64,000 bases of DNA from Nitrosospira briensis (GTDB lineage Bacteria; Pseudomonadota; Gammaproteobacteria; Burkholderiales; Nitrosomonadaceae), in NCBI RefSeq assembly GCF_900115125.1, contig NZ_FOVJ01000001.1, forward strand, positions 124,001 through 188,000, given 5' to 3'. The position numbers and the translations under genes were made by a program. The notes below the pieces were generated by a model. The model was not told the origin of the DNA. It searched no databases and worked only from the letters and a program-made list of their open reading frames with translations. The stretch's first letter is position 1; the number at the start of each line of letters is the position of its first letter. Positions 1 through 64,000 of this stretch are shown here, in pieces.

Positions 1-1146
1 CTGCGTTACCGATAGCAGAAAGGAAAAGATGGGATTGTGGGCATCGGTAGGGTTTTCTTCGTGAGAATAGGTGAAGTCGGTTGAACGTACCAGGCAATTA
101 GCCCCAACCCCAGGCTCTTCGGGAAAATGATGAAACATTAAAACCCGCTGGCACAGGCGATACGTGCGCACCTCGAACCCGGCACGATAAGTGGAAAATG
201 CATCTGCTCGGGACAGCCACCCGGCATTGCCCGAAGGCATGGGCGAGCCTTCATCATGCTCGCCGTAGTCGAAGACTACTTCGAAGAGCCAGTCGCTGGG
301 TAGGGGTACCAGCGGCTCGTTTTCCTTTAGTGTTGGGTGGTACGGGGTGCGGTTGCCGTATTGAATGTGCTTGAGATATCGATTAGCAGAACGAGACTGT
401 GAAGTGCGGTTTCTTTCATTCGCCAGGCATAGGTCGATGTTATCCGAGTTTTCTTCCTTATACCGATAGGCCATGACGTTGCCTTTATCGTCATAACTCT
501 CGCAGATAAGCCAAGTAAAAATACGCGCGGAATCGGCAGCGTCGGCTATCCGGCTTTCGGGAGTCTTGCCGTACCAGGTGGTGAGATTATCGCGGGTGAT
601 GGATCGCCAGAAAGTATCTGACGGATCGGATTGATTAGTCCAGCGCTCGATGCGGGCAAAGAGGCCATCTATGCGAGGACGATAACGTTTGATATGGTAG
701 CTTTTGGCGTCAACCGTTCGTGTTGGTAATGATTCCGGCCGCCACCTGCCGTCGCTTTCCACGAGGCAAGGGACCAGGTCTTCTGCGCCGGACAAAATGA
801 ATATGTCCGACTCCTCAGTGTCCCGATACTTCGGCAGCCCTTTATCAGTCTTGCGGGTAATAGAAGGTAGGGACAGGCTCCACCCGAAGCCGAATGTTCC
901 ATTGCCTGCACCGGAGTCATAGGATATCGAGAGCTGAGGCTCAAAGCCGGACCGACCGGGAGAGGTTACGATAGGTATCGACATGGAACTGGTGCCTGTC
1001 ACTGGATTGGCGGCGAACTTTTCACCCATACCGCGAATAGCACCACCACCCTTCGGAAGGGCTATCGTTGGGGCAGACTGCCAGGGTGCCCCCTTTGCTG
1101 ATGCCTCGTTCTCCTTCCGAGTTTCTGCACCAGCTGGATGCTCCAT
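1..1146 (-). CDS. SpvB/TcaC-type toxin-complex protein, N-terminal part (runs off the window)
   Basis: Reading the complement from ATG 1146 gives 382 open codons to the window edge, so the C-terminal end is missing. A strong Shine-Dalgarno (GGAGGGGGG) precedes the ATG. After a polar, low-complexity N-terminus come the hallmarks of the SpvB N-terminal domain (Salmonella plasmid virulence protein B; TcaC/TcdB of insecticidal toxin complexes): SMSIPIVTSPGRSGFEP (about residues 61-77), LSISYDSGAGNGTFGFGWSL, LPSITRKTDKGLPKY and a later FDYGEHDEG block. In the family this domain builds part of the Rhs-like cocoon that encloses a toxic C-terminal domain; the cargo cannot be read here. It follows a small conserved gene on the same strand 88 bp upstream, probably one transcript. 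Family call is firm; toxin activity is inference. Confidence 0.88.
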   Translation of the reverse strand, partial: MEHPAGAETRKENEASAKGAPWQSAPTIALPKGGGAIRGMGEKFAANPVTGTSSMSIPIVTSPGRSGFEPQLSISYDSGAGNGTFGFGWSLSLPSITRKTDKGLPKYRDTEESDIFILSGAEDLVPCLVESDGRWRPESLPTRTVDAKSYHIKRYRPRIDGLFARIERWTNQSDPSDTFWRSITRDNLTTWYGKTPESRIADAADSARIFTWLICESYDDKGNVMAYRYKEENSDNIDLCLANERNRTSQSRSANRYLKHIQYGNRTPYHPTLKENEPLVPLPSDWLFEVVFDYGEHDEGSPMPSGNAGWLSRADAFSTYRAGFEVRTYRLCQRVLMFHHFPEEPGVGANCLVRSTDFTYSHEENPTDAHNPIFSFLLSVTQ

Positions 1147-1234
1147 TTACCCCCCTCCAGAGAGAATTAGTTCGAATTTATCGGTAGATTGGTCTGCTGC
1201 AAACTATCTTCTCAACGCAGTGACGGTACTCACA

Positions 1235-1663
1235 TCAATCCAGTTTGCGTTCGTTGATCTGCTCGACGTCGATGCTGGCAACTTCACCCTTGCCTGCAGT
1301 ATAAACAGCAGTTACATCAATGCTGAGGGCGCTCTCGATCACTAGAAATCCTTCAAAGCCATGAATGACTTGCAGATCAAATTTCGGTCTCGCATCAGCA
1401 CAGTCGATTTTGATCACCTGATCGCCTTTCAGCGTTTCAGTAATCCATTTGGTGTTGAAACCGCCTGCGAGCGCGATTTTTAGACGCAGCTTGACCTCTT
1501 TTTCGTAAGGATTATGGATGTTGATGGCAGTTTGATAACTGCCAGGCAAAAATGAGCTTGTAGTTTGTGATGTTCCCGGAATGTTGGCGGTACAAATAAA
1601 TTTCGCCGCGTACTGATAGCAGAATTCTAGCGGGGCTGCGGTCTCTGTTTTGGTAGTGGCCAT
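1235..1663 (-). CDS. Conserved hypothetical protein (142 aa) upstream of the SpvB gene
   Basis: The start is set at ATG 1663 because a near-perfect Shine-Dalgarno (AGAAAGGAGG) lies just before it; the open frame extends further upstream without a ribosome site. The protein has no signal peptide or membrane segment. Recognisable conserved blocks are YAAKFIC (residues 17-23), a YQTAINIHNPYEKEV segment in the middle and a C-terminal FLVIES...DVTAVYTAGKG...SIDVEQI run. I know this pattern from uncharacterised bacterial proteins of similar length, rich in beta-strands, but no function. It is 88 bp upstream of the SpvB-type gene in the same direction and is probably cotranscribed with it. Confidence 0.7.
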   Translation of the reverse strand: MATTKTETAAPLEFCYQYAAKFICTANIPGTSQTTSSFLPGSYQTAINIHNPYEKEVKLRLKIALAGGFNTKWITETLKGDQVIKIDCADARPKFDLQVIHGFEGFLVIESALSIDVTAVYTAGKGEVASIDVEQINERKLD

Positions 1664-1769
1664 GACTTTCCTCCTTTCTATGACTGAGTCCTGCTCTCCA
1701 AATAACCAGCTGTTTGTAAAGCGTAGTTCATCATTTGGACTTCCTAGTTCCGTATTGAGGCACATCTTA

Positions 1770-2012
1770 TTACCGGCAGCCCATCGCATGCTTATGGATT
1801 TCGCGTACCGCATTCACCTTCGTGAGCGATGAAACGCGTGCGCTTGCCGCGTCACGTGCGTTTTCATAGATCTTGCCGTTATAACCGCAAATTGGTTTGA
1901 ACTGTTCCGTACACCTCGTCGGTTTAGGCTTGCAAATGCCTGGAGCGTCCGCTTTATTAGGATGAGCAAGACCAACCCGAACTAGCACCTAAAATTGAAT
2001 ACCATTCTTCAT
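1770..2012 (-). pseudogene. Decayed Kazal-type protease inhibitor gene
   Basis: The complement from ATG 2012 reads MKNGIQF, then TAG at 1989-1991, and continues in the same frame as a hydrophobic stretch ending AHPNKADA and a Kazal-like core: CKPKPTRC-TEQF-KPICGYNGKIYEN, ending at TAA 1770. A Kazal domain normally carries a cysteine after the YxN motif (YENxC); here that position reads YENARDA, so one disulphide partner is missing as well. The interrupted leader looks like a secretion signal broken by the stop. A GTG directly after the stop (1988) could restart translation, but without a signal peptide. Secreted Kazal inhibitors block serine proteases. Two independent lesions argue for a dead gene. 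Confidence 0.6.
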
Positions 2013-2139
2013 CCAGGCTAACACGCTAGTATTAACTCTTTATAGTTTAAAAAATAGAAAAGACAAGTATGGAGCTCGTGCAAATTGCCTCAATAAATAA
2101 CTGTAGGGGTTTGTTAAGAGATTACGTTGTCATGGCCGT

Positions 2140-2556
2140 AGCTGGTATTACACGATTTGAGCTGGTTGGTGCTGGTGGCCATTGAGAACCGGGACAAGCG
2201 CGCCGGCTACATTGCCATGCAACAGGTGTCCGTCGTGACGCGGGACAAAGTGCGCAGTTTGTTAAGCGGCATCTTCCGCGTGGCCAATGGGTGCGTAGTG
2301 ATGCATTGCCTTCGCTGCTGGAGATCGGCAAAACTCAGCACCATGCCGCGCGTGTGACTCCGCCTGCTTTGGCCGGTCAATGGCTGCCTTGGGTGCATAT
2401 CGCGATTTGGCAACTCAAGGCATTTTTGCTGGGAACCTATCACGGTGTGTCGGCCGAGTATCTGCAAGAGTATCTCAATAAGTTCTGTTATCGCTTTAAC
2501 CGGCGAGAGTGGGAGCACATCAGACGCATACCCAAGTTAAACTGAAAATGGTTTAG
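2140..2556 (+). pseudogene. IS1595-family (ISXO2-like) transposase fragment
   Basis: Three consecutive frames together spell the C-terminal half of an ISXO2-like DDE transposase: LVLVAIENRDKRAGYIAMQQV (frame of 2157), then KRHLPRGQWVRSDALPSLL and the conserved HIAIWQLKAFLLGTYHGVS and YLNKFCYRFNRREWE (frame of 2291), and a tail HTQVKL ending at TAG 2554-2556 in the third frame. The first shift fits loss of one T in the run at about 2258-2260; the second coincides with a deletion near 2515-2525. The N-terminal zinc-ribbon half and terminal inverted repeats were not found. It is a dead remnant and marks past transposition at the left end of the island. Confidence 0.8.
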
Positions 2557-2613
2557 AGGTATATACTTATTATCCATTTTTGATTAGCGCAACTGAAGTC
2601 ATTGGTGGGTACC

Positions 2614-3240
2614 ATGGATATACCTAAAAGACCCGAGCCTGAAATTGAAATCGTGATAAGACGCTTATTTTCTGATAAGGCCAGTGAGTCCGACTTCTTC
2701 CCAGCAGAAATACTCATTCTGCCACCCGGAGAAAGAAGCATATCTGACGAGGCCTCTGTCACGGTCTCCAGATACCGCATCGGCAATCTTGAATTACTAA
2801 GCGCTCCAAAAAAAGCTGGCCGGCCTAGATCCGACCGGCGCCACGCCGCCATCTTTGCCGAATTTATGTATTTGAGACACTTGGGCGATACGAAGTTAGC
2901 CGCACGTAACAAGCTTCTCGAAAAATACGGTTATGCCGACGAACGGGGGGTGAGACGAATCACCAATGCCCCGGAATGGGACGAATCATGTTGGGCTTGC
3001 TGCATCGGTGCCAATACGCATAAGCGTCCAATTGTCACGTTATTTGACAGAAGAGAGCCGGGATACCTGCGAGGCTTCGAGGACAGTCTTTTGGCGGCAA
3101 ATGGCATGGGGTGGACCTGGACCGAAAGGTGGAAGCAAGCTCGATGGGGAAACATACAATTAAAACCCACTGACCCGGTTCCCCCGGACCTGTTTACCCA
3201 TAACAGATATATCCTCGAGACTTTTCCGCAACATAAATGA
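2614..3240 (+). CDS. Hypothetical protein (208 aa), island gene
   Basis: I do not recognise this protein. The ATG at 2614 (MDIPKRPEPE) is preferred to an upstream TTG (2602); neither has a strong ribosome site. It is soluble-looking, with no signal peptide or membrane segment. The middle has a basic stretch KKAGRPRSDRRH (around residues 72-83) followed by helix-forming sequence (AAIFAEFMYLRHLGDTKLAARNKL), and the C-terminal third is rich in Trp, Cys and Arg (ESCWACCIGANTHKR, WTWTERWKQARW). The arrangement would suit a small DNA-binding or phage regulatory protein, but that is a guess. It sits between a transposase remnant and the phage-type methylase cassette on the same strand. Confidence 0.55.
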   Translation: MDIPKRPEPEIEIVIRRLFSDKASESDFFPAEILILPPGERSISDEASVTVSRYRIGNLELLSAPKKAGRPRSDRRHAAIFAEFMYLRHLGDTKLAARNKLLEKYGYADERGVRRITNAPEWDESCWACCIGANTHKRPIVTLFDRREPGYLRGFEDSLLAANGMGWTWTERWKQARWGNIQLKPTDPVPPDLFTHNRYILETFPQHK

Positions 3241-3425
3241 TTATCCCTGCCATATATCGAATGATTCATCTGCTCAGGAGGACATGAATAGAGGATATTA
3301 ATAGGGGGGGCATAAATTCAGGTCATACCACATCGATTTTTGCCCATTATGGGAAAGAAATTCTTCCTCTAAGCTTCTGCTTGTGCATAGCAAATCCCTT
3401 GCTGCAACAAATAGGAGGAATTTCC

Positions 3426-4823
3426 ATGAACCTGATCATCCAGTATCGTCCCATCACTGCTCTCCACCTCGATTCGCGCAATCCGCGGGTCCATACTTCC
3501 CAGCAAATCCGCAAGATCGGTCAGAGCATCGAGAGCTTCGGCTTCAATGTTCCGGTCCTCATCGATGATACCGGCAAGGTCCTGGCTGGCCACGGCCGCG
3601 TCATGGCCTGCCAGAAGCTCGGCTGGGCCGAGGTTCCCACCATTCAGCTGAGTCACTTGACCTCCGAGCAAGCTCGGGCGTTCTCCATCGCCGACAACCG
3701 CCTCACCGAAATAGCCGAATGGGATGATCAGCTGCTGGCGCAAAGCCTGCGCGAACTGGCCGCCGCCGATCTGGACTTCAGCATTGAAGCCACCGGCTTC
3801 ACCATGGGTGAGATCGACCTGCGTATCGATGATCCGGCCTTGGGTAAAGCGGCTGACCCGGATCCCGCTGACCGGATAGAAGAGACCGGGACGAATCATC
3901 CGGTGAGCCAGACCGGCGACTTGTGGCAGCTCGGCCGCCATCGTCTGCTGTGCGGCAATGCCCTGCAGCCGGAGAATTATACCGTCCTGCTGGAAGGCAA
4001 ACAGGCTCACATGGTCTTTACCGATCCACCTTATAACGTTCCCATCAACGGCCATGTCAGCGGCAAGGGTGTCATGCAGCACCGGGAATTCGCCATGGCC
4101 GCGGGAGAAATGAGCGAGGCCGAGTTTGCTGATTTTCTCACCGAGGTGTTCCAGTGTCTGGCCCGGCACACCCTCTCCGGCTCGCTGCACTACCTCTGCA
4201 TGGACTGGCGCCATATTCATGAGATTACCGCTGCCGGCAAAGAGGCCTATAGCGGCCTCAAGAACCTCTGCGTCTGGGTCAAGGATAACGGCGGCATGGG
4301 TTCGCTCTACCGCAGCCGCCATGAACTTGTGTTCGTGTTCAAGAATGGCACCGCCCCTCACCGCAACAATGTCCAGCTGGGTACCTACGGCAGGTACCGC
4401 ACCAATGTCTGGGAATATCCCGGCGCGCATACGCTCAGCCGCCAGGGGGAAGAAGGCAATCTGCTGGCGCTGCATCCTACTGTCAAGCCGGTACAGATGG
4501 TCGCTGACGCAATGCTTGATTGCTCAGCACGCGGGGATCTCGTGCTCGACCCGTTTCTCGGCAGCGGCACCAGCCTGATTGCCGCAGAACGTGTAGGACG
4601 TTCCTGCCGTGGCATGGAACTCGATCCATGCTATGTGGATGTGACTATCCGCCGCTGGGAACGGCATACCGGAGCAGAGGCCATCCATGCCGCCTCGGGC
4701 ATGACGTATGCCGCGCGCGAAACATGGATGCGCGAGCAAAGCCGGATACGGGCACAAGACCGGTCACAGGAACAAACCAGAATGCATGAGCAAGCCACGA
4801 CGCAGGAGGCGGGCCATGTCTGA
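3426..4823 (+). CDS. ParB-like nuclease domain fused to DNA modification methylase
   Basis: The start at ATG 3426 follows a clear AGGAGG. The 465-aa protein has two parts. Residues 1-130 form a ParB/sulfiredoxin-like domain (LDSRNPRVHT, then GHGRVMACQKLG at 55-66 and FSIADNRLTE). Residues 165-440 form a beta-class N4-cytosine/N6-adenine methyltransferase with the catalytic TDPPYN at 199-204 and the AdoMet site DPFLGSGTS in the C-terminal part. The last 35 residues are polar and Glu/Arg/Gln-rich. Such fusions are common in prophages, where they methylate DNA next to packaging genes. Its stop overlaps the next gene by 8 bp and the terminase gene follows, so the three form one unit. The target sequence is not predictable here. 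Confidence 0.88.
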   Translation: MNLIIQYRPITALHLDSRNPRVHTSQQIRKIGQSIESFGFNVPVLIDDTGKVLAGHGRVMACQKLGWAEVPTIQLSHLTSEQARAFSIADNRLTEIAEWDDQLLAQSLRELAAADLDFSIEATGFTMGEIDLRIDDPALGKAADPDPADRIEETGTNHPVSQTGDLWQLGRHRLLCGNALQPENYTVLLEGKQAHMVFTDPPYNVPINGHVSGKGVMQHREFAMAAGEMSEAEFADFLTEVFQCLARHTLSGSLHYLCMDWRHIHEITAAGKEAYSGLKNLCVWVKDNGGMGSLYRSRHELVFVFKNGTAPHRNNVQLGTYGRYRTNVWEYPGAHTLSRQGEEGNLLALHPTVKPVQMVADAMLDCSARGDLVLDPFLGSGTSLIAAERVGRSCRGMELDPCYVDVTIRRWERHTGAEAIHAASGMTYAARETWMREQSRIRAQDRSQEQTRMHEQATTQEAGHV

Positions 4824-5409
4824 CAAGAATCCCAATGACAATGCCTACGAAATAGGCTACAAGCGCCCGCCACAGTCCACGCGCTTCAAGCCTGGCAGGA
4901 GCGGCAATCCCAAGGGGCGCCAAAAGGGTTCCAGAAACTTCGCCACCGTGCTGGAAGCGGAGCTGAACACGCGTATTTCGGTCACGGAGAATGGCGTCCG
5001 CAAGACCATATCCAAGCGCGAAGCCACCGCTAAGCATCTGGTCAATAAAGCCGCCACAGGCCTGTTGCCCGCTGTCAAGCTCCTGCTGGAGCAGGAACGC
5101 CAGCAGGAGAATGAACAATCTCCGCTATCGAATGCGCCGCGGGATCTGTTGCCTCCCGACCACTTGGTACTGAAGAGCTTGTACCGGCGGCTGATGCAGA
5201 TGGAAGCCACGCCTGCAATCGCTGCGGCCGATGAAGTCCGGTCACCGCAGCAACGGATGGAAGATGCCCAGGCAGATGATGTCCGCTCATCCCGGCAGCA
5301 GATAGCAGCAGCCAGCAGTAGTGGCAGCAGTACAGGGGCGGATGGCCTGCCACGGGCATTTGATCCTCTTTGTTCGCCTCGCCAGGACAGTGGCCGTGAA
5401 TCTGACTAG
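4816..5409 (+). CDS. DUF5681 domain-containing phage-type protein
   Basis: The start at ATG 4816 has an AGGAGG ribosome site inside the end of the methylase gene, which it overlaps by 8 bp. The N-terminal half carries the DUF5681 signature: YKRPPQSTRFKPGRSGNPKGRQKGSRN at about residues 15-41, then a helical region ending AAKHLVNKAATG. The C-terminal half is low-complexity, Ser/Ala/Gln-rich and probably disordered. DUF5681 proteins usually lie directly before a terminase large subunit gene, as here (the next gene starts inside this one), so a role in DNA packaging, such as a small-terminase-like partner, is plausible but unproven. 197 aa. Confidence 0.82.
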   Translation: MSDKNPNDNAYEIGYKRPPQSTRFKPGRSGNPKGRQKGSRNFATVLEAELNTRISVTENGVRKTISKREATAKHLVNKAATGLLPAVKLLLEQERQQENEQSPLSNAPRDLLPPDHLVLKSLYRRLMQMEATPAIAAADEVRSPQQRMEDAQADDVRSSRQQIAAASSSGSSTGADGLPRAFDPLCSPRQDSGRESD

Positions 5410-6823
5410 CCTGGGTGCGACCAGCGTGGAGATGGACGCTGTATTGCGTCATGACCTTTATAGCTTCGTCGAGCGGGCCTTCTATGAATTGAACCCGGAA
5501 ACACAGTTCGTGCCCGCTTGGCATATCCATGTAATCGCAGCCAAGCTGGAAGCCTGCCATCGGGGAGAGATCCGCCGCCTGATCGTGAACCTGCCGCCGC
5601 GGCATCTGAAATCCCATTGCATCAGCATTGCGTTCGTGGCCTGGTATCTGGGTCATCATCCCGCCGGACATGTCATCTGTGCCAGCTACGGCAAGGACCT
5701 GGCTGAGAAACTGGCACGCGATTGCCGCGCGGTGATGCAGAGCGCGTGGTACCGCTCTGCCTTCGGCACACGTATCTCGCACCTGCGCCAGGCGGTCGAC
5801 GACTTCATGACCACACAGCAGGGCACGCGCATGGCCACTTCGGTAGGTGGAGTGCTGACCGGCCGTGGCGCGGACTTGATCATTATCGACGACCCGCTCA
5901 AACCGGATGAGGCCTTATCCGACACCGCACGCAAGACCGTGAATGGCTGGTACGATAATTCCCTGCTCAGCCGCCTCAACGATAAGGAAAAGGGTTGCAT
6001 CATTGTCACCATGCAGCGCCTGCATCAGGACGATTTGGTGGGCCACGTGCTGGAACAGGAAGGCTGGGAGGTCCTGTCGCTGCCGGCAATTGCGGAAGAG
6101 CCCCAATCCTTCGTGATCAATGGAGTGTTCGGCCGGCGGGAATACCGCCGCGCCATCGGTGAGGTCCTGCATCCTGAGCGCGAATCGCTGGCGTTGCTGG
6201 AACGCATACGCGGTAGCATCGGCGCCTATAACTTCGCCAGCCAGTACCAGCAAAGCCCCGTTCCTCTGGGCGGGGCTATCGTCAAAACCCGTTGGCTACG
6301 GTATTGCGAACCAGCCGATTGGCCCAAGCGCTTCGGGCGCGTGGTGCAAAGCTGGGACACGGCCAACAAGGCCACAGAGTTCAGCGATTACAGCGTGTGC
6401 ACCACCTGGGGGGTGCACGAGCACCGTTTCTACCTGTTGGATGTATTCCGCAAACGCATGGAATACCCTGAGCTCAAGAAAGCGGCCAAGGAACTGCGGC
6501 ACCACTACCCGGCAGCCAAGCTGCTGATCGAAGACAAGGCCTCAGGCACGCAACTCATCCAGGAGCTCAAACGCGAGGGGATCTACAGTATCGAACCCGT
6601 CCTGCCGCCCGCAGGTATGGATAAAATCATGCGGCTGTACATGCACACGACCTTGTTCGAGGAGGACAAAGTAATTCTGCCGAAATACGCCCCGTGGCTG
6701 GCAGGCTATGTGCACGAGCTGACCGGATTCCCCGGCGGCAAATACGACGACCAGGTAGATTCGACCACGCAGGCGCTGCAGTATTTGAAGCAACGCCGAT
6801 CAACGATATATGATGTGCTATAG
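5396..6823 (+). CDS. Phage terminase large subunit (TerL)
   Basis: Motor and nuclease of phage DNA packaging. With GTG 5396 as start (it overlaps the previous gene by 14 bp and gives the N-terminus usual for this group) the protein has 475 aa. ATPase half: a Walker A-like NLPPRHLKSH (65-74), Walker B LIIIDD (161-166) and the coupling segment CIIVTMQRLHQDDL. Nuclease half: QSWDTANK with D321, LLIEDKASG with D380 and GGKYDDQVDS with D451/D452/D455, the acidic triad of the RNase H-like terminase nuclease. Both catalytic centres look intact. An ATG at 5432 is an alternative start. No portal, protease, capsid or tail gene follows; the next gene is on the opposite strand, so this is a packaging module without a phage. 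Confidence 0.92.
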   Translation: MNLTSLGATSVEMDAVLRHDLYSFVERAFYELNPETQFVPAWHIHVIAAKLEACHRGEIRRLIVNLPPRHLKSHCISIAFVAWYLGHHPAGHVICASYGKDLAEKLARDCRAVMQSAWYRSAFGTRISHLRQAVDDFMTTQQGTRMATSVGGVLTGRGADLIIIDDPLKPDEALSDTARKTVNGWYDNSLLSRLNDKEKGCIIVTMQRLHQDDLVGHVLEQEGWEVLSLPAIAEEPQSFVINGVFGRREYRRAIGEVLHPERESLALLERIRGSIGAYNFASQYQQSPVPLGGAIVKTRWLRYCEPADWPKRFGRVVQSWDTANKATEFSDYSVCTTWGVHEHRFYLLDVFRKRMEYPELKKAAKELRHHYPAAKLLIEDKASGTQLIQELKREGIYSIEPVLPPAGMDKIMRLYMHTTLFEEDKVILPKYAPWLAGYVHELTGFPGGKYDDQVDSTTQALQYLKQRRSTIYDVL

Positions 6824-6826
6824 GCG

Positions 6827-7813
6827 TCATACGTGTTCAGTTTGCTGGGATGAGACGAGGCTGCCAGTCCGGTTGACCTGCCTGTAGGCCTGCATGATGC
6901 GCTCGGGAAACACGGCCTTGAATTTGAGCAAGGCCATGATCGCCCAGCGTTTGATCTCTTCCAGCGTTTCCGAAGGGGCATCGATATCCCCGTCTCGATA
7001 TACCGCGATACGGCAGGCCCGGCGCGCCTCCAGCCGCTCCCAGCTGAGTTCGTAGCCCATCGCGGCTTCAATCTCGGCGCGGCTGGCAAACAGCAGTTCG
7101 AACAGCGCTTCGTTTTTGGCCTTGTCTGCACAGTCGATATAGACTTCGGCTCTGACCCGCCCCTGTTGCGCAAAGCTGGTGCTGTAGAGAAAGACCCGGG
7201 AGTTCTCCGATGAGAAGGTGTACCAGTTCTGCGGCTGTCCGGCACGTGCATTGGTGAACTGGTGCTGGGTGCGCAGATCATCGATCAATCCCTGAAAGTA
7301 GGTCCGGTATTTCTGCTTGATTTCGCTCGGCTCCTCATTGCGGGGCAGGGCAATCACCTCCGCCGGCGCGCACGCCAGATTAAAGGTATAGGCCGGACGC
7401 GAATCGTCGATCCTCACCACTGAAACTTCCAACGCATAAAACTGCAATCCCTCCTTCAAATGCTGGTTGAGGAAATCGATGGCGGTCTTGTGTTCCTGCC
7501 GGATTGATTCTGCGACCCATACTACTGCGTTGGCGCCAAGGACGGATGAGTAGGTGATGATCTGGCCCAGATGGCAATGGTCCGTGCGTCCGTATTGGTT
7601 TTCGATCACTACCACCCGGTTGGTGGACAAGTCGCGCGCGACGATATCGGCTGAGAAATTGCCCGCCGAGACTTCGGTGCTGTCCAAAGTCAATTCCATG
7701 CCGAGCTTCTCGCCCAGGATATCCAGGTTCTCGGCCAGCCATGGGGTGAAGTGGGTCGCCTCGCCGGGCCAGAGGTCTTTGAGTGCCACGGGTTGGAGGA
7801 GGCCGAAATTCAT
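6827..7813 (-). CDS. DUF4268 / PD-(D/E)XK nuclease-like protein
   Basis: The start is set at ATG 7813 (MNFGLLQPV); the open frame runs further upstream but through the intergenic region. The 328-aa protein has an N-terminal restriction-nuclease-like fold: ADIVARD with D56, then VVVIENQYGRTD with E71 and Q73, and HLGQIITY, the D...ExQ active-site pattern of PD-(D/E)XK relatives. The C-terminal half (YRTYFQGLIDDLR... to ...LEEIKRWAIMALLKFKAVF) is the DUF4268 domain. Members are often found in mobile islands and near restriction or defence genes; substrate unknown. It converges on the terminase gene and diverges from an XRE regulator that may control it. Confidence 0.75.
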   Translation of the reverse strand: MNFGLLQPVALKDLWPGEATHFTPWLAENLDILGEKLGMELTLDSTEVSAGNFSADIVARDLSTNRVVVIENQYGRTDHCHLGQIITYSSVLGANAVVWVAESIRQEHKTAIDFLNQHLKEGLQFYALEVSVVRIDDSRPAYTFNLACAPAEVIALPRNEEPSEIKQKYRTYFQGLIDDLRTQHQFTNARAGQPQNWYTFSSENSRVFLYSTSFAQQGRVRAEVYIDCADKAKNEALFELLFASRAEIEAAMGYELSWERLEARRACRIAVYRDGDIDAPSETLEEIKRWAIMALLKFKAVFPERIMQAYRQVNRTGSLVSSQQTEHV

Positions 7814-7896
7814 GGTGCCGTCCAAAAGGGATAAGGGGCAGTTTGCGGAAAATGTAAGTAGAAGAGCATGTTTAGAACTCCATAGAAGGTTAAATG

Positions 7897-7909
7897 ACAC
7901 TCATAGTGT
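7897..7909. promoter_or_regulatory. Candidate operator between the DUF4268 gene and the XRE regulator
   Basis: A perfect inverted repeat ACACT-CAT-AGTGT lies in the 154-bp space between two divergent genes, one of which encodes a helix-turn-helix repressor-like protein. Size and symmetry suit an XRE dimer site. No clear -35/-10 pair was identified, so the role is inference. Confidence 0.35.
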
Positions 7910-7967
7910 GCCATACGTTTCCTATGAAGTGTTGTATGCATACGAGGTATCGGAGAAGCTTTTCCGA

Positions 7968-8231
7968 ATGAAAAAGCCGATCCAGAAAACTGCACATTTG
8001 ACTGCGCGGCAGATATTTGCCAGAAATGTACGCCGTTACCGGCGCATCAACGATATCTCACAGGAACAGCTGGCCCTGATGGCCGGCATGAGCCGCTCCT
8101 ATGTCAGCGGCGTCGAGCGCGAGGAACGCAATGTGTCGATCGATAATATGGGCAGGATGGCCGATGTATTGGGCGTAGCGCTCAAAGATCTATTGGACCC
8201 GGCATTATTCGAGCAGGTCGAAAAACGCTGA
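7968..8231 (+). CDS. XRE-family helix-turn-helix regulator (87 aa)
   Basis: The start at ATG 7968 gives a compact lambda-repressor-like protein. The helix-turn-helix core is NVRRYRRINDISQEQLALMAG (about residues 20-40) and MSRSYVSGVEREERNVSIDNM, followed by LADVLGV-type helix MADVLGVALKDLLDP. There is no extra effector domain, as in the small regulators of restriction-modification and phage modules. The ORF extends upstream of this ATG but would then read through the promoter region of the divergent gene. It probably regulates itself and the neighbouring DUF4268 gene. Confidence 0.82.
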   Translation: MKKPIQKTAHLTARQIFARNVRRYRRINDISQEQLALMAGMSRSYVSGVEREERNVSIDNMGRMADVLGVALKDLLDPALFEQVEKR

Positions 8232-8533
8232 GGGTTGTAACCAACTATTTTTTTGTGATAGCCGGATGGTTCGGGTGTTGAATATCGCCGATCGACGGAG
8301 GCGGCAACTAGAATGTGCGTCCAGTACAGGCATTCGGCGGTTCGAGTAAAGCCTAGTTATCGCTCCAAACCGCCTACGGTTTGGCTCAGGCCAAGAAGAA
8401 TACAGATATATCGTGGTAAGCGGCATGCCCCAACAGTGTCCTCGCGGCAAAAGCCGCCCATGACTTAAAAAGGAAGTGACTTTACACACCGAATTGGTGT
8501 AATGTGGTGCATATTAATTATGTGGAGCTAAAC
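8232..8533. other. Intergenic stretch before the restriction-modification genes
   Basis: About 300 bp without a convincing gene. It has a T-run soon after the XRE stop (8251-8258), which could end that transcript, and the palindrome described separately near 8490. The short open frames here lack ribosome sites and family resemblance. Confidence 0.4.
8482..8502. promoter_or_regulatory. Palindromic operator candidate upstream of the RHH and methyltransferase genes
   Basis: ACACC-GAATT-GGTGT (8486-8500) is an inverted repeat inside the longer TTACACACC...GGTGTAA. It lies 32 bp before the start of a ribbon-helix-helix protein gene and would overlap its promoter (a -10-like ATTATG/TATTAA follows). 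Ribbon-helix-helix proteins bind such sites and commonly repress their own operon; here that would also set methyltransferase and nuclease levels. Confidence 0.45.
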
Positions 8534-8728
8534 ATGGCCACCAAAAGTAAGCAATCAGCAAAAATGAAAACAACTCCGGCGCTTCGCGCCTCTGTGAGTT
8601 TTCCACCCGAGATCTACCGCACGTTAGAGCAATTAGCAGAAAAGAAGAAAGTCTCATTTGCCTGGATCGTGCGGGACGCGGCAGAAAAATACATTGCCGA
8701 ACAATGGCCGCTGTTCGGGAAGAGCTAA
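8534..8728 (+). CDS. Ribbon-helix-helix (CopG-like) DNA-binding protein, 64 aa
   Basis: The start at ATG 8534 has a GGAG site 6 bp upstream; the frame continues 10 codons further up without one. After a Lys-rich N-terminus the pattern ALRASVSFPPEIYRTLEQLAEKKKVSFAWIVRDAAEKYI is a single ribbon-helix-helix fold: a beta-strand (RASVSF), then two helices. It ends 12 bp before the methyltransferase gene, so it is the first gene of the restriction-modification operon and probably its controller, in the place where other systems have a C protein. A palindrome just upstream is its likely site. Confidence 0.75.
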   Translation: MATKSKQSAKMKTTPALRASVSFPPEIYRTLEQLAEKKKVSFAWIVRDAAEKYIAEQWPLFGKS

Positions 8729-8740
8729 GAGAGAACAGGG

Positions 8741-10018
8741 ATGAGAACAACACCTAAAACAAAGAAATCCCGGCTGAAATTAGTGACGCCTGGTAAGCGG
8801 GTGGTACAGCTGGCATTGTTGCGAACCATCGATTTGTTTTCAGGGGCAGGGGGGATCACCGAAGGATTCCGGCAAGCAGGATATCAGTGTCTTTACGGCA
8901 ATGACTGCATGATGGAGGCGATGAAGACTTTTGAGCACAACCATCCTGAGGCCTGGTCGGATTGGCGCAACATTGAGGATGTGAAACCCATCGAAATCAG
9001 ATCAAAGTTAAAGCTCGAAAAAGGCGAGCTAGATGTACTCGTTGGCGGACCACCCTGTCAGGGATTTTCAATTAATGCCCCTGAGCGATTTCTTCACGAT
9101 CCGCGCAATAAGCTTTTCACGGACTATGTGCGATTTCTTGAAGAATTTGAGCCAAAGACATTCCTTTTTGAGAATGTCCCAGGTTTGCTCTCGCTCGGCG
9201 ATGGTATGGTATTGAAGCGTATTCTGAGCGAATTCGGGAGATTGGGTTATTACGTTACAGTAAAGGTTCTCTTTGCTGCCCATTATGGCGTGCCTCAAGA
9301 GCGGTGGCGTCTAATTTTGCTTGGTTCCAAGCTGGGAGAAATCGCTGCACCGGAGCCTACGCATTATGCAATGGGACGAGCAAATTTTCGGGGTGGAAGC
9401 GGTGTTCTGACATTCCAGCTCGCGGAATCGGATAAAGCTCACCTCTTACCAACAGTAACAGTTGCAGAAGCAATTGGAGATCTGCCGCGCCTTGATATGG
9501 GCGAGGGAGCCGAAGCAATTGGCTACACAATTGAGGCTGAAAGTGAGTACGCGCAAAGGATGCGTAACCCTAAAGGTGTGGTTTATAACCACTTTGCTGC
9601 GAAACTTTCAAAGCAGAATGTGGAACGCATGAAGCACGTAAAGCCAGGAGGCTCTTGGCGTGATATCCCTCATGAATTGCTTCCAAAAGGAATGCAGCGC
9701 GCACGAAAATCTGATCACACCAAACGGTACGGCCGGCTCCGCAATAATGGATTAGCCGGGACAGTTCTCACCAAGTGTGATCCGCATTGGGGTGCTGCGT
9801 TTCTGCCCGATCAAAATCGGACTCTAACAGTACGGGAAGCGGCAAGATTTCAATCTTTTCCTGATAGCTACCAGTTTCTTGGTTCCCGCGTTTCACAGTA
9901 TGTTCAAGTAGGCAATGCGGTCCCGGTGCTCATGGCAAAGGAAATTGGGGCTAGTATCCGTACTCACCTTGAGATGCATAGTGCTGCAATGACTGATCTG
10001 GAAGCTATACATGGCTAG
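8741..10018 (+). CDS. DNA cytosine-5 methyltransferase of a type II restriction-modification system
   Basis: Transfers a methyl group from AdoMet to C5 of cytosine in the site cut by the next gene's product. All main motifs of the family are visible in the 425-aa protein: I (IDLFSGAGG, 30-38), IV with the catalytic cysteine GGPPCQGFS (C106), VI FENVPGLL, VIII QERWRLILLGS, and IX-X (VREAARFQSFP ... QVGNAVPVLMA). The target recognition region lies between VIII and IX, about residues 210-370. Its stop overlaps the start of the restriction gene by 8 bp (ATGGCTAG), typical for coupled methyltransferase-endonuclease pairs. The start at 8741 is the first in-frame ATG after the RHH gene. Confidence 0.93.
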   Translation: MRTTPKTKKSRLKLVTPGKRVVQLALLRTIDLFSGAGGITEGFRQAGYQCLYGNDCMMEAMKTFEHNHPEAWSDWRNIEDVKPIEIRSKLKLEKGELDVLVGGPPCQGFSINAPERFLHDPRNKLFTDYVRFLEEFEPKTFLFENVPGLLSLGDGMVLKRILSEFGRLGYYVTVKVLFAAHYGVPQERWRLILLGSKLGEIAAPEPTHYAMGRANFRGGSGVLTFQLAESDKAHLLPTVTVAEAIGDLPRLDMGEGAEAIGYTIEAESEYAQRMRNPKGVVYNHFAAKLSKQNVERMKHVKPGGSWRDIPHELLPKGMQRARKSDHTKRYGRLRNNGLAGTVLTKCDPHWGAAFLPDQNRTLTVREAARFQSFPDSYQFLGSRVSQYVQVGNAVPVLMAKEIGASIRTHLEMHSAAMTDLEAIHG

Positions 10019-10907
10019 TACCATTACGGAGTTTTTTGGCTATAGCCCTCTGGATAAATCGCTGGCGGCACAAACAGCACGCGACACTTTGCAGTGTCCG
10101 TTCCTTGAGCGGACTTGCGTAAAAACTCTCAGCGATGGGTCTATTAGTGGAGTTTGCACACTCAAACCAATGACAAGCGGGCCGGTAATCTGTTGCCCAA
10201 TCCGGCTCTATTCTGGAAGTTACAAAATCCTTCATGATGTAACCTTGCAGTCGTTTGGTGATGGGATTGATCTTGTTATTGGGGGTGAAGTTACCCAGTA
10301 CCGTGCTAAAAATCCCGGAAAGCCCTGTATTGCGGTGTTTGGAAAACGGTGGGGCAAGGAGCTGCGTCTGCCGAGCCGGGCTAAATCTGGTGCTTATTTC
10401 GTGGACTGGATTCTTGCTCATGTCGATCCTTCTGGACGGCTTCTCGGTTTCGTTGCTATTGAAGTGCAATCCATCGATACGACAGGAAACTATCAGGCCG
10501 AACGCTCGGCTCACTTGGCAGGCATCCCTTTCGCCGGAAGCAGCACAGCTGGGTTCAATTGGGAAAACGTCAATAAACGAATACTTCCACAGATCATCTA
10601 CAAAGGGCACGTGCTGCGCCGGGAACCGCTCTGCCACAAGGGGCTTTTCTTTATCTGTCCAACACCTGTTTACAAAAAGATTGCTGAACGGCTGGGCGGC
10701 TCTTTGACCCCGATTCATCAACAATCGGGCGCAGTGACAATGATGTGGTATGACGTGGGACCGCCTGTGCCCGATGGCCAAATACGCAGCCTCGAACTGA
10801 TAGGCCAATACACAACGACGGTTGACCAGGTGGCGCTTGCCTTTACGGCCCCAAGCAACTTGCCCCCGCCAAAAGTTTACGAGCAAGCAATCATCGCTGA
10901 GTTGTGA
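10011..10907 (+). CDS. NotI-family type II restriction endonuclease
   Basis: The 298-aa protein matches the NotI family. The N-terminal part has the cysteine cluster that binds iron in NotI: C29 (QCPF), C36 (TCVK), C49 (GVCTLK) and C61/C62 (VICCPIR). The nuclease core has E117, D132 (YFVDWIL), and E151-V-Q153 (VAIEVQSIDTTGNY): a PD-(D/E)XK site with Gln replacing the usual Lys, as known for NotI, and the E117-to-D132 spacing agrees with what I recall of NotI. The gene starts inside the methyltransferase stop. NotI cuts GCGGCCGC; whether this relative does so is inference. Catalytic residues appear intact, so the enzyme is probably active. Confidence 0.82.
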   Translation: MASTITEFFGYSPLDKSLAAQTARDTLQCPFLERTCVKTLSDGSISGVCTLKPMTSGPVICCPIRLYSGSYKILHDVTLQSFGDGIDLVIGGEVTQYRAKNPGKPCIAVFGKRWGKELRLPSRAKSGAYFVDWILAHVDPSGRLLGFVAIEVQSIDTTGNYQAERSAHLAGIPFAGSSTAGFNWENVNKRILPQIIYKGHVLRREPLCHKGLFFICPTPVYKKIAERLGGSLTPIHQQSGAVTMMWYDVGPPVPDGQIRSLELIGQYTTTVDQVALAFTAPSNLPPPKVYEQAIIAEL

Positions 10908-11006
10908 ACTTCAGTATTAAGGCCAATAGTGCGGTCCCGCTTTTATGGCTACAGCTTGCGGCTTTACGCTGGTTTCTGCAAAAATCTTCAGATAAGCAGA
11001 TTTAAG

Positions 11007-11411
11007 GTGACGGACAAGATTGACCCGGCGCGGCGGAGTGCAAATATGCGTGCAATCCGCAGTCAGCACATGAAACCCGAAATGATTGTGCGACAGCTCA
11101 TACATGGTATGGGCTACCGCTACCGCTTGCACCAGCGGGATCTTCCAGGAAAACCGGATCTCGTTTTTTCATCCCGGAAAAAGGTGATTTTCGTTCACGG
11201 ATGTTTCTGGCACTCCCATGAATGCGGAACAGCGCACAAGCCGAAATCAAACCTGGGTTACTGGATACCAAAGCTAGGACGCAACAAGGAACGGGACGCT
11301 GAGAACGTTGTAAAGCTGGAAATGCAAGGCTGGCGTGTATTTACTGTCTGGGAATGCGAAACCAAGAATCATGAGACTCTAAAGCAAAAGTTGCTATGTT
11401 TCCTTGCATAA
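11007..11411 (+). CDS. vsr: Very-short-patch repair endonuclease (Vsr)
   Basis: Nicks DNA 5' of T:G mismatches left when 5-methylcytosine deaminates, protecting sites of the partnering methyltransferase. The pattern is complete: DPARRSANMRAIRSQHMKPE (start of domain), RYRLHQRDLPGKPDLVFSSRKKVIFVHGCFWHSHECG, and GRNKERDAENVVKLEMQGWRVFTVWECE. GTG 11007 gives the usual VTDKIDP N-terminus and 134 aa; the open frame reaches back to 10929 but that part looks unrelated. It follows the NotI-like gene by 99 bp on the same strand and likely belongs to that system. Confidence 0.9.
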   Translation: MTDKIDPARRSANMRAIRSQHMKPEMIVRQLIHGMGYRYRLHQRDLPGKPDLVFSSRKKVIFVHGCFWHSHECGTAHKPKSNLGYWIPKLGRNKERDAENVVKLEMQGWRVFTVWECETKNHETLKQKLLCFLA

Positions 11412-11909
11412 GAAAATTCATTCATTAAGAAAGCGATGAGCGATATCGAAGAGAGCATTTTGGCGCGTATGTACAAGGTATCGCTGCAGTCATCGATGTG
11501 TTGCCAAGCTGCGACATGGCAAGGATGATTTTCAGGAAAGTATCATCGACGTTCCGCGATTTGGGAAGGTCCGTTTTACCTGCACACGCGTGACGCACAA
11601 ATATCAAATCTTACTCAGCATTCCGGACAGCGATTGTAGCGGTTAAAGTAGCTTAACCGGCTTTCAAAAACAAAGGCCAGTGAGGGGCTGGCCTTTGTAA
11701 GGTTCGTTCTATTCGGGTATTCCCATCCTTAAAAAGTTAATAAGAGAGCAGGATTTTCAACGAGCCTTTTTTCTAATGCATTATTGAGCGACCGGATGAA
11801 TAGGCTTTATATCAAGCCTGCCTCGTCAATTCGATGGAATAAAGTTATGTCATCGGCCAAGTCCTATGATCGCGATGAATTTTGATCACTCGTAAAAATC
11901 AAGGTAGAA
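11412..11909. other. Intergenic region between the restriction and SPARTA operons
   Basis: About 500 bp. The only clear structures are two inverted repeats: GGTTAA...TTAACC (11641-11658) and the terminator hairpin at 11671-11697. I see no convincing gene; the open frames here have no ribosome site or family likeness. The promoter of the TIR-APAZ operon should lie in 11700-11900, an AT-rich stretch, but I could not fix its boxes. Confidence 0.4.
11671..11697. terminator. Hairpin terminator downstream of the Vsr gene
   Basis: Perfect 10-bp stem CAAAGGCCAG / CTGGCCTTTG with loop TGAGGGG. The A- and T-rich stem bases suit a bidirectional intrinsic terminator although no long T-run follows. It separates the restriction operon from the SPARTA operon. 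Confidence 0.55.
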
Positions 11910-13316
11910 ATGAATCGTTCAACCATTTTCTTAAGCCATGCTGCACCGGAAGATAACGACTTCACTGATTGGTTGGCTGCAAAACTAACCCTAATGGGTT
12001 ATACCGTTTGGCATGATCTTGGCCGTCTCAAAGGAGGAGATCTATTCTGGAGTAAGATCGAAGCAGCTATTCGGAATGACACCATTCGATTTGTTGCGAT
12101 TGTCTCAGAGGTCTCGTATAAAAAGGACGGGGTTCGGAACGAATGGGCATTAGCGGCGACAATAGAAAAAACAATCCCAGGGTTTGTCATTCCAATTCGA
12201 CTTGATGGATTCGACTTCAATCGGCTTCCCATCACCATCCATCAGAAAAATGTTATCGATTTTTGCTGCGGATGGCACCATGGATTAACACAATTACTAG
12301 ATACGTTAAGTGAAGCCAATATTGCCAACAGCAATTCAGTAGACCCTGTGATGGCCAAAGGTTGGATGGTTCAGAGCGCAGACGATGCCATAGTAAAGAC
12401 TGATCGTCCTGAAACACTTGAATCAAACTGGTTACCTATATTGTCTCTGCCATCCACAATGGAAACGGCGAAAATTCTCTTTTCAAGCCGTCAAATCCCG
12501 GTCACCTCAACCAATAGATTGTTGCCTTGGTTCGAATTGGGCGATCACATTATAGGATTTGCGCCAGGAGCCGCACTTGTAGAAATGTTCAAAGAGAGTG
12601 TTCCGCTGAGAGTGGTAACTGCAGTGGACACGGAGAGTTTTGTTAATGAAGGCACCATGTGGAATCACCAGCGGATAACTGTTGGTGATGCAAGAAATCG
12701 AGCCGCATATCTCATACGTCAAGCATGGGACCTAGCGATGGAAAGAACCGGATTAAGGCCTTACGAACTTTCGAATCATCGATTGATCTGGTATGTACCT
12801 ACAGGGCTTATTCCTAAGGATAAGGTTGAGTTTATCGAGGCAAGCGGCAAGCGCCGCAAGAAGAAACTATGCGGAGAAAGCGAGAAGTTAAACGTAAACT
12901 GGCATTACGCTGTAAGTATGCGTCCAGTTTTCAATTCCCCTCGCAGGATAGAGCTTGGGGCACACATCGTTTTTACTGATATGGATGGTTGCCTTGTTCA
13001 ATCTGTTGAAAGAATGCATAGGCTGCGGCGGCGTTTTTGCAAAAATTGGTGGAACGATCGCTGGCGAGGATTTCTTCGTGCATTCTTGGCCCTCGTTGCT
13101 CAAGGAGGGGACGCTATCCTGCTTCCTGTCGGAGGAGACCGTTCCATCCGTGTCGGCGCGTTTCCACTCACTTTTAATGCTTTAAATGGGCTTAGTGATG
13201 TGGTTGATCTCGCGGAAGACGACGATGTTGAATTGGACGAGAACGACGACTTGATTGAGTTACCGGAGGATGACGCCGTTTTCATTGACAAGATTCAGGA
13301 AATACATGAACGCTGA
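11910..13316 (+). CDS. TIR-APAZ subunit of a SPARTA (short Argonaute) defence system
   Basis: Effector subunit: in characterised SPARTA systems the TIR domain degrades NAD(P)+ when the partner Argonaute finds invader DNA, killing or arresting the cell. The 468-aa protein begins with a TIR domain (1-130): TIFLSHAAPED (5-15), WHDLGRLKGGDLF, and WSKIEAAI with the likely catalytic Glu at E51, then VSEVSYKKDGVRNEWALA. Residues about 170-430 fit the APAZ region that replaces the N-PAZ half of long Argonautes and holds the guide/target duplex. Residues 436-455 form an extremely acidic tail (13 of 20 are Asp/Glu), matching the autoinhibitory acidic tails reported for this class. The start has AAGG upstream. 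The stop overlaps the Argonaute gene by 11 bp. Confidence 0.88.
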   Translation: MNRSTIFLSHAAPEDNDFTDWLAAKLTLMGYTVWHDLGRLKGGDLFWSKIEAAIRNDTIRFVAIVSEVSYKKDGVRNEWALAATIEKTIPGFVIPIRLDGFDFNRLPITIHQKNVIDFCCGWHHGLTQLLDTLSEANIANSNSVDPVMAKGWMVQSADDAIVKTDRPETLESNWLPILSLPSTMETAKILFSSRQIPVTSTNRLLPWFELGDHIIGFAPGAALVEMFKESVPLRVVTAVDTESFVNEGTMWNHQRITVGDARNRAAYLIRQAWDLAMERTGLRPYELSNHRLIWYVPTGLIPKDKVEFIEASGKRRKKKLCGESEKLNVNWHYAVSMRPVFNSPRRIELGAHIVFTDMDGCLVQSVERMHRLRRRFCKNWWNDRWRGFLRAFLALVAQGGDAILLPVGGDRSIRVGAFPLTFNALNGLSDVVDLAEDDDVELDENDDLIELPEDDAVFIDKIQEIHER

Positions 13317-14838
13317 TCGTATTTTGCAGTCGCTCGTCGAGCCGACCCTCGCGTTTGGTTATGGCCAACATATGGAGCATCCAAAAGACGGGTTGCTACT
13401 TTACGGGCCATATTCAAATCCATTCTTGGGTGGCAAGTTGCGAATCGGGTTGATCTCAACCCCAGAAGGCGCTACTCGATACGCTACGTGGGTCCGGCAG
13501 ATTTCAAGAGCTATTTATCCCAAAAAGGCCGGAGACCCTAACCATACTGTATTTCCTGGATTCCAAGCGGTCTTCCAAACAGAATGGCCCGAGGTACCAA
13601 CGGCTAAACTAGTGCTCGACGCCACTGAGCTTAATCATGCAATTTGTATGGAAGACCGCTACCAAGCTATTTATAAGGCAGTGTCGCTCTACGCAGATTC
13701 TATCGTTTCCTTCATTCGTGAACAGAGCGAAACGTCCATCGACCTCTGGATGTCGGTTGTCCCGGAAGAAATCTACCGATTAGGACGTCCTAAATCAAAA
13801 GTTACGAAGGAGGAACGACAACAATCCGAGATTCTGATGGATAAGAAAGCAGCAACTCGAATTTTTCGACAGCCATCCTTGTTTGACGATGATAATAAGA
13901 ATGCAGAGATTTACCTTTACGAGCTGAACTTTCATAACCAGCTCAAAGCGCGGCTTTTACGACACAAAGTTGTGATACAAGTCGTTCGTGACACAACTCT
14001 CGCGCCCGGCGATTTCGAGAAGAGTAATGGTATGCCACTTCGCCAATTGCAAGATCCCGCGACGCTTGCATGGAATCTAGCGACAACAGCATTCTTCAAA
14101 GCTGGAGGTCAGCCGTGGAAATTAAGCACTCCGCGTCCCGGCGTCTGCTACGTGGGCATCGTGTTTAAAAAGGAAGCCCTTGGTGCTGACGAGAACAATG
14201 CGTGCTGCGGCGCGCAGATGTTTCTGGATTCGGGCGATGGCGTGGTCTTCCGTGGTGCAGTGGGACCATGGTATTCGCCATCTAATAAGCAATTTCATCT
14301 GACACGTGAGAAGGCTCGTGATTTAATGAATTTGATTGTTGGGTCTTATCGCCGCCTACATGATGGGCAATCTCCAACCGAGCTCTTTATCCACGGAAAG
14401 ACTTGGTTTTCAGCTGAGGAATGGGATGGATTTCGAGAAACAGTACCAGAGAATTGCAAAGTTGTTTGTGTGCGTATCCAAGAAGACAGTTCATTAAAGC
14501 TTTTTCGTCGTGGGCAGACCAATATTCCACGCGGCTTTGCTTGGGCAATGTCCGAAAAAAAGGGTTATCTCTGGAGCAAAGGCTTCATACCTCGATTGCA
14601 GACCTACCCTGGCCGCGAAGTCCCTAATCCGCTGTCAATCGAAATCGTCAGAGGCGAAGCGAATATTAATGTCGTAATGAACGATGTGTTTGCACTGACT
14701 AAGCTTAACTACAATACCTGTATTTTTGGCGACGGCGTGCCAGTTACTTTACGGTTTGCCGATTCAATTGGAGAAATCCTGACGGCAGGTCCGATTCAAG
14801 AAAATTTACCGCCGCTTCCTTTCCGCTATTACATCTGA
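13306..14838 (+). CDS. Short prokaryotic Argonaute (MID-PIWI) of the SPARTA system
   Basis: RNA- or DNA-guided sensor subunit. ATG 13306 follows AGGA and overlaps the TIR-APAZ gene, so the pair is translationally coupled. The 510-aa size fits a short Argonaute without N and PAZ domains. In the MID part, NFHNQLKARLL carries H210 and K214, an HxxxK pair like that used for the guide 5' phosphate. The family signature WNLATTAFFKAGGQPWKL (256-273) starts the PIWI half; the position of the first catalytic Asp reads YVGIVFKK (282-289), so the slicer tetrad is absent, as in all short Argonautes. The protein ends in the hydrophobic PFRYYI. It should bind targets but not cut them, and signal to the TIR domain. 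Confidence 0.9.
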   Translation: MNADRILQSLVEPTLAFGYGQHMEHPKDGLLLYGPYSNPFLGGKLRIGLISTPEGATRYATWVRQISRAIYPKKAGDPNHTVFPGFQAVFQTEWPEVPTAKLVLDATELNHAICMEDRYQAIYKAVSLYADSIVSFIREQSETSIDLWMSVVPEEIYRLGRPKSKVTKEERQQSEILMDKKAATRIFRQPSLFDDDNKNAEIYLYELNFHNQLKARLLRHKVVIQVVRDTTLAPGDFEKSNGMPLRQLQDPATLAWNLATTAFFKAGGQPWKLSTPRPGVCYVGIVFKKEALGADENNACCGAQMFLDSGDGVVFRGAVGPWYSPSNKQFHLTREKARDLMNLIVGSYRRLHDGQSPTELFIHGKTWFSAEEWDGFRETVPENCKVVCVRIQEDSSLKLFRRGQTNIPRGFAWAMSEKKGYLWSKGFIPRLQTYPGREVPNPLSIEIVRGEANINVVMNDVFALTKLNYNTCIFGDGVPVTLRFADSIGEILTAGPIQENLPPLPFRYYI

Positions 14839-14866
14839 ATACCGCGCCTGGTGTATGTAGGTCTTA

Positions 14867-14891
14867 GGAGGTCAATCGGATTGATCGCTCC
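14867..14891. terminator. Possible terminator after the SPARTA operon
   Basis: GGAG-GTCAAT-CGG-ATTGAT-CG-CTCC forms an imperfect hairpin 28 bp after the Argonaute stop and is followed by TTAATT. Without a proper T-run the call is weak. Confidence 0.35.
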
Positions 14892-15037
14892 TTAATTAGA
14901 TCCAAAAAATTCTGAAGTCATCTCAGCTTTCACAATCTCTATTGCTGAGAAAGCGTTATGAATGACTTGATACCTTTGGGCATTCGAGCGTTACTGGTAT
15001 TGCTGCAGCGATAGGGCTGCAGATAACCGGAGAATCC

Positions 15038-15661
15038 ATGCCTAGTAAAGCCCCCCGATCTACCCGAATCATCCCACCGGCCCCACCCTCAAGTAACACA
15101 TCAGCTCCCGTTCGCCGATCTGCCCGAACTGAAGATTCGAATCGATTGACCCCAAAACGATCAGCCCAAAAACGAGCGAGTCAAAAACGGCCAACTGCTG
15201 AGCCTCCTCGCAGTACAGGCTACCCTTCCGATCCAACTATTGGCGGCAGCGTCCAACAAAAACCTCTACAAAAAAGCCCGCAAAAACTCCGAACGGTTAT
15301 CCCCGCAGCACCGCCCTCCATGGCATTCCAGGCTGACCCGTCCTTTCAAACCAGCCTACCGGGTCATAGCAGTCAAGTTATTCCTCTCAGCCAAACTGCT
15401 CACCCCAGCCAACCCATCACCGGCAGCAAACAATCCCGGTTGATTGAGCTACTGCATCAGCCTGCCGGAGCTAGCCTTGCTGATTTAATACAGGCCACCG
15501 GCTGGCAAGCTCATTCGGTGCGCGGCGTGATCTCAGGAGTATTGCGCAAACGGCTCGGCCTCGCTGTAATCTGCCAAGCCAATCAGGATGGCAAGCGGAT
15601 CTACCGCATCAAGCCGGTAATGAATGGGGCTGAGACAGATAGTGCGGAGATGGCTAAATGA
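15038..15661 (+). CDS. DUF3489 domain-containing protein
   Basis: The 207-aa protein has two parts. Residues 1-130 are low-complexity, rich in Pro, Ser, Arg and Lys (a disordered basic tail). Residues 131-195 form the DUF3489 domain, a winged-helix-like fold: SKQSRLIELLHQPAGASLADLIQATGWQAHSVRGVISGVLRKRLG, then GKRIYRI. The family occurs next to DUF2924 and a large serine recombinase, exactly as here, and may help the recombinase bind or choose its DNA sites; the role is not established. It overlaps the next gene by 4 bp (ATGA). Confidence 0.85.
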   Translation: MPSKAPRSTRIIPPAPPSSNTSAPVRRSARTEDSNRLTPKRSAQKRASQKRPTAEPPRSTGYPSDPTIGGSVQQKPLQKSPQKLRTVIPAAPPSMAFQADPSFQTSLPGHSSQVIPLSQTAHPSQPITGSKQSRLIELLHQPAGASLADLIQATGWQAHSVRGVISGVLRKRLGLAVICQANQDGKRIYRIKPVMNGAETDSAEMAK

Positions 15662-16047
15662 TGGCTATCGGTAATTTGTTGGCTGAACTGGAAACACTGG
15701 ACCGGGCAACCCTGCTGGAGCGCTGGCAATCTGCCTTTGGCCATGTTGCCCCCCGGCATATCCGCAGTGAAATGATGCAGCGCGCCCTGGGCTGGCATGT
15801 GCAGGTCCGAGCCTACGGTGGTTTGGATGGTGAGATGCGGCGCAAGCTGCGTCGTATCTCACCAGGATTAAAGCTTGCCAAGGGTACTCGCCTGATCCGC
15901 GTTTGGCAGGGAGTGAGCCATCAGGTTACGGTACTCGATGTTGGCTTTGCCTACGAAGGTAAAACCTGGCGCAGTCTTTCAGCCATTGCCAGAGCCATCA
16001 CCGGCACTTCCTGGAACGGCAAAGTCTTCTTTGGGGTGACTGCATGA
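15658..16047 (+). CDS. DUF2924 domain-containing protein
   Basis: A 129-aa protein of the DUF2924 family: LAELETLDRATLLERWQSAFG (8-28), ALGWHVQVRAYGGLDGEMRRKLRR, then PGLKLAKGTRLIRVWQGVSHQVTVLDVGFAYEGKTWRSLSAIARAITGTSWNGKVFFG. It has a helix-rich front and a small C-terminal beta unit. The gene starts at ATGATG 15658 inside the end of the DUF3489 gene and ends inside the recombinase start, so the three are translated as a chain. Function unknown; the fixed neighbourhood implies it serves the recombinase. Confidence 0.87.
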   Translation: MMAIGNLLAELETLDRATLLERWQSAFGHVAPRHIRSEMMQRALGWHVQVRAYGGLDGEMRRKLRRISPGLKLAKGTRLIRVWQGVSHQVTVLDVGFAYEGKTWRSLSAIARAITGTSWNGKVFFGVTA

Positions 16048-18128
16048 GCGATCACCTTTCGGGCTCTCAACACGGTTCCGCTTCTCGGCAAAGCTGCGCT
16101 TCCCGCACGGTTGCCTGCGCGGTCTACACCCGCAAATCCTCCGAGGAAGGACTAGAACAAAGCTTTAATTCCATCGATGCCCAGCAGGAAGCCTGTGAGG
16201 CTTATATCCAGAGCCAGCGGCATGAGGGATGGAAAGCGCTGGACACGACGTATGACGACGGAGGTTTCTCGGGCGGCAATATGGAACGTCCTGGTTTACA
16301 GCAACTCATGCGTGATATCGCCGCTAGGAAGATTCGCGTGGTGGTGGTATACAAGGTAGACCGCCTTACCCGCTCTCTTGCCGACTTCGCGAAGATGGTG
16401 GAATTGTTCGATTTTCATGAGGTATCTTTCGTCTCGGTCACCCAGCAATTCAATACCACCACGTCCATGGGAAGGTTGACCCTGAATGTTCTGCTGTCGT
16501 TTGCGCAATTTGAGCGCGAAGTCACCGGTGAACGCATCCGCGACAAGATTGCGGCGTCCAAGGCAAAAGGGATGTGGATGGGCGGTAGTCCGCCGATGGG
16601 CTATATCCCCAGAGACCGCAGTCTGGTGATCGATGAGGATGCCGCCCGGCTAGTAACAGATATCTTCAATCTGTATTTGATACTCGGCTGTGTGAGCAGC
16701 TTGAAACTTGAGGTAGACCGGCGGGGGTTAATGACGCCAGCCCGTATTAGTCAGCGATCAGGGCAAAGCGGCAACCGGCCCTTTAGCCGCGGTCACCTCT
16801 ACCGGATTCTGTCCAATCCGATCTATATCGGACAGATTGCCCATAAGGATAAGACCTATCCGGGGCAGCATGCGCCGATCATTGACCGGACGGTGTGGGA
16901 TGCGGTACAGGCAAAGCTGACGGACAACCGGCAGGGAAATAAATTGCGCGGCAAAGCCAAATCCCCCAGTCTGCTTGCCGGACTGGTTTGGGATGAACAC
17001 GGGAATCGCCTGACTCCCAGCCACAGCAAGAAGGGCAGCCGCCGTTACCGCTATTATGTCGCTGAATGTCTAATTCAGAATAGCCGGGATCAGGCAGCCG
17101 GTGCACTAAGGATACCGGCTCATGAGCTGGAACAGGCAGTGATTCACAGTTTGATAGAATTCCTACGAAAGGATACGGATATCCTGAGCCTATTGGATGA
17201 ATGGCGTATCACCGATGCTCATCAGGTTCATGCCATTCTGCGCCGGGCGCATAGACTGGCAAAGCAGCTCGAAGCTCCTGAATCGATAACCGCTAGCCCT
17301 AAGCAGGCCAATGATGGGAAAGTCATCCCCGGCAATCGAACTCATAGTCAAGAATTAGCTACCTTCGGTCATGAACAATTATCTGTCTTCCCGGAATCAG
17401 CATCCCGCAGATCACCTTCTGTCAGAACTGTCTCCATGGAGTCTGTGCCCCTCGGCAATGCTGCGCTTATCCAGCTGCTGCAGGCTCTGGTACAAAAAAT
17501 TATTGTCGGTGTTGATCATCTGCAGATAAGTGTCCGATCGAATGTGATTTTGTATGACGAAGAGGAGAATTCAGATTGGTCGAGTTTGGATCGGCCGAGC
17601 GAAGTTCCGGTCGTGTGCGGCGATGCAGGATCAGATATTACGCATGTCTACGCAGGTATAGACGCATTGGGCCAGCACGAAGGAGAGACGCATCACCCTA
17701 CCCAAACGAGAGAATCCAGACCGAGCTTACTGACAGGCTCATCCGAGAACGATCAGGATATGCACACACTCATCCTGCCAGTAAAGCTCAAGCGCACCGG
17801 CTTGGCCATGCGGCTGATTGTGCCGGGGCAGGGGATTCATCGGGCGCCCGACCCGCGGCTGGTGCAATTGCTAATCAGAGCCTATGACTGGTTCGACCGG
17901 CTAAGATCGGGCAAGGCCAAAAGTATGCTGGCGATTGCGAATGAGGAGGAAATCACCAGCTCTTATGTTACGCGAGTGATCTATCTGGCATTCCTGGCGC
18001 CTGATATCGTTAAGGCGATATTGCAGGGGCAGCAGCCTGATACGCTGAGCCCGGATTCCCTGATGCGTTGCGTGCCGCTGCCTATCGATTGGAGTGAGCA
18101 GAGAAAGCTGTTAGGGTTCGTTTCCTGA
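16044..18128 (+). CDS. Large serine recombinase (integrase/invertase type)
   Basis: Site-specific recombinase that cuts and rejoins att sites through a phosphoserine link. The 694-aa protein has the resolvase catalytic domain at the N-terminus: AVYTRKSSEE with nucleophile S32 (YxRxS), VVYKVDRLTRSLADF, and SFAQFEREVTGERIRDKI. The recombinase domain follows (GYIPRD... to FSRGHLYRILSNPIYIGQIAHK, about 190-290). The usual zinc-ribbon cysteines after this are not evident (LLAGLVWDEHGNRLTP), and a long, divergent C-terminal part extends to 694 residues. It is last in the DUF3489-DUF2924-recombinase chain and lies 423 bp from tRNA-Ser. It is the best candidate for having mobilised the island or a part of it. 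Confidence 0.92.
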   Translation: MSDHLSGSQHGSASRQSCASRTVACAVYTRKSSEEGLEQSFNSIDAQQEACEAYIQSQRHEGWKALDTTYDDGGFSGGNMERPGLQQLMRDIAARKIRVVVVYKVDRLTRSLADFAKMVELFDFHEVSFVSVTQQFNTTTSMGRLTLNVLLSFAQFEREVTGERIRDKIAASKAKGMWMGGSPPMGYIPRDRSLVIDEDAARLVTDIFNLYLILGCVSSLKLEVDRRGLMTPARISQRSGQSGNRPFSRGHLYRILSNPIYIGQIAHKDKTYPGQHAPIIDRTVWDAVQAKLTDNRQGNKLRGKAKSPSLLAGLVWDEHGNRLTPSHSKKGSRRYRYYVAECLIQNSRDQAAGALRIPAHELEQAVIHSLIEFLRKDTDILSLLDEWRITDAHQVHAILRRAHRLAKQLEAPESITASPKQANDGKVIPGNRTHSQELATFGHEQLSVFPESASRRSPSVRTVSMESVPLGNAALIQLLQALVQKIIVGVDHLQISVRSNVILYDEEENSDWSSLDRPSEVPVVCGDAGSDITHVYAGIDALGQHEGETHHPTQTRESRPSLLTGSSENDQDMHTLILPVKLKRTGLAMRLIVPGQGIHRAPDPRLVQLLIRAYDWFDRLRSGKAKSMLAIANEEEITSSYVTRVIYLAFLAPDIVKAILQGQQPDTLSPDSLMRCVPLPIDWSEQRKLLGFVS

Positions 18129-18550
18129 GATCCCGTTTAATTCCAGCTTTCCCTCAGCCCCTCGGTTCTATATTAATCCGTTACTATCGATCGGACACCT
18201 TAATAACCGGCCATCGTTACGCAGCCGATTCATACCGATATCAGTCTGAGAGTTATCACGAAATATAAATCGGAGACATGATCGAAGATGATGCCGTGGC
18301 ACTTCCTTCCACGCGAACCATTTCCGTGCGACGACTGCCAAGTGGCAAGTCAGTACGACATTCTCACCTGATGCTTGGTTAAAAAACTATTACGAATTAG
18401 CTGCACACTGAGAATGCTCGGGAATGCAGCCCTAAATAAGGGAATTATCGAGACTGAGAAAAAAATAGAGAATGATATATGGCGTCCAGCGCGCGTACGT
18501 ACGGCGCCGTTCCTGATAAAAACTTATTATTCAATATTGCTAAGACTTAG
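18129..18550. other. Island edge between the recombinase and tRNA-Ser
   Basis: A gene-free, AT-richer stretch of 420 bp. This is where an attachment-site half would be expected, but I found no second copy of the tRNA 3' end within the window. An open frame crossing 18375-18623 runs into the tRNA and is not a gene. Confidence 0.4.
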
Positions 18551-18642
18551 TGGCGGAGAGAGAGGGATTCGAACCCTCGGTACGGTTGAAGCCGTACGCA
18601 CGCTTTCCAGGCGTGTACCTTAAACCACTCGGCCATCTCTCC
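18551..18642 (-). tRNA. tRNA-Ser (anticodon GGA)
   Basis: The complement folds as a long-variable-arm serine tRNA: acceptor stem GGAGAGA/TCTCTCC, D-arm GGCCGAGTGGTT, anticodon loop CCTGGAAAG with GGA, variable arm TACGG/CCGTA, T-loop GGTTCGAATCC, and encoded CCA (18551-18553). 92 nt, intact. It reads codons UCC and UCU. Its 3' end points at the accessory island to the left, the usual geometry for tRNA-borne integration. Confidence 0.97.
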
Positions 18643-18778
18643 TGCTGAAGGAATTCCCCACCGGGAACCGGCAGGGCGCAAAGGATAAACCAGAACGAGG
18701 TTTCCGGCAACTTTTCCGGTACTATAGTGGAAAACCGCCAGCTCATCCGTTCGTTCAGGACGGAGTGTCTGGAAGTTC

Positions 18779-18784
18779 TATAAT
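18779..18784 (+). promoter_or_regulatory. -10 box of the apt promoter
   Basis: A perfect TATAAT 25 bp before the apt start codon; the predicted transcript would begin near 18791 with an AGGA ribosome site at about 18798. No good -35 hexamer lies at the right distance. Confidence 0.45.
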
Positions 18785-18808
18785 TTAAACCAGAAACAGG
18801 ACGTAGTT

Positions 18809-19336
18809 ATGCAAATCAAATCCCGTATTCGCACCATCGCGCATTATCCTCATGAAGGTATCATGTTTCGGGATATCACTACGTTGCTGAAGGACCCGGT
18901 AGGGTTGCGTGCGACCATTCAGGAAATTGCCGGCCGCCATAAAAACACGAAGATTGACAAGGTTGCGGGTATCGAATCGCGGGGGTTCATCATAGGCGCA
19001 CCGGTTGCTTACGAGCTTGCTGTAGGCTTTGTGCCTGTGCGAAAAAAGGGCAAGTTGCCTGCCGAAACATGCGGACGGGATTATCAATTGGAGTATGGCG
19101 CAGATCGCATCGAAATTCATGTGGATGCAATCCAGAAAGGGGATCGGGTGTTGCTGGTGGATGACCTTATCGCCACTGGGGGAACGGCAGAGGCTGCTGC
19201 CGCGTTGATACGGGAAATGGGGGCTGAGGTGGTGGAGTGTTGCTTTGTCATTGATCTGCCGGATATTGGGGGAAGATCGCGGTTGGAGAACCAGGGGCTC
19301 AAGGTATTTGCGCTATGCGAATTTGAGGGGGATTGA
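18809..19336 (+). CDS. apt: Adenine phosphoribosyltransferase
   Basis: Salvages adenine with PRPP to AMP in the cytoplasm. At 175 aa it has the normal length. The conserved front HYPHEGIMFRDITTLLKDP (12-30), the flexible-loop region VPVRKKGKLPAET, and the PRPP loop VLLVDDLIATGGTAEAA (about 111-127) are all intact. It is a single-gene unit divergent from tRNA-Ser and is the first backbone gene to the right of the island. Confidence 0.97.
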   Translation: MQIKSRIRTIAHYPHEGIMFRDITTLLKDPVGLRATIQEIAGRHKNTKIDKVAGIESRGFIIGAPVAYELAVGFVPVRKKGKLPAETCGRDYQLEYGADRIEIHVDAIQKGDRVLLVDDLIATGGTAEAAAALIREMGAEVVECCFVIDLPDIGGRSRLENQGLKVFALCEFEGD

Positions 19337-19370
19337 TTTTCGTATGACGTATTGCTGAAAAGCTTTTTTT

Positions 19371-19396
19371 GTTGGGTTACGCTTTGCTAACCCAAC
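19371..19396. terminator. Palindrome GTTGGGTTA...TAACCCAAC after apt
   Basis: Perfect 9-bp inverted repeat with loop CGCTTTGC, 35 bp past the apt stop and preceded by a T-run (19364-19370). The element is of a kind scattered in many genomes as an intergenic palindrome; here it can also act as a terminator for apt and, reading the other way, for the barrel gene. Confidence 0.55.
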
Positions 19397-19438
19397 CTAC
19401 CGATACCATTTGGCTGGAAGGGGGATTGATCTTCAGGT

Positions 19439-19465
19439 GGTGCCATGCGCTTCGCTTATTGCACC
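19439..19465. repeat. Dispersed palindrome, GGTGC...GCACC type
   Basis: GGTGC and GCACC flank a CGCTTCGCTTATT core. The same core, in either orientation, recurs at 42332-42410, and the related AAAGCGAAGCGC at 38500-38526, always between genes. It is a short REP-like intergenic element. Confidence 0.5.
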
Positions 19466-19493
19466 TTACGCTTCAGGCTCGTGCTTTTAAATC

Positions 19494-21188
19494 CTAGAAG
19501 CGGAAATTGTACTGGACATAGAAGAGGTCCGGTGAAACGCGGGGCGCTTGCGCTTTCAGGAAGTCGCCGGCAAACAGTTTCGAATATCCCAGGAGCACGT
19601 CCTCGTACCGGTTGACGTGGATATTGAAGCGGAAGTCGATCTCGTCGCCGACATAGCTGCCTGACTGGCCTGTCGCATCACGCAGGGTGGCGGCGCCTGC
19701 GGCGTTGTACAGAAAATCGCGCTTATTCGCCAGATAGAAGCGGTGATACTGGGTTGTGAAAGTAGCCCAGGGTTGGGGATGAAGATTGATCTGCGCGTTG
19801 AAGTCGTGGATATTCTGCCTGCCCACGCGATCGATCCAGCCCAGGTAATAATTCCCGAAAGGAAAAAGCTGGTTGAAGGTATTGCGACTGCCGTCGGTAA
19901 GATTATTGTCGCCTGAAGCGAAATCGTAGCGGAGCCAGAACTGCGGGTTCATGGGCGCACCTTTGAAGTGGTAGCCAGCCCCGGAGGCAACAGCAAAGGC
20001 CGAGATATCCTGGTTTGAGTACTGGCCAAACTGATACATGCCTTCGAGTTCGTACAGGAACTGGTTGTAGTCGCCAGCCAGACGGCTGCCGAGCGTATGC
20101 ACGATCGCATCGCCTCTCACATTATTCCTGCCGACGGCCAAGTTCCGGTTGTCATCGAGGCTCAAAAAATAAAAATCGGCCAGCTGGCCTTTCATGGGCT
20201 TGTACGTTCCCCACAGGCCAAAGAATTCACGCTTTTCATCCCAGTTATCGAACCTGCCCATTTCGGTATTCATCGGACGAACCCAGAACGCGTCCAGGTC
20301 GAAGGTAGGGGTGCGCCAGAATCCTTTGACACCCTGGAAGGTGCGTCGCGTATTGACCCAATCGAGAGTGGAGATAAGCCTTTGAGAGCCATAGAGGAGC
20401 TCCTGTCGGCCGACGCGAATATAAGCCGGGCCGTCCCTGGTACTGGCAATCTTGATATCGGCGAAAAGATTCAGCATGTCCGTGTGATTGACATCGGTAG
20501 GGAGCGGCGTCAACCCTTGACCGAAGGTGCGCGCATCCAGAAACTCGGCAAACAGCCGGACCCGGTCCTGATACCAGAGGTCGGCGTGAAATCGGCTGCG
20601 TATCAAATGGTAGTTATCGTTTGTGGTGCTCAACCGGGCATCGGATTCCCGCGCGTATCGATACCAGAAGTTGCCACCGAAAGACAAAAGGAAGTCATCC
20701 CCGATGTGGATGCGCTTGATGGGGTCGAAAATATCCTTTTCATGCTCCGGCTTTTCCAGGTAGCGGAAATCGATATCAAAAGCGGGCGTGGTCATGAGCG
20801 CATAGGGAGCATAGGGAGAAACAGGCGAAGTCTGACGCTGATTCCCGCTGACATGATCCCAAAGCGAGTAGTAACCCGGCCCTGATGGCGCTACAGTAAA
20901 CATTCCCGGCCGTGACGGAGCTGTCACGGGAGGAACTTTCGACCAGTCGAATCGGGCTCTGTTCTGAGGTGTCTCGGGGGCTGAAGTTTCATGGGTAGGC
21001 GGCGCCACGGTGGTGCTGCCGGCTGGAGCGGGATCTGCCGCCAGGGCCTGCGATACCAGACACAGCATCCCCGCGCATATGCAGGATTCTAAAAACGATC
21101 CGGATTTGCGTATTGCAGGTGCGGTAGAATATTTATTCGGCTCGGCGGCCTGGATAGCTCGAGAAACTGGGCAAACGGGCGGGTACAT
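19494..21188 (-). CDS. Alginate-export-type outer-membrane beta-barrel protein
   Basis: A 564-aa precursor: a hydrophobic signal segment (CICAGMLCLVSQALA, cleavage before ADPAP at about residue 51) follows an unusually long n-region, then a Pro/Thr-rich linker, then a barrel that starts with PAFDIDFRYLEKPEH and ends in a terminal Phe (LFYVQYNFRF), the outer-membrane insertion signal. Alternating strands and motifs such as RIHIGDDFLLSFGGNFWYRYARE, YIRVGRQELLYGSQRLIS and WVNTRRTFQGVKG fit the alginate_exp family (AlgE-like). These form channels for polysaccharide or small anionic solutes; no alginate genes adjoin, so the substrate is unknown. The start has no evident ribosome site and a downstream start is possible. 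Confidence 0.82.
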   Translation of the reverse strand: MYPPVCPVSRAIQAAEPNKYSTAPAIRKSGSFLESCICAGMLCLVSQALAADPAPAGSTTVAPPTHETSAPETPQNRARFDWSKVPPVTAPSRPGMFTVAPSGPGYYSLWDHVSGNQRQTSPVSPYAPYALMTTPAFDIDFRYLEKPEHEKDIFDPIKRIHIGDDFLLSFGGNFWYRYARESDARLSTTNDNYHLIRSRFHADLWYQDRVRLFAEFLDARTFGQGLTPLPTDVNHTDMLNLFADIKIASTRDGPAYIRVGRQELLYGSQRLISTLDWVNTRRTFQGVKGFWRTPTFDLDAFWVRPMNTEMGRFDNWDEKREFFGLWGTYKPMKGQLADFYFLSLDDNRNLAVGRNNVRGDAIVHTLGSRLAGDYNQFLYELEGMYQFGQYSNQDISAFAVASGAGYHFKGAPMNPQFWLRYDFASGDNNLTDGSRNTFNQLFPFGNYYLGWIDRVGRQNIHDFNAQINLHPQPWATFTTQYHRFYLANKRDFLYNAAGAATLRDATGQSGSYVGDEIDFRFNIHVNRYEDVLLGYSKLFAGDFLKAQAPRVSPDLFYVQYNFRF

Positions 21189-21332
21189 GGCGGAAGTCTC
21201 TACGAACCTTCAGGTACAAAAAATTGGCCGCGACTATAGCAGAGTCAGGGCAAATTTTAAACCACTGAACAATGGATCCTGTTTGCCCTATTTGTTCATC
21301 AATCCAGTTTAACCACGAGGAGGATCAGAACC

Positions 21333-22430
21333 ATGGCCGAATCCGCCATTCAAGACCGTGCTGCCGGCGCCATCATGGGCGCCTTTATCGGAGACGCCCT
21401 GGGCCTTGGTCCCCACTGGTACTATGACCTGGAGGAGCTTCGCCGCGACTACGGCGATTGGATCACAACTTATACCGACCCCAAACCGGGCCGGTACCAT
21501 GAGGGTCTCAAGGCAGGCCAATTGTCTCAGGCAGGCATTATTCTCAGGCTCATGCTCCGTTCGCTCGTCGAGCGAGGCGCCTATGACGAAGCGGATTTTT
21601 GCAGGCGCATGGATGAAGAGCTGTTTCCTTTGCTGGATGGCACTCCTGCGAACGGACCTGGCGGATATACAAGCCAATCCATCCGCAATGCCTGGCGCAA
21701 GCGCGTCCAGCAGAAACTGCCATGGGGACAGACGGGGGGGCATGCCGATACTACCGAAGCCATCGAACGCACGCTCGCCATAGCTGTCCGCTATGCGACT
21801 CAACCCCACGAGTTGGCGACAGCTATTTCCAATAACGCCCGCCTTACCCAGATCGACGATACCGTGCTTTCGATGACGGTTGCTTACGGGGCGGTGCTGA
21901 GCCTTTTGGTGCAGGGGCACGAGCTGGACAAAGACCTGTCGGACAAGCTGATGCACTTGGTGAAGACGGGCGAACTCCCTTTTCATGCGGTAACGCATTC
22001 AGATCTGCAACCGCCGCGCCCCGGCGACCCGGACCCGCCGCTCGCCGGGCGGTTCGCATCGCCTGACGCCCTGTTGACACCTTCGTATGTTGCTACCGCC
22101 GCCACGGACCCGGGGATTCCGATAGAGCCCGCGTGGAAGGTGTCCCTCGTATACGGCATGCCTTGCGCCATCTATCACCAGCTCCCCGCAGCCTACTATC
22201 TCGCCGCCCGCTTCCCTCAAGACTTCGAATCGGCCGTGCTGCACGCCGTGAATGGAGGAGGGCAAAATCAGGCGCGCGCCATTTTGACGGGGGCGCTAGC
22301 CGGAGCCCAGGCCGGGCTGTCGGGCATTCCCCAGCGCTTCCTCGACGGCCTGGAAGAAGGCGAAACGCTCAGAAAGCTTGCAATGGACCTGGCCGCGCAA
22401 GTAGGCATGCCTGCGGACCGGGGAGAGTAA
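21333..22430 (+). CDS. ADP-ribosylglycohydrolase family protein
   Basis: The 365-aa protein starts after a strong GAGGAGG. The family's metal sites are visible: an N-terminal GAIMGAFIGDALGLGPHWYYD (12-32) and a C-terminal NGGGQNQARAILTGALAGAQAGL with the GG-N pattern where DraG-like enzymes have GGDxDT. Enzymes of this family remove ADP-ribose from proteins or small molecules using two magnesium ions. The C-terminal motif lacks the usual DxDT acidic pair (reads GGQNQ), so metal binding may differ. No ADP-ribosyltransferase (draT) lies nearby, so a role in nitrogenase control is unlikely. Stands alone, convergent with rnk. Confidence 0.82.
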   Translation: MAESAIQDRAAGAIMGAFIGDALGLGPHWYYDLEELRRDYGDWITTYTDPKPGRYHEGLKAGQLSQAGIILRLMLRSLVERGAYDEADFCRRMDEELFPLLDGTPANGPGGYTSQSIRNAWRKRVQQKLPWGQTGGHADTTEAIERTLAIAVRYATQPHELATAISNNARLTQIDDTVLSMTVAYGAVLSLLVQGHELDKDLSDKLMHLVKTGELPFHAVTHSDLQPPRPGDPDPPLAGRFASPDALLTPSYVATAATDPGIPIEPAWKVSLVYGMPCAIYHQLPAAYYLAARFPQDFESAVLHAVNGGGQNQARAILTGALAGAQAGLSGIPQRFLDGLEEGETLRKLAMDLAAQVGMPADRGE

Positions 22431-22500
22431 AAATGCAGTAATTCGGAAAACGATCCGGGAGGTACGCCAGGAGTGTGTGACGCGGCGTTTGATATGCTCC

Positions 22501-22914
22501 TTAGCGGTAGAATTTTCCTTCACGTTCCGGTTGATAGACGATTTCCACTATCCGCACCTTGATCGTGCCTCCGCCCGGACGGGGCCACTCTATTTCATCA
22601 CCTGTGGAAAGGCCAAGGAGGGCGCTGCCAACCGGTGCGAGAATGGAAATTTTTTCGCCAGTGCCATCGACATCTTTCGGGTAGACCAGAGTCAGACAGA
22701 AGTCTTCGCCCGATGCATCAATGCTGAACCGGACAGTCGAATTCATCGTTACCACGGTGGGGGGTATTTGCTCGGGCTCGACAATTTCCGCGCGGTCGAG
22801 CTCGGCGCGCAGGTCCGCGCTGCCAGGGAAGGCATTGGCGGGGAGGGATTCAAGCAAGGCCTCAAGCCGCTCCAGGTCTTGGGAGGTCAGTACAATTTGG
22901 GGTCTGCTATTCAT
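22501..22914 (-). CDS. rnk: Nucleoside diphosphate kinase regulator (Rnk, GreA/GreB-like)
   Basis: A 137-aa protein with a short N-terminal helix region (ILTSQDLERLEALL-type, 8-22) and a C-terminal GreA/GreB FKBP-like domain: EIVEPEQIPPTVVTMNSTVRF, LVYPKDVDGTGEKISILAPVGSALLGLSTGDEIEWPRPGG. Rnk binds RNA polymerase near the secondary channel and competes with Gre factors and DksA; it lacks the long coiled coil of GreA, as expected. It is convergent with the ADP-ribosylglycohydrolase gene. Confidence 0.9.
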   Translation of the reverse strand: MNSRPQIVLTSQDLERLEALLESLPANAFPGSADLRAELDRAEIVEPEQIPPTVVTMNSTVRFSIDASGEDFCLTLVYPKDVDGTGEKISILAPVGSALLGLSTGDEIEWPRPGGGTIKVRIVEIVYQPEREGKFYR

Positions 22915-23314
22915 TTCAGCCTCGTTTCAAGTTCAATCAATTTACAGCCAGGGGAAGAGTATCGCCGAGAGTCAAACGGGAGAAACCCGCGGAGGTTCGC
23001 GTCGAGGTCATGTATTGCGATTGGATTTCACGCTGGACCGTTAGACTCCACTAGTGCGCGGTGCCGTGCATGCGCATAGCGGGTCGCATCGGTAGAGCTG
23101 CGTCCCAAATCCGGTTAATCCGATTTGGAACGGAAGCGTACGATTCTACACCAAATGGCATCAATATTCCTCCGGTGCCACGTGGACATTACACATCATT
23201 TGCGTCACTTCTGGCCGTTGACCCGTCCTTGTGTTGAGCGTAGAGTCGATTAACGGAGTCGGATTCAGTGAGCAGCATAAATTCATGTTTGTTTATAGAG
23301 GAGCGATAGCCAAT
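22915..23314. other. Intergenic region upstream of the O-methyltransferase gene
   Basis: 400 bp between divergent genes. One inverted repeat, CCAAATC...GATTTGG (23105-23127), stands out and might be an operator or a weak hairpin. I see no small gene or RNA in it. Confidence 0.35.
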
Positions 23315-23995
23315 ATGCAATCCCCAACAATGGTAAATCCCACCTTATTGGATCCGGTAAACCCGGCTATTGAAAAATATATGCGCAGCCTGGCGGGTCC
23401 AACCGATCACCCGGTGCTGACTGACATGGAAGCCGTAGCTGCAAAGAACAATTTTCCTATCGTGGGACGGTTGGTCGGTATGTTTCTTCATACATTGGCA
23501 AAGACGATCAATGCCGAGCGCATATTCGAGTTTGGCAGCGGTTACGGTTATTCCGCCTATTGGTTCGCGAAAGCGGCGGGCCCGAACGGGCGCGTGATTT
23601 GCACCGATGGCGATCCTCTCAATAAGGGAAAGGCCGAGCAATATCTGAAGTCTGCAAACTTATCGGAACGGGTCGATTTCCACGTGGGAATGGCGCAGGA
23701 TATATTTTTGCAGACCGAAGGGCTGTTCGACATTTGTTACAACGATGCCGACAAGGGGGATTATCCGCAAATCTGGCAGATGGCCAAGGGGCGGATCCGC
23801 CCCGGGGGTTTGTATATCGCTGATAATGTGCTTTGGCACGGAAGAGTGGCGGCGGAACATTATGTCGATATCGTTCCCGGGTGGACGGAATCGATTCTTG
23901 AGCACAACAGGCTCATTTTTAATGACTCCGAATTTGACTCTTTCATCAATCCTACGCGCGATGGTGTCGTCGTGGCGCGCAAGAAGACCGAATGA
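23315..23995 (+). CDS. SAM-dependent O-methyltransferase (class I, COMT-like)
   Basis: The protein has the AdoMet motifs of the O-methyltransferase_3 family: IFEFGSGYGYSAYWFAKA (motif I), VICTDGDP (motif II with the acidic residue for ribose), FDICYNDADKGDYP (metal-binding Asp pair) and LYIADNVLWHG. It would methylate a catechol-like or small hydroxylated substrate with a divalent cation. The start is uncertain: ATG 23315 gives 226 aa and the usual family length; an ATG at 23285 and a longer frame to 23231 are also open, and GAGGAGCG at 23300 suits either poorly. Monocistronic, ahead of the guanidine operon promoter. Confidence 0.8.
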   Translation: MQSPTMVNPTLLDPVNPAIEKYMRSLAGPTDHPVLTDMEAVAAKNNFPIVGRLVGMFLHTLAKTINAERIFEFGSGYGYSAYWFAKAAGPNGRVICTDGDPLNKGKAEQYLKSANLSERVDFHVGMAQDIFLQTEGLFDICYNDADKGDYPQIWQMAKGRIRPGGLYIADNVLWHGRVAAEHYVDIVPGWTESILEHNRLIFNDSEFDSFINPTRDGVVVARKKTE

Positions 23996-24101
23996 TCGCA
24001 TTGTTCGTAGAAAGAAAAATTGATATTGTTTTTTCGGATGAGGGGTGTAAAATTTGTTTTCGGCAATAGTACTTCGGTTGTATGAGTTTTGACTCCTTAC
24101 C

Positions 24102-24129
24102 TTGCTTGAAGAGGGCGAAACGATACAAT
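24102..24129 (+). promoter_or_regulatory. Candidate promoter of the guanidine operon
   Basis: TTGCTT (24102-24107) and TACAAT (24124-24129) are separated by 16 bp; transcription would start near 24136, just before the riboswitch aptamer at 24144. Position supports it more than the -35 match. Confidence 0.4.
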
Positions 24130-24143
24130 TGATGTAGGTGAAA

Positions 24144-24243
24144 CTAGGGTTCCGGTCTTTCCCCATGGGATGAGAGATGTCTGGTCCGAGAGTTTCCGGC
24201 TTCGTCATGACGAGGCTCCACGGAGGGATAAAAGCCCGGGAGA
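24144..24243 (+). ncRNA. Guanidine-I riboswitch (ykkC class)
   Basis: All conserved blocks of the ykkC aptamer are present, in order and nearly verbatim: CTAGGGTTCCGG (24144-24155), CTGGTCCGAGAG (24181-24192) and ACGGAGGGATAAAAGCCCGG (24220-24239) followed by GAGA. The variable hairpin between the last two is GGCTTCGTCATGACGAGGCTC-like. This class binds guanidinium and turns on efflux or degradation genes. It lies upstream of a permease, two DUF1989 genes, a biotin carboxylase and allophanate hydrolase, the gene set known to follow this riboswitch, and so identifies guanidine as the inducer of the operon. Confidence 0.95.
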
Positions 24244-24271
24244 TAATGTAGTCAAATACATTGGCTCCTGG
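24235..24271 (+). promoter_or_regulatory. Expression-platform hairpin overlapping the riboswitch 3' end
   Basis: CCGGGAG (24236-24242), part of the aptamer's last conserved block, can pair with CTCCTGG (24265-24271), enclosing AATGTA/TACATT. This long hairpin and the aptamer exclude each other. It is followed by GGAATTT, a weak terminator tail, and then by the AAAAGGAG ribosome site at 24288-24295. It could terminate transcription when guanidine is absent. Confidence 0.5.
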
Positions 24272-24303
24272 AATTTAACCCGCTCGTAAAAGGAGACTTG
24301 ATC

Positions 24304-24492
24304 ATGCGCTTCTCGCCCGTATTTTTTCCCTTTTTGCAACAATCGATAGTGCCTGCGCGCCTTCGATCTCTTCGAATGGCGCCCTTGCCATCCCGACCAG
24401 GCTCGCGTCTTATCAACCGGGCAGCGCCCGTCAGCCGGGCAGAGCCGACGCATGCAACTCGAAAGGTATGCCATGCCGATGAGAGAAAGTAG
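24304..24492 (+). CDS. Short leader ORF between riboswitch and permease (62-63 aa)
   Basis: ATG 24304 follows the best ribosome site in the region (AAAAGGAG, 8 bp spacing). The frame reads MRFSPVFFPFLQQ, then an Arg/Pro/Ala-rich stretch, and stops at 24492, 20 bp inside the permease gene in another frame. The product has a short hydrophobic front but no recognisable family. The overlap suggests translational coupling to the permease: riboswitch-controlled translation of the leader could deliver ribosomes to the weaker permease start. It may also be a chance frame behind a genuine ribosome site, with the permease once starting here. Confidence 0.4.
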   Translation: MRFSPVFFPFLQQSIVPARLRSLRMAPLPSRPGSRLINRAAPVSRAEPTHATRKVCHADERK

Positions 24493-25939
24493 GAATACTT
24501 TTTCGTCCGCTACGGCAAGCGCGCCTGCCGCCTCTGCGGATAAGCTCCACCGCAGCATGAGCGTCTGGAACAGCTTCACCCTCGGTTTTGCTGTTGTTTC
24601 GCCGGTAGTCGGGCTATACGCCATCATTAGCGTGCAAACTGTCGTGACAGGAGGCGGCTGGTTTTCAGCGCTGGCTACCTGCCTGGTGATGCAATTGCTC
24701 GTCGCAACCGTCTACGCAGAGCTGTCTTCCCAATTCCCGATTGCAGGGGGTGCTTATAAATGGGCTCGCCAGCTTGGCGGTGTTTCCGCCGGGCAGTTTG
24801 CGGGTGTTATCTACGTCAGCTCCACTATCGCCATGCTGACTACCACCGCCTATACCGGAGGCGTCTGGCTTTCCATTTTTTTTGGAGCGGCGAGTCAAAG
24901 CGGGCATGTGCTGGTGATATGGGGCGCCATCTTTCTGTTGCTGTGCGCTTTGCTCAACCTCGCCCATATCAATATCTTCAAGCTGGTAATCACCTTGGGC
25001 GTATACGCAGAGGTGGTTGGATCGCTCGGCGTGGCGTTGCTATTGTTCTTGTTCTTCCGGCAGCATTCTTTTTCCGAGTTGTTCCAGCATCTGGGCACAG
25101 GCACTGCGCCCAGCGAGACTGCGGCGTTCCTGGCGGCGCTGGCCATTGCCGGCTGGGCGTTCATCGGCTTTGACGCCTGCTCCACCATCGCTGAAGAAAC
25201 CCATGAACCAAAGCGAATGGTTCCACGAGCAATCTTTTTTTCCCTATGCGTTGTCGGTTCCGTAGTGCTCTTCAATTCTGCCGCGCTGACGCTGGCTTTC
25301 GACCGCGATATTCTGCTGACCGCCAGCGCCACCTCGGATCCCATCACGCCGGTGATAGCCAGCAGTTTTGGAGATTGGGCAGAGAAGCCCTTCCTGGGCA
25401 TTGTCATGGTCGCGTTCCTGGCGTGCGGGGCATCGGTCGTGAAATATACCTCGCGTATCGTCTATTCAATGGCTCGGGAAGGCCACATGCCCGCTGTGCT
25501 AAGCAGGCTGGCGGCTGACAAGACGCCGCGCAATGCAGTTTTATGCACCGTATCGCTGGCAGGTCTTGGGTTGCTGTTCGGGTTGAATGATGGAGCGGTC
25601 GCCACTGTAATTGCCTTTGGCACAGGCGGTCTCTACGCAATGTTTTCCATGACCACCGGAGTTGGTTTGTATACCCGCCTTACCGGACGCTGGAACCCGG
25701 CGCTGGGCGAATTGAAACTGGGCGCATGGGGTTTGGTGATCAATGTGGTGGCGTTTGCCTGGTCGGTATTTGAACTTGTCAATATCGCCTGGCCGCGTCC
25801 TTATGCCACAGCTCACGGCGCGCCCTGGTGGCAGCTCTGGGCCGTGCCCCTGGTGCTGGGCACCATCGTGGGCACTACCGCCCTGTACATTCTGGTCAAT
25901 AAAATTCGAAGAAGGATTGCATCAAAAAGTTTGGCGTGA
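24473..25939 (+). CDS. APC-superfamily permease, probable guanidine importer
   Basis: A 488-aa membrane protein with about 12 hydrophobic segments starting at SFTLGFAVVSPVVGLYAIISVQ. The APC amino-acid permease pattern is clear: an unwound first helix (GFAVVSPVVG), ELSSQFPIAGGAYKWARQLGG, and AIAGWAFIGFDACSTIAEETHEPKRMVPRAI. ATG 24473 is chosen for its GAAAGG site; an upstream ATG (24452) is in frame. Permeases of this branch accompany the 'urea carboxylase' gene cluster and are usually labelled amino-acid or urea permeases; riboswitch control makes guanidine the likely substrate. First main gene of the operon, 69 bp before the DUF1989 genes. Confidence 0.83.
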   Translation: MPMRESRNTFSSATASAPAASADKLHRSMSVWNSFTLGFAVVSPVVGLYAIISVQTVVTGGGWFSALATCLVMQLLVATVYAELSSQFPIAGGAYKWARQLGGVSAGQFAGVIYVSSTIAMLTTTAYTGGVWLSIFFGAASQSGHVLVIWGAIFLLLCALLNLAHINIFKLVITLGVYAEVVGSLGVALLLFLFFRQHSFSELFQHLGTGTAPSETAAFLAALAIAGWAFIGFDACSTIAEETHEPKRMVPRAIFFSLCVVGSVVLFNSAALTLAFDRDILLTASATSDPITPVIASSFGDWAEKPFLGIVMVAFLACGASVVKYTSRIVYSMAREGHMPAVLSRLAADKTPRNAVLCTVSLAGLGLLFGLNDGAVATVIAFGTGGLYAMFSMTTGVGLYTRLTGRWNPALGELKLGAWGLVINVVAFAWSVFELVNIAWPRPYATAHGAPWWQLWAVPLVLGTIVGTTALYILVNKIRRRIASKSLA

Positions 25940-26008
25940 CAGCGAAGCAATATCTTTCTGCCCGGTCTCAATTCAACTGAATGACTTATCGCGATGAGGA
26001 GAACAAAC

Positions 26009-26740
26009 ATGAACCAACCGGATGCATGTATATGGGAACAACACATCCCGGGCGGATGCCACTGGTCTGGCATAGTGCGCCGGGGAACGACGGTGCGCCT
26101 GATGGATGTGGCGGGCGGTGCGAATGCCGCGGTACTGTTTTTCAATCAGGAGGAAAAACTGGAACGCTACAACATGGCCGATACGCTCAAGTCGCAGCAT
26201 ACCTTCCGCCTCACCAGGGGACATGCCTGCCATTCGGACATGGGACGCATTTTCTGCTGCATTACGGAAGATACCGCAGGCTGGAACGACACAGTATGCG
26301 GCGTGAGCGATGCTGCCTTGATACGCCAGAAATATGGGGTAGGGCGATACCAGGAGCTTCGTAACGAGATGTTTCGCAGCGGACTGGATGGCATGCTGAT
26401 CGAATTGGCCAAGTGGGGCTTGGGCATGCGCGACGTAGTATCCAATATCAATTTCTTCAGCAAAGTGACCGCCGATTCATCGGGAGAGCTAAAGTTTCAT
26501 CCAGGCAACAGCAAAGCGGGAGATCATGTGGATCTGAGTTTCGAGATGGATACGCTGATGGTGCTTTCCGCCGCACCACATCCTCTTGATCCCACAAAGA
26601 CCTATCAGCCCGGCGCAGTCAATCTGGCCGCTTTTATGACGCCATCCTCAACAGTCGAGGAATGCACGCACATTCCGGAGAATCTGCGTGCATTGCAAAA
26701 TACTCACAGTTTATATGCCTGTCATGGAGGTGCCGCATGA
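26009..26740 (+). CDS. DUF1989 protein, carboxyguanidine deiminase subunit ('urea carboxylase-associated protein 2' type)
   Basis: The start at ATG 26009 follows GAGGAG. The 243-aa protein belongs to DUF1989, once called urea carboxylase-associated proteins: [55 protein letters not shown], and [15 protein letters not shown]. Cysteines in the middle and the Asn-Phe motif are typical. Work on guanidine catabolism identified the two DUF1989 paralogues as a heteromeric deiminase (CgdAB) that turns carboxyguanidine into allophanate and ammonia. It overlaps the partner gene by 4 bp (ATGA), as expected for subunits made in equal amounts. Confidence 0.88.
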
Positions 26741-27420
26741 GCACCAGGCATTTTGTCGAAAGCCAGCTCGATCCCGAGCTTGCGGTGGTTGACGAGATTT
26801 GTGCAGCGGGCGAACCCTGGGTCAGGCTGGTGAACGAAGGGCAGGTGTTCCGCATCGTCGATCTTGAGGGTAATCAGGCTGTCGATACGCTGTTTTACAA
26901 CGCGAACCATTTGATGGAGCGATATAGCGCAACCGATACCGTTCGCCGCCAGAAGATGCTTTATCTGACCACCGGCAGCAAGCTGTACTCCAATTACGGC
27001 AATGTCATGCTCACCATCGTGGCGGATACATGCGGTCGACATGACACGATAGGCGGGGCCTGCGCGGCGGAAAGCAATACAGTGCGGTATGCGCTGGAAA
27101 AATTTTCGATGCATAGCTGCCGTGACAACTTCCTGCACGCGCTGACGCATGAACCGGCATGTGAGCATCTTGGCATGAGCAAGCGCGATCTGCCCAGCAA
27201 CATCAATTTTTTCATGAATGTACCCGTGTCGGAAGATGGCGGCCTGGAGTTTGTGGACGGGGTGTCCGCGCCAGGCAAATACGTGGAGATGAAAGCCGAA
27301 ATGGATGTGGTGGTTCTGATTTCGAACTGCCCGCAGTTGAATAATCCGTGCAATGCCTACAACCCGACGCCTATCCGCCTGCTGGTCTGGGATAACCCTG
27401 AGGATATGACAGCAGATTAG
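26737..27420 (+). CDS. DUF1989 protein, second carboxyguanidine deiminase subunit ('urea carboxylase-associated protein 1' type)
   Basis: Starts at ATG 26737, inside the stop of the first DUF1989 gene, behind GGAGGTG. The 227-aa protein is a paralogue with its own signature: [68 protein letters not shown] and [14 protein letters not shown]. The cysteine-containing DTCGRHD and the HSCRDNFL segments fit metal or substrate binding in the family. With the preceding gene product it should form the deiminase that follows the carboxylase step. Confidence 0.88.
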
Positions 27421-27470
27421 TTCGTGCTGCGTAAAAGAGCGGGCTCGAAATTCATGAACAGGAAATAGAC

Positions 27471-30400
27471 ATGTTTGAAAAAGTACTGATAGCCAATCGG
27501 GGTGCCATCGCCTGCCGCATCATCCGCACCCTGCGCCGCATGGGCGTGAGAAGCGTGGCCGTTTATACTGATGCCGATGCGCTATCGCGGCATGTGATTG
27601 AGGCCGACGAGGCGTATTGCATAGGCAGCGGAGTCGCGGCGGAAAGCTACCTGCGTGCCGACAAGATCCTGGAGGTCGCCGTGCATACAGGCGCGAAAGC
27701 GATTCATCCAGGGTATGGCTTCCTTAGCGAGCAGGCTGAATTTGCCGAGGAATGCGCGGCACAAGGCATTTGCTTCATTGGCCCCAGCCCGCAGCAGATG
27801 CGCGCTTTCGGCCTGAAGCATACGGCGCGCGAACTGGCTCTGGAGAATAAGGTGCCGCTGCTGCCGGGAACAGGTTTGCTTGAAAACATGGAAGATGGAC
27901 TTCACCAGGCAGCGCACATCGGTTATCCGGTCATGCTGAAAAGCACGGCGGGAGGTGGCGGTATCGGCATGCGCTTGTGCTGGAACAGGGAAGAGTTAAG
28001 CGCGGCCTACGAATCGGTGAAGTACCTGGCGCAAAACAACTTCAGGGATGCGGGTCTGTTTCTGGAAAAATATGTCGAGAATGCGCGCCATATCGAAGTG
28101 CAAATTTTCGGCGATGGAAAGGGCAGCGTTATTGCGCTGGGTGAACGCGACTGCTCGATGCAGCGCCGCAACCAGAAGGTGATTGAAGAAACCCCTGCGC
28201 CCAACCTGCCCCCTCACTTGCGTCAGGCACTGTTGGGTGCCGCCGTTCGGTTAGGCAAGGCGGCCTGCTATCAGTCCGCCGGTACGGTGGAGTACATTTT
28301 CGACGCATCCACCGGCGAATTCTATTTCCTGGAAGTGAATACACGCCTTCAGGTCGAGCATGGCGTAACGGAAGAAGTGACCGGAATTGACCTGGTTGAA
28401 TGGATGGTGCGGCAAGCGGCCGGGGACCTGCCGCCGCTGGAATCGTTCAATATTCAGCCGTCCGGCGCCTCGATTCAGGTGCGCGTATACGCCGAGAATC
28501 CGGCCCGGGATTTTCAGCCGTCCTGCGGCCCGCTCACCGCAGCGGAATTTCCTCCGCCGTCCATGGCGCGGGTGGAGACCTGGGTGGAGCGCGGCGTCGA
28601 GGTTTCCCCTTTTTACGACCCCATGCTGGCAAAAATAATCGTGCATGCGAACGACCGGGATCAGGCTATTGCCAGGCTTCTGGCCGCATTGGATGCAACG
28701 GTGCTGCAGGGTGTCGAAACCAACTCAGGCTATCTTGAACAGATTCTGGGTGGGGAAATGTTTCGGGGTGGCTTTCATACGACGAACTTCCTGAACGGTT
28801 TTCATTATATTGCCCATACCATCGATGTAGTCAGTCCGGGTGTACAGACCACTGTGCAGGATTATCCTGGGCGGACCGGTTACTGGAGCGTAGGCGTCCC
28901 GCCATCGGGACCAATGGATGGCCTTGCGTTTCGCCTGGCCAATCGCCTGGTTGATAATGCCGGCGACAAGGCCGGGCTCGAGATCACTTTCACCGGACCG
29001 ACGCTGCGCTTCAATTGCGACAGCGTTATTGCGGTGTGTGGCGCATCCATGGATGTGCGGCTTGATGGCGAGCCTCTGGCGTATTGGAGATCCCATCCGG
29101 TCAAAGCGGGCGCGCTGCTGCAGTTCGGTAAACTCACCGATTATGGCTGCCGCGCCTACCTTGCGGTTAGAGGCGGGATTCAGGTCCCTGATTATCTGGG
29201 CAGCAAATCCACTTTCACCCTCGGCCAGTTCGGCGGGCACGCCGGACGCACTCTCGTAACGGGCGACGTGCTGCATATCGTGGCTGCGAAGGATGGCCAG
29301 GACGTTCGCACTACCCGCACCCGGCGCACGCTGCCGGAGGAACTGATTCCGCATTACAGCGATAAGTGGGAAATCGGGGTGCTGTACGGGCCGCACGGCG
29401 CACCGGATTTTTTTACCGAAGAAGATATCCAGACCCTCTTCGCCATCGAATGGAAAGTGCACTACAACTCAAGCCGAAGCGGTGTGCGCCTGATTGGCCC
29501 CAAGCCTCGTTGGGCACGCCCCGACGGTGGCGAAGCCGGTTTGCACCCATCCAACATCCACGATAACGCATATGCCCTCGGCACGGTGGACTTCACGGGC
29601 GACATGCCGGTGATACTGGGCCCGGACGGTCCCAGTCTGGGCGGCTTCGTCTGTCCGGTCACCATCGTGCAGGCCGAATTATGGAAAATCGGTCAACTCA
29701 AGCCGGGCGATAGCGTGCGTTTTTGCCGGATGTCCATGGAGCATGCACTTGAGCTGGAAAAACTGCAGGATTCAACGCTGAGGCATCTCCGGGTTCCGAA
29801 AGTGATTCCCGCCATACCTGATCCAGGGAGAGCGGCAACCGCAACTCCTGTCCTCCACTTCATTCCGCAATGCGACAGCCAGGTTCAGGTGGTGTACCGA
29901 CAGGCAGGCGACAAGAACCTGCTGGTCGAGTACGGACCGCTTGAACTCGATCTCAATTTGCGTTTCCGGGCCCACGCGCTCATGGATTGGCTTGGGAAAG
30001 AGTCCGGGCAAGCTGCCGGAGCAGAGGGCGCAGTGGGAACAGGGCAGATGAAAGGTATCCTGGATCTGACGCCAGGCATCCGCTCCTTGCAGATTCATTT
30101 CGACTCGCGCGTGTTGTCACGTGACAAGCTGCTGGATATTTTGATTGCTGCTGAAAAGAAGCTGCCGGATATCGAGCACATGGAGGTTCCCACCCGCATC
30201 GTGCATCTCCCATTGTCGTGGGATGACGGGGCGACACGGCTGGCGATCGAGAAATACATGCAGTCCGTACGCAGCGACGCGCCGTGGTGCCCGAGCAACA
30301 TCGAGTTCATTCGCCGGATCAATGGGGTGCGCAGTATCGATGACGTGCAGCGTATTCTATTCGAGGCGAGCTACCTTGTGATGGGGCTGGGCGACGTATA

Positions 30401-31148
30401 TTTGGGAGCGCCGGTGGCCACGCCGGTGGATCCCCGTCACCGCCTGGTTACCACCAAGTACAACCCCGCGCGCACCTGGACGCCAGAGAATGCGGTCGGC
30501 ATAGGTGGAGCGTATTTGTGCATTTATGGCATGGAAGGTCCGGGAGGGTACCAATTTGTCGGGCGCACCGTACAGATGTGGAACCGTTATCGCCAGACAG
30601 CCGATTTCAAGGAGGGCAAACCCTGGTTGTTGCGTTTCTTCGATCAGATACGTTTTTATCCCGTTAGCGAAAGCGAACTGCTCAAGCTGCGCAGGGACTT
30701 TATTGCCGGGCACTTCAAGCTTCGCGTCGAGGAAACCACGTTCAGCTTGAAGCAATACAATACGTTTTTGCAAGAGAACTGGGTGGAAATCAGTGCCTTC
30801 AAAGCCAGGCAACAGGCTGCCTTTGAAGCCGAGCGCGACCGCTGGGAGGCTGAAGGCAAGGCAGAGTACGTGAGCGAGATCGCCCTTGAGGAAGCGGATG
30901 CGCAGAGTGAACTGGACCTGCCGGAAGGGGCACAAGCTGTTAGCGCGCACGTAACCGGAACGGTATGGAAGCTGCTGATCGAGGAAGGGCAGCGTGTCGA
31001 AACGGGCAGACCCATTGTGGTAATCGAATCCATGAAAATGGAATTTGCGGTGGACGCACCGGTCAATGGCACGATACGACGGTTCTTCTGCAAGGAAGGA
31101 ATGCCCATATCCGCCGGACAGGTGCTGCTTATCATTCAGGAAGAGTGA
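27471..31148 (+). CDS. Biotin-dependent guanidine (urea-type) carboxylase
   Basis: A 1225-aa single-chain biotin enzyme. Residues 1-450 are the biotin carboxylase with ATP-grasp ([64 protein letters not shown]). Residues about 455-770 and 820-1050 are the two halves of the carboxyltransferase (KipA- and KipI-like; [15 protein letters not shown], and [20 protein letters not shown]). The C-terminal 75 residues are the carrier with the biotinyl lysine in ESMKMEF. It adds CO2 to guanidine or urea using ATP. Annotation pipelines call it urea carboxylase; the guanidine riboswitch and the DUF1989 pair argue for guanidine. Domain limits are approximate. Three bp separate it from atzF. Confidence 0.92.
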
Positions 31149-31150
31149 GT

Positions 31151-33034
31151 ATGAACAAGCTGCTCCCGGCAGAAAGCCTGGGTGATATTCCATCTTTGCT
31201 CCAGCGCTATGCGAGCGGCGAGCTGACTCCCAGCTTGATGGTGCAGAAGGTGCATGCACTGATCCAGGATGATCCCGGCAATGTATGGATACACAAATTG
31301 CCGCTCGAAACATTGAAGGGCTACGCTTTTGCGGCGGAGACCAGGAACAAAAGCGGGGTAGAACTGCCGCTGTATGGTATTCCCTTTGCCATAAAGGATA
31401 ATATCGACCTCGCCGGGATACCGACGACGGCGGCGTGCCCGGCGTTTGCCTATACGCCGCAACACCATGCAATGGTAGTGCAGAGATTGATCGATGCGGG
31501 TGCGATTCCCATCGGCAAGACCAACCTCGATCAGTTCGCCACGGGGCTGAACGGTACCCGCTCCCCTTACGGGGCTTGCCGCAACGCGTTCAATCCGGAA
31601 TACATTTCCGGTGGGTCGAGCTCCGGTTCGGCGGTGGCGCTTGCAAAAGGTCTGGTTTGCTTCAGCCTGGGAACCGATACTGCAGGTTCCGGCAGGGTTC
31701 CCGCAGCATTCAATAATCTGATCGGGTATAAGCCAACCAGGGGCTCGCTTTCTACGCGTGGCGTGGTTCCCGCGTGCCGATCGCTGGATTGCGTTTCAAT
31801 CTTTGCATTGACGGCCGCCGATGCTGAACGGATTCTTGAAGTAACGACCGGTTATGACGCCGAAGATATTTATTCGCGCCGGGGAGAGGGGTATGGCAAG
31901 GATTCGGCCGTGCCATGCTTGCCCGAGCAAAATTTTCGCTTCGGTGTGCCGCGCAATCAGCAATTGCAATTTTTCGGCAATCAAGAGAGTGAGCGCTTAT
32001 TTACCGAGGCCGTGGCAAAGCTGCAGGCCTTGGGTGGCGAAGCGGTCGAGATAGACTTTGCCCCCTTTCTGGAAGCAGCGCGCCTGCTGTATGAAGGCCC
32101 CTGGGTAGCCGAACGTTATGCGGCGATTCAACAGTTCTTCGACCTGCATGGCGATCAAGTGATTGCTCCCGTGCGTGAGATAATCGGCGGCGCAAAACGC
32201 TACTCGGCTGCTGACGCTTACAACGGTTTATACCGCTTGCGCGCGCTCAAGCGTGAGACGGACCGCGCGTGGACTGAAACCGATTGCATGCTGACGCCAA
32301 CCGCCGGAACTCTCTATACCGTAGAGGCAATGCAACAAGACCCCATCCGCCTGAATGCCAATCTTGGTTACTACACAAATTTCATGAATCTTCTCGATTA
32401 TGCAGCGGTCGCGGTCCCAGCCGGATTCCAGAAGGATGGATTGCCCTTCGGCATAACGCTCGCGGGACCTGCCCGGCAGGATCAACCGCTGTTGCGTCTC
32501 GCCGGACGTATCCAGCAGGCGTACGGCTTACCTCTCGGCGCTACCGGCATTCCCCTGCAAAAAGAAAAAGAAGGTTCGCCGGGAAAGCCTTTTCACGGCT
32601 CATCACAGGTACTGCAGCCGGGTCAATCCTCTGGTCAGATACGTGTAGCGGTTTGTGGCGCGCATTTGTCCGGCCTGCCGTTGAACGGACAGCTGACCAG
32701 CCGAAGGGGGAGATTGGTGGCGAGCACCACAACGTCGCCCGATTATAGACTCTACGCCTTGCCAGGAGATCCCCCGAAGCGTCCCGGATTGATACGGGTG
32801 GACAGGGATGAGCAAGGGGCCGCGATCGAAGTCGAGCTTTGGGAATTGCCAGTGGGTGAATTCGGCAGCTTTGTCGCCGGCATACCTGCGCCCCTGGGTA
32901 TCGGCACCATTACGCTGGAGAACGGCGAAGCGGTCCAAAGTTTTTTATGTGAGCGCTATGCAGTAGCGGATGCCGAGGATATCAGCCGATTTGGAGGTTG
33001 GCGCGGCTACCTGCGACAGCTGCGCAATTCATAG
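31151..33034 (+). CDS. atzF: Allophanate hydrolase
   Basis: Splits allophanate into two ammonia and two CO2, the last step of the pathway. The 627-aa protein has an amidase-signature domain (1-460) with the Ser-cisSer-Lys triad in IPFAIKDNID, GGSSSGSAVAL and GTDTAGSGRVPAAF, and a C-terminal domain (about 480-627) of the allophanate hydrolase type (VAVCGAHLSGLPLNGQL, WELPVGEFGSFVAGIPAPLGIGTI). The start at ATG 31151 lies 3 bp after the carboxylase stop with AGGAAGAG as ribosome site. Last gene of the operon, followed by a terminator. Confidence 0.94.
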   Translation: MNKLLPAESLGDIPSLLQRYASGELTPSLMVQKVHALIQDDPGNVWIHKLPLETLKGYAFAAETRNKSGVELPLYGIPFAIKDNIDLAGIPTTAACPAFAYTPQHHAMVVQRLIDAGAIPIGKTNLDQFATGLNGTRSPYGACRNAFNPEYISGGSSSGSAVALAKGLVCFSLGTDTAGSGRVPAAFNNLIGYKPTRGSLSTRGVVPACRSLDCVSIFALTAADAERILEVTTGYDAEDIYSRRGEGYGKDSAVPCLPEQNFRFGVPRNQQLQFFGNQESERLFTEAVAKLQALGGEAVEIDFAPFLEAARLLYEGPWVAERYAAIQQFFDLHGDQVIAPVREIIGGAKRYSAADAYNGLYRLRALKRETDRAWTETDCMLTPTAGTLYTVEAMQQDPIRLNANLGYYTNFMNLLDYAAVAVPAGFQKDGLPFGITLAGPARQDQPLLRLAGRIQQAYGLPLGATGIPLQKEKEGSPGKPFHGSSQVLQPGQSSGQIRVAVCGAHLSGLPLNGQLTSRRGRLVASTTTSPDYRLYALPGDPPKRPGLIRVDRDEQGAAIEVELWELPVGEFGSFVAGIPAPLGIGTITLENGEAVQSFLCERYAVADAEDISRFGGWRGYLRQLRNS

Positions 33035-33039
33035 TTGAA

Positions 33040-33087
33040 CCTCGATCCCGGTAGCTGAAGCTACGCGACGTTCCCGAGGTATTTTTT
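33040..33087 (+). terminator. Terminator of the guanidine operon
   Basis: An outer stem CCTCG/CGAGG encloses GTAGC-TGAA-GCTAC, and a run TATTTTTT follows. It begins 6 bp after the allophanate hydrolase stop. Confidence 0.6.
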
Positions 33088-33453
33088 GACCTGCAGGTTA
33101 ACCTGCCCCTGCTGCAAATCCGCATAATATTCTCGGTCGCGATACGGCCGATATAATTTCTCGGGTTGCTTTTCGACAAGCGCGGACAATGGAAGGCAGT
33201 CTTTATGCCATACTCACTCTTCGTTCCAGGATATGTTTCCGTTTGCAGCGGAAATGGGTTGAATCTGGATCACCCCAAAGGCTTGCATTGGTAAAGTATC
33301 AGCATAACAGTCCTATAATTACCAGGTCCGACCATCACTTGCAGTTGGTAAGCAAAGACCGATTGTGGTTATCCCTGGCTGGTTTTAAAACTGAATCCGC
33401 TATTTGTCAGTGCGAACCGCATTAAGCTATTGAACTCGATCACAAAACGCCAG
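33088..33453. other. Intergenic stretch before the FtsX-like permease gene
   Basis: About 365 bp with no supported gene. An open frame at 33189-33425 has no ribosome site and no family resemblance. The promoter of the permease gene should be here; I could not place it. Confidence 0.35.
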
Positions 33454-35955
33454 ATGAATATCATTAAACTATCTTTCAGAATGCTCCGTCGTGACTGGCG
33501 GGCAGGCGAGCTGCGCGTACTGGCGTTTGCGCTCATCATCGCAGTAGGTGGAATGACCACGGTGGGATTTTTTGCCGACCGGGTGCAATTGGCGCTTTCC
33601 CGCCAGGGCAACCAGTTGCTTGGCGCAGACCTGATAATCTTTTCCGATCATCCGCTGGCCCCGAGCTACGCCGATGAAGCCAAGCGGCTGGGACTGGCCG
33701 TTTCCTCTGCGCTTAAATTCCCCAGTATGGCGGCGAAGGGCGAGTTCAGTTTGCTGACCGAGATCAAGGCAGTTACCGAAGGTTATCCCTTGCGGGGAGA
33801 GCTGCGAATCAGCGAGGATTTCGGTAGCATATCGCCCAAGACCAACCGGATTGCCAACGCGATACCGCCTCCCGGCTCGGCATGGGTGGATGAGAAGCTC
33901 ATGGTGCGCCTCAACCTTTCGAAGGGCGATACGATAGAAGTGGGTGCGGCAGATCTTGTCGTCAACGCAGTGATCACGCAGGAGCCGGATTATTCCATTG
34001 GCTTCCTTAACCTGAGGCCGCGCGTGCTGATCAACGCGGCAGACCTGCCATCAACCGGGCTCGTGCAGGAAGGCAGCCGGATCAGCTACCGCCTGCTGGT
34101 TGCCGGTGATTCCGGCGACGTGGAGAGTTTTCGTGAATGGGCCCAATCGCGGCTGATGCTTGGAGAAAGAATTGAGGGCATTCGCGACGCCCGTCCTGAA
34201 ATCAAGGCGGCGCTGGAGCGGGCGGAAAAATTTCTCAGTCTTACGGCCCTGGCCAGCGTAGTGCTGGCGGCGGCCGCGGCAGCCCTTGCCGTGCGCCGCT
34301 TCACTCAGCGTCATCTCGATGGTTGCGCGGTAATGCGATGTCTGGGAGCAAGCCAGGGAGCGATGCTGCGCCTGTACCTGTATCATTTCCTTACGCTGGG
34401 GCTGATTGCCAGCGGGCTCGGCTGCCTGCTCGGTTTTGCCGCACAGGAAGCGCTGGCCTTTTTTCTTTCCGGACTCGTGGAAGCGGAATTGCCGTGGCCC
34501 AGTATATGGCCTGCAGTGCATGGGTTGCTGACCGGCATGGTGTTATTGCTTGGCTTTGCGTTGCCGCCCTTGCTCAATTTGCGAAAAGTGCCCGCGCTGC
34601 GTGTACTGCGGCGGGATATCGGGACGCCAAACTCCTTTAGTATTACGGGCTACGCGCTTGGGCTGATCGCGTTATCGGCACTTTTTTTATGGAAAGCGGG
34701 CGATGTCAGGCTGGGCGCATCCGCCATAGGAGGGTTCGTTGCAGCAATAGCAGTTTTCGGTTTGCTGGGATTTTTTTTGCTGAAAGCGCTATCACACATG
34801 CGCAGTCAGACAGCGGGAGCGTGGCGCTATGGATTGGCAAGCATCCGGCGGCGGGCAACCTCCAGCGTGGTGCAGGCAGTGGCGCTGGGATTGGGCCTGA
34901 TGGCGCTGCTCGCGCTGACCCTCATCCGGGATGATTTGCTGCAAAATTGGCGCACCAGCCTGCCGCCGGACGCACCCAACCATTTTTTGATAAATATCCA
35001 GGAAGACCAACTGCGGCCCCTGGCGGCGTTTTTCAGTGAGCACGACATGGAGCGGCCGCCCGTATTTCCCATGGTGCGGGGACGTTTGACAGAGATCAAT
35101 GGCGAGCCTATCGCATCGGAGGAGTTTACCGATCTGCGCGCAAAGCGATTGGTGGAGCGCGAGTTCAATCTATCCTGGGCGGACGAACTACAGAGCGACA
35201 ATCAGATTGTGAAAGGCCGCTGGTGGAAAAGCGGGGAGAGAGGGAAAGCGGAGCTGTCGCTGGAGGATGATATTGCGAAGACAATCGGCATCAAAGTTGG
35301 CGACACGCTGACCTACGATATCGCGGGCAGCGATTTTTCCGCCGAGGTGACCAGTCTGCGAAAGGTAAACTGGGATTCGTTCCGGGTCAACTTTTTTGTG
35401 GTTACGCCGCCAGGGGTACTGGAGGATTATCCGGCTAGCTACATAACCAGTTTCCATCTGCCGCCCGAGCAGATAGAAGTGACGAATCAATTGATCAAAG
35501 CCTTTCCCAACCTGCTTGTGCTGGACGTGGCGAACATTATCAGCCAGGTGCAGAAGGTGATTGAGCAAGTGACCAAAGCGGTCGAATTCGTTTTCCTGTT
35601 CACATTACTGGCGGGATTGGTGGTGTTGTATGCCGCAATTGTCTCTACCCAGGATGAGCGTATTCACGAGGCTGCCATCTTCCGGACCCTCGGAGCAAAT
35701 CGCAGGCAACTGGCGCGCGCCTGGGCTGCGGAATTTGCCATACTCGGCGGGCTCTCCGGGCTTTTCGCTGCGGCAGGGGCAAATGCGCTCGGCTATGTCA
35801 TCGGCGAGTTTGCGTTGAATCTGTCTTACACTTTCAACCCCTGGATATGGCTTACCGGTTTACTGTCGGGAGTCGTGGGCGTGACTGTGGCAGGGCTGAT
35901 GGGTACTCGCTCGGCGCTTTCAACACCCCCCCTTATGACGTTGCGCAAGGTTTGA
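33454..35955 (+). CDS. FtsX-like ABC transporter permease (YbbP type)
   Basis: An 833-aa inner-membrane protein with the double FtsX layout: a first helix (RVLAFALIIAVGGMTTVGFF), a large periplasmic region, three helices (ASVVLAAAAAALAVRRFTQRHL...), a middle block, a second periplasmic region (about 500-690) and a final set of helices (FVFLFTLLAGLVVLYAAIVSTQDERIHEAAIFRTLGANRRQLARAWAAEF). This is the predicted permease YbbP. The partner ATPase (YbbA) and lysophospholipase (TesA) that often adjoin are not here, so the ATPase must be elsewhere. ATG 33454 is chosen over a TTG at 33430. Proposed to move lipids or lipoproteins at the inner membrane; substrate unknown. Confidence 0.88.
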   Translation: MNIIKLSFRMLRRDWRAGELRVLAFALIIAVGGMTTVGFFADRVQLALSRQGNQLLGADLIIFSDHPLAPSYADEAKRLGLAVSSALKFPSMAAKGEFSLLTEIKAVTEGYPLRGELRISEDFGSISPKTNRIANAIPPPGSAWVDEKLMVRLNLSKGDTIEVGAADLVVNAVITQEPDYSIGFLNLRPRVLINAADLPSTGLVQEGSRISYRLLVAGDSGDVESFREWAQSRLMLGERIEGIRDARPEIKAALERAEKFLSLTALASVVLAAAAAALAVRRFTQRHLDGCAVMRCLGASQGAMLRLYLYHFLTLGLIASGLGCLLGFAAQEALAFFLSGLVEAELPWPSIWPAVHGLLTGMVLLLGFALPPLLNLRKVPALRVLRRDIGTPNSFSITGYALGLIALSALFLWKAGDVRLGASAIGGFVAAIAVFGLLGFFLLKALSHMRSQTAGAWRYGLASIRRRATSSVVQAVALGLGLMALLALTLIRDDLLQNWRTSLPPDAPNHFLINIQEDQLRPLAAFFSEHDMERPPVFPMVRGRLTEINGEPIASEEFTDLRAKRLVEREFNLSWADELQSDNQIVKGRWWKSGERGKAELSLEDDIAKTIGIKVGDTLTYDIAGSDFSAEVTSLRKVNWDSFRVNFFVVTPPGVLEDYPASYITSFHLPPEQIEVTNQLIKAFPNLLVLDVANIISQVQKVIEQVTKAVEFVFLFTLLAGLVVLYAAIVSTQDERIHEAAIFRTLGANRRQLARAWAAEFAILGGLSGLFAAAGANALGYVIGEFALNLSYTFNPWIWLTGLLSGVVGVTVAGLMGTRSALSTPPLMTLRKV

Positions 35956-36006
35956 TGAAATTTACTCCAATTTTACCGGTTCCTTTTTGATCGGGTAGGC
36001 CGCTGA

Positions 36007-37155
36007 ATGTGCCGGCGCATTGCTCATCTCGATATGGATGCTTTCTATGCATCGGTCGAACTGCTTCGTTATCCGGAACTGCGTAAATTACCGGTCGTGA
36101 TTGGCGGGAGGAGCGACAACCAACCGGTCGTGCTCAAAGACGGCAACCGGCACTTTACGCGGCTGCGGGATTATGCAGGCCGGGGTGTCATAACCACGGC
36201 TACTTACGAAGCTCGCGTTTTTGGCGTTTCCTCGGGGATGGGACTGATGAAAGCCGCACAACTGGCGCCAAACGCCATTTTGCTGCCGGCCGACTTTCAG
36301 GCTTACCGCCACTATTCACGGCTGTTTAAAGCCGCGGTGGCGGATATTGCGCCACAAATCGAAGACTGCGGCATTGATGAGATCTACATAGACCTGACTA
36401 CTCTGCCCGGAGATGTCCTTGCAATTGCTCAGCGCATCAAGCAAGCGGTGTGGGAGAGTACCGGGCTCTCCTGTTCCATCGGGGTGGCGCCCAACAAGCT
36501 GTTGTCGAAAATCTGCTCGGATCTTGAAAAACCGGATGGCCTCACCCTTATGGGTCTGGCTGATATACCGGCCCGAATCTGGCCTCTCCCTGCAAAAAAA
36601 ATCAATGGAATCGGACCTAAACTGAACCAGAAGCTGGCGGCGCTTGGCATCACTACTATCGCAGAACTTGCACGGGCCGACGCGGGACACCTGCGGATAC
36701 ATTTCGGCCAGGGCTACAGTCGCTGGCTCAAGGAAGTTTCTCATGGCGTGGACGAGCGCCCGGTTATAACGAACGCGGAACCCAAATCCATCAGTCGAGA
36801 AACCACTTTCGAGCGCAACCTTCATGCTCGCCACGATCGCCCCGTTCTCTCGGAAATTTTCACGGCGCTATGTAAAGATCTGGCAAAAGACCTCCAGCGC
36901 AGGGGTTACACGGCACGTACCATCGGTATCAAGTTGCGCTACGAGGACTTTCGCACCATAACCCGCGATATTACGTTATCCTTTCCTGCCGGTGATGCCG
37001 CCGCTATCCGCCGTGCGGCTGAAGAATGCCTTCGCCGGGTTCCGCTGAAGCGAAAATTGCGATTGCTGGGCGTGCGCGCCAGTTCATTATCCACGAGTGG
37101 CATTTCACAGAGCGCCAGCGAGATGCGCCAAGGCGAACTATCGCTGCTTGTGTAA
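36007..37155 (+). CDS. dinB: DNA polymerase IV (Y-family, DinB)
   Basis: Error-prone translesion polymerase. The 382-aa protein has the Y-family catalytic motifs IAHLDMDAFYASVE (6-19), YEARVFGVSSGM (about 69-80) and the second acidic motif CGIDEIYIDLT; the helix-hairpin-helix part reads INGIGPKLNQKLAALGI, and the little-finger domain follows from ETTFERNL. The C-terminus lacks an obvious beta-clamp binding peptide beyond EMRQGELSLLV, whose QGELSLLV resembles one (QxxLSLF). No LexA box was noticed upstream. Stands alone between two membrane-protein genes. Confidence 0.95.
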   Translation: MCRRIAHLDMDAFYASVELLRYPELRKLPVVIGGRSDNQPVVLKDGNRHFTRLRDYAGRGVITTATYEARVFGVSSGMGLMKAAQLAPNAILLPADFQAYRHYSRLFKAAVADIAPQIEDCGIDEIYIDLTTLPGDVLAIAQRIKQAVWESTGLSCSIGVAPNKLLSKICSDLEKPDGLTLMGLADIPARIWPLPAKKINGIGPKLNQKLAALGITTIAELARADAGHLRIHFGQGYSRWLKEVSHGVDERPVITNAEPKSISRETTFERNLHARHDRPVLSEIFTALCKDLAKDLQRRGYTARTIGIKLRYEDFRTITRDITLSFPAGDAAAIRRAAEECLRRVPLKRKLRLLGVRASSLSTSGISQSASEMRQGELSLLV

Positions 37156-37254
37156 ACGCGGAATAAGTTTTCTGCCTTGAGCCGAGCTGAAGGTAAACAA
37201 TCCCTAAGTCGCACGAAATGTTACATTGCGTACACGCGATTCATTCTGCTCGCC

Positions 37255-38409
37255 ATGACAACAACAAAAACACGGGTCCGTCTTGTAATCGTTATCGTGA
37301 TTCTTGCGGTGCTGGGCTACGCAATCTGGTTGTGGACACGCCCTCAACCCATAGAAGTCACGCTCGCCACTATTACACGCGGCACGGTGGAAGCCACCGT
37401 GGTGAATACGCGGGCAGGGACCATTACCGCTTGCCGCCGTGCCAAGCTTGCACCGGCGGCGGGGGGACAAATCGTCAAGCTTTTGGTGAAAGAAGGAGAC
37501 CGTGTAGAAGAGGGGCAGGTACTGCTGGAACTGTGGAATGTCGAGCTTGCCGCGCAGCGCGATCTGGCGCACCGGCAACTCACCATAGCCGAAGAACGAC
37601 GCCATGAAGCCTGTGTTATCGCGGATAATTCGCGCCGTGAAGCCGAGCGCGCCCGGCAACTTGCCGACAGAGGTTTTGTCAGCCCTCAGGGCATGGAGAA
37701 TGCGGATGCGGAAGCACGCGCCCGGCAAGCCGGTTGCGACGCCACCGAGGCGGATGTGAGAGCTGCGAAGGCGCAAGTCCGTGTGACGCAAGCCGGGCTG
37801 GAGCGTACGGTATTGACCGCGCCGTTTCCCGGCATCGTGGCGCTTGTCACCGGTGAGCTTGGGGAATACGCCACACCCTCGCCACCCGGCATCCCAACGC
37901 CACCTGCGGTTGATCTGATAGACGACACTTGCCTGTACGTTACTGCGCCAATGGATGAAGTCGACGCTCCCCGACTCAAAACCGGGCAATTCGCGCGCAT
38001 CACGCTGGATGCACTCCCCGGCGAGATCTTTGACGGGAAGGTGCGGCGTATCGCTCCCTACGTTACCGAGGTGGAGAAGCAGGCGCGCACCGTCGATGTC
38101 GAAGTGGATTTCAAGGAGGTGCCAAAACATTCGCTATTGGTGGGGTATAGCGCTGATGTCGAGGTTGTCATCAAGCGGAGCGACGATGTGTTGCGGGTGC
38201 CGACACAGGCAATACGGCAAAACGGCAAGGTACTGGCAGTGGATGAGGAAAATCGGTTGGTCGAACGCATCCCGGAGATAGGCCTTGCCAACTGGGCGTT
38301 TACCGAAGTTATCAGTGGCTTGAAGGAGGGCGAGAGGGTTCTGTTGTCATCCGATGAGGAGGACGTGAAAGCCGGGGTGAAAGTCAAGGAGCAAGCTGCC
38401 GAGCCATGA
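37255..38409 (+). CDS. Periplasmic adaptor (membrane fusion protein) of a MacAB-like exporter
   Basis: A 384-aa protein starting at ATG 37255 with an N-terminal anchor helix (VRLVIVIVILAVLGYAIWLW), a biotinyl/lipoyl-like domain (KLAPAAGGQIVKLLVKEGDRVEEGQVLLEL), a helical hairpin rich in Ala, Arg and Glu (about 105-185), the second lipoyl half (LERTVLTAPFPGIVAL) and a beta-barrel domain. It is the adaptor of the ABC exporter whose ATPase and permease genes follow. The open frame begins upstream at a TTG but the ATG fits the anchor better. Confidence 0.88.
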   Translation: MTTTKTRVRLVIVIVILAVLGYAIWLWTRPQPIEVTLATITRGTVEATVVNTRAGTITACRRAKLAPAAGGQIVKLLVKEGDRVEEGQVLLELWNVELAAQRDLAHRQLTIAEERRHEACVIADNSRREAERARQLADRGFVSPQGMENADAEARARQAGCDATEADVRAAKAQVRVTQAGLERTVLTAPFPGIVALVTGELGEYATPSPPGIPTPPAVDLIDDTCLYVTAPMDEVDAPRLKTGQFARITLDALPGEIFDGKVRRIAPYVTEVEKQARTVDVEVDFKEVPKHSLLVGYSADVEVVIKRSDDVLRVPTQAIRQNGKVLAVDEENRLVERIPEIGLANWAFTEVISGLKEGERVLLSSDEEDVKAGVKVKEQAAEP

Positions 38410-38499
38410 TCGTGCAACCCTGCATCGATCTGCCTGTTACTTATTTTAAAATTAATGCCCAAGACAATTTTCGGTTTTCCACTGTCATGGCGGGCGCAG

Positions 38500-38526
38500 G
38501 ATGGGTAAAGCGAAGCGCAACCCATC
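38500..38526. repeat. Dispersed palindrome GATGGGT...ACCCATC
   Basis: A 7-bp perfect inverted repeat around AAAGCGAAGCGCA, between the adaptor and ATPase genes. A variant occurs at 45993-46019 (GATGCGTGG...CAACCCATC), and the core recurs in the GGTGC-type palindromes. Confidence 0.55.
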
Positions 38527-38573
38527 ATTGGATAACGCCCCCGCCCCACTCATCAATGTTAAATCATACTGAA

Positions 38574-39245
38574 ATGATCAGCCTGACCGCTATTTCCCGC
38601 GTGTTTCATATGGGTGATCAGGAAGTGCGCGCGCTCGACAGCATTGATCTCGAAATCGGATCCGGCGAATATGTTTCGATCATGGGACCTTCCGGCTCGG
38701 GCAAATCCACTTTGCTCAATATTATAGGATTGCTGGACCAGCCCGACAGCGGGCGCTATGAACTGGATGGCAAGGATGTCACCGGCTTGTCCGAGGTCGA
38801 GCAGGCGCGTGTGCGGCGCGAGAAAATCGGATTCGTGTTTCAGTCATTCCATCTTGTGCCGCGTTTGACGGCGGCGGAAAATATTGAACTGCCGCTGATA
38901 ATAGAGGGCGTTACTCCCCCGGAGCGGAAATCCCGGGTAGACGAGGCATTACTGGGATTCAATCTGAGCGACCGCGCCGGGCACCGCCCCGCGGAACTAT
39001 CGGGCGGCCAGCGGCAACGGGTGGCAATCGCGCGCGCGACGATTTTGCGTCCCACCGCCCTGCTGGCGGACGAGCCCACCGGCAATCTCGATCATCGCAT
39101 CGGCGCGGAGGTCATGGCGCTGCTGGAGGGGTTGCATGAGCGCGGAACGACGCTCATCGTGGTTACTCATGACCGGGAACTTGGTGCGCGGGCACATCGC
39201 CGCATTGCCATGCGCGACGGCGAAATCGTGGCGGACGAGAAATGA
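38574..39245 (+). CDS. ABC transporter ATPase (MacB/LolD-like)
   Basis: A 223-aa ATPase with all motifs: Walker A GPSGSGKSTLLN (about 41-52), Q-loop FVFQSFHLVPRL, signature LSGGQRQRVAIARA, Walker B ALLADEPTGNLD and the H-loop VVTHDRE. It belongs to the group energising FtsX-like permeases. ATG 38574 (MISLTAIS) is preferred; ATG 38556 is also in frame. The open frame further upstream crosses the palindrome at 38500 and is not coding. Works with the adaptor before it and the two permeases after it. Confidence 0.92.
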   Translation: MISLTAISRVFHMGDQEVRALDSIDLEIGSGEYVSIMGPSGSGKSTLLNIIGLLDQPDSGRYELDGKDVTGLSEVEQARVRREKIGFVFQSFHLVPRLTAAENIELPLIIEGVTPPERKSRVDEALLGFNLSDRAGHRPAELSGGQRQRVAIARATILRPTALLADEPTGNLDHRIGAEVMALLEGLHERGTTLIVVTHDRELGARAHRRIAMRDGEIVADEK

Positions 39246-39317
39246 ACCGGGCACAACTCGCTGGCGCGCGGTACCCCCGGCCCGGCCTGGTGTCCAGGTA
39301 GTAATCGAAGCGCCCCC

Positions 39318-39788
39318 ATGCAGCACATCGAGGTTGCTCTTGCGCTGACCGTATTCATTGTGTTTTCCTGTACGGCTCACGCGGCCCTTATTGGCCAGGT
39401 AATAAATATTGCTGAAGGCGACAATATGATCGTGGTAATAGATAAGCAGTGGGTAAGGGTGCGGCTGGCGGGAATTGAAGCGCCGGAAACAAATCAGCCC
39501 TTCGGCACGCGTTCCAGACAATCTCTTTCCGATCTCTGCTTTTGGCAGCAGGTAGTCGTGACGCCGAAAGGGAAAGACCAGTATGGGCGCATGCTTGCGA
39601 AGGTTCGCTGTGGTGATGTGGATGCGGGAACGGAACAGGTGAAACGTGGTTTGGCCTGGAAGTATGACCAGTATGAGAACGATTCCAGCCTCAAGCCCGT
39701 CCAGGAAGAAGCCAAGGCCGCCAAACGCGGATTATGGGCTGATCCCTATGCGAAACCGCCTTGGGAATGGCGTGAAATGTGGGACTAG
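39318..39788 (+). CDS. Secreted thermonuclease (staphylococcal-nuclease fold)
   Basis: A 156-aa precursor with a signal peptide (VALALTVFIVFSCTAHA, cleavage before ALIGQ). The mature part is an SNase domain: IAEGDNMIVVIDKQWVRVRLAGIEAPETNQPFG with the metal-binding Asp/Glu and Arg of the active site (RLAGIEAPE), GKDQYGRMLAKVRC with the second Arg, and VKRGLAWKYDQYE. It would cut DNA or RNA outside the cytoplasm using calcium. It interrupts the ABC exporter operon: 72 bp after the ATPase and 54 bp before the first permease, same strand. Confidence 0.9.
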   Translation: MQHIEVALALTVFIVFSCTAHAALIGQVINIAEGDNMIVVIDKQWVRVRLAGIEAPETNQPFGTRSRQSLSDLCFWQQVVVTPKGKDQYGRMLAKVRCGDVDAGTEQVKRGLAWKYDQYENDSSLKPVQEEAKAAKRGLWADPYAKPPWEWREMWD

Positions 39789-39842
39789 CCTGCTGTCCAG
39801 CCTGAAGAGACAAGCCATGCTCCATCTGAAAACCGTCGGTAA

Positions 39843-41051
39843 ATGAAGCTGCGCGACACCTTGCATCTCTCCCTGAGAACGGTTGCGAGCTACAGAGTTC
39901 GCTCACTGCTCATTGTTCTGGCAATGGCATTGGGTGTGGCGGCAGTCGTGGTGCTGACTGCATTGGGCGATGGGGCGCGCCGATATGTCGTTGGCCAGTT
40001 TTCTTCAGTCGGCACCAATCTGATTGCTGTCTTGCCAGGGAGAGCTGAAACCTCAGGTGGGTTTCCCGGTGCGGCGCTAGGACAAACTCCTCGAGATCTG
40101 ACCCTGGAGGACGCCAGGGCGCTCGGCCACCTTCCAGAGGTCAGGCGTTATGCGCCGCTTAACGTCGGCGTTGCGGAACTGGCGAGCGCCGGCCGCCTGC
40201 GGGAAGTAACCGTGCTCGGCAGTACGGCCGATATACTGCCCGTACGGCATATGAAGCTCTCGCAGGGCGGTTTTCTTGCTCATGAAAAAGGGGCCGGGCA
40301 TAGCGCGCAAATTGTTTTGGGCGCCCAGCTTGCACAGGAGTTTTTCCCCCAGAGCAGCGCTGTCGGCCAGCGAGTCAGGCTCGGCGATCGCCGTTTTCTG
40401 GTTTCGGGCGTGCTTGCACCCCAGGGTGAATCGATGGGGTTCAATTCTGATGAAATTGTCATCATCCCCATTAATTACGCACAAGCGCTATTCAATACTT
40501 CCTCGCTCTTTCGCATATTGGTGGAAACCAAAAGCCGCGGCAGCCTTGCTTCGGCCAAGGAGGCAATTCGCGATATCCTGAAACAGCGCCACGACGGAGA
40601 AGAAGACGTCACCGTCATTACGCAGGACGCGGTGCTTGCCACTTTCGACCGTATCCTGCAGGCGCTGACGCTCGGGGTGGGCGGCATTGCCGCCATCAGC
40701 CTGGCTGTGGCCGGCATACTGGTGATGAATGTGATGCTGGTCGCGGTAAGCCAGCGCACTTCGGAAATCGGCCTGCTGAAAGCCGTGGGTGCGCCTTCAG
40801 CAGACATCCACCATTTGTTCCTGGCGGAGGCGCTGTGGCTGTCGCTGGCAGGCGCCATAACCGGCTTTGCGCTCGGCCAGTTCGGCAGCTTGCTGATCCG
40901 TTTGGCCTATCCTCAACTTCCGGCGTGGCCACCCATCTGGGCCAGTTTTGCAGGGGTCGCGGTTGCATTCGTAACCGGCATATTGGCCAGTCTTTTGCCT
41001 GCCGCCCGGGCGGCCAGGCTCGACCCCGTGCGGGCTCTCGGCGGGAAATGA
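39843..41051 (+). CDS. MacB-like ABC transporter permease, first
   Basis: A 402-aa permease with the four-helix FtsX/MacB layout: first helix RSLLIVLAMALGVAAVVVLTALGDG (22-46), a periplasmic domain of about 230 residues (VGTNLIAVLPGRAE...), then three helices near the C-terminus (GGIAAISLAVAGILVMNVMLVAVSQRTSEIGLLKAVGA, ALWLSLAGAITGFALGQFG, WASFAGVAVAFVTGILASLLPA). The ending AARLDPVRALGGK is the family hallmark. It is followed after 30 bp by a second, homologous permease, so the complex is probably a heterodimer. Confidence 0.9.
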   Translation: MKLRDTLHLSLRTVASYRVRSLLIVLAMALGVAAVVVLTALGDGARRYVVGQFSSVGTNLIAVLPGRAETSGGFPGAALGQTPRDLTLEDARALGHLPEVRRYAPLNVGVAELASAGRLREVTVLGSTADILPVRHMKLSQGGFLAHEKGAGHSAQIVLGAQLAQEFFPQSSAVGQRVRLGDRRFLVSGVLAPQGESMGFNSDEIVIIPINYAQALFNTSSLFRILVETKSRGSLASAKEAIRDILKQRHDGEEDVTVITQDAVLATFDRILQALTLGVGGIAAISLAVAGILVMNVMLVAVSQRTSEIGLLKAVGAPSADIHHLFLAEALWLSLAGAITGFALGQFGSLLIRLAYPQLPAWPPIWASFAGVAVAFVTGILASLLPAARAARLDPVRALGGK

Positions 41052-41081
41052 GCCCGGTAATGACAAAATGATGGTTCAAAA

Positions 41082-42281
41082 ATGAGCCCCGTTGATACGC
41101 TGCGTTTCGCCTTGAACTCGCTCACCGCTCATCGGCTGCGCACTGTCTTGTCCGCAACGGGCATAGGGATCGGTATTGCGGCGGTCATCCTGCTGACATC
41201 CATCGGCGAAGGCATCCACCAATTCGTGCTGTCCGAATTCACCCAATTTGGTACCAACATCATCAATGTCACGCCGGGTAAAATCAGCACGCATGGCGCA
41301 TCCCTGGGTGCGATCGGGAGCGCGCGGCTGCTCACGATCGAGGATGCGCTCGCGTTGAAGACTTCGCGTTACGGGCAGTACATCAATGCGGGCGTAATAG
41401 GTAACGCGGAAATTCGCGCCCGCGGTCGCAGCCGGCGCGTTACCGTCTATGGCGAAGGTCCGGATTTCGCCCGCGCATTCAGGATGAAGGTATCAGCCGG
41501 CCAGTTTCTTCCTGCTGACGATCCTCGTAATCCACGCGCATACGCCGTGCTCGGATCGAAAGTTCGTACCGAGTTGTTCGGCAACGCCAACCCCCTGGGC
41601 GCCACCTTGCAGGTCGGCATGTCGCGCTTCCGGGTGATCGGGGTTATGGAATCCAAAGGGCAGGTGCTGGGGCTCGATCTGGACGATACCGTTTTCATTC
41701 CTACCACACGCGCCCTGGAAATCTTCAACCGTGAAGGCGTAATGGAAATCAACATCGCTTATCGGCCGGGAGCTCCGTTGCAGGCCGTGGTTGACGACAT
41801 TCGCCGCATTCTCGTCTCGCGGCATGGCCGTGAGGATTTCACCATTACGCCGCAAAAGCAAATGCTGAAAACGCTAAGTACCGTATTGGACGTGTTGATC
41901 TTCGCAGTTGCCGCGCTTGGGGGAATCTCCCTGCTGGTGGGCGCCGTAGGCATGGTCACGCTCATGCATATCGCGGTTACGGAACGCGTTGCCGAAATTG
42001 GCCTGCTCACTGCACTAGGCGCGACGCGGGCACGCATCCGCATTCTGTTCCTGATGGAATCCACACTGCTGGCGGCCTTGGGTGGATTGGGCGGATTGGC
42101 TGTCGGTGCCGGTATCGCCTTGCTGATAAAGTCCTTGGACCTCGGCCTGCCTGTGCATATTCCGTGGAATTATGTTCTGGGAGCGCTGGCGATTTCGGTG
42201 CTGATCGGTCTTGCCGCCGGTGTTGTTCCAGCGATGCGCGCCGCACGGCTGAACCCCATCGAAGCGCTCCGAGCCGAATGA
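41082..42281 (+). CDS. MacB-like ABC transporter permease, second
   Basis: A 399-aa paralogue of the preceding gene with the same layout: RTVLSATGIGIGIAAVILLTSIGEG (helix 1), GTNIINVTPGKISTHG, a periplasmic part, then AALGGISLLVGAVGMVTLMHIAVTERVAEIGLLTALGATRARI, LLAALGGLGGLAVGAGIALLI and AISVLIGLAAGVVPAMRAARLNPIEALRAE. The last gene of the exporter operon. With ATPase and adaptor it should pump a macrolide-, peptide- or lipid-like substrate out through the periplasm; no outer-membrane channel gene is present. Confidence 0.9.
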   Translation: MSPVDTLRFALNSLTAHRLRTVLSATGIGIGIAAVILLTSIGEGIHQFVLSEFTQFGTNIINVTPGKISTHGASLGAIGSARLLTIEDALALKTSRYGQYINAGVIGNAEIRARGRSRRVTVYGEGPDFARAFRMKVSAGQFLPADDPRNPRAYAVLGSKVRTELFGNANPLGATLQVGMSRFRVIGVMESKGQVLGLDLDDTVFIPTTRALEIFNREGVMEINIAYRPGAPLQAVVDDIRRILVSRHGREDFTITPQKQMLKTLSTVLDVLIFAVAALGGISLLVGAVGMVTLMHIAVTERVAEIGLLTALGATRARIRILFLMESTLLAALGGLGGLAVGAGIALLIKSLDLGLPVHIPWNYVLGALAISVLIGLAAGVVPAMRAARLNPIEALRAE

Positions 42282-42331
42282 AAGTATTACCGATGAGGAG
42301 GTGCCGCTCCAGTTAGTAGCGGCTTGCAGTT

Positions 42332-42410
42332 GCAATAAGCGAAGCGCGTTGCACCGTATGGCTGAGCGACGTGAACTTGGTATTTGGCGCAAACGCGCTT
42401 CGCTTATTGC
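42332..42410. repeat. Paired inverted copies of the dispersed palindrome element
   Basis: GCAATAAGCGAAGCGCGTT (42332-42350) and its perfect 19-bp reverse complement (42392-42410) face each other across 41 bp, just after the permease operon and before a convergent gene. The pair can form a long hairpin and may end transcription from both sides. Confidence 0.7.
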
Positions 42411-42446
42411 ACCCTACGGATTCCTCCCGATTCCACTGTTCGATCC

Positions 42447-42737
42447 TCAAGCGTCAGTTTGCTTGTTCCTGCGCAGCCAGCGAAAAAAGAATACGTAAAT
42501 GAAGGCGGGGAGGAACGGAAGAATCCACGGGAACATCTGGGAAAACCATGCGGACAAAAAGCTGTCCGCATAACGGGCCTTCGCAGCGGCGCAGGCCTCG
42601 GCAGAAGGCAAGCGGCACGCAAGCTCGATCTCCAAAGACACCTGAACATGGGCGCGCCAGAGCCAATACGCCATCGCTGCCGCAAAAATAATCAGCAGCA
42701 GCGCAAACAAGTTTACGCGGCCTTCTTGTCGCAGCAT
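42447..42737 (-). CDS. Small membrane protein (96 aa, two membrane segments)
   Basis: ATG 42737 has GGAG 7 bp upstream; the frame continues further without a site. The protein has a first helix VNLFALLLIIFAAAMAYWLW (8-27), a short outer loop with two cysteines and an Ala-rich region (ELACRLPSAEACAAAKARYAD), and a second helix FPWILPFLPAFIYVFFF, ending in a basic tail. I do not recognise the family. It converges with the exporter operon and lies downstream of the BT1-type transporter gene on the same strand. Confidence 0.6.
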   Translation of the reverse strand: MLRQEGRVNLFALLLIIFAAAMAYWLWRAHVQVSLEIELACRLPSAEACAAAKARYADSFLSAWFSQMFPWILPFLPAFIYVFFFRWLRRNKQTDA

Positions 42738-42965
42738 GGTTTTCTCCAGATCGGGAAGCGTGTTAAGGGAAGGAGCCTGGCAGTCGTGACTGAGGCTCAA
42801 AAGTTCCGCCTGAATTGAAGGAATTTCTCGACTTAGTTCCTTCGATGATGTCCTCCCGCTCAGATATTGTCAAGTGGGGCAGTCCCCAGGAAATGACATT
42901 CACCTAATTGCGATGGTGTCTTTCAGGATATGCTATTTATATAAAATTCGGTGTTTACGGGCGGT

Positions 42966-44618
42966 TCAAGCGTTACGGAAGCGCGTATGCTTGAGCAATA
43001 TGATAGATAGTAGCGGCAGCGCGAAACCGATTATGGTTACGGTGATCAACAGCATGCCAAGCTCGCTGTAGTCGGCGGCAATCGCGATCTGGCCGCTATC
43101 AGGATCTCTTACTTCGCGGGTAACCACAAAGATGTCGTTCATGTACTTGGTCCCGAGTTGCGATGCGGACAAGGCAAGGTTGGTGAATGACGCCATCACC
43201 GCAAAGAAAGTCGCCTTGAGTTTTTCGGGTGCGGAATTGGCTATCCACGCCAGCATCGGGATCATCGCAATCTGTCCCAGCGGGGATTCGAGCGCGGTAT
43301 CGATCACGGCGATGAATCGCGCATCCACGACGCCGCCGGTATGAGCGGCAGTCCATTCATGCAAGCCGTAATACATCCCGATTGTTGGTAGCGATAGAAA
43401 AGTACCCGCAATGGTGAGCGCGCCGATAATATAGGCAATCGAACGTTCGGCCATAAAGCGGCGGAAGATGAACATGCCGGCAAGAGTCAAGGTCGCGCCA
43501 ATCAGTGACAACGTGGCAAGGAACTGCTGATCGAAGCCCAGGCTGTCTATCATCCACCATGTCGAGCCCGCGCCCGGACCCGGTATGGCGCGGAATACAA
43601 ATATCAGAATAGCGGTGCCCACCAGCACATTGCGCGCGTCGGGTTCAAGTTCGCCTGTCAGCCGCCACATCAGGAATAAAACGATAGCCATTGAAACGGT
43701 AAAGATAATTTCTTCGCCGCCGGGGATACGGCTTAAACCGACGCTCAGGGATATGGCGGTGAAAGCCAGCCCGCCGCCAAGAATCCACCAGTTGACGGGG
43801 GGAGGATCGGTGTAAACCCCGAGCAGCGCTTCAGATTCCTGCCGGCTATGCCCCTGCGCTAAAAACCGTTTGATGTCGCGCCTCCGCAACCAGGAAGCGA
43901 ACAGCACACCGGCCACCGACACCAGCGGGATGATCAAGGCGAGTTCATAGACGAAGAGATAAGCCGCGGCTTTCTGCGCGTCCGGTAATTCGCCTACGCC
44001 TTGCAAGACAAAAACGTTCACTACCGAGACCAGAATTCCCCCGGTAATGATGGCGACACGCCCGAGAGTCTGCATGGTGACATGCATGGACTTGCGATTT
44101 TCAAGCGGCAGCGGATGCCCATGAGCATCTACGCGCGGCACCGCTTCCACCGTCATGGCATCCGCCACGACGTCCTGAAGCACAAAACCGATGGGTCCGA
44201 GCATGGCCGATGTGACGTACCACGCTTCCACCGTAACTACAGCCCGCATTGCGTCCAGGTGCCCAAGCAGCCCGATCATGATCAGCAGGCTCAGCGTTAT
44301 GAGGCCAGCGCCCAGGTAGACGAGCAGGCTCTTCCATCGCCAAACCAGATCCACCAGATGACCTAGCGGCATCTTCAATGCCCATGGCAGCATCATCCAA
44401 AACCCGAGCGCCGCCAGAAACTCGGCGGAAAGCCCCAGGCGCTCCTTGACGTAAAATGTACCGACAATTGCGGTCAGGCCGGAAATACCTGCCGCGGCGT
44501 AGACCATGAGCGGAGGCAGATAGGACAAGCGCATCTCGCGCCCAAGCGCGAAAATGTTGGCATCGAGCCATCGGCCGACAGTGCCGGCCAACCCGAGTGC
44601 TGGAGGTGCGGTTGTCAT
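42966..44618 (-). CDS. MFS-type transporter, BT1 (folate-biopterin transporter) family-like
   Basis: A 550-aa protein with about 12-14 membrane segments, without a signal peptide. The front PPLMVYAAAGISGLTAIVGTFYVKERLGLSAEFLAALGFWMMLPWALKMPLGHLVD, the segment MLGPIGFVLQDVVADAMTVEAVPR and the later AMIPMLAWIANSAPEKLKATFFAVMASFTNLALSASQLGTKYMNDIF resemble BT1-family transporters. Substrates of bacterial members are mostly unknown; folates, pterins and pigments are known for others. It lies 105 bp downstream of squalene synthase on the same strand and may belong to that transcript. Confidence 0.72.
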   Translation of the reverse strand: MTTAPPALGLAGTVGRWLDANIFALGREMRLSYLPPLMVYAAAGISGLTAIVGTFYVKERLGLSAEFLAALGFWMMLPWALKMPLGHLVDLVWRWKSLLVYLGAGLITLSLLIMIGLLGHLDAMRAVVTVEAWYVTSAMLGPIGFVLQDVVADAMTVEAVPRVDAHGHPLPLENRKSMHVTMQTLGRVAIITGGILVSVVNVFVLQGVGELPDAQKAAAYLFVYELALIIPLVSVAGVLFASWLRRRDIKRFLAQGHSRQESEALLGVYTDPPPVNWWILGGGLAFTAISLSVGLSRIPGGEEIIFTVSMAIVLFLMWRLTGELEPDARNVLVGTAILIFVFRAIPGPGAGSTWWMIDSLGFDQQFLATLSLIGATLTLAGMFIFRRFMAERSIAYIIGALTIAGTFLSLPTIGMYYGLHEWTAAHTGGVVDARFIAVIDTALESPLGQIAMIPMLAWIANSAPEKLKATFFAVMASFTNLALSASQLGTKYMNDIFVVTREVRDPDSGQIAIAADYSELGMLLITVTIIGFALPLLSIILLKHTRFRNA

Positions 44619-44723
44619 AACGACGGCTTTCTCATGATATTAATCGACGGGGAGCGGTAAAAATCTGTGCGATATCCCGCGGCCGTGAAAGTCTGACCCT
44701 GCTTGAAACCGGATTTCGGCAGG

Positions 44724-45791
44724 TCACGCCGGGCCGATCTGCTTTCTGAGGCTATCCCAATAAGTAGTCGCCACGAAAGCGTTGGCACAAGTCAGCGTCG
44801 TCAGCGCCACTGCGCGATATACAACGCTACGAGGCGCTTTGATATTCACCGCCGGGTTGAGCAAGTCAGGAGCAACCGCGACCCGTTTCAGGGTTTCGCC
44901 GGCCAATAGTATCGGCCACATGCAGGCCAGCCGCTGGCGAATCTCGGAAACAGGAATCGCCATAGTATAAATCCAGCCCTGATCCAGGTGGTCCATGGCA
45001 AGTCCGATGAGCTGATCCAAAACCGGCCTGAATCTCGGCAGGCTAGCCTCAATCAGCAGGTCAGCCGGTTTCAACCCGGCTTCAGCCAGGAGCGACTCCG
45101 GTACATAGCAGCGGCCATTCTGCAAGTCGCGGCCAATGTCTTTAACGATGTTTGTAAGCTGCAGACCCTTTCCGAACCTCACGCCAATAGCCGACATCTC
45201 CGGGACATTCCAGTTGGCCATCGTCTGCCGGTGCGCACAGACCATTCTGGTCCAGAATTCTCCGACACAGCCAGCCACATAGTAAGTGTACCGGTCCAGT
45301 TCGTCCAGCGTGGACAGTGCGGTAAGTTGCGAGCTTGACTCACCGGGGAAACGGGTGAGATCCATTTCCATCCCCCTGGGTAATACTTCCATCAGCCATC
45401 GGATTCGCTCCTGATCGCCGACGGAACATGCCTCGTACAGCTTGAAGCAGTCTTCCAGCCGCTGAAGAAGAATGCTCTCCCCGGAATCTTTCTGATGCGG
45501 AATCAGCGCGGTTTGAATCTCCCGGATTGCATTCCAGTCAATCCCGGCGGTTGTGAACTGCGCACGGAACTGATTAAGGTATTTCAGCCGCTGCGCCCGA
45601 TCGATGAGATCCGTATCTGCGATGGTATCGGCTGCGCGCGCAAAGAGATACGACAGCCCCATCTGATCGCGCACGCCAACCGGCAGCACATTGAGTGTGA
45701 GATAAAACGAACGCGAAACCTGCTTGAGAATGCCATGCAGAAGCTCGTCTGTAGCGGGGAGGGTATTCAAAGATAGAAATTCCAAAGCCAC
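44724..45791 (-). CDS. Squalene synthase (squalene/phytoene synthase family)
   Basis: Joins two farnesyl diphosphates to squalene. The 355-aa protein has both aspartate-rich motifs, ARAADTIADT (51-60) and NIVKDIGRDL, plus YTYYVAGCVGEFWTRM and the membrane-anchor-like hydrophobic stretch RAVALTTLTCANAFVATT near the C-terminus, a layout closer to one-enzyme squalene synthases than to the HpnC/HpnD pair. The start is GTG 45791 (MALEFLSLN); it has a weak ribosome site. Squalene would feed hopanoids or other triterpenes. The gene upstream encodes a possible terpene cyclase, and the space between them holds a duplicate of this gene's 5' end. Confidence 0.88.
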   Translation of the reverse strand: MALEFLSLNTLPATDELLHGILKQVSRSFYLTLNVLPVGVRDQMGLSYLFARAADTIADTDLIDRAQRLKYLNQFRAQFTTAGIDWNAIREIQTALIPHQKDSGESILLQRLEDCFKLYEACSVGDQERIRWLMEVLPRGMEMDLTRFPGESSSQLTALSTLDELDRYTYYVAGCVGEFWTRMVCAHRQTMANWNVPEMSAIGVRFGKGLQLTNIVKDIGRDLQNGRCYVPESLLAEAGLKPADLLIEASLPRFRPVLDQLIGLAMDHLDQGWIYTMAIPVSEIRQRLACMWPILLAGETLKRVAVAPDLLNPAVNIKAPRSVVYRAVALTTLTCANAFVATTYWDSLRKQIGPA

Positions 45792-46147
45792 TCGTCAGCA
45801 AGGGGCGAACATTACATGCTGCCGAGCATGAAGGTCAAGACGTGCGTCTCTCGGGTTGCAATTTCAGGCGCGAAAGAAGCTCCGAATTTTAAACGAACGG
45901 AGTTAAGGAAGCCTAAGAAAAGACACGATGATTTGGATTCGACTAAAACTAGGTCGAATTAATTATTTATGCTGTTCACGTACCGACTATAGGATGCGTG
46001 GAGCGCAGCGCAACCCATCAAAAGCGGCTTTACGACTTTGAGTTCGGCACATTGGGGGTGAGTGGAGAGAGTTGCGCTAATAACAATGGATGAGAGCCAA
46101 GTGGAACAATCGCTCTTGAAACCGTTCGCCTGTAGCGCGGAGGGCGT
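45792..46147. other. Spacer between squalene synthase and the 625-aa gene
   Basis: About 355 bp. It holds the duplicated squalene-synthase 5' remnant (46077-46170) and one dispersed palindrome (45993-46019). The rest shows no gene. The spacer was probably inserted into, or generated by duplication of, a junction where the two genes once overlapped. Confidence 0.5.
45993..46019. repeat. Dispersed palindrome, GATGCGTGG...CAACCCATC
   Basis: An imperfect copy of the element at 38500-38526, sharing the AGCGCAGCGCAACCCATC half. Located in the spacer upstream of squalene synthase. Confidence 0.4.
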
Positions 46148-46170
46148 TCAAAGAGAGAAATTCCAAAGCG
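46077..46170 (-). pseudogene. Duplicated 5' fragment of squalene synthase
   Basis: In the complement, ALEFLSLNALRATGERFQERLF is read, matching the start of the intact gene (ALEFLSLNTLPATDELLHGIL). The DNA of 46131-46172 and 45755-45796 is nearly identical (CTGTAGCG-GGAGGG, then TTCAAAGA-AGAAATTCCAAAG). The frame stops after about 30 codons. The fragment overlaps the 3' end of the 625-aa gene in another frame. Confidence 0.65.
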
Positions 46171-48025
46171 CCTGCAAATCCGATTCTGTCACGTCTCCCC
46201 GATTTATAGTTATATCTTTCTTGAGATAGCGCATCGCTTCGCTGCAGGCTCTCAGCACAAACAGCGAGGTCGCAACCTCGCTGCCCACCAGAATTCGGGT
46301 GGGGTGACGCATGCGGTTCCATTCATAGGCCCGGTAAGGATGCCTGCCTCTACCTTCCCCTGCTGCCTGGCTCAGCACCTTGAGGCCAGCAGCAATCACG
46401 CCGTCATGTTTCGGCTCATATGCCAGCAGCACGAGCGCGGATACTGCCAGGGCGGCATCGAAGGCATTTAGGGAATATCCGATCAGCTCATCCTTGCAAT
46501 ACTGCTGGGCAATCCAGCGCATATCTTCAATTTTTCCTTCAGGGTCAAGGATCCGTTTATCTACATCGGTGAGTGTTCCGTAAGTCTGGTACATTCGCCC
46601 CAGGTAATAGACATAAGTTTCCGGCAGATAATACTTGTGGGCCGTTTCATGACGGAAATTACCGCTTGCGAAGGCTCGATGATGGAAATCAAGCAACCGC
46701 TGTAAAAATGCCAGGTTTTCACCCTCCAAAGCCAACCATTGTTTCCGGTTGACAAGAATGGCGTCCAGGATATCCATGTTATGACCCGGACAAATCTCGT
46801 TACCCAGCATTTCCCTGATTATCCTGCCGTCATCGTTCCTGAAGGTTTTGTCAAACCATATCGGCACGGCGCCCATGTAATCCAGCGGCCTGGTGATCTG
46901 AATGGTGGGTGGATTCGAGTTGTATTTACCTCCTACCTGGTACTCGCTGATAATTTCCACCCAGGGATAAGCCAGCAGTGAATTGCAAGCTGCGAGAAGC
47001 TCTTTGTCCACCGTCAACTGCTCCCTCTGCACGAAATCAAGCCACTTTCTCGCCATCGCCAAGGTGAGAAAGGTCGTATCCGTATCCGGAACGTACTCGC
47101 CGAATCCCAGATCGCGCTTCTTTTGCCAGGAAGCTTCGGACAGCCGACACAGGGGTCTTCCCTCGGGATCTTTTGGCAAGCAAGTGATGGCTGGGTGCTG
47201 AATGTGCTTATTCGGAGTCTCGAGCCACTCCTGGCTGCTACATACGCAATAGCGCAGTAGATTTTCCAGAATCGGGACGATACGAGGATAATGTTGTCGC
47301 CGTGAAGTATCCGAGACTAGAAACACCAGCAGATGCTCGAAAAAATTGACATCTGAAAAGGCAATCCTGTGCCAGATCCAGGCAAAAGATGCGTCCATGG
47401 GCTCGGAAATCCCGCGATAGGGCTTACGGATGAGCCTGAGCCTGGCGGGATTCGTCATAAGAAAACATCGTATTAACGCAAATAATACCGTGATATTTTT
47501 ATATTCGAACGAACCAAGCCCCTGTAGTACGTTGATAAAATTCCTGCCATCCATATGGTCATCGCCGGACAGCTCGACCTGTGCCGCAACAGGGAACCAG
47601 GGATCGTTCTTGTCTTTATCCCAAATCCGTAAAATGTCCTGCAGACAGTTATCGATCATATTCTGCAAATCTGTCTGAGTCAGTTCGCCGTCGATCTGCT
47701 CAGCCTTTTCGCGTTGCTGCCAATGGGGATTTTCGATGCTGTCAAGAAGTCGAGCCAGACAACCGAAGGTTGCTTCGATCCACAGTGGGTCTTGCCAATT
47801 ATCAGCGCTAGCCTGCATGGCTTTACGCATCATCTCCTGATAAGGGGATATTTCCGTCAACTTTATGGCGGGATGTCGGCAATGCTCCAGAATCAAATAC
47901 TTCAGGACGGGATGGCCCGCCAGTTTCTGGTATACGAACCGAAGATTGAATCCGGGCGGGGTATGACACTCTCCTCCAAGAATCGGCTGATCGCAGATCT
48001 CATAGAGGTTCGCGTTTCTTGTCAT
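46148..48025 (-). CDS. Uncharacterised 625-aa protein with a terpene-cyclase-like motif
   Basis: I do not recognise the family with certainty. The protein is long, mostly helical, rich in Trp, His and Tyr, and has no signal peptide. Around residue 310-330 it reads YVPDTDTTFLTLAMARKWLDF, close to the DxDDTA/DxDTT pattern of class II terpene cyclases and related alpha/alpha-barrel repeats; the third Asp is Thr. Other blocks are FSDVNFFEHLLVFLVSDTSRRQHYPRIVPIL, KYYLPETYVYYLGRMYQTYGTL and NAFDAALAVSALVLLAYEP. Upstream of squalene synthase, and ancestrally overlapping it (see the duplicated junction), it may modify or cyclise a polyprenyl product. That is inference from motif and context only. Confidence 0.6.
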   Translation of the reverse strand: MTRNANLYEICDQPILGGECHTPPGFNLRFVYQKLAGHPVLKYLILEHCRHPAIKLTEISPYQEMMRKAMQASADNWQDPLWIEATFGCLARLLDSIENPHWQQREKAEQIDGELTQTDLQNMIDNCLQDILRIWDKDKNDPWFPVAAQVELSGDDHMDGRNFINVLQGLGSFEYKNITVLFALIRCFLMTNPARLRLIRKPYRGISEPMDASFAWIWHRIAFSDVNFFEHLLVFLVSDTSRRQHYPRIVPILENLLRYCVCSSQEWLETPNKHIQHPAITCLPKDPEGRPLCRLSEASWQKKRDLGFGEYVPDTDTTFLTLAMARKWLDFVQREQLTVDKELLAACNSLLAYPWVEIISEYQVGGKYNSNPPTIQITRPLDYMGAVPIWFDKTFRNDDGRIIREMLGNEICPGHNMDILDAILVNRKQWLALEGENLAFLQRLLDFHHRAFASGNFRHETAHKYYLPETYVYYLGRMYQTYGTLTDVDKRILDPEGKIEDMRWIAQQYCKDELIGYSLNAFDAALAVSALVLLAYEPKHDGVIAAGLKVLSQAAGEGRGRHPYRAYEWNRMRHPTRILVGSEVATSLFVLRACSEAMRYLKKDITINRGDVTESDLQALWNFSL

Positions 48026-48136
48026 TGCTTTTGTTCCGCTGATCGATCTGCTGAAGGTCCACTGTGCCAGCTCGGCAAACTCCGCAGCTCAGCCGGGCAA
48101 TCTTCGCCCTGCCGGAATTACTCGTGCTGCGAAATT

Positions 48137-49411
48137 CTAGGTGCGAATCGGCACGGCTGCTTTTTCCCTTCGCCCGACCCATAGCCCAAGCAGCGCCATT
48201 CCCGCGAGCATCATGGCGTAGCTCGCCGGTTCTGGTATGGCCGCGATCATCCCCACTTGTCCGTTGATGCTTACCAGGTACAGGTTGCCGGCAGCATCCT
48301 CGCCAAACGAGGTAATACCGCCTGTAATGCCGGATGGGGACAGGAGTTCGGCGGTGCGGTCCATGAGTGTCCCATTCGGGTCGGCAGGCAGGAAGGACAT
48401 CACCTTGTCGTTGACGAAATCGGCGAAGAAATAAGTACCTTCCAATCCATCGATCGCTGATCCATGGTAAACATAGCCCCCAATGACTGAGGCACCTGCG
48501 TCGGTATGGTTATATTCGAAGATTGGCGGCGTGTGATTCGCGATCTCCGGATCGTCAGGAAAATTCAATCGCGTACCCTCGAACTTGCGCCACCCGTAAT
48601 TCGCGCCAGCAACTCCAATATCGATTTCTTCGCGATTGTTCTGCCCGACATCGCCGATATAGAAAGTGCCCGTTTCCCGGTCGAAACTATTGCGGAAAGG
48701 ATTGCGCAGTCCATAAGCATAAATTTCAGGGTTGATTCCCGCGACGTCCGGATTGTTACCCGCGATGTTGCCCGCCGGTATCGTATAGCCATACTGAGCG
48801 GGGTCTCCAGGAGACTGATCGGCGGATACATCCACCCGCAGAATTTTCCCTAGATTCCCGGAAAGGTTTTGGGCACGATTTTCGGGATCATTACGGAAGC
48901 CCCCGTCCCCGGTGGCGATGTAAAGATTACTGGACTCGCCGGGACGAAAGCCTATCCAGCCAGCCTTATGGTTGTTGAACTCGGGTTGCTGGACAGTAAG
49001 CACGGTTTGCCGGCTTGCGGCATCTGCTATGTTTGATTGGGCCGTGCCTACCTGATAAGTGGCGACCACTGTATCAAGCGTTGTCCTGTCGATGTAATCG
49101 ACATAAAAGCGGCGGTTGCTCGCAAAATCGGGATCAAACGCCATGCCGAGCAGGCCGCGCTCGCCCTCGGTATTGACCGAGCCGGACAGATCGAGAAACG
49201 GGGTTGGCAACACCGTTCCGTTTTGAAGCACTTTGATCAGTCCGCCCTGCTCGACAATGAAAAGCCGCGAATCTTCGGGGGGCGAGGTGAAGAACAAGGG
49301 CCGGTCAAGACCCGTGGCGACGATTTGGGTTTGCAACTGCGCAAGTGCCGGTTGCGTACAGACGGTAGCGGCAAAAGCGACGGAAAGCAGGGCGGAAAAA
49401 GATTTGATCAT
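48137..49411 (-). CDS. PQQ-dependent sugar dehydrogenase-like protein with PEP-CTERM anchor
   Basis: A 424-aa precursor behind GAGGAG. A signal peptide (ALLSVAFAATVCTQPALA) precedes a six-bladed propeller of the soluble glucose/sorbosone dehydrogenase type: GLDRPLFFTSPPEDSRLFIVEQGGLIKV, GERGLLGMAFDPDF, NLYIATGDGGFRNDPENRAQNLSGNLGKILRVDV, EIYAYGLRNPFRNSFD and YIGDVGQNNREEID. The C-terminus is a PEP-CTERM sorting tag: IPEPASYAMMLAGMALLGLWVGRREK. The protein should be exported, processed by an exosortase encoded elsewhere and held at or released from the surface. Substrate unknown. Confidence 0.9.
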   Translation of the reverse strand: MIKSFSALLSVAFAATVCTQPALAQLQTQIVATGLDRPLFFTSPPEDSRLFIVEQGGLIKVLQNGTVLPTPFLDLSGSVNTEGERGLLGMAFDPDFASNRRFYVDYIDRTTLDTVVATYQVGTAQSNIADAASRQTVLTVQQPEFNNHKAGWIGFRPGESSNLYIATGDGGFRNDPENRAQNLSGNLGKILRVDVSADQSPGDPAQYGYTIPAGNIAGNNPDVAGINPEIYAYGLRNPFRNSFDRETGTFYIGDVGQNNREEIDIGVAGANYGWRKFEGTRLNFPDDPEIANHTPPIFEYNHTDAGASVIGGYVYHGSAIDGLEGTYFFADFVNDKVMSFLPADPNGTLMDRTAELLSPSGITGGITSFGEDAAGNLYLVSINGQVGMIAAIPEPASYAMMLAGMALLGLWVGRREKAAVPIRT

Positions 49412-49699
49412 GATAACTCCTCAAAACCAGGTTGAGATACGGAGTTCAATGTGAAATAACGGCGGAACCGTTCTTTTATATAGGTAAGGCAAAGGGGATT
49501 GTCAAACCGGAAATGGAGCTACGCCACGCATCCGGAAAGTAGCCGAGTAGCATTTGCAGCAAGCAGGAAGCAGGCGGGTGAGCTGAGCTTGCCCATTTAC
49601 GTTTATACGCATTAAGAAAAAGGACGTCAGGCCACCGAGCCGGGGTTGAGCCTTCCCGGTAGGATAAAAAAGAAACCGGATCTTTCCGGAGGGAAATAA

Positions 49700-52114
49700 T
49701 TACGGGGTTTTAGTGAGCGGACGCAGATGCAAGGTCTGTTCGGGTGGGCCGGGAAGGAACGGCGTCTGCTTGCCATTAACCCAATCGGCGTGCCCGCTGC
49801 CGTAATAGGGCGAGAGCGGATGTCCGCTCTGCCCGCCGGGCATTGCGAAATAGCCATGCTCTTCGCTGCCGGGTGCAACAGCGAAACGATTCGAGGCCCC
49901 AAAATCCGGCGACTGCACGCGGGGCATTTTGCTATCGCCCGGCAATTCGTCCTTGGGCATGTCGAGCCACCGTGAGGTAAACGCCGGCAAAGCCTGGCTG
50001 AGCGGGTGACGGATGCGAACCGTATTGCGCTCACCCCAGGTGCGCGCGGCGATACCGCCGGGCTGACCTTGCATGCGCTCAGCGACGTGTTGCACGGACC
50101 TATCGAGCAAATCTTCCCAGTCGGTATAAATCGGCAGCAACAGATGTGGAGGACGGCGTTCGATCAATGCCCAGACGGCATGTTCCGCCTGACTCAGCGT
50201 TGGCAGCACAAAGTCTGGATGGTCGGTCCGGACCGCTACTTCAAAACCGTCGAGTACCTTGTGGAGGACCTCCTGGCGGAAGGCGCGCACCATACGGTAA
50301 GCAACCGATGGCGGGGACGCATGTCCATCGCCATTTTCAAGCATCCGCTGCATCTCGGCTCTCCAGGGCGCTGCTTCCGCACGGCTCAATGTCAGTTCGA
50401 GTAACTGTTTCCAGCGCGTGAGGAACAATGCGCGGTCATCGAGCTGAATTTCCAGCATATTGACGGGGGAGAAGTGCTGGCCTTCGTGCAAGCTGTCGCG
50501 GATCTGCTTTGCGCGGGCACCGAGATCATATCCGCCATCGCCGAGCTGGTCGAGCATGGCGCCATCAACGGTGCGCGCATTCGCGGTCCACAGGCGCTGC
50601 CGTGATGGATCAACGATCAGTGGATACTGCGCGGGCGGTAGCCAGCCATTCCATCCTGTCTCCGGCAAACTCCAGTCCGCAGGGAGCGCGGGATCATAAC
50701 CGCCCGTTCGCGCCGGAATCCGGCCGGCGATCGTCCAGGCAATTTTACCCATCCGGTCCCCAACGACAAAGTTTTGCGCCGGAATCCCTGCATTCTGTGC
50801 AATTGCAATTGCTTCGTCTACGTTTTCAGCTTGCTCAAGCTGTGCGAGCTCCATATTTACCGCTCCGGGGCGGTGGGCGGTCCATGCAAGCGCGAGCGGC
50901 ACGCCATCATGATCTGTTGCCAGGATCGGCCCCCACTCGGTCTCGTAAACATCCAGTATTTCATCAGGTGCGTCGCGCGCACGCAATACTTCACGGTGGA
51001 CGATAATGGGTTTCCACCCGGTTGCGCTGCGGTAGCGCAAGGCATCGGCGGGATGTGGCGCGATGCGCACCCAGTCGATAAAATCGCCATAACTGTTTGT
51101 AAAGCTCCAGGCAATATTGCGGTTGGAGCCGACGGCGATAGCCGGTGTACCAGGAAGGCTGACGCCGGTGACATCATTCATCAGTTCGGGGCGGCGTGAA
51201 TTCGGATAGATCAAGCGCGTGCGGAACCAGATATTTGGTACGCGCAGCTTCAGATGCATGTCATTAGCAACCAGTGCAGCACCTCCGGCCAATGCCAGCG
51301 GGCCGGCTACCGCAAAGCTATTACTGCCCGGCAAGTCGTCTGTGGCTTCATCCGCACTATACTCATCGGTACTCGGCATGAGGCCGGGGTCGAGCTTGCG
51401 CAGGTCAAGTTCGTCAGCGGATGGAGGCTCCGGCCAGGGCAAAGCTGTGCCGGTGAGCGGTGCATCCCAGGCGCCGCCACTGGCGGTTAGAAACCGGTAG
51501 GCGGATTCCGGCAGGGCCGATCGCATCATGGAGAAGGCAGGTTCGCGAGGATCGTCTGTATCATTCAAGGTAAAATACATTGCCTGAACGACCAGAATGC
51601 TATCCTCGCTGCGCCATGCGACAGGGTTGGTGCGCGTCAATAGATATGGGAAGGGATTCGTCGCAAGCGCGTCCAGGCCGTGATTTACCCCGTCGCGATA
51701 TATGTCGAGCAACTGCTTCTGTCCGGCCGGCAGTTCTTCCAGCATTGCCGATGCACGTGCGCGCATGCGGTGTTTCCGCGCTTTCCGGTCGACTGGCAAG
51801 GCGGCTGATCCAAACAATTCGGCCAGTTCACCGGCTGCTTTTCGCCGCATCAGGTCCATCTCGAAGAAGCGTTCCTGCGCGTGAACATAGCCGAGGGCCC
51901 AGACCAGATCGTGGTGATCCCTCGCTCGAAGTGTCGCACTGCCCAGCGCATCCCGTTCGACGATCACCGGCGCAGTCAGGCCGCTTACCTCCACTGTACC
52001 CTCATATCGCGGCAGACTGCCGCGCAGCACAAGCCACCCCGTGCCCGTCAGCAGCAACGCTATCACAAGAAATGCAAGCAGAAATCGGTAGACGGGGCGG
52101 AGCGCGGAAGTCAT
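49700..52114 (-). CDS. Penicillin acylase family protein (Ntn hydrolase)
   Basis: An 804-aa precursor. The first membrane segment FLLAFLVIALLLTGTGWLVL acts as signal or anchor. The alpha chain region (EVSGLTAPVIVERDALGSATLRARDHHDLVWALGYVHAQERFFEMDLMRRKAAGELAELFG) leads to the spacer and the autocleavage site DLPGSNSFAVAG, whose Ser becomes the N-terminal nucleophile of the beta chain (about residue 262). NDMHLKLRVPNIWF, ANARTVDG and GASNRFAVAPG follow as in the family. Relatives hydrolyse penicillins or acyl-homoserine lactones; substrate not predictable. ATG 52114 is chosen over a TTG at 52135. Confidence 0.9.
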   Translation of the reverse strand: MTSALRPVYRFLLAFLVIALLLTGTGWLVLRGSLPRYEGTVEVSGLTAPVIVERDALGSATLRARDHHDLVWALGYVHAQERFFEMDLMRRKAAGELAELFGSAALPVDRKARKHRMRARASAMLEELPAGQKQLLDIYRDGVNHGLDALATNPFPYLLTRTNPVAWRSEDSILVVQAMYFTLNDTDDPREPAFSMMRSALPESAYRFLTASGGAWDAPLTGTALPWPEPPSADELDLRKLDPGLMPSTDEYSADEATDDLPGSNSFAVAGPLALAGGAALVANDMHLKLRVPNIWFRTRLIYPNSRRPELMNDVTGVSLPGTPAIAVGSNRNIAWSFTNSYGDFIDWVRIAPHPADALRYRSATGWKPIIVHREVLRARDAPDEILDVYETEWGPILATDHDGVPLALAWTAHRPGAVNMELAQLEQAENVDEAIAIAQNAGIPAQNFVVGDRMGKIAWTIAGRIPARTGGYDPALPADWSLPETGWNGWLPPAQYPLIVDPSRQRLWTANARTVDGAMLDQLGDGGYDLGARAKQIRDSLHEGQHFSPVNMLEIQLDDRALFLTRWKQLLELTLSRAEAAPWRAEMQRMLENGDGHASPPSVAYRMVRAFRQEVLHKVLDGFEVAVRTDHPDFVLPTLSQAEHAVWALIERRPPHLLLPIYTDWEDLLDRSVQHVAERMQGQPGGIAARTWGERNTVRIRHPLSQALPAFTSRWLDMPKDELPGDSKMPRVQSPDFGASNRFAVAPGSEEHGYFAMPGGQSGHPLSPYYGSGHADWVNGKQTPFLPGPPEQTLHLRPLTKTP

Positions 52115-52211
52115 GCGTGGAAAATCAGGACTCAAGACACGTGTGACAGATGTGTACTAATGGATCATGCTGCCATTTATGGTCAGACACCCATCAAGGC
52201 CGCTGAACAGC

Positions 52212-52700
52212 TCAAACAGAGTCCAGTTTTTGCCGAATGAACTCGATGCGTTCGCGGTTCACGCCCAGATCCGATTTCCCGAGACGTGATGCTGAACGAA
52301 CCTGGATGACTTTGCTATCCGGATCAAACCAGAACTCGGCGTCATCCACGTATTTCATGAGCCGTGTGGTGAACTGCACATAAAGATACCCTGGTTCCCT
52401 TTTGACTATTTCCGCGCCACTCATACCCTCGATAATGCCGGCAATGCGATCCAGCGTTGCGGCTGCATCGCCTTTCAGCGGCAGCGGCGCAATATCTGCG
52501 TAAGCGCGCTGGGGATGGTCCGGATATAGCGAGGCCTGGCTGGACACGCTGTTAGAGGTCTTCGAGGGCGGCTTGAGCTTTCCGTCGTGGATGCCTAGAT
52601 CGGTAGGGGGAGTGCCCTTGAGCAGTCCGAGTTGGCCGGCAAGCAGTCCGGTGATAACAACAAGGGCAACGACGATAAGCGCCCACTTCATGATGGCCAT
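52212..52700 (-). CDS. DUF1499 domain-containing membrane-anchored protein
   Basis: ATG 52700 follows AGGGGA; the frame reaches back to 52838 without a site. The 162-aa protein has one N-terminal helix (WALIVVALVVITGLLAGQLGLL) and a DUF1499 domain: TPPTDLGIHDGKLKPPSKTSNSVSSQ, YADIAPLPLKG, GYLYVQFTTRLMKYVDDAEFWFDPDSKVIQVRSASRLGKSDLGVNRERIEFIRQKL. The function of the family is unknown. It may be cotranscribed with the penicillin acylase gene, 98 bp downstream. Confidence 0.88.
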   Translation of the reverse strand: MAIMKWALIVVALVVITGLLAGQLGLLKGTPPTDLGIHDGKLKPPSKTSNSVSSQASLYPDHPQRAYADIAPLPLKGDAAATLDRIAGIIEGMSGAEIVKREPGYLYVQFTTRLMKYVDDAEFWFDPDSKVIQVRSASRLGKSDLGVNRERIEFIRQKLDSV

Positions 52701-52875
52701 TTCAATTCCCCTCGACAAGAAGTGCGATGGAGGCTGCCGGGCCTGCGTACTCATGGGCAGTGGCGGCGTCATCATGATGATCCACCGCCAATCTGGCCCA
52801 CTTATTCCGCATCGTCCCTCAGTGGAGCATGCGAACACACTCTACCGGTAATGCTGTAAGGCCAGAATGCTGATA

Positions 52876-53184
52876 CTACTTGGTTTTGCTGTTGGCCAGA
52901 ACGAATTCCGCTAGGCGTTGCGCTGGCTCACCTTTAATATTCGGGAATGCAGTCATCCCCATGCTTCCCTTCTGCACTTTCTGGATGATGGCATCCTTGT
53001 TCGCCATTTTGGCGTCTATGGTCATCACGGTGTTGCCGGATTCGGGTTTATGGCATTTTGTACAGCTTGCATAAAAGATATCTTCCCCGGTGGCATCCTC
53101 GGCTGGCGTGTAGTTATCGGTCTTCGAGCAGCCCGCCAGGCTGACCAATGCGGAAATTGTCAACACCACGGTCATTTTCTTCAT
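52876..53184 (-). CDS. Small lipoprotein-like cytochrome c
   Basis: A 102-aa precursor: signal with a lipobox (ALVSLAGC at residues 12-19), then a single-haem cytochrome of the c5/c555 type with CTKCH (about 41-45) and a distal Met in SMGMTAFPNIKG. It is expected in the periplasm, tethered by lipid to a membrane, as an electron carrier. Ammonia oxidisers carry many such cytochromes, but this one is not in a respiratory cluster. Alone between the DUF1499 and carotenoid genes on the same strand. Confidence 0.88.
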   Translation of the reverse strand: MKKMTVVLTISALVSLAGCSKTDNYTPAEDATGEDIFYASCTKCHKPESGNTVMTIDAKMANKDAIIQKVQKGSMGMTAFPNIKGEPAQRLAEFVLANSKTK

Positions 53185-53283
53185 TTTTCTACTCCAGTTT
53201 TACAAGATAGGATTTCATCATTTTAACGTGTCAAGGGTCGGCATTATATCTTTCTATCTGATGGTAGCGGTATATGTTATCAC

Positions 53284-54096
53284 TTAAGCCTGTGCCGGCA
53301 GGCGGCCGAGCAGCCGAAGGCCAAGCAGCACGGTGATGGGGAGATAAATGAACAGGCCGGTAATACCCATCAGAGATTCACCAATCCAGAAAGTGATGGC
53401 GAGATTGAAGATCAATACTCCATAATAAAGACCGCAGCCCAGGAGTACGCGTCGGGTTACGAGCGGGGCAGGGGAGAGGCCCGTCTGAAGAAACTTGCGA
53501 TCGAGGGGAAGATAGGCCCCAAGCGAAAGGAAGGCCACCACAGCCCAGCCAATGTAATTTGCAATCGGCACGCCAAAGTGTGTGCCGGGATCGGGATAAT
53601 AATATATCCGCCCGAGGAACCATCGTTCGCCGCGTAGCGTGACCGGATCAATAACAATGTCGAGGTATGTGAAAAAAAGTATCGTCAGCAGCATTACGGG
53701 CCAGCCGGTTCTTGCCGTAAGCGGAAACCCCATTCGGATAAGATTGATCCTGGGGCTTCGGTTCTCCATGCTCTCGGCGGGCAGGAGAAAAGCCAGGGCC
53801 ATGCAATAGCTTGCATAGAGAAGAAAGGGAAACGAGAGAGAATCCATAAACGGGACATTCAACATATACAATTCCTCCCCGACTGTTGAACCGGTATAGT
53901 GATACCAGCCGAACGGAATCCCCGTATGGGTGGATGAGAATTCGCACAGAAATGCCACAATGAACGTGATCCCCATGAAATAGCCGGTTCTGCGCCAACC
54001 GATCAGCCTGCCTGCCAGGAACAGGAATACGGCGAGGAATACGAATACGTAGGGACGAAGGACAACCGTCTTTAGCAGGAGGTCAAGGAATTCCAT
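53284..54096 (-). CDS. Carotenoid biosynthesis protein (CruF-like, DUF422)
   Basis: A 270-aa membrane protein with seven or eight helices. Typical motifs of the Carot_biosynth family: EFSSTHTGIPFGWYHYTGSTVGEELYMLNVPFMDSLSFPFLLYASYCMA (about 51-99), TILFFTYLDIVIDPVTLRGERWFLGRIYYYPDPGTHFGVPIANYIGW. The family includes CruF and bacterioruberin-pathway hydratases, which add water to the C-1,2 bond of carotenoid ends; exact reaction here unknown. No phytoene synthase or desaturase gene is in the window, only squalene synthase 8 kb away. Confidence 0.85.
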   Translation of the reverse strand: MEFLDLLLKTVVLRPYVFVFLAVFLFLAGRLIGWRRTGYFMGITFIVAFLCEFSSTHTGIPFGWYHYTGSTVGEELYMLNVPFMDSLSFPFLLYASYCMALAFLLPAESMENRSPRINLIRMGFPLTARTGWPVMLLTILFFTYLDIVIDPVTLRGERWFLGRIYYYPDPGTHFGVPIANYIGWAVVAFLSLGAYLPLDRKFLQTGLSPAPLVTRRVLLGCGLYYGVLIFNLAITFWIGESLMGITGLFIYLPITVLLGLRLLGRLPAQA

Positions 54097-54555
54097 CGGA
54101 TTATTCAGATGCTCCGGCTGTTGGGTAAATTAGGTTGCTGAGCTTCGGCATGCACCGTTTAATCGGCGGCTCAAACAGCGCATTTGCTATTAATTTAATA
54201 TCCGCTCATACCGATATCCGATGTCGGTAACGCTCAAGCTCTTTTCAAGCTCTTCTGCTGCTGGGGAGGCCGGCGATTATATCCTGCGGATTCAGTGTCA
54301 TTGAACTTACCTATGCCGGGCAGAATCTGATGTGCGACCGAAGGCGGAAAAAGCAGGGTTCCTGTATCAACAAGCATATCTGGCACAATAAACAGGATTT
54401 ACCAACGTCATTATAAACCGGTAGGCCGATGTTTATTAAGAATAAGTGGTATATCAGAGCTCAAACTCCCGATCAAATCCGTAAATACGCCGCATTTTGC
54501 TGCTTGCCTGTCATCATTAAAGTTGTAGTGTCGCATTTTTATTCCTGATGATTCC
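54097..54555. other. Intergenic region between divergent carotenoid and penicillin-binding genes
   Basis: 460 bp, AT-richer than the flanks. It must carry promoters for both directions but I could not fix them. A short repeated ATACCGATATCCGATGTCGGTA-like sequence near 54210-54230 (CCGATATCC, GATGTCGG) may be an operator. No small gene or RNA is evident. Confidence 0.35.
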
Positions 54556-57500
54556 ATGGTGAGGCGCGCGCTCAAGTTTATTGTCTTCGCTGTTCTGGTC
54601 CTGCTTCTTGCTGCGCTTGCTATCGCAGCCTTCGTTTTTTACCTGGAAGTCCAGAATTCCACGCATCAGGCGCGGCAATTGTCGAAATTGGCCGATGACC
54701 TGCGTTGGGAGATGAAAAGCGGCCCGAACGATGATCTCCATCTTTCGCAAGCGGGGCCATATGATGTTCGCCTGGGCTATAGCCGGCTGCCGATAATGTT
54801 GCAGCATCTGGCGAAACAAGGTTTCCAGGTACATGCTCAGGCGCGGGTTTCCCCACGCATGAAGGAGCTCGTTGGCCAGGGCCTGTTTATTCCCTACCGG
54901 GAGAAATCCCGAGCGGGTCTGGAAATAACTGCGGCTGACGGCCAGCCATTATATCGGGCCATGTTTCCGGCTCGCGTCTACGAAAATTTCGAATCGGTTC
55001 CGTCTGTGGTGACGGACAGCCTGCTATTTATCGAGAACCGCGAGCTGCTGGATTTAGCTCATCCAAAGAAAAACCCGGCTATCGATTGGAACCGGCTGGG
55101 CAAGGCGGTGCTGGATAAGATAATTCAATTTTTCCGCCCCGAGCATGATGTGTCGGGAGGCAGCACACTCGCAACCCAGATCGAAAAATACCGGCATTCT
55201 CCCAATGGAATGACGATGACCGCGGCAGATAAGCTCCAGCAGATCGCGTCGGCCTCCGTACGCGTGTATCTGCATGGCGAAAACACGCTGCCAGCCCGGA
55301 AGCAAATTGTAGTGGATTACCTTAATACCGTCCCGCTTTCGGCAGCTCCAGGCTTTGGAGAAACGAACGGGATAGGAGACGGGCTCTGGGCATGGTACGG
55401 TCTGGATTTCGACGAAATCAATCACATCCTGAATTCCCGGTTCGTGCAGGGGGACGCCCTTATCGAAACGGCATTTCTTTACAAGCACGTGCTGAGCCTC
55501 ATGATTGCCCAACGCAGGCCTTCGTACTATCTGCTTGCCGGACGTGAGGACCTTGTCGAGCTTACTGACAGCCATTTGCGGGTTCTGGCTCAGGCTGGTG
55601 TCATTCCCGTGCGTCTCAAGGACGAGGCGCTCAAACTGCCGCTCCGTTTCCGCGATACACCCGCGCCGGAAGAAACCAGGAATTTTTCCGAGCAAAAGGC
55701 TGTAAATGCTGTTCGCATGCGTCTTGCCTCCCAGCTCGGGTTACGGCGCATGTATGACCTGGATCGTCTGGACTTATCTGTGCAAAGCACGCTCGACGTA
55801 GCGCTACAGAAAAAAACGACCGATATACTGAGGCGTCTCAAGGATGCGGAGTATGCGCGGGCCGTCGGCCTTTACGGACACCGCCTGCTGGGTACGGAAG
55901 ATCCGGCAAAAATTATCTACAGCTTCACGCTTTCCGAACTGACGCCGGAAGGGTCCAAATTCCGGATACTGGCCGACAACTTCGATCAGCCCCTGGACAT
56001 CAACAAGGGTACCAAGCTGGATCTGGGTTCCACCGCAAAATTACGCACCCTGGTGACCTACCTTGAAATTGTCGAGGCACTGCATGAAAAATACGCGGAG
56101 CTGGACCTGAAGACGCTACGCAGACAGGAAGTGGACCCTGGCGATTTTCTTGGCCGCTGGGCGATAGCCTATCTTTTGCAAAGCACGGACAAGAGCCTGG
56201 CATCCATGCTGAACGCGGCGCTGGAGCGCAAATATTCGGCCAATCCTGAAGAAAAGTTTTTTACAGGGGGGGGCGTCCATGTTTTTCATAATTTTGTACG
56301 TCAAGATGATCGCAAGATTCTAAGCGTGCGTGAAGCGACAAGGAATTCGGTCAATCTTGTGTACATCCGCTTGATGCGGGACATTGTGCGCCATTACATG
56401 TTCCAGGTCACGGGTTCCTCCGCCAGAATACTCAAGGATGTCGGGAATTCTGGCCGGGCCGAATATCTCAGGCGCTTTGCCGACAAGGAAGGCCGGGAAT
56501 TCATCAATCGGTTTTATCTAAAGTACAAGAGCAAAACGACGAGACCAGGCGAGGTTGGCGACGCGTTTTTTTCCAGCTTCCGGCACACGCCCCGCCGTTT
56601 GGCGGCCGCTTACCGCTATATTTACCCTGAAGCCACGCTGGCAGAATTCAGGAAGCTCATGGCGCCGCATCTGCCGGGTTTTAAAGGCGTCACCCCGGCA
56701 AAGCTTGAGGATTTATACGAGAGCTATGCCCCCGGCAAGTATTCGCTGGCCGACCAGGGCTATATCGTAACTGTCCACCCTTTGGAATTGTGGCTGGTGC
56801 GCTACCTGACCGCGCACCCGCTTGCGCAGCACAAGGATGTGATCGAGGCCAGCAAGGACGAGCGCATCTCCGTCTACCACTGGCTATTCAAGACGGTGAA
56901 CAAGAACTCGCAGGACGTTAGAATCCGGGGTCTACTGGAGCTTGAGGCATTCCTGGAAATCCATCGAAACTGGAAGCGCCTCGGCTATCCTTTCGATTCG
57001 CTGGTTCCGTCGCTCGCCACGGCCATTGGCAGCTCGGCTGATCATCCAGCCGCGCTTGCCGACTTGATGGGCGTCATCCTCAATAATGGAGTCCGGATGC
57101 CTTCCATGCTGATTGAACGCCTGCACTTTGCGGCCGATACTCCTTTTGAGGCAATAGTGGAACGAGCGCCCGTTCAGGGCGAGAGAATATTTTCTCCAGA
57201 ACTGGCCTCAGCAGTGCGCAGCGTACTGACAGACGTGGTGGAGACCGGTACGGCTTCGCGGCTTGCACGAGCCATGGTGGAAGAAGATAGCGGCGAAATC
57301 TTGATCGGCGGCAAGACGGGAACGGGAGATCATCGTCATGTTACGTTTTCCTCGCCGGGCGTTATCAAGGAATCAAGAGTTGTAAACCGTTCCGCCACTT
57401 TTGTATTCTTTATAGGCGACCGTTTTTTCGGCACGATGACTGCGTTCGTGCCGGGCGCGGACGCGGCCAAATATACGTTTACCTCTGCGCTCTCCACTCA

Positions 57501-57639
57501 GGTCATGAAGCATCTCTTGCCCGTCCTGAAGCCGCTTGTCGACAAGGCCCAGCCTCTGCCGGAGCAAATGCCGGGAATACGCGCGGTTAAAAGCGATCTG
57601 CGTGAAGAAATCGAAAATCGGGAGATGAATCCAGGATGA
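54556..57639 (+). CDS. Class A penicillin-binding protein (bifunctional, large)
   Basis: A 1027-aa inner-membrane protein with an N-terminal anchor (FIVFAVLVLLLAALAIAAFVFYL). The glycosyltransferase (GT51) part has SLLFIENRELLDL (ENRE replacing the usual EDxxFxxH), GGSTLATQIEKYRHSPNG and, further on, the acceptor region. The transpeptidase part has SxxK in GSTAKLRT (about residue 494), an SxN-type element and KTG in GGKTGTGD (about 917). The glycosyltransferase motifs deviate from E. coli PBPs (LATQIEKYRHS for ITQQLxKN), so polymerase activity is less certain than crosslinking. Single gene followed by cardiolipin synthase. Confidence 0.87.
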   Translation: MVRRALKFIVFAVLVLLLAALAIAAFVFYLEVQNSTHQARQLSKLADDLRWEMKSGPNDDLHLSQAGPYDVRLGYSRLPIMLQHLAKQGFQVHAQARVSPRMKELVGQGLFIPYREKSRAGLEITAADGQPLYRAMFPARVYENFESVPSVVTDSLLFIENRELLDLAHPKKNPAIDWNRLGKAVLDKIIQFFRPEHDVSGGSTLATQIEKYRHSPNGMTMTAADKLQQIASASVRVYLHGENTLPARKQIVVDYLNTVPLSAAPGFGETNGIGDGLWAWYGLDFDEINHILNSRFVQGDALIETAFLYKHVLSLMIAQRRPSYYLLAGREDLVELTDSHLRVLAQAGVIPVRLKDEALKLPLRFRDTPAPEETRNFSEQKAVNAVRMRLASQLGLRRMYDLDRLDLSVQSTLDVALQKKTTDILRRLKDAEYARAVGLYGHRLLGTEDPAKIIYSFTLSELTPEGSKFRILADNFDQPLDINKGTKLDLGSTAKLRTLVTYLEIVEALHEKYAELDLKTLRRQEVDPGDFLGRWAIAYLLQSTDKSLASMLNAALERKYSANPEEKFFTGGGVHVFHNFVRQDDRKILSVREATRNSVNLVYIRLMRDIVRHYMFQVTGSSARILKDVGNSGRAEYLRRFADKEGREFINRFYLKYKSKTTRPGEVGDAFFSSFRHTPRRLAAAYRYIYPEATLAEFRKLMAPHLPGFKGVTPAKLEDLYESYAPGKYSLADQGYIVTVHPLELWLVRYLTAHPLAQHKDVIEASKDERISVYHWLFKTVNKNSQDVRIRGLLELEAFLEIHRNWKRLGYPFDSLVPSLATAIGSSADHPAALADLMGVILNNGVRMPSMLIERLHFAADTPFEAIVERAPVQGERIFSPELASAVRSVLTDVVETGTASRLARAMVEEDSGEILIGGKTGTGDHRHVTFSSPGVIKESRVVNRSATFVFFIGDRFFGTMTAFVPGADAAKYTFTSALSTQVMKHLLPVLKPLVDKAQPLPEQMPGIRAVKSDLREEIENREMNPG

Positions 57640-57738
57640 TCCGGCCGGTGCAGGACGAGTCAAGGAGGTCCACTTTCGCGTTTTGTAATTCCTCGGAATA
57701 GAACATAATAATATTATGCGGAAACCGGGTTAGGCCAA

Positions 57739-59016
57739 ATGAGCATCCCACTTTGGGGCGTTTTTCTCGCGTGCTTTGCGGCCGTCGTGATATTCGGGCT
57801 GGTTTTTGTAATCTTTGGTCGAAGCGAGAAAGAAATCACGCAACGCGTCGCTCATCTTTACGCTATATCCGACCCGCAGTTTTTACGCTCCATGGGTGTT
57901 CTCCTGGGCCCGGCATTGGTTGCGGGAAATCGGGTTGAGACCTTGCTTAATGGGAATCAGATTTTCCCCGCTATGCTGAACGCGGTTCGCGCGGCGGAAA
58001 AAACGATTACGTTCGAGACTTACATCTACTGGTCAGGGAATATTGGCAGGGAGTTCGTGGATACGCTGTCGGAAAAGGCACGGCAGGGGGTCAGGATTCA
58101 TGTTCTCCTCGATTGGGTAGGCAGCCAGAAGATGGAAGAGTCGTCCATCCAGAAAATGCGGGATGCGGGCGTCGAGATCGAAAAATATCACCCGCTGAAA
58201 TGGCACACCTGGAGAAGACTGAACAATCGAACCCACCGTAAAATCCTCGTGGTGGACGGAAAGATAGGGTTCACGGGCGGGGTTGGGATTGCGGATGAGT
58301 GGAACGGTGATGCACAAGGACCGGATAACTGGCGTGATACTCACTATCGCATTGAAGGACCTGTGGTCGCGCAATTACAAGCTGCATTTACCGATAACTG
58401 GACGAAGTTGACGGGCGACGTGTTACACAGCGGAGAGTACTTTCCGGAACTGAAGGAGAATGGACCCCACTTCGCGCAAGTATTTAAAAGCTCGAGAGAA
58501 GGCGGCGCGGACAGCATGCATCTCATGTATCTCCTTTCTATCGCGGCGGCGAAAAAAAGCATTCATCTTTCCATGGCGTATTTCATTCCGGATGAGCTGG
58601 CGCGAGAGGCAATGGTTGCTGCATTGGCGCGCGGCGTGACCATACAGATAATCCTGCCCGGTCGTTATATCGATAAAACTCTGGTACGCAGCGCCTCGCG
58701 CGGAACCTGGGGCCCGCTGCTCGAGGCTGGCGCCGAAATTTTTGAATTCCAGCCCACCATGTTTCATTGCAAGGTGCTGATCGTTGATGAACTCTGGGTA
58801 TCAGTCGGTTCAACCAACCTCGACAACAGATCCTTCAAACTGAATGATGAGTCTAACCTGAACGTCTGCAACCAGCAGTTTGCCGAGCGCCAATTAACGG
58901 ATTTCAAAGCGGATCTGGCACGTGCCCGACAGATAACGTTGCGGGAGTGGGAAAATCGCCCGTGGAAGGAAAAAGCCCGGGAGTATGCCTTGGAAATAAT
59001 TCAGTCACAGCTCTAG
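57739..59016 (+). CDS. Cardiolipin synthase / phospholipase D family protein
   Basis: A 425-aa protein with an N-terminal membrane segment (FLACFAAVVIFGLVFVIFG) and two HKD motifs: THRKILVVDGKIGFTGG (about 166-182) and MFHCKVLIVDELWVSVGSTNLD (about 338-359). Both have HxK(x)4D, so the site is complete. YIYWSGNIGREFVDTL and YFIPDELAREAM are typical of cardiolipin synthases. It makes cardiolipin from phosphatidylglycerol or related lipids at the inner membrane. The start at ATG 57739 lies 99 bp after the penicillin-binding protein gene. Confidence 0.92.
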   Translation: MSIPLWGVFLACFAAVVIFGLVFVIFGRSEKEITQRVAHLYAISDPQFLRSMGVLLGPALVAGNRVETLLNGNQIFPAMLNAVRAAEKTITFETYIYWSGNIGREFVDTLSEKARQGVRIHVLLDWVGSQKMEESSIQKMRDAGVEIEKYHPLKWHTWRRLNNRTHRKILVVDGKIGFTGGVGIADEWNGDAQGPDNWRDTHYRIEGPVVAQLQAAFTDNWTKLTGDVLHSGEYFPELKENGPHFAQVFKSSREGGADSMHLMYLLSIAAAKKSIHLSMAYFIPDELAREAMVAALARGVTIQIILPGRYIDKTLVRSASRGTWGPLLEAGAEIFEFQPTMFHCKVLIVDELWVSVGSTNLDNRSFKLNDESNLNVCNQQFAERQLTDFKADLARARQITLREWENRPWKEKAREYALEIIQSQL

Positions 59017-59285
59017 CAGTCTGTAGGACTTAAAGGAAATCCGCTGCAAGAGTGTTTGGCTGGTCCATATTTCCTCGTTTTTTCGCCCAATGTGAATAAC
59101 TACTGACCTTCAAAATCCTGAAAATCTCTCACCCAATCACTTTTCCGCCTCGATTCTTCAAGTCCGACAGGCTGCTGTTGGGTTGAAGACCGGTTACTGT
59201 GCCAGGAAGCAAAAGGGACCAATCACAGCAGATTCATCCCTTCTGCCCTGCCGGTACCATCATGCAGTGCGAACAATGGGAGCCA

Positions 59286-59448
59286 TCATTGTGGACCCCG
59301 GACGCATATCCCCTTGCATTTAGCGCCATCTTTGGTGGGCTCGCAGTTGTCCGAAGCGTCGTCTACGCAAATCATGCCGCCACTGCAGTTATACCCCGTT
59401 GTTCCGCCGCACGGGCGGTTTATATCGTCTTCCTTGGTGTTACACGTT
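59286..59448 (-). pseudogene. Fragment of a secreted cysteine-rich protein gene
   Basis: The complement reads CNTKEDDINRPCGGTTGYNCSGGMICVDDASDNCEP and then CKGICVRGPQ before a stop at 59286. The spaced CGG..GxxC..G..CVDD..DxC pattern is that of small secreted cysteine-rich domains in environmental bacteria. No signal peptide precedes it: upstream codons in the frame are basic and overlap the 3' end of a small membrane-protein gene. The 5' part therefore seems lost or out of frame. Confidence 0.45.
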
Positions 59449-59479
59449 AGGGAAAGCAAACGGGAGCGGCGCAAACTGT

Positions 59480-59599
59480 TCAGTCGTCGCTGTTGATCCA
59501 TCGCAGGAAAACAATAATAGCCAGAATCAGGCCAAGGCCCAGGACCGCCTTGACAAACTCCTTGACGAACCAAAACACCATAGACTCATACAGGTCCAA
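59480..59599 (-). CDS. Very small membrane protein (39 aa)
   Basis: TTG 59599 follows AGAGGA with good spacing and begins MDLYESMVFWFVKEFVK; an ATG at 59581 is a shorter alternative. One membrane helix (AVLGLGLILAIIVFLRW) and a short polar tail (INSDD). The frame starts 26 bp after the DUF2905 stop on the same strand, so the two small membrane proteins are probably made from one mRNA. Family not known to me. Confidence 0.5.
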   Translation of the reverse strand: MDLYESMVFWFVKEFVKAVLGLGLILAIIVFLRWINSDD

Positions 59600-59625
59600 T
59601 TACGTATCCTCTTCAAAGCCGGAAA

Positions 59626-59829
59626 TCATTTCCGCGACCACCACCAAAGCAGCAGCGACAGCAACAAGGATACCAGCAGGCCGGTAGTCAGGGGAAAGTA
59701 GAGCTTGAAATTCTCCCGCTCGATGATGATGTCTCCCGGCAGTCTTCCGAGGGGCAATTTCGACAGCCAAGGCCACGCAATGCCCACAAGCAGAAGCAGG
59801 ATCCCGGCAATGATGAGTAGACGTTGCAT
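59626..59829 (-). CDS. DUF2905 membrane protein (67 aa)
   Basis: Two membrane helices (LLIIAGILLLLVGIAWPWL and TTGLLVSLLLSLLLWWW) separated by the conserved loop LGRLPGDIIIERENFKLYFP, which identifies DUF2905. Full family length. Function unknown; the family is widespread and usually single-copy. It shares strand and probably transcript with the 39-aa protein. Confidence 0.88.
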   Translation of the reverse strand: MQRLLIIAGILLLLVGIAWPWLSKLPLGRLPGDIIIERENFKLYFPLTTGLLVSLLLSLLLWWWSRK

Positions 59830-60119
59830 AGGGCATGGGGCTTTCTTTGCGAGCGTCGCGTCGATCCTGAGTGTCGCCCCGCTTGGGAGTAACTGGAGGA
59901 AGACCTGAAGGTTAGTTTAAACGTTTTTTCGGGGAAATATCAATTTTGCTGTTCAGCCAACGTATTCAATAGTTCATGAGATGAAGCCGATCTCGTCATT
60001 GTTGGCGGTTTTCGTGCCTCTTCCAGGGCAATTGCCGTTCTTAAGTGTGCTAACACACGGAATTACGATACAACCTTGGATAGGATCAGACTTTGAAATC
60101 CGCCATGGTTGAGGAAAAA
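59830..60119. other. Intergenic region upstream of the pentapeptide-repeat gene
   Basis: About 290 bp separating divergent small genes; no gene or clear regulatory motif was found. A TTCAATAG...direct element near 59968 has no evident meaning. Confidence 0.3.
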
Positions 60120-60746
60120 ATGACCCATCTCCTGATTCTATTAGTCGCCTTTTTGACCGCAAACTCCGCAATGGCCAAAGAGATAAATGGTTGCTCTATC
60201 AGACCGGGCACGCTCTGCGTAGAGCTGGATCTTCGCGGAGCCGATTTGCGCGGGGCCGATCTTGCTCGATCCGGCTTTCGTTTGTCGAATTTAAGTGGCG
60301 CCGACTTGCAAGGAGCAGACTTGTTGAACGCCAATATGGATATGGTTGATCTAACCGCCGCCAATCTTAGTGGGGCGATGCTGGATAATGCGGATTTGAA
60401 GCGCGCCCAAATGATCAAAGCGAAGCTCAATCAAGCCCGCCTCAATAACGCGAATCTTAAAAGTGCCGACATGGCGGAAGCCAATCTCACCGGTGCGCAG
60501 CTTAAAGGTGCCAAATTAAGCGGCGCGCATCTCATGGGGGCACAATTCCGCGATGCCCAGCTTCAACGCGCGGATTTATCGGGAACGGTGATGACGGGGG
60601 CGGATTTTCGCGGGGCTGACCTGACTGGCGCAATGCTGGACAACGCAACGGTAGAGGGCGCCGATTTCAGTGGTGCAACCCTCGATGGCGTCGATTTCTC
60701 GCAAGTGATAGGCGTCTGCAAGGGCTGCCCCGGGAAAAGCGATTAA
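60120..60746 (+). CDS. Exported pentapeptide-repeat protein
   Basis: ATG 60120 follows GAGGAAAAA. The 208-aa precursor has a signal peptide (LLILLVAFLTANSAMA) and then about 30 tandem A(D/N)Lxx pentapeptides (LRGADLRGADLARSGFRLS..., to ADFSGATLDGVDF), which fold as a right-handed quadrilateral beta-helix. The end CKGCPGKSD carries a CxxC. An exported location differs from the DNA-gyrase-protecting cytoplasmic members; role unknown. Confidence 0.9.
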   Translation: MTHLLILLVAFLTANSAMAKEINGCSIRPGTLCVELDLRGADLRGADLARSGFRLSNLSGADLQGADLLNANMDMVDLTAANLSGAMLDNADLKRAQMIKAKLNQARLNNANLKSADMAEANLTGAQLKGAKLSGAHLMGAQFRDAQLQRADLSGTVMTGADFRGADLTGAMLDNATVEGADFSGATLDGVDFSQVIGVCKGCPGKSD

Positions 60747-60896
60747 GTACCGTTGTTATTGGGATTCGCGGGATCTGAGAACATGAAGCCCGTGAGGGGT
60801 TATTGGTAGAAAAATGTCCGGCTGATCAGTATCCGGCCTGCCCGCCCCAGTGAGCCTTTAGCGGAAGGACAAAATAACATTCTGTGAAGAACTGTT

Positions 60897-62348
60897 ATGG
60901 CTATTGAGTTCAAAAGCAACCTTGCTTCAACCCCGGTTCCGCTTAAACATTCGTGGGAACATACCGTAGGTAGTGGGCGCGCCGCGCTTGCACTGCGCGC
61001 TGACTGGCAAGCCCAGTTGATGCGGGCTCATACTGAACTCGGATTTCGTCACGTACGCTTTCACGGCCTGCTCGATGACGATATGGGTACGTTGATCCAC
61101 CACGCCGGGAAGCCTCTCTACTCTTTTTTCAATACTGATCAAATCTACGACTATCTGTTGTCTATCGGCATGAAGCCATTCGTCGAGCTTTCCTTTATGC
61201 CATCCATGTTGTCTTCAGGCGCCGCTACGGTGTTTCAATATCGGGCCAACATCACTCCGCCTAAAGATTACCGGCAATGGGGAAAGCTTATTGAGAGACT
61301 GGTGCGTCACTGGATCGATCGCTATAGGTCCGATGAGGTTGGCAAGTGGTGCCTGGAGGTATGGAACGAACCCAACCTGACAGCGTTCTGGACAGGGGGT
61401 AAAAAAGGTTACCACGAGCTTTATCGTGCTACGGCCGAAGCCATAAAAAATATAGATTCTGCATTGAAGGTGGGCGGCCCATCAAGCGCGCAAAGCGCAT
61501 GGATACCGGAGTTTCTGGATTATTGCGCGCAACACAAGCTCCCGGTTGATTTTGTCAGCACGCATTATTATCCCACGGACGCCTTTGGCCAAATTGGTGC
61601 CGACACACTTACCCAGCTCGAACATGCGCCACGGGATGTAATGAAAGAAAAGGCACAGACCGCGCGCGTACAAGCTGGCGATCTGCCGCTCTATTACACC
61701 GAATGGAATGTAAGTTCAAATCCGCGGGATCCGTTGCACGATGAGTCCTTCGCCGCGGCGTTTGCCGCGAATATCGCACTCTCGGTTGACCCGTTTGTCG
61801 ACGGCTACAGCTTCTGGACTTTTACTGATATCTTCGAGGAGAATTATTTTCCCAGCGTGCCTTTTCACGGCGGCTTCGGACTCCTGAACCTGCACGGCAT
61901 TCCCAAGCCAATCTATAGAGCGTTTCAGCTGTTGCATGATTTGGGAGATAAACTCCATCAGGTGGAAGGCTCCCATGAAACGGTCAGCGTATGGGTCAGC
62001 GGGGGAGATAACGTCATTACCGTGTTTATCACCAATTATGCCATGCCGCGTCATGAAATCTGCACGGTTTCGGTCCACGTGCAGCTGACCGGTGCGCCGC
62101 GGCCGCTATCTTCGCGCCTGATACGCATCGATGAAGACAATGTAAATCCGAAGCGTGCCTGGCAGGAAATGGGCGAGCCTGAATACCTGAACCTGCGTGA
62201 CGTAGAAACACTGCATTCCGCCTCGGTGCTGAATTCTGAGCCGTATCCGTTGCGCATCCTGGAAAACCGCCTGGATTTCGAAATCTCCATGCCGCCGCAA
62301 TCGGTTGCGGCCATGAAAATCGAGTGTGCGCCCGGCAGCAAAAATTGA
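60897..62348 (+). CDS. Glycoside hydrolase family 39 protein (beta-xylosidase-like)
   Basis: A 483-aa cytoplasmic-looking TIM-barrel enzyme. The acid/base Glu lies in WCLEVWNEPNLTAFW (about 157-171) and the nucleophile Glu in LPLYYTEWNVSSNPRDPLHDES; RHVRFHGLLDDDMG near the N-terminus and DFVSTHYYPTDAFG are GH39 hallmarks. A beta-sandwich C-terminal domain follows. GH39 enzymes cleave xylosides, iduronides or exopolysaccharides. No signal peptide is present. It lies 62 bp upstream of a glycoamylase-like gene, so the pair may treat a common glucan. Confidence 0.88.
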   Translation: MAIEFKSNLASTPVPLKHSWEHTVGSGRAALALRADWQAQLMRAHTELGFRHVRFHGLLDDDMGTLIHHAGKPLYSFFNTDQIYDYLLSIGMKPFVELSFMPSMLSSGAATVFQYRANITPPKDYRQWGKLIERLVRHWIDRYRSDEVGKWCLEVWNEPNLTAFWTGGKKGYHELYRATAEAIKNIDSALKVGGPSSAQSAWIPEFLDYCAQHKLPVDFVSTHYYPTDAFGQIGADTLTQLEHAPRDVMKEKAQTARVQAGDLPLYYTEWNVSSNPRDPLHDESFAAAFAANIALSVDPFVDGYSFWTFTDIFEENYFPSVPFHGGFGLLNLHGIPKPIYRAFQLLHDLGDKLHQVEGSHETVSVWVSGGDNVITVFITNYAMPRHEICTVSVHVQLTGAPRPLSSRLIRIDEDNVNPKRAWQEMGEPEYLNLRDVETLHSASVLNSEPYPLRILENRLDFEISMPPQSVAAMKIECAPGSKN

Positions 62349-62410
62349 AGAGTTCAGGACCAGGGGCGCGGGAAGCCGGATGAATTCGGTTCCATCGGAT
62401 AAAACCGATC

Positions 62411-63730
62411 ATGCACATATCTGAGCCCATGGCCTCCAGACAATCCAGACAAGACGAGATGCTTTTGAATCTGCAGCAGGACTCGTTTGCATATTTCGTC
62501 CACAAAACCAATCCCGCAAATGGACTTGTCCTTGACAAGTCGCACCCTGACTGGCCCGCAAGTATTGCCGCAGTGGGCCTCGCGCTTGCGGCTTATCCGG
62601 TTGGAGTTGAACGCGGATTCATGACGCGGGAAGAGGCCGTGAAGCGTACGCTCACGGTTTTGAAGTTTTTCGCTAGCGCGCCCCATGGCCCCGAGCGCGA
62701 TGCTACCGGGTACAAGGGGTTTTATTATCATTTCCTGGACATGAACACGGGAAGACGCGTCTGGAATTGCGAACTCTCCAGCGTCGATACGGCCTTCCTG
62801 ATTGCCGGCATGCTCATTGCACTGGCTTACTACAAGCACGACACGGAGGAGGAAGCGGAAATCCGCAGGCTCGCCGATGAACTTTACAGGCGCGTTGATT
62901 GGCAATGGATGCAGAACGGAGAGGCTGCGGTAAGCCATGGCTGGAAGCCCGAAAAAGGTTTTCTGCGTTATCGGTGGACAGGCTATGACGAGGCGCTGAT
63001 CATCTATCTGCTGGGGTTGGGCTCACCCACGCATCCATTATCGGACGAAAGCTATGCGGCATGGACCTCAACCTACAAGTGGAAAAAGATCTATGACATA
63101 GAGTTTCTTTATGCGGGACCATTATTCATTCACCAGTTGTCGCATGCATGGATCGATTTTCGCGGAATTCAGGATTCATTCATGCGTGCGCGCGGCAGCG
63201 ACTACTTCGCAAATTCTCGCTGCGCGACGCTCGTCCAGCAACGGTACGCGGCGCGTAATCCGCTCGAGTTCAAGCATTACAACGAGTATTGCTGGGGTAT
63301 AACTTCCAGCGACGGGCCGGGGCCTGTTACCCGGCAGGTGGACGGCATCCTTCGAGTTTTTTATGATTACATCGGCCGCGGCGCGCCCTACGGCCCGGAT
63401 GATGGCACATTGGCGCCGTGGGCAGTGGTCGCTTCCCTCCCGTTCGCACCCGATATCGTGCTCCCAACCATCGAGAATTACGAACGCATGAACTTGAGAG
63501 AAGCCCAGGAGTACGGCTATAAGGCTACGTTCAACCCCACCTTTCCGGTGGAACCGCACCACGAATTCGGATGGGTATCGCCCTATCACTTTGGTTTGAA
63601 CCAGGGACCCATCGTTATGATGATCGAAAATTATCGCTCCGGATTGCCGTGGTCACTGATGCGGCAATGCCCTTATCTTGTGACTGGCTTGCGCCGTGCG
63701 GGATTTCATGGCGGCTGGCTGGAAGGTTGA
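62411..63730 (+). CDS. Glycoamylase-like glucan hydrolase
   Basis: A 439-aa protein of the glycoamylase-like (pfam10091) group: an alpha/alpha-barrel with SFAYFVHKTNPANGLVLDKS (25-44), GYKGFYYHFLDMNTGRRVWNCELSSVDTAFLIAGML, FLRYRWTGYDEALIIYLLGLGS and YCWGITSSDGPG. Relatives include beta-1,2-glucanases and the domain on cyclic glucan synthases. No signal peptide. The start at ATG 62411 is the first; an ATG at 62429 is also possible. Probably cotranscribed with the GH39 gene. Confidence 0.87.
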   Translation: MHISEPMASRQSRQDEMLLNLQQDSFAYFVHKTNPANGLVLDKSHPDWPASIAAVGLALAAYPVGVERGFMTREEAVKRTLTVLKFFASAPHGPERDATGYKGFYYHFLDMNTGRRVWNCELSSVDTAFLIAGMLIALAYYKHDTEEEAEIRRLADELYRRVDWQWMQNGEAAVSHGWKPEKGFLRYRWTGYDEALIIYLLGLGSPTHPLSDESYAAWTSTYKWKKIYDIEFLYAGPLFIHQLSHAWIDFRGIQDSFMRARGSDYFANSRCATLVQQRYAARNPLEFKHYNEYCWGITSSDGPGPVTRQVDGILRVFYDYIGRGAPYGPDDGTLAPWAVVASLPFAPDIVLPTIENYERMNLREAQEYGYKATFNPTFPVEPHHEFGWVSPYHFGLNQGPIVMMIENYRSGLPWSLMRQCPYLVTGLRRAGFHGGWLEG

Positions 63731-63975
63731 ACGTGCATCTTCACTGACCGGCTTGCGGTATGCGTCTTCGCAGCGTGCGGCTCCAAAGCAACAGGTTTTA
63801 TCGCCTCTAAAATTATGTATGCTAGCGAACGGAGTGAAACCGAGCTTCCATATAGCCTTGAGGTGGTAATAACCCAATTGCGGTTTTCTTTATGAAACTG
63901 TAATGGATCTCGCTTGGATGGCCATTAAATAACCGGCTCAGAGAGAGTCCTTTCACCGTTTTTTAGGAGGATGAT

Positions 63976-64000
63976 ATGAATAATCCAAAGATCTCCCGAA
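63976..64000 (+). CDS. Start of a gene cut by the window edge
   Basis: ATG 63976 lies behind a consensus AGGAGG (63965-63970) and reads MNNPKISR before the window ends. The long AT-rich leader upstream suggests its own promoter. Too short to identify. Confidence 0.5.

Follow-up and report, generated by a model that had tools for sequence, protein, structure and literature searches.

It is highly probable that the gene pair described here is an intact SPARTA system, probably gained horizontally, that sits in defence cargo between the two halves of a module inside a genomic island at tRNA-Ser(GGA) of Nitrosospira briensis. Judged from its sequence, the system itself is of an ordinary, already known type. 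Its likely carrier is more unusual: it appears to be a recurrent, putatively mobile module with a phage packaging gene, lying beside a tRNA, in which no shell genes were found. The pair does put a known immune system into an ammonia-oxidising genus, for which a search of one literature collection gave no paper naming both Argonaute and Nitrosospira, but we find the surroundings more interesting, the larger point being how such systems travel.

The original prediction had placed two overlapping and intact SPARTA genes in the window (the whole stretch of 64,000 nucleotides that was analysed), one for a TIR-APAZ protein and one for a MID-PIWI protein of 510 residues, and its coordinates prove to be right. 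The first gene (11910..13316, + strand) encodes 468 residues, with the TIR domain at 6-130, APAZ to about 445 and an acidic tail that has 18 D or E residues in the final 40 positions of the protein, and it shares 11 nt with the second, which encodes the short Argonaute (13306..14838, + strand). The list of open reading frames starts the latter at a TTG at 13255 (527 residues); we prefer the form of 510 residues from the ATG at 13306 because it aligns with relatives. A profile search matched PF13676 to the TIR domain (4.9e-18), and the PADLOC models for the two SPARTA proteins matched at full length (Aga_TIR-PNTD1-PNTD2 to residues 2-446 of TIR-APAZ at 2.3e-145; pAgo_I to the Argonaute at 1.1e-203). 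Among solved complexes, PDB chain 8ifk_A matched residues 3-445 of TIR-APAZ (4.7e-53), and residues 10-510 of the Argonaute, which by this alignment consists of MID and PIWI only, matched both 8ifk_B (1.7e-129) and 8fex_B (2.8e-133), the latter structure being, we take it, MapSPARTA. We identify 8ifk with CrtSPARTA from the agreement of its residues with the numbering given for that system in PMC11156904. The fusion of TIR to APAZ, and its being encoded together with the Argonaute, are established by the PADLOC and PDB alignments and by the overlap of the two genes. Neither of the outcomes that would have overturned the original prediction, a 468-residue protein lacking APAZ or a 510-residue protein that does not align with PIWI, is what the alignments show.

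The island measures 44.7 kb, of which positions 1..18550 lie within the window, and it extends left to about G000:C10 97864. The integration target is tRNA-Ser(GGA) (18551..18642, - strand), whose 3′ end (TGGCGG) forms the right island boundary, and TGGCGG is repeated at both ends of the island. For 21 of the 22 congeners, the match on the tRNA side sets in at most a few bases from the 3′ end of the tRNA; two congeners (G010 and G020) show a clear empty site and another (G019) a weaker one (52 bp). The insertion at the 3′ end, the direct repeats and the unoccupied sites of relatives mark this as a tRNA-targeted genomic island; as a second serine recombinase is found at its far left end, it may be composite. 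The cargo begins with a gene for a DUF4268 protein (6827..7900, - strand), a PDC-S11 candidate by PADLOC, and an open reading frame (7554..8231, + strand) whose C-terminal part is like an HTH/C-protein regulator and whose true start is probably internal, given that it overlaps the DUF4268 gene. There follow a type II m5C DNA methyltransferase (8741..10018, + strand), a NotI-like restriction endonuclease (10011..10907, + strand; PF12183 at 9.3e-09, PADLOC REase_II at 3.5e-46), a Vsr endonuclease (10929..11411, + strand) and then SPARTA. The GC content of the cargo is 0.46-0.52 (0.564 for DUF4268), while the two halves of the module have 0.593 and 0.547. A scan for promoters and terminators gave nothing exceeding shuffles. 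The proteins scanned between TerL (6823) and the DUF3489 gene (15038) are defence-type, with none of the portal, capsid and tail genes that an intact prophage would have.

Two trios of genes flank the pair and its accompanying cargo. The original prediction had overlooked this setting, namely the island at tRNA-Ser, the restriction-modification set with its NotI-like enzyme and the module of TerL and serine recombinase. On the left are a ParB-like/N6-N4 DNA methylase (3381..4823, + strand), a DUF5681 protein (4708..5409, + strand; domain in 4813-5406) and a terminase large subunit, TerL (5321..6823, + strand), with ATPase- and nuclease-like motifs; on the right are a DUF3489 protein (15038..15661, + strand), a DUF2924 protein (15658..16047, + strand) that is partly RAMA-like according to PMC11342252, and a large serine recombinase (16044..18128, + strand). 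When IMG/VR loci were fetched by TerL (at least 50% identity), all 16 carried methylase or DUF5681 and 14 carried DUF2924/recombinase. The TerL motifs are retained in nearly all alignment rows where they are visible, two copies of the module (L201 and L206) have almost nothing between the halves, and some adjoin a tRNA and bear defence or metabolic cargo. No capsid gene turned up in the parts scanned, and near TerL in four loci (L151, L155, L158 and L162) none of nine scanned proteins matches a structural family. Of the ten loci that bear TerL and extend at least 300 bp past the recombinase, six have a tRNA within 400 bp of it (two of the six are Sphingobium plasmids), against a tRNA within 1500 bp in one of 72 recombinase loci without TerL, many of them probably phage contigs, which makes this a contrast rather than a test. 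Of the 16 loci fetched by TerL, L263 alone has its recombinase within 500 bp of a tRNA (Ser TGA), and in L269 a tRNA stands on the side of TerL. The remaining 14 have none within 500 bp; several of these contigs are too short to be informative, but L261, L262 and L265 show more than 1 kb.

At 1e-60, TerL is found in three of 369 genomes of the class (the source genome counted), and relatives of the recombinase occur in nine of 125 family genomes besides the source, with methylase, DUF5681 and TerL absent from the 13 stretches fetched from 14 recombinase matches in the family. We did not see the module in other Nitrosomonadaceae or in the fetched flanks of other SPARTA loci, and a scan with the Sphingobium TerL gave no relative.

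Genuine phages, AcaML1 and WO among them, have related recombinases, a TerL of 43-44% identity occurs in an IMG/VR locus (L072) and a genome contig (L150) that by eye look like phage fragments, and some module copies are damaged, TerL being split into two open reading frames in L269 and reduced to a piece in L066. The flanking TerL and recombinase could thus be debris of a degraded prophage invaded by defence genes, with no mobile module at all, a reading that we consider rather unlikely given the recurrence of the gene set, the retained TerL motifs, the near-empty copies and the lack of structural matches near TerL. We propose, tentatively and at less than even odds, an undescribed family of integrative elements, here with SPARTA as cargo, that would combine the methylase and DUF5681 with a TerL whose motifs are intact, DUF2924, the serine recombinase and, in many cases, DUF3489, would lack a capsid and would use the 3′ ends of tRNA genes (Ser, Val and Gln seen) as insertion sites. 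Such elements would be about 6 kb at minimum, hold cargo up to about 36 kb and sometimes stand in tandem. Their own terminase may package them into helper phage particles, and DUF2924, a possible reader of methylated DNA, may sense the methylation of the element to control recombination. If the family is real, it would be a vehicle for SPARTA, restriction-modification, CapH/CapP-like regulators and metabolic operons, with a packaging motor and no shell. Tycheposons, PICIs/cf-PICIs and PLEs, too, are islands in the chromosome that combine variable cargo with parts derived from phages, though we know of none defined by this methylase-DUF5681-TerL and DUF3489-DUF2924-recombinase set. The gene pair of DUF2924 and recombinase is shared with Wolbachia phage WO and Acidithiobacillus phage AcaML1; AcaML1 also has matches to the ParB-methylase and DUF3489, but as a complete phage it encodes capsid and tail proteins, and nothing in it matches the TerL described here.

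A single Methylobacter locus is nearest to the pair in both the Argonaute and TIR-APAZ trees (support 100/100 in each). This SPARTA, from Methylobacter sp. FW305_bin.9, is 78% identical in the Argonaute and 62% in TIR-APAZ, but it keeps Arg at the tetramer centre and differs in setting, with no module genes in the 19.5 kb fetched and, downstream, what is presumably a Wadjet set. A TIR-APAZ match, in some cases broken or truncated, lies directly upstream of the Argonaute in all 17 loci examined, a count that omits four distant short-Argonaute loci with no TIR-APAZ match. In the family, seven of 125 genomes have a related Argonaute and three a close one (the source genome counted), and this patchy distribution supports a probable horizontal gain. 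Phage-borne SPARTA was rejected as there were no matches to the pair among 50,697 phage records and none to short-peptide patterns of Argonaute and TIR-APAZ in IMG/VR, where such scans detect close relatives only.

The host is, going by its own genes and those of its congeners, an ammonia oxidiser, as had been thought probable. AmoA is found in 16 of 23 genomes of the genus, and the source genome has two HAO-type multihaem loci and six AmoC pieces, five of them above the cut-off and two located at the very start of a contig. The source assembly contains no AmoA, which we put down to assembly because AmoC is present only in pieces and because so many congeners have AmoA. By homology to characterised SPARTA, the heterodimer would load a 5′-phosphorylated guide RNA, pair with invading single-stranded DNA and oligomerise, whereupon the TIR domain would hydrolyse NAD(P)+ and the cell would stop. 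One may reasonably speculate that, in a slow chemolithotroph, such depletion would amount to an extreme form of abortive defence. The pair shares its island with restriction-modification, recombinase and TerL genes, and relatives of the Argonaute are found on 100 plasmid records, 52 of them typed conjugative. It is thus quite possible, if somewhat short of probable, that SPARTA and the restriction-modification set defend the mobile element and not the host, excluding rival plasmids, phages or islands and stabilising the element; defence of the element is, however, compatible with defence of the host.

The residues of the pair bear on whether it would be active. The original prediction named E51 as the catalytic Glu, which the alignment rules out: E78 aligns with E77 of characterised SPARTA, where E77A is the catalytic mutant (PMC10474274). 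It was correct in reporting the slicer Asp missing (V286 stands there) and H210 and K214 of the guide 5′-phosphate pocket present. The CrtAgo slicer positions V284/Y328/R362/N484 correspond to V286/F330/K365/D486, such that three of the four acidic positions of the DEDX tetrad are substituted and the fourth is Asp, and the pocket (H207, K211, N468 and C-terminal I507 in the reference) is complete as H210, K214, N470 and I510. The TIR-APAZ protein also retains W47 (the W46 equivalent). At the TIR assembly interface (G42, D44, R54, R114 and N116 in the reference), G43, R55 and N114 are kept, while the tetramer-centre R114 is Q112 and the BB-loop D44 is L45. Both R114Q and D44A lower or abolish the activity of MapSPARTA (PMC10474274), and mutating R114 and N116 abolishes that of CrtSPARTA (PMC11156904), so with Q112 and L45 in place activity is not to be assumed. 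The pair could even be SPARTA by sequence but a weak or inactive NADase, a decaying or repurposed copy with a weakened tetramer. This seems improbable to us, as both reading frames are fully open, E78, W47 and N114 are retained, and the two positions vary among 17 aligned rows, the first being R in 5, Q in 3, H in 3, D in 3, E in 2 and N in 1, and D44 being kept in three. A structure prediction of TIR-APAZ from a two-row alignment (mean pLDDT 37.7) was set aside.

Overall, the pair resembles MapSPARTA and CrtSPARTA in its operon of TIR-APAZ and short Argonaute, its catalytic Glu and W46 equivalent, its pocket of His, Lys, Asn and C-terminal Ile, and its missing slicer residues. It differs from both at R114 (Q112), D44 (L45), the Ago-Ago interface residues Q35/Y37 (L41/G43) and Y105 (F103). 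As its native residue at the tetramer centre equals a mutation that cripples MapSPARTA, the pair offers a natural way to test the rule for the R114 interface.

The window's SPARTA pair lies between two halves of a module, with a ParB-type DNA methylase, a DUF5681 protein and TerL to its left (3381–6823) and DUF3489, DUF2924 and a serine recombinase to its right (15038–18128). The scanned proteins between the halves are a DUF4268/PDC-S11 protein, a C-protein-like HTH reading frame, an m5C methylase, a NotI-like nuclease, Vsr and SPARTA, and the GC content of this cargo, DUF4268 excepted, is below that of the module halves. Loci were fetched with the window TerL (the best 80 of 107) and with that of locus L155 (58). 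Sixteen of them have a TerL that is at least 50% identical to the window protein across 150 aa or more; the methylase or DUF5681 is present in all 16 and DUF2924 or the recombinase in 14 (L259, among the 16, is on the same contig as the recombinase-fetched L155). In loci with a more distant TerL the module is mostly absent. When all 239 loci are considered, with L155/L259 entered twice, 152 match TerL. Of that number 29 match the methylase or DUF5681 as well, and 25 of the 29 also have DUF2924 or the recombinase. The recombinase scan found 145 loci, and of the 80 kept, 10 contain TerL.

The module recurs, often including DUF3489, in L201, L206, L151–L153, L155, L158, L162, L166, L260–L270 and L060. 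These copies have variable cargo, some adjoin a tRNA, and there are no capsid genes in the parts scanned: none of nine proteins from L151, L155, L158 and L162 gave a structural PHROG match, and several matches were of unknown function. In the direct copies L201 and L206 the right half follows TerL with little in between, the L201 contig beginning within the methylase. At the place of the window's cargo, Sphingobium pTomTYG65a, where DUF3489 was not detected, has about 36 kb with catabolic genes, and pTomMM7Aa, with only a piece of TerL, about 18 kb with ectoine genes. The cargo of L162, whose contig begins within TerL, is at the same place and includes a CapH/CapP-like pair, a DUF5131 candidate and a DUF4268/PDC-S11 protein. 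L166 has a tandem-like order (TerL end, DUF2924, recombinase, followed by methylase, DUF5681 and TerL). Divergent copies are more common than direct ones; L155 is divergent, with an m5C methylase and Vsr adjoining TerL, and in L154 the methylase–DUF5681 pair accompanies another terminase. Almost every row in which the TerL motifs can be seen retains them; in L158 and L166 the second acidic motif is altered.

A tRNA 3′ end faces the recombinase in several copies, belonging to tRNA-Ser(GGA) as in the window in L151, L158 and L162, and to other tRNAs in L201 (Val), L060 and L066 (Gln) and L263 (Ser TGA). No tRNA was found near the recombinase in L155, L159, L166, L206 and most TerL-fetched loci, and the contigs of L152 and L153 end too early to show one. 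The TerL reading frame of L269 is split in two, and a tRNA-Ser is located about 235 bp past it.

In the window, tRNA-Ser(GGA) (18551–18642) is separated from the recombinase gene by 422 bp and bounds a 44.7 kb island. Of 22 congeners, 21 have a match to the tRNA side that starts at 18544–18551, on or close to the tRNA 3′ end; in the remaining one (G015) the match was confined to a different tRNA-Ser. Three congeners have, joined to the tRNA 3′ end, DNA located about 44.7 kb leftward in the window's own genome (L049, 650 bp at 85%; L048, 497 bp at 83%; L051, a weaker 52 bp at 83%), and L035 has DNA from still further left. In 17 of the 21 congener loci (L032–L052) nothing past the tRNA 3′ end matches the 124 kb compared, so this may be a hotspot of integration. 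The island junctions (left TTGGCGGTCC, right GTGGCGGAGA) and the empty site in L049 (TTGGCGGAGA) have in common a 6-bp core, TGGCGG, a hexamer also present by chance within the island. Two ParB-like genes and a further serine recombinase were identified by eye at the left end, and the left part (about 97864–124000 of the genome's contig C10, plus window 1–1146) contains two giant minus-strand ORFs of 3344 and 2563 aa, of which the second begins with a stretch presumably resembling SpvB/Rhs-type proteins; the island may thus be composite.

No account of the module was found in the literature searched on DUF2924, which came up in Wolbachia papers, on DUF5681, which came up in a phage paper, and on satellites/tycheposons, serine recombinases and terminases, so the module may be new as a vehicle of SPARTA. 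Mobility, packaging by its own TerL and dependence on a helper phage are putative. As a passage of PMC11342252 has RAMA partly matching DUF2924, the latter is a possible reader of methylated DNA.

As to the host, of the genus Nitrosospira, AmoA was found in 16 of 23 congeners, with three copies each in five genomes of 1–4 contigs, and that of one congener matches ammonia monooxygenase subunit A in the PDB at 617.7 bits. AmoA was not found in the window's own assembly, nor did control genomes match in the same search; the assembly does contain AmoC pieces and two HAO-type loci.

Relatives of the Argonaute (Ago) occur in 4 of 23 genomes of the genus and 7 of 125 of the family (three of them close), and at 1e-60 in 5 of 369 class and 3 of 398 phylum genomes, the window's own genome included in each count. 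Plasmids gave 100 records, of which 86 match over 80% or more of the query, and the phage records searched gave none. Scanning GTDB contigs with short peptides turned up one relative, in Methylobacter sp. FW305_bin.9 (78% identity in Ago, 62% in TIR-APAZ), which pairs with the window at 100/100 support in both the Ago and TIR-APAZ trees, where the position of the long-branched CrtSPARTA rows is unsure. TIR-APAZ matches lie upstream of Ago in all 17 loci examined, and module genes beside none of these other SPARTA in the fetched flanks, many of them short. A second, distant SPARTA type, 40% identical to the window in Ago, is found in the same genus and family (L002 and L010, close to each other).

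The original prediction of an intact SPARTA pair is borne out for both halves. TIR-APAZ (11910–13316) contains a TIR_2 domain by profile search, and an APAZ region is present, with PADLOC TIR-PNTD1-PNTD2 models matching (best 2.3e-145, residues 2–446) along with eight distinct SPARTA-type PDB sequences at 2e-49 or better (8ifk_A spanning residues 3–445). Ago (13306–14838) does align with PIWI proteins, matching pAgo_I at 1.1e-203; five different Ago sequences in the PDB match across residues 10–509 or 10–510 with E-values of 1e-128 or lower.

We aligned the window proteins with CrtSPARTA (8ifk) and 15 (TIR-APAZ) or 14 (Ago) relatives. The 5′-phosphate pocket H207/K211/N468/I507 corresponds to H210/K214/N470/I510, in agreement with the proposed HxxxK pair, and the slicer positions V284/Y328/R362/N484 to V286/F330/K365/D486, the slicer Asp being missing, as had been proposed, with V286 at the first position. 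E51, put forward as the catalytic Glu, sits elsewhere: catalytic E77 of CrtSPARTA aligns with E78, and W46, Y105 and N116 with W47, F103 and N114. In PMC10474274 the catalytic mutant is E77A. In a TIR-APAZ sub-branch (L018, L019, L027) Asp replaces the catalytic Glu and the active-site Trp is absent, and in Ago of alphaproteobacterial plasmids (L024–L026) Arg replaces the pocket His. The final 40 residues of TIR-APAZ include 10 or more acidic ones in 15 of 17 rows, and 18 in the window; the two other rows are CrtSPARTA, which is printed no further than residue 434, and the broken L025. According to PMC10474274, the corresponding region of MapSPARTA was untraced and deleting it was of little effect.

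Counted against full equivalence are L45 for D44 in the BB-loop, Q112 for R114 at the tetramer centre, and L41/G43 for Q35/Y37 at the Ago–Ago interface. NAD+ use by MapSPARTA was abolished or substantially reduced by G42R, D44A and R114Q (PMC10474274), and CrtSPARTA lost its activity when R114 was changed to Glu and N116 to Ala (PMC11156904). The window has natively the same Gln that cripples MapSPARTA. As this column varies among the 17 aligned rows (R 5, Q 3, H 3, D 3, E 2, N 1), Gln is a natural state and does not imply inactivity. Judged by its sequence, the window pair is an ordinary member of SPARTA.
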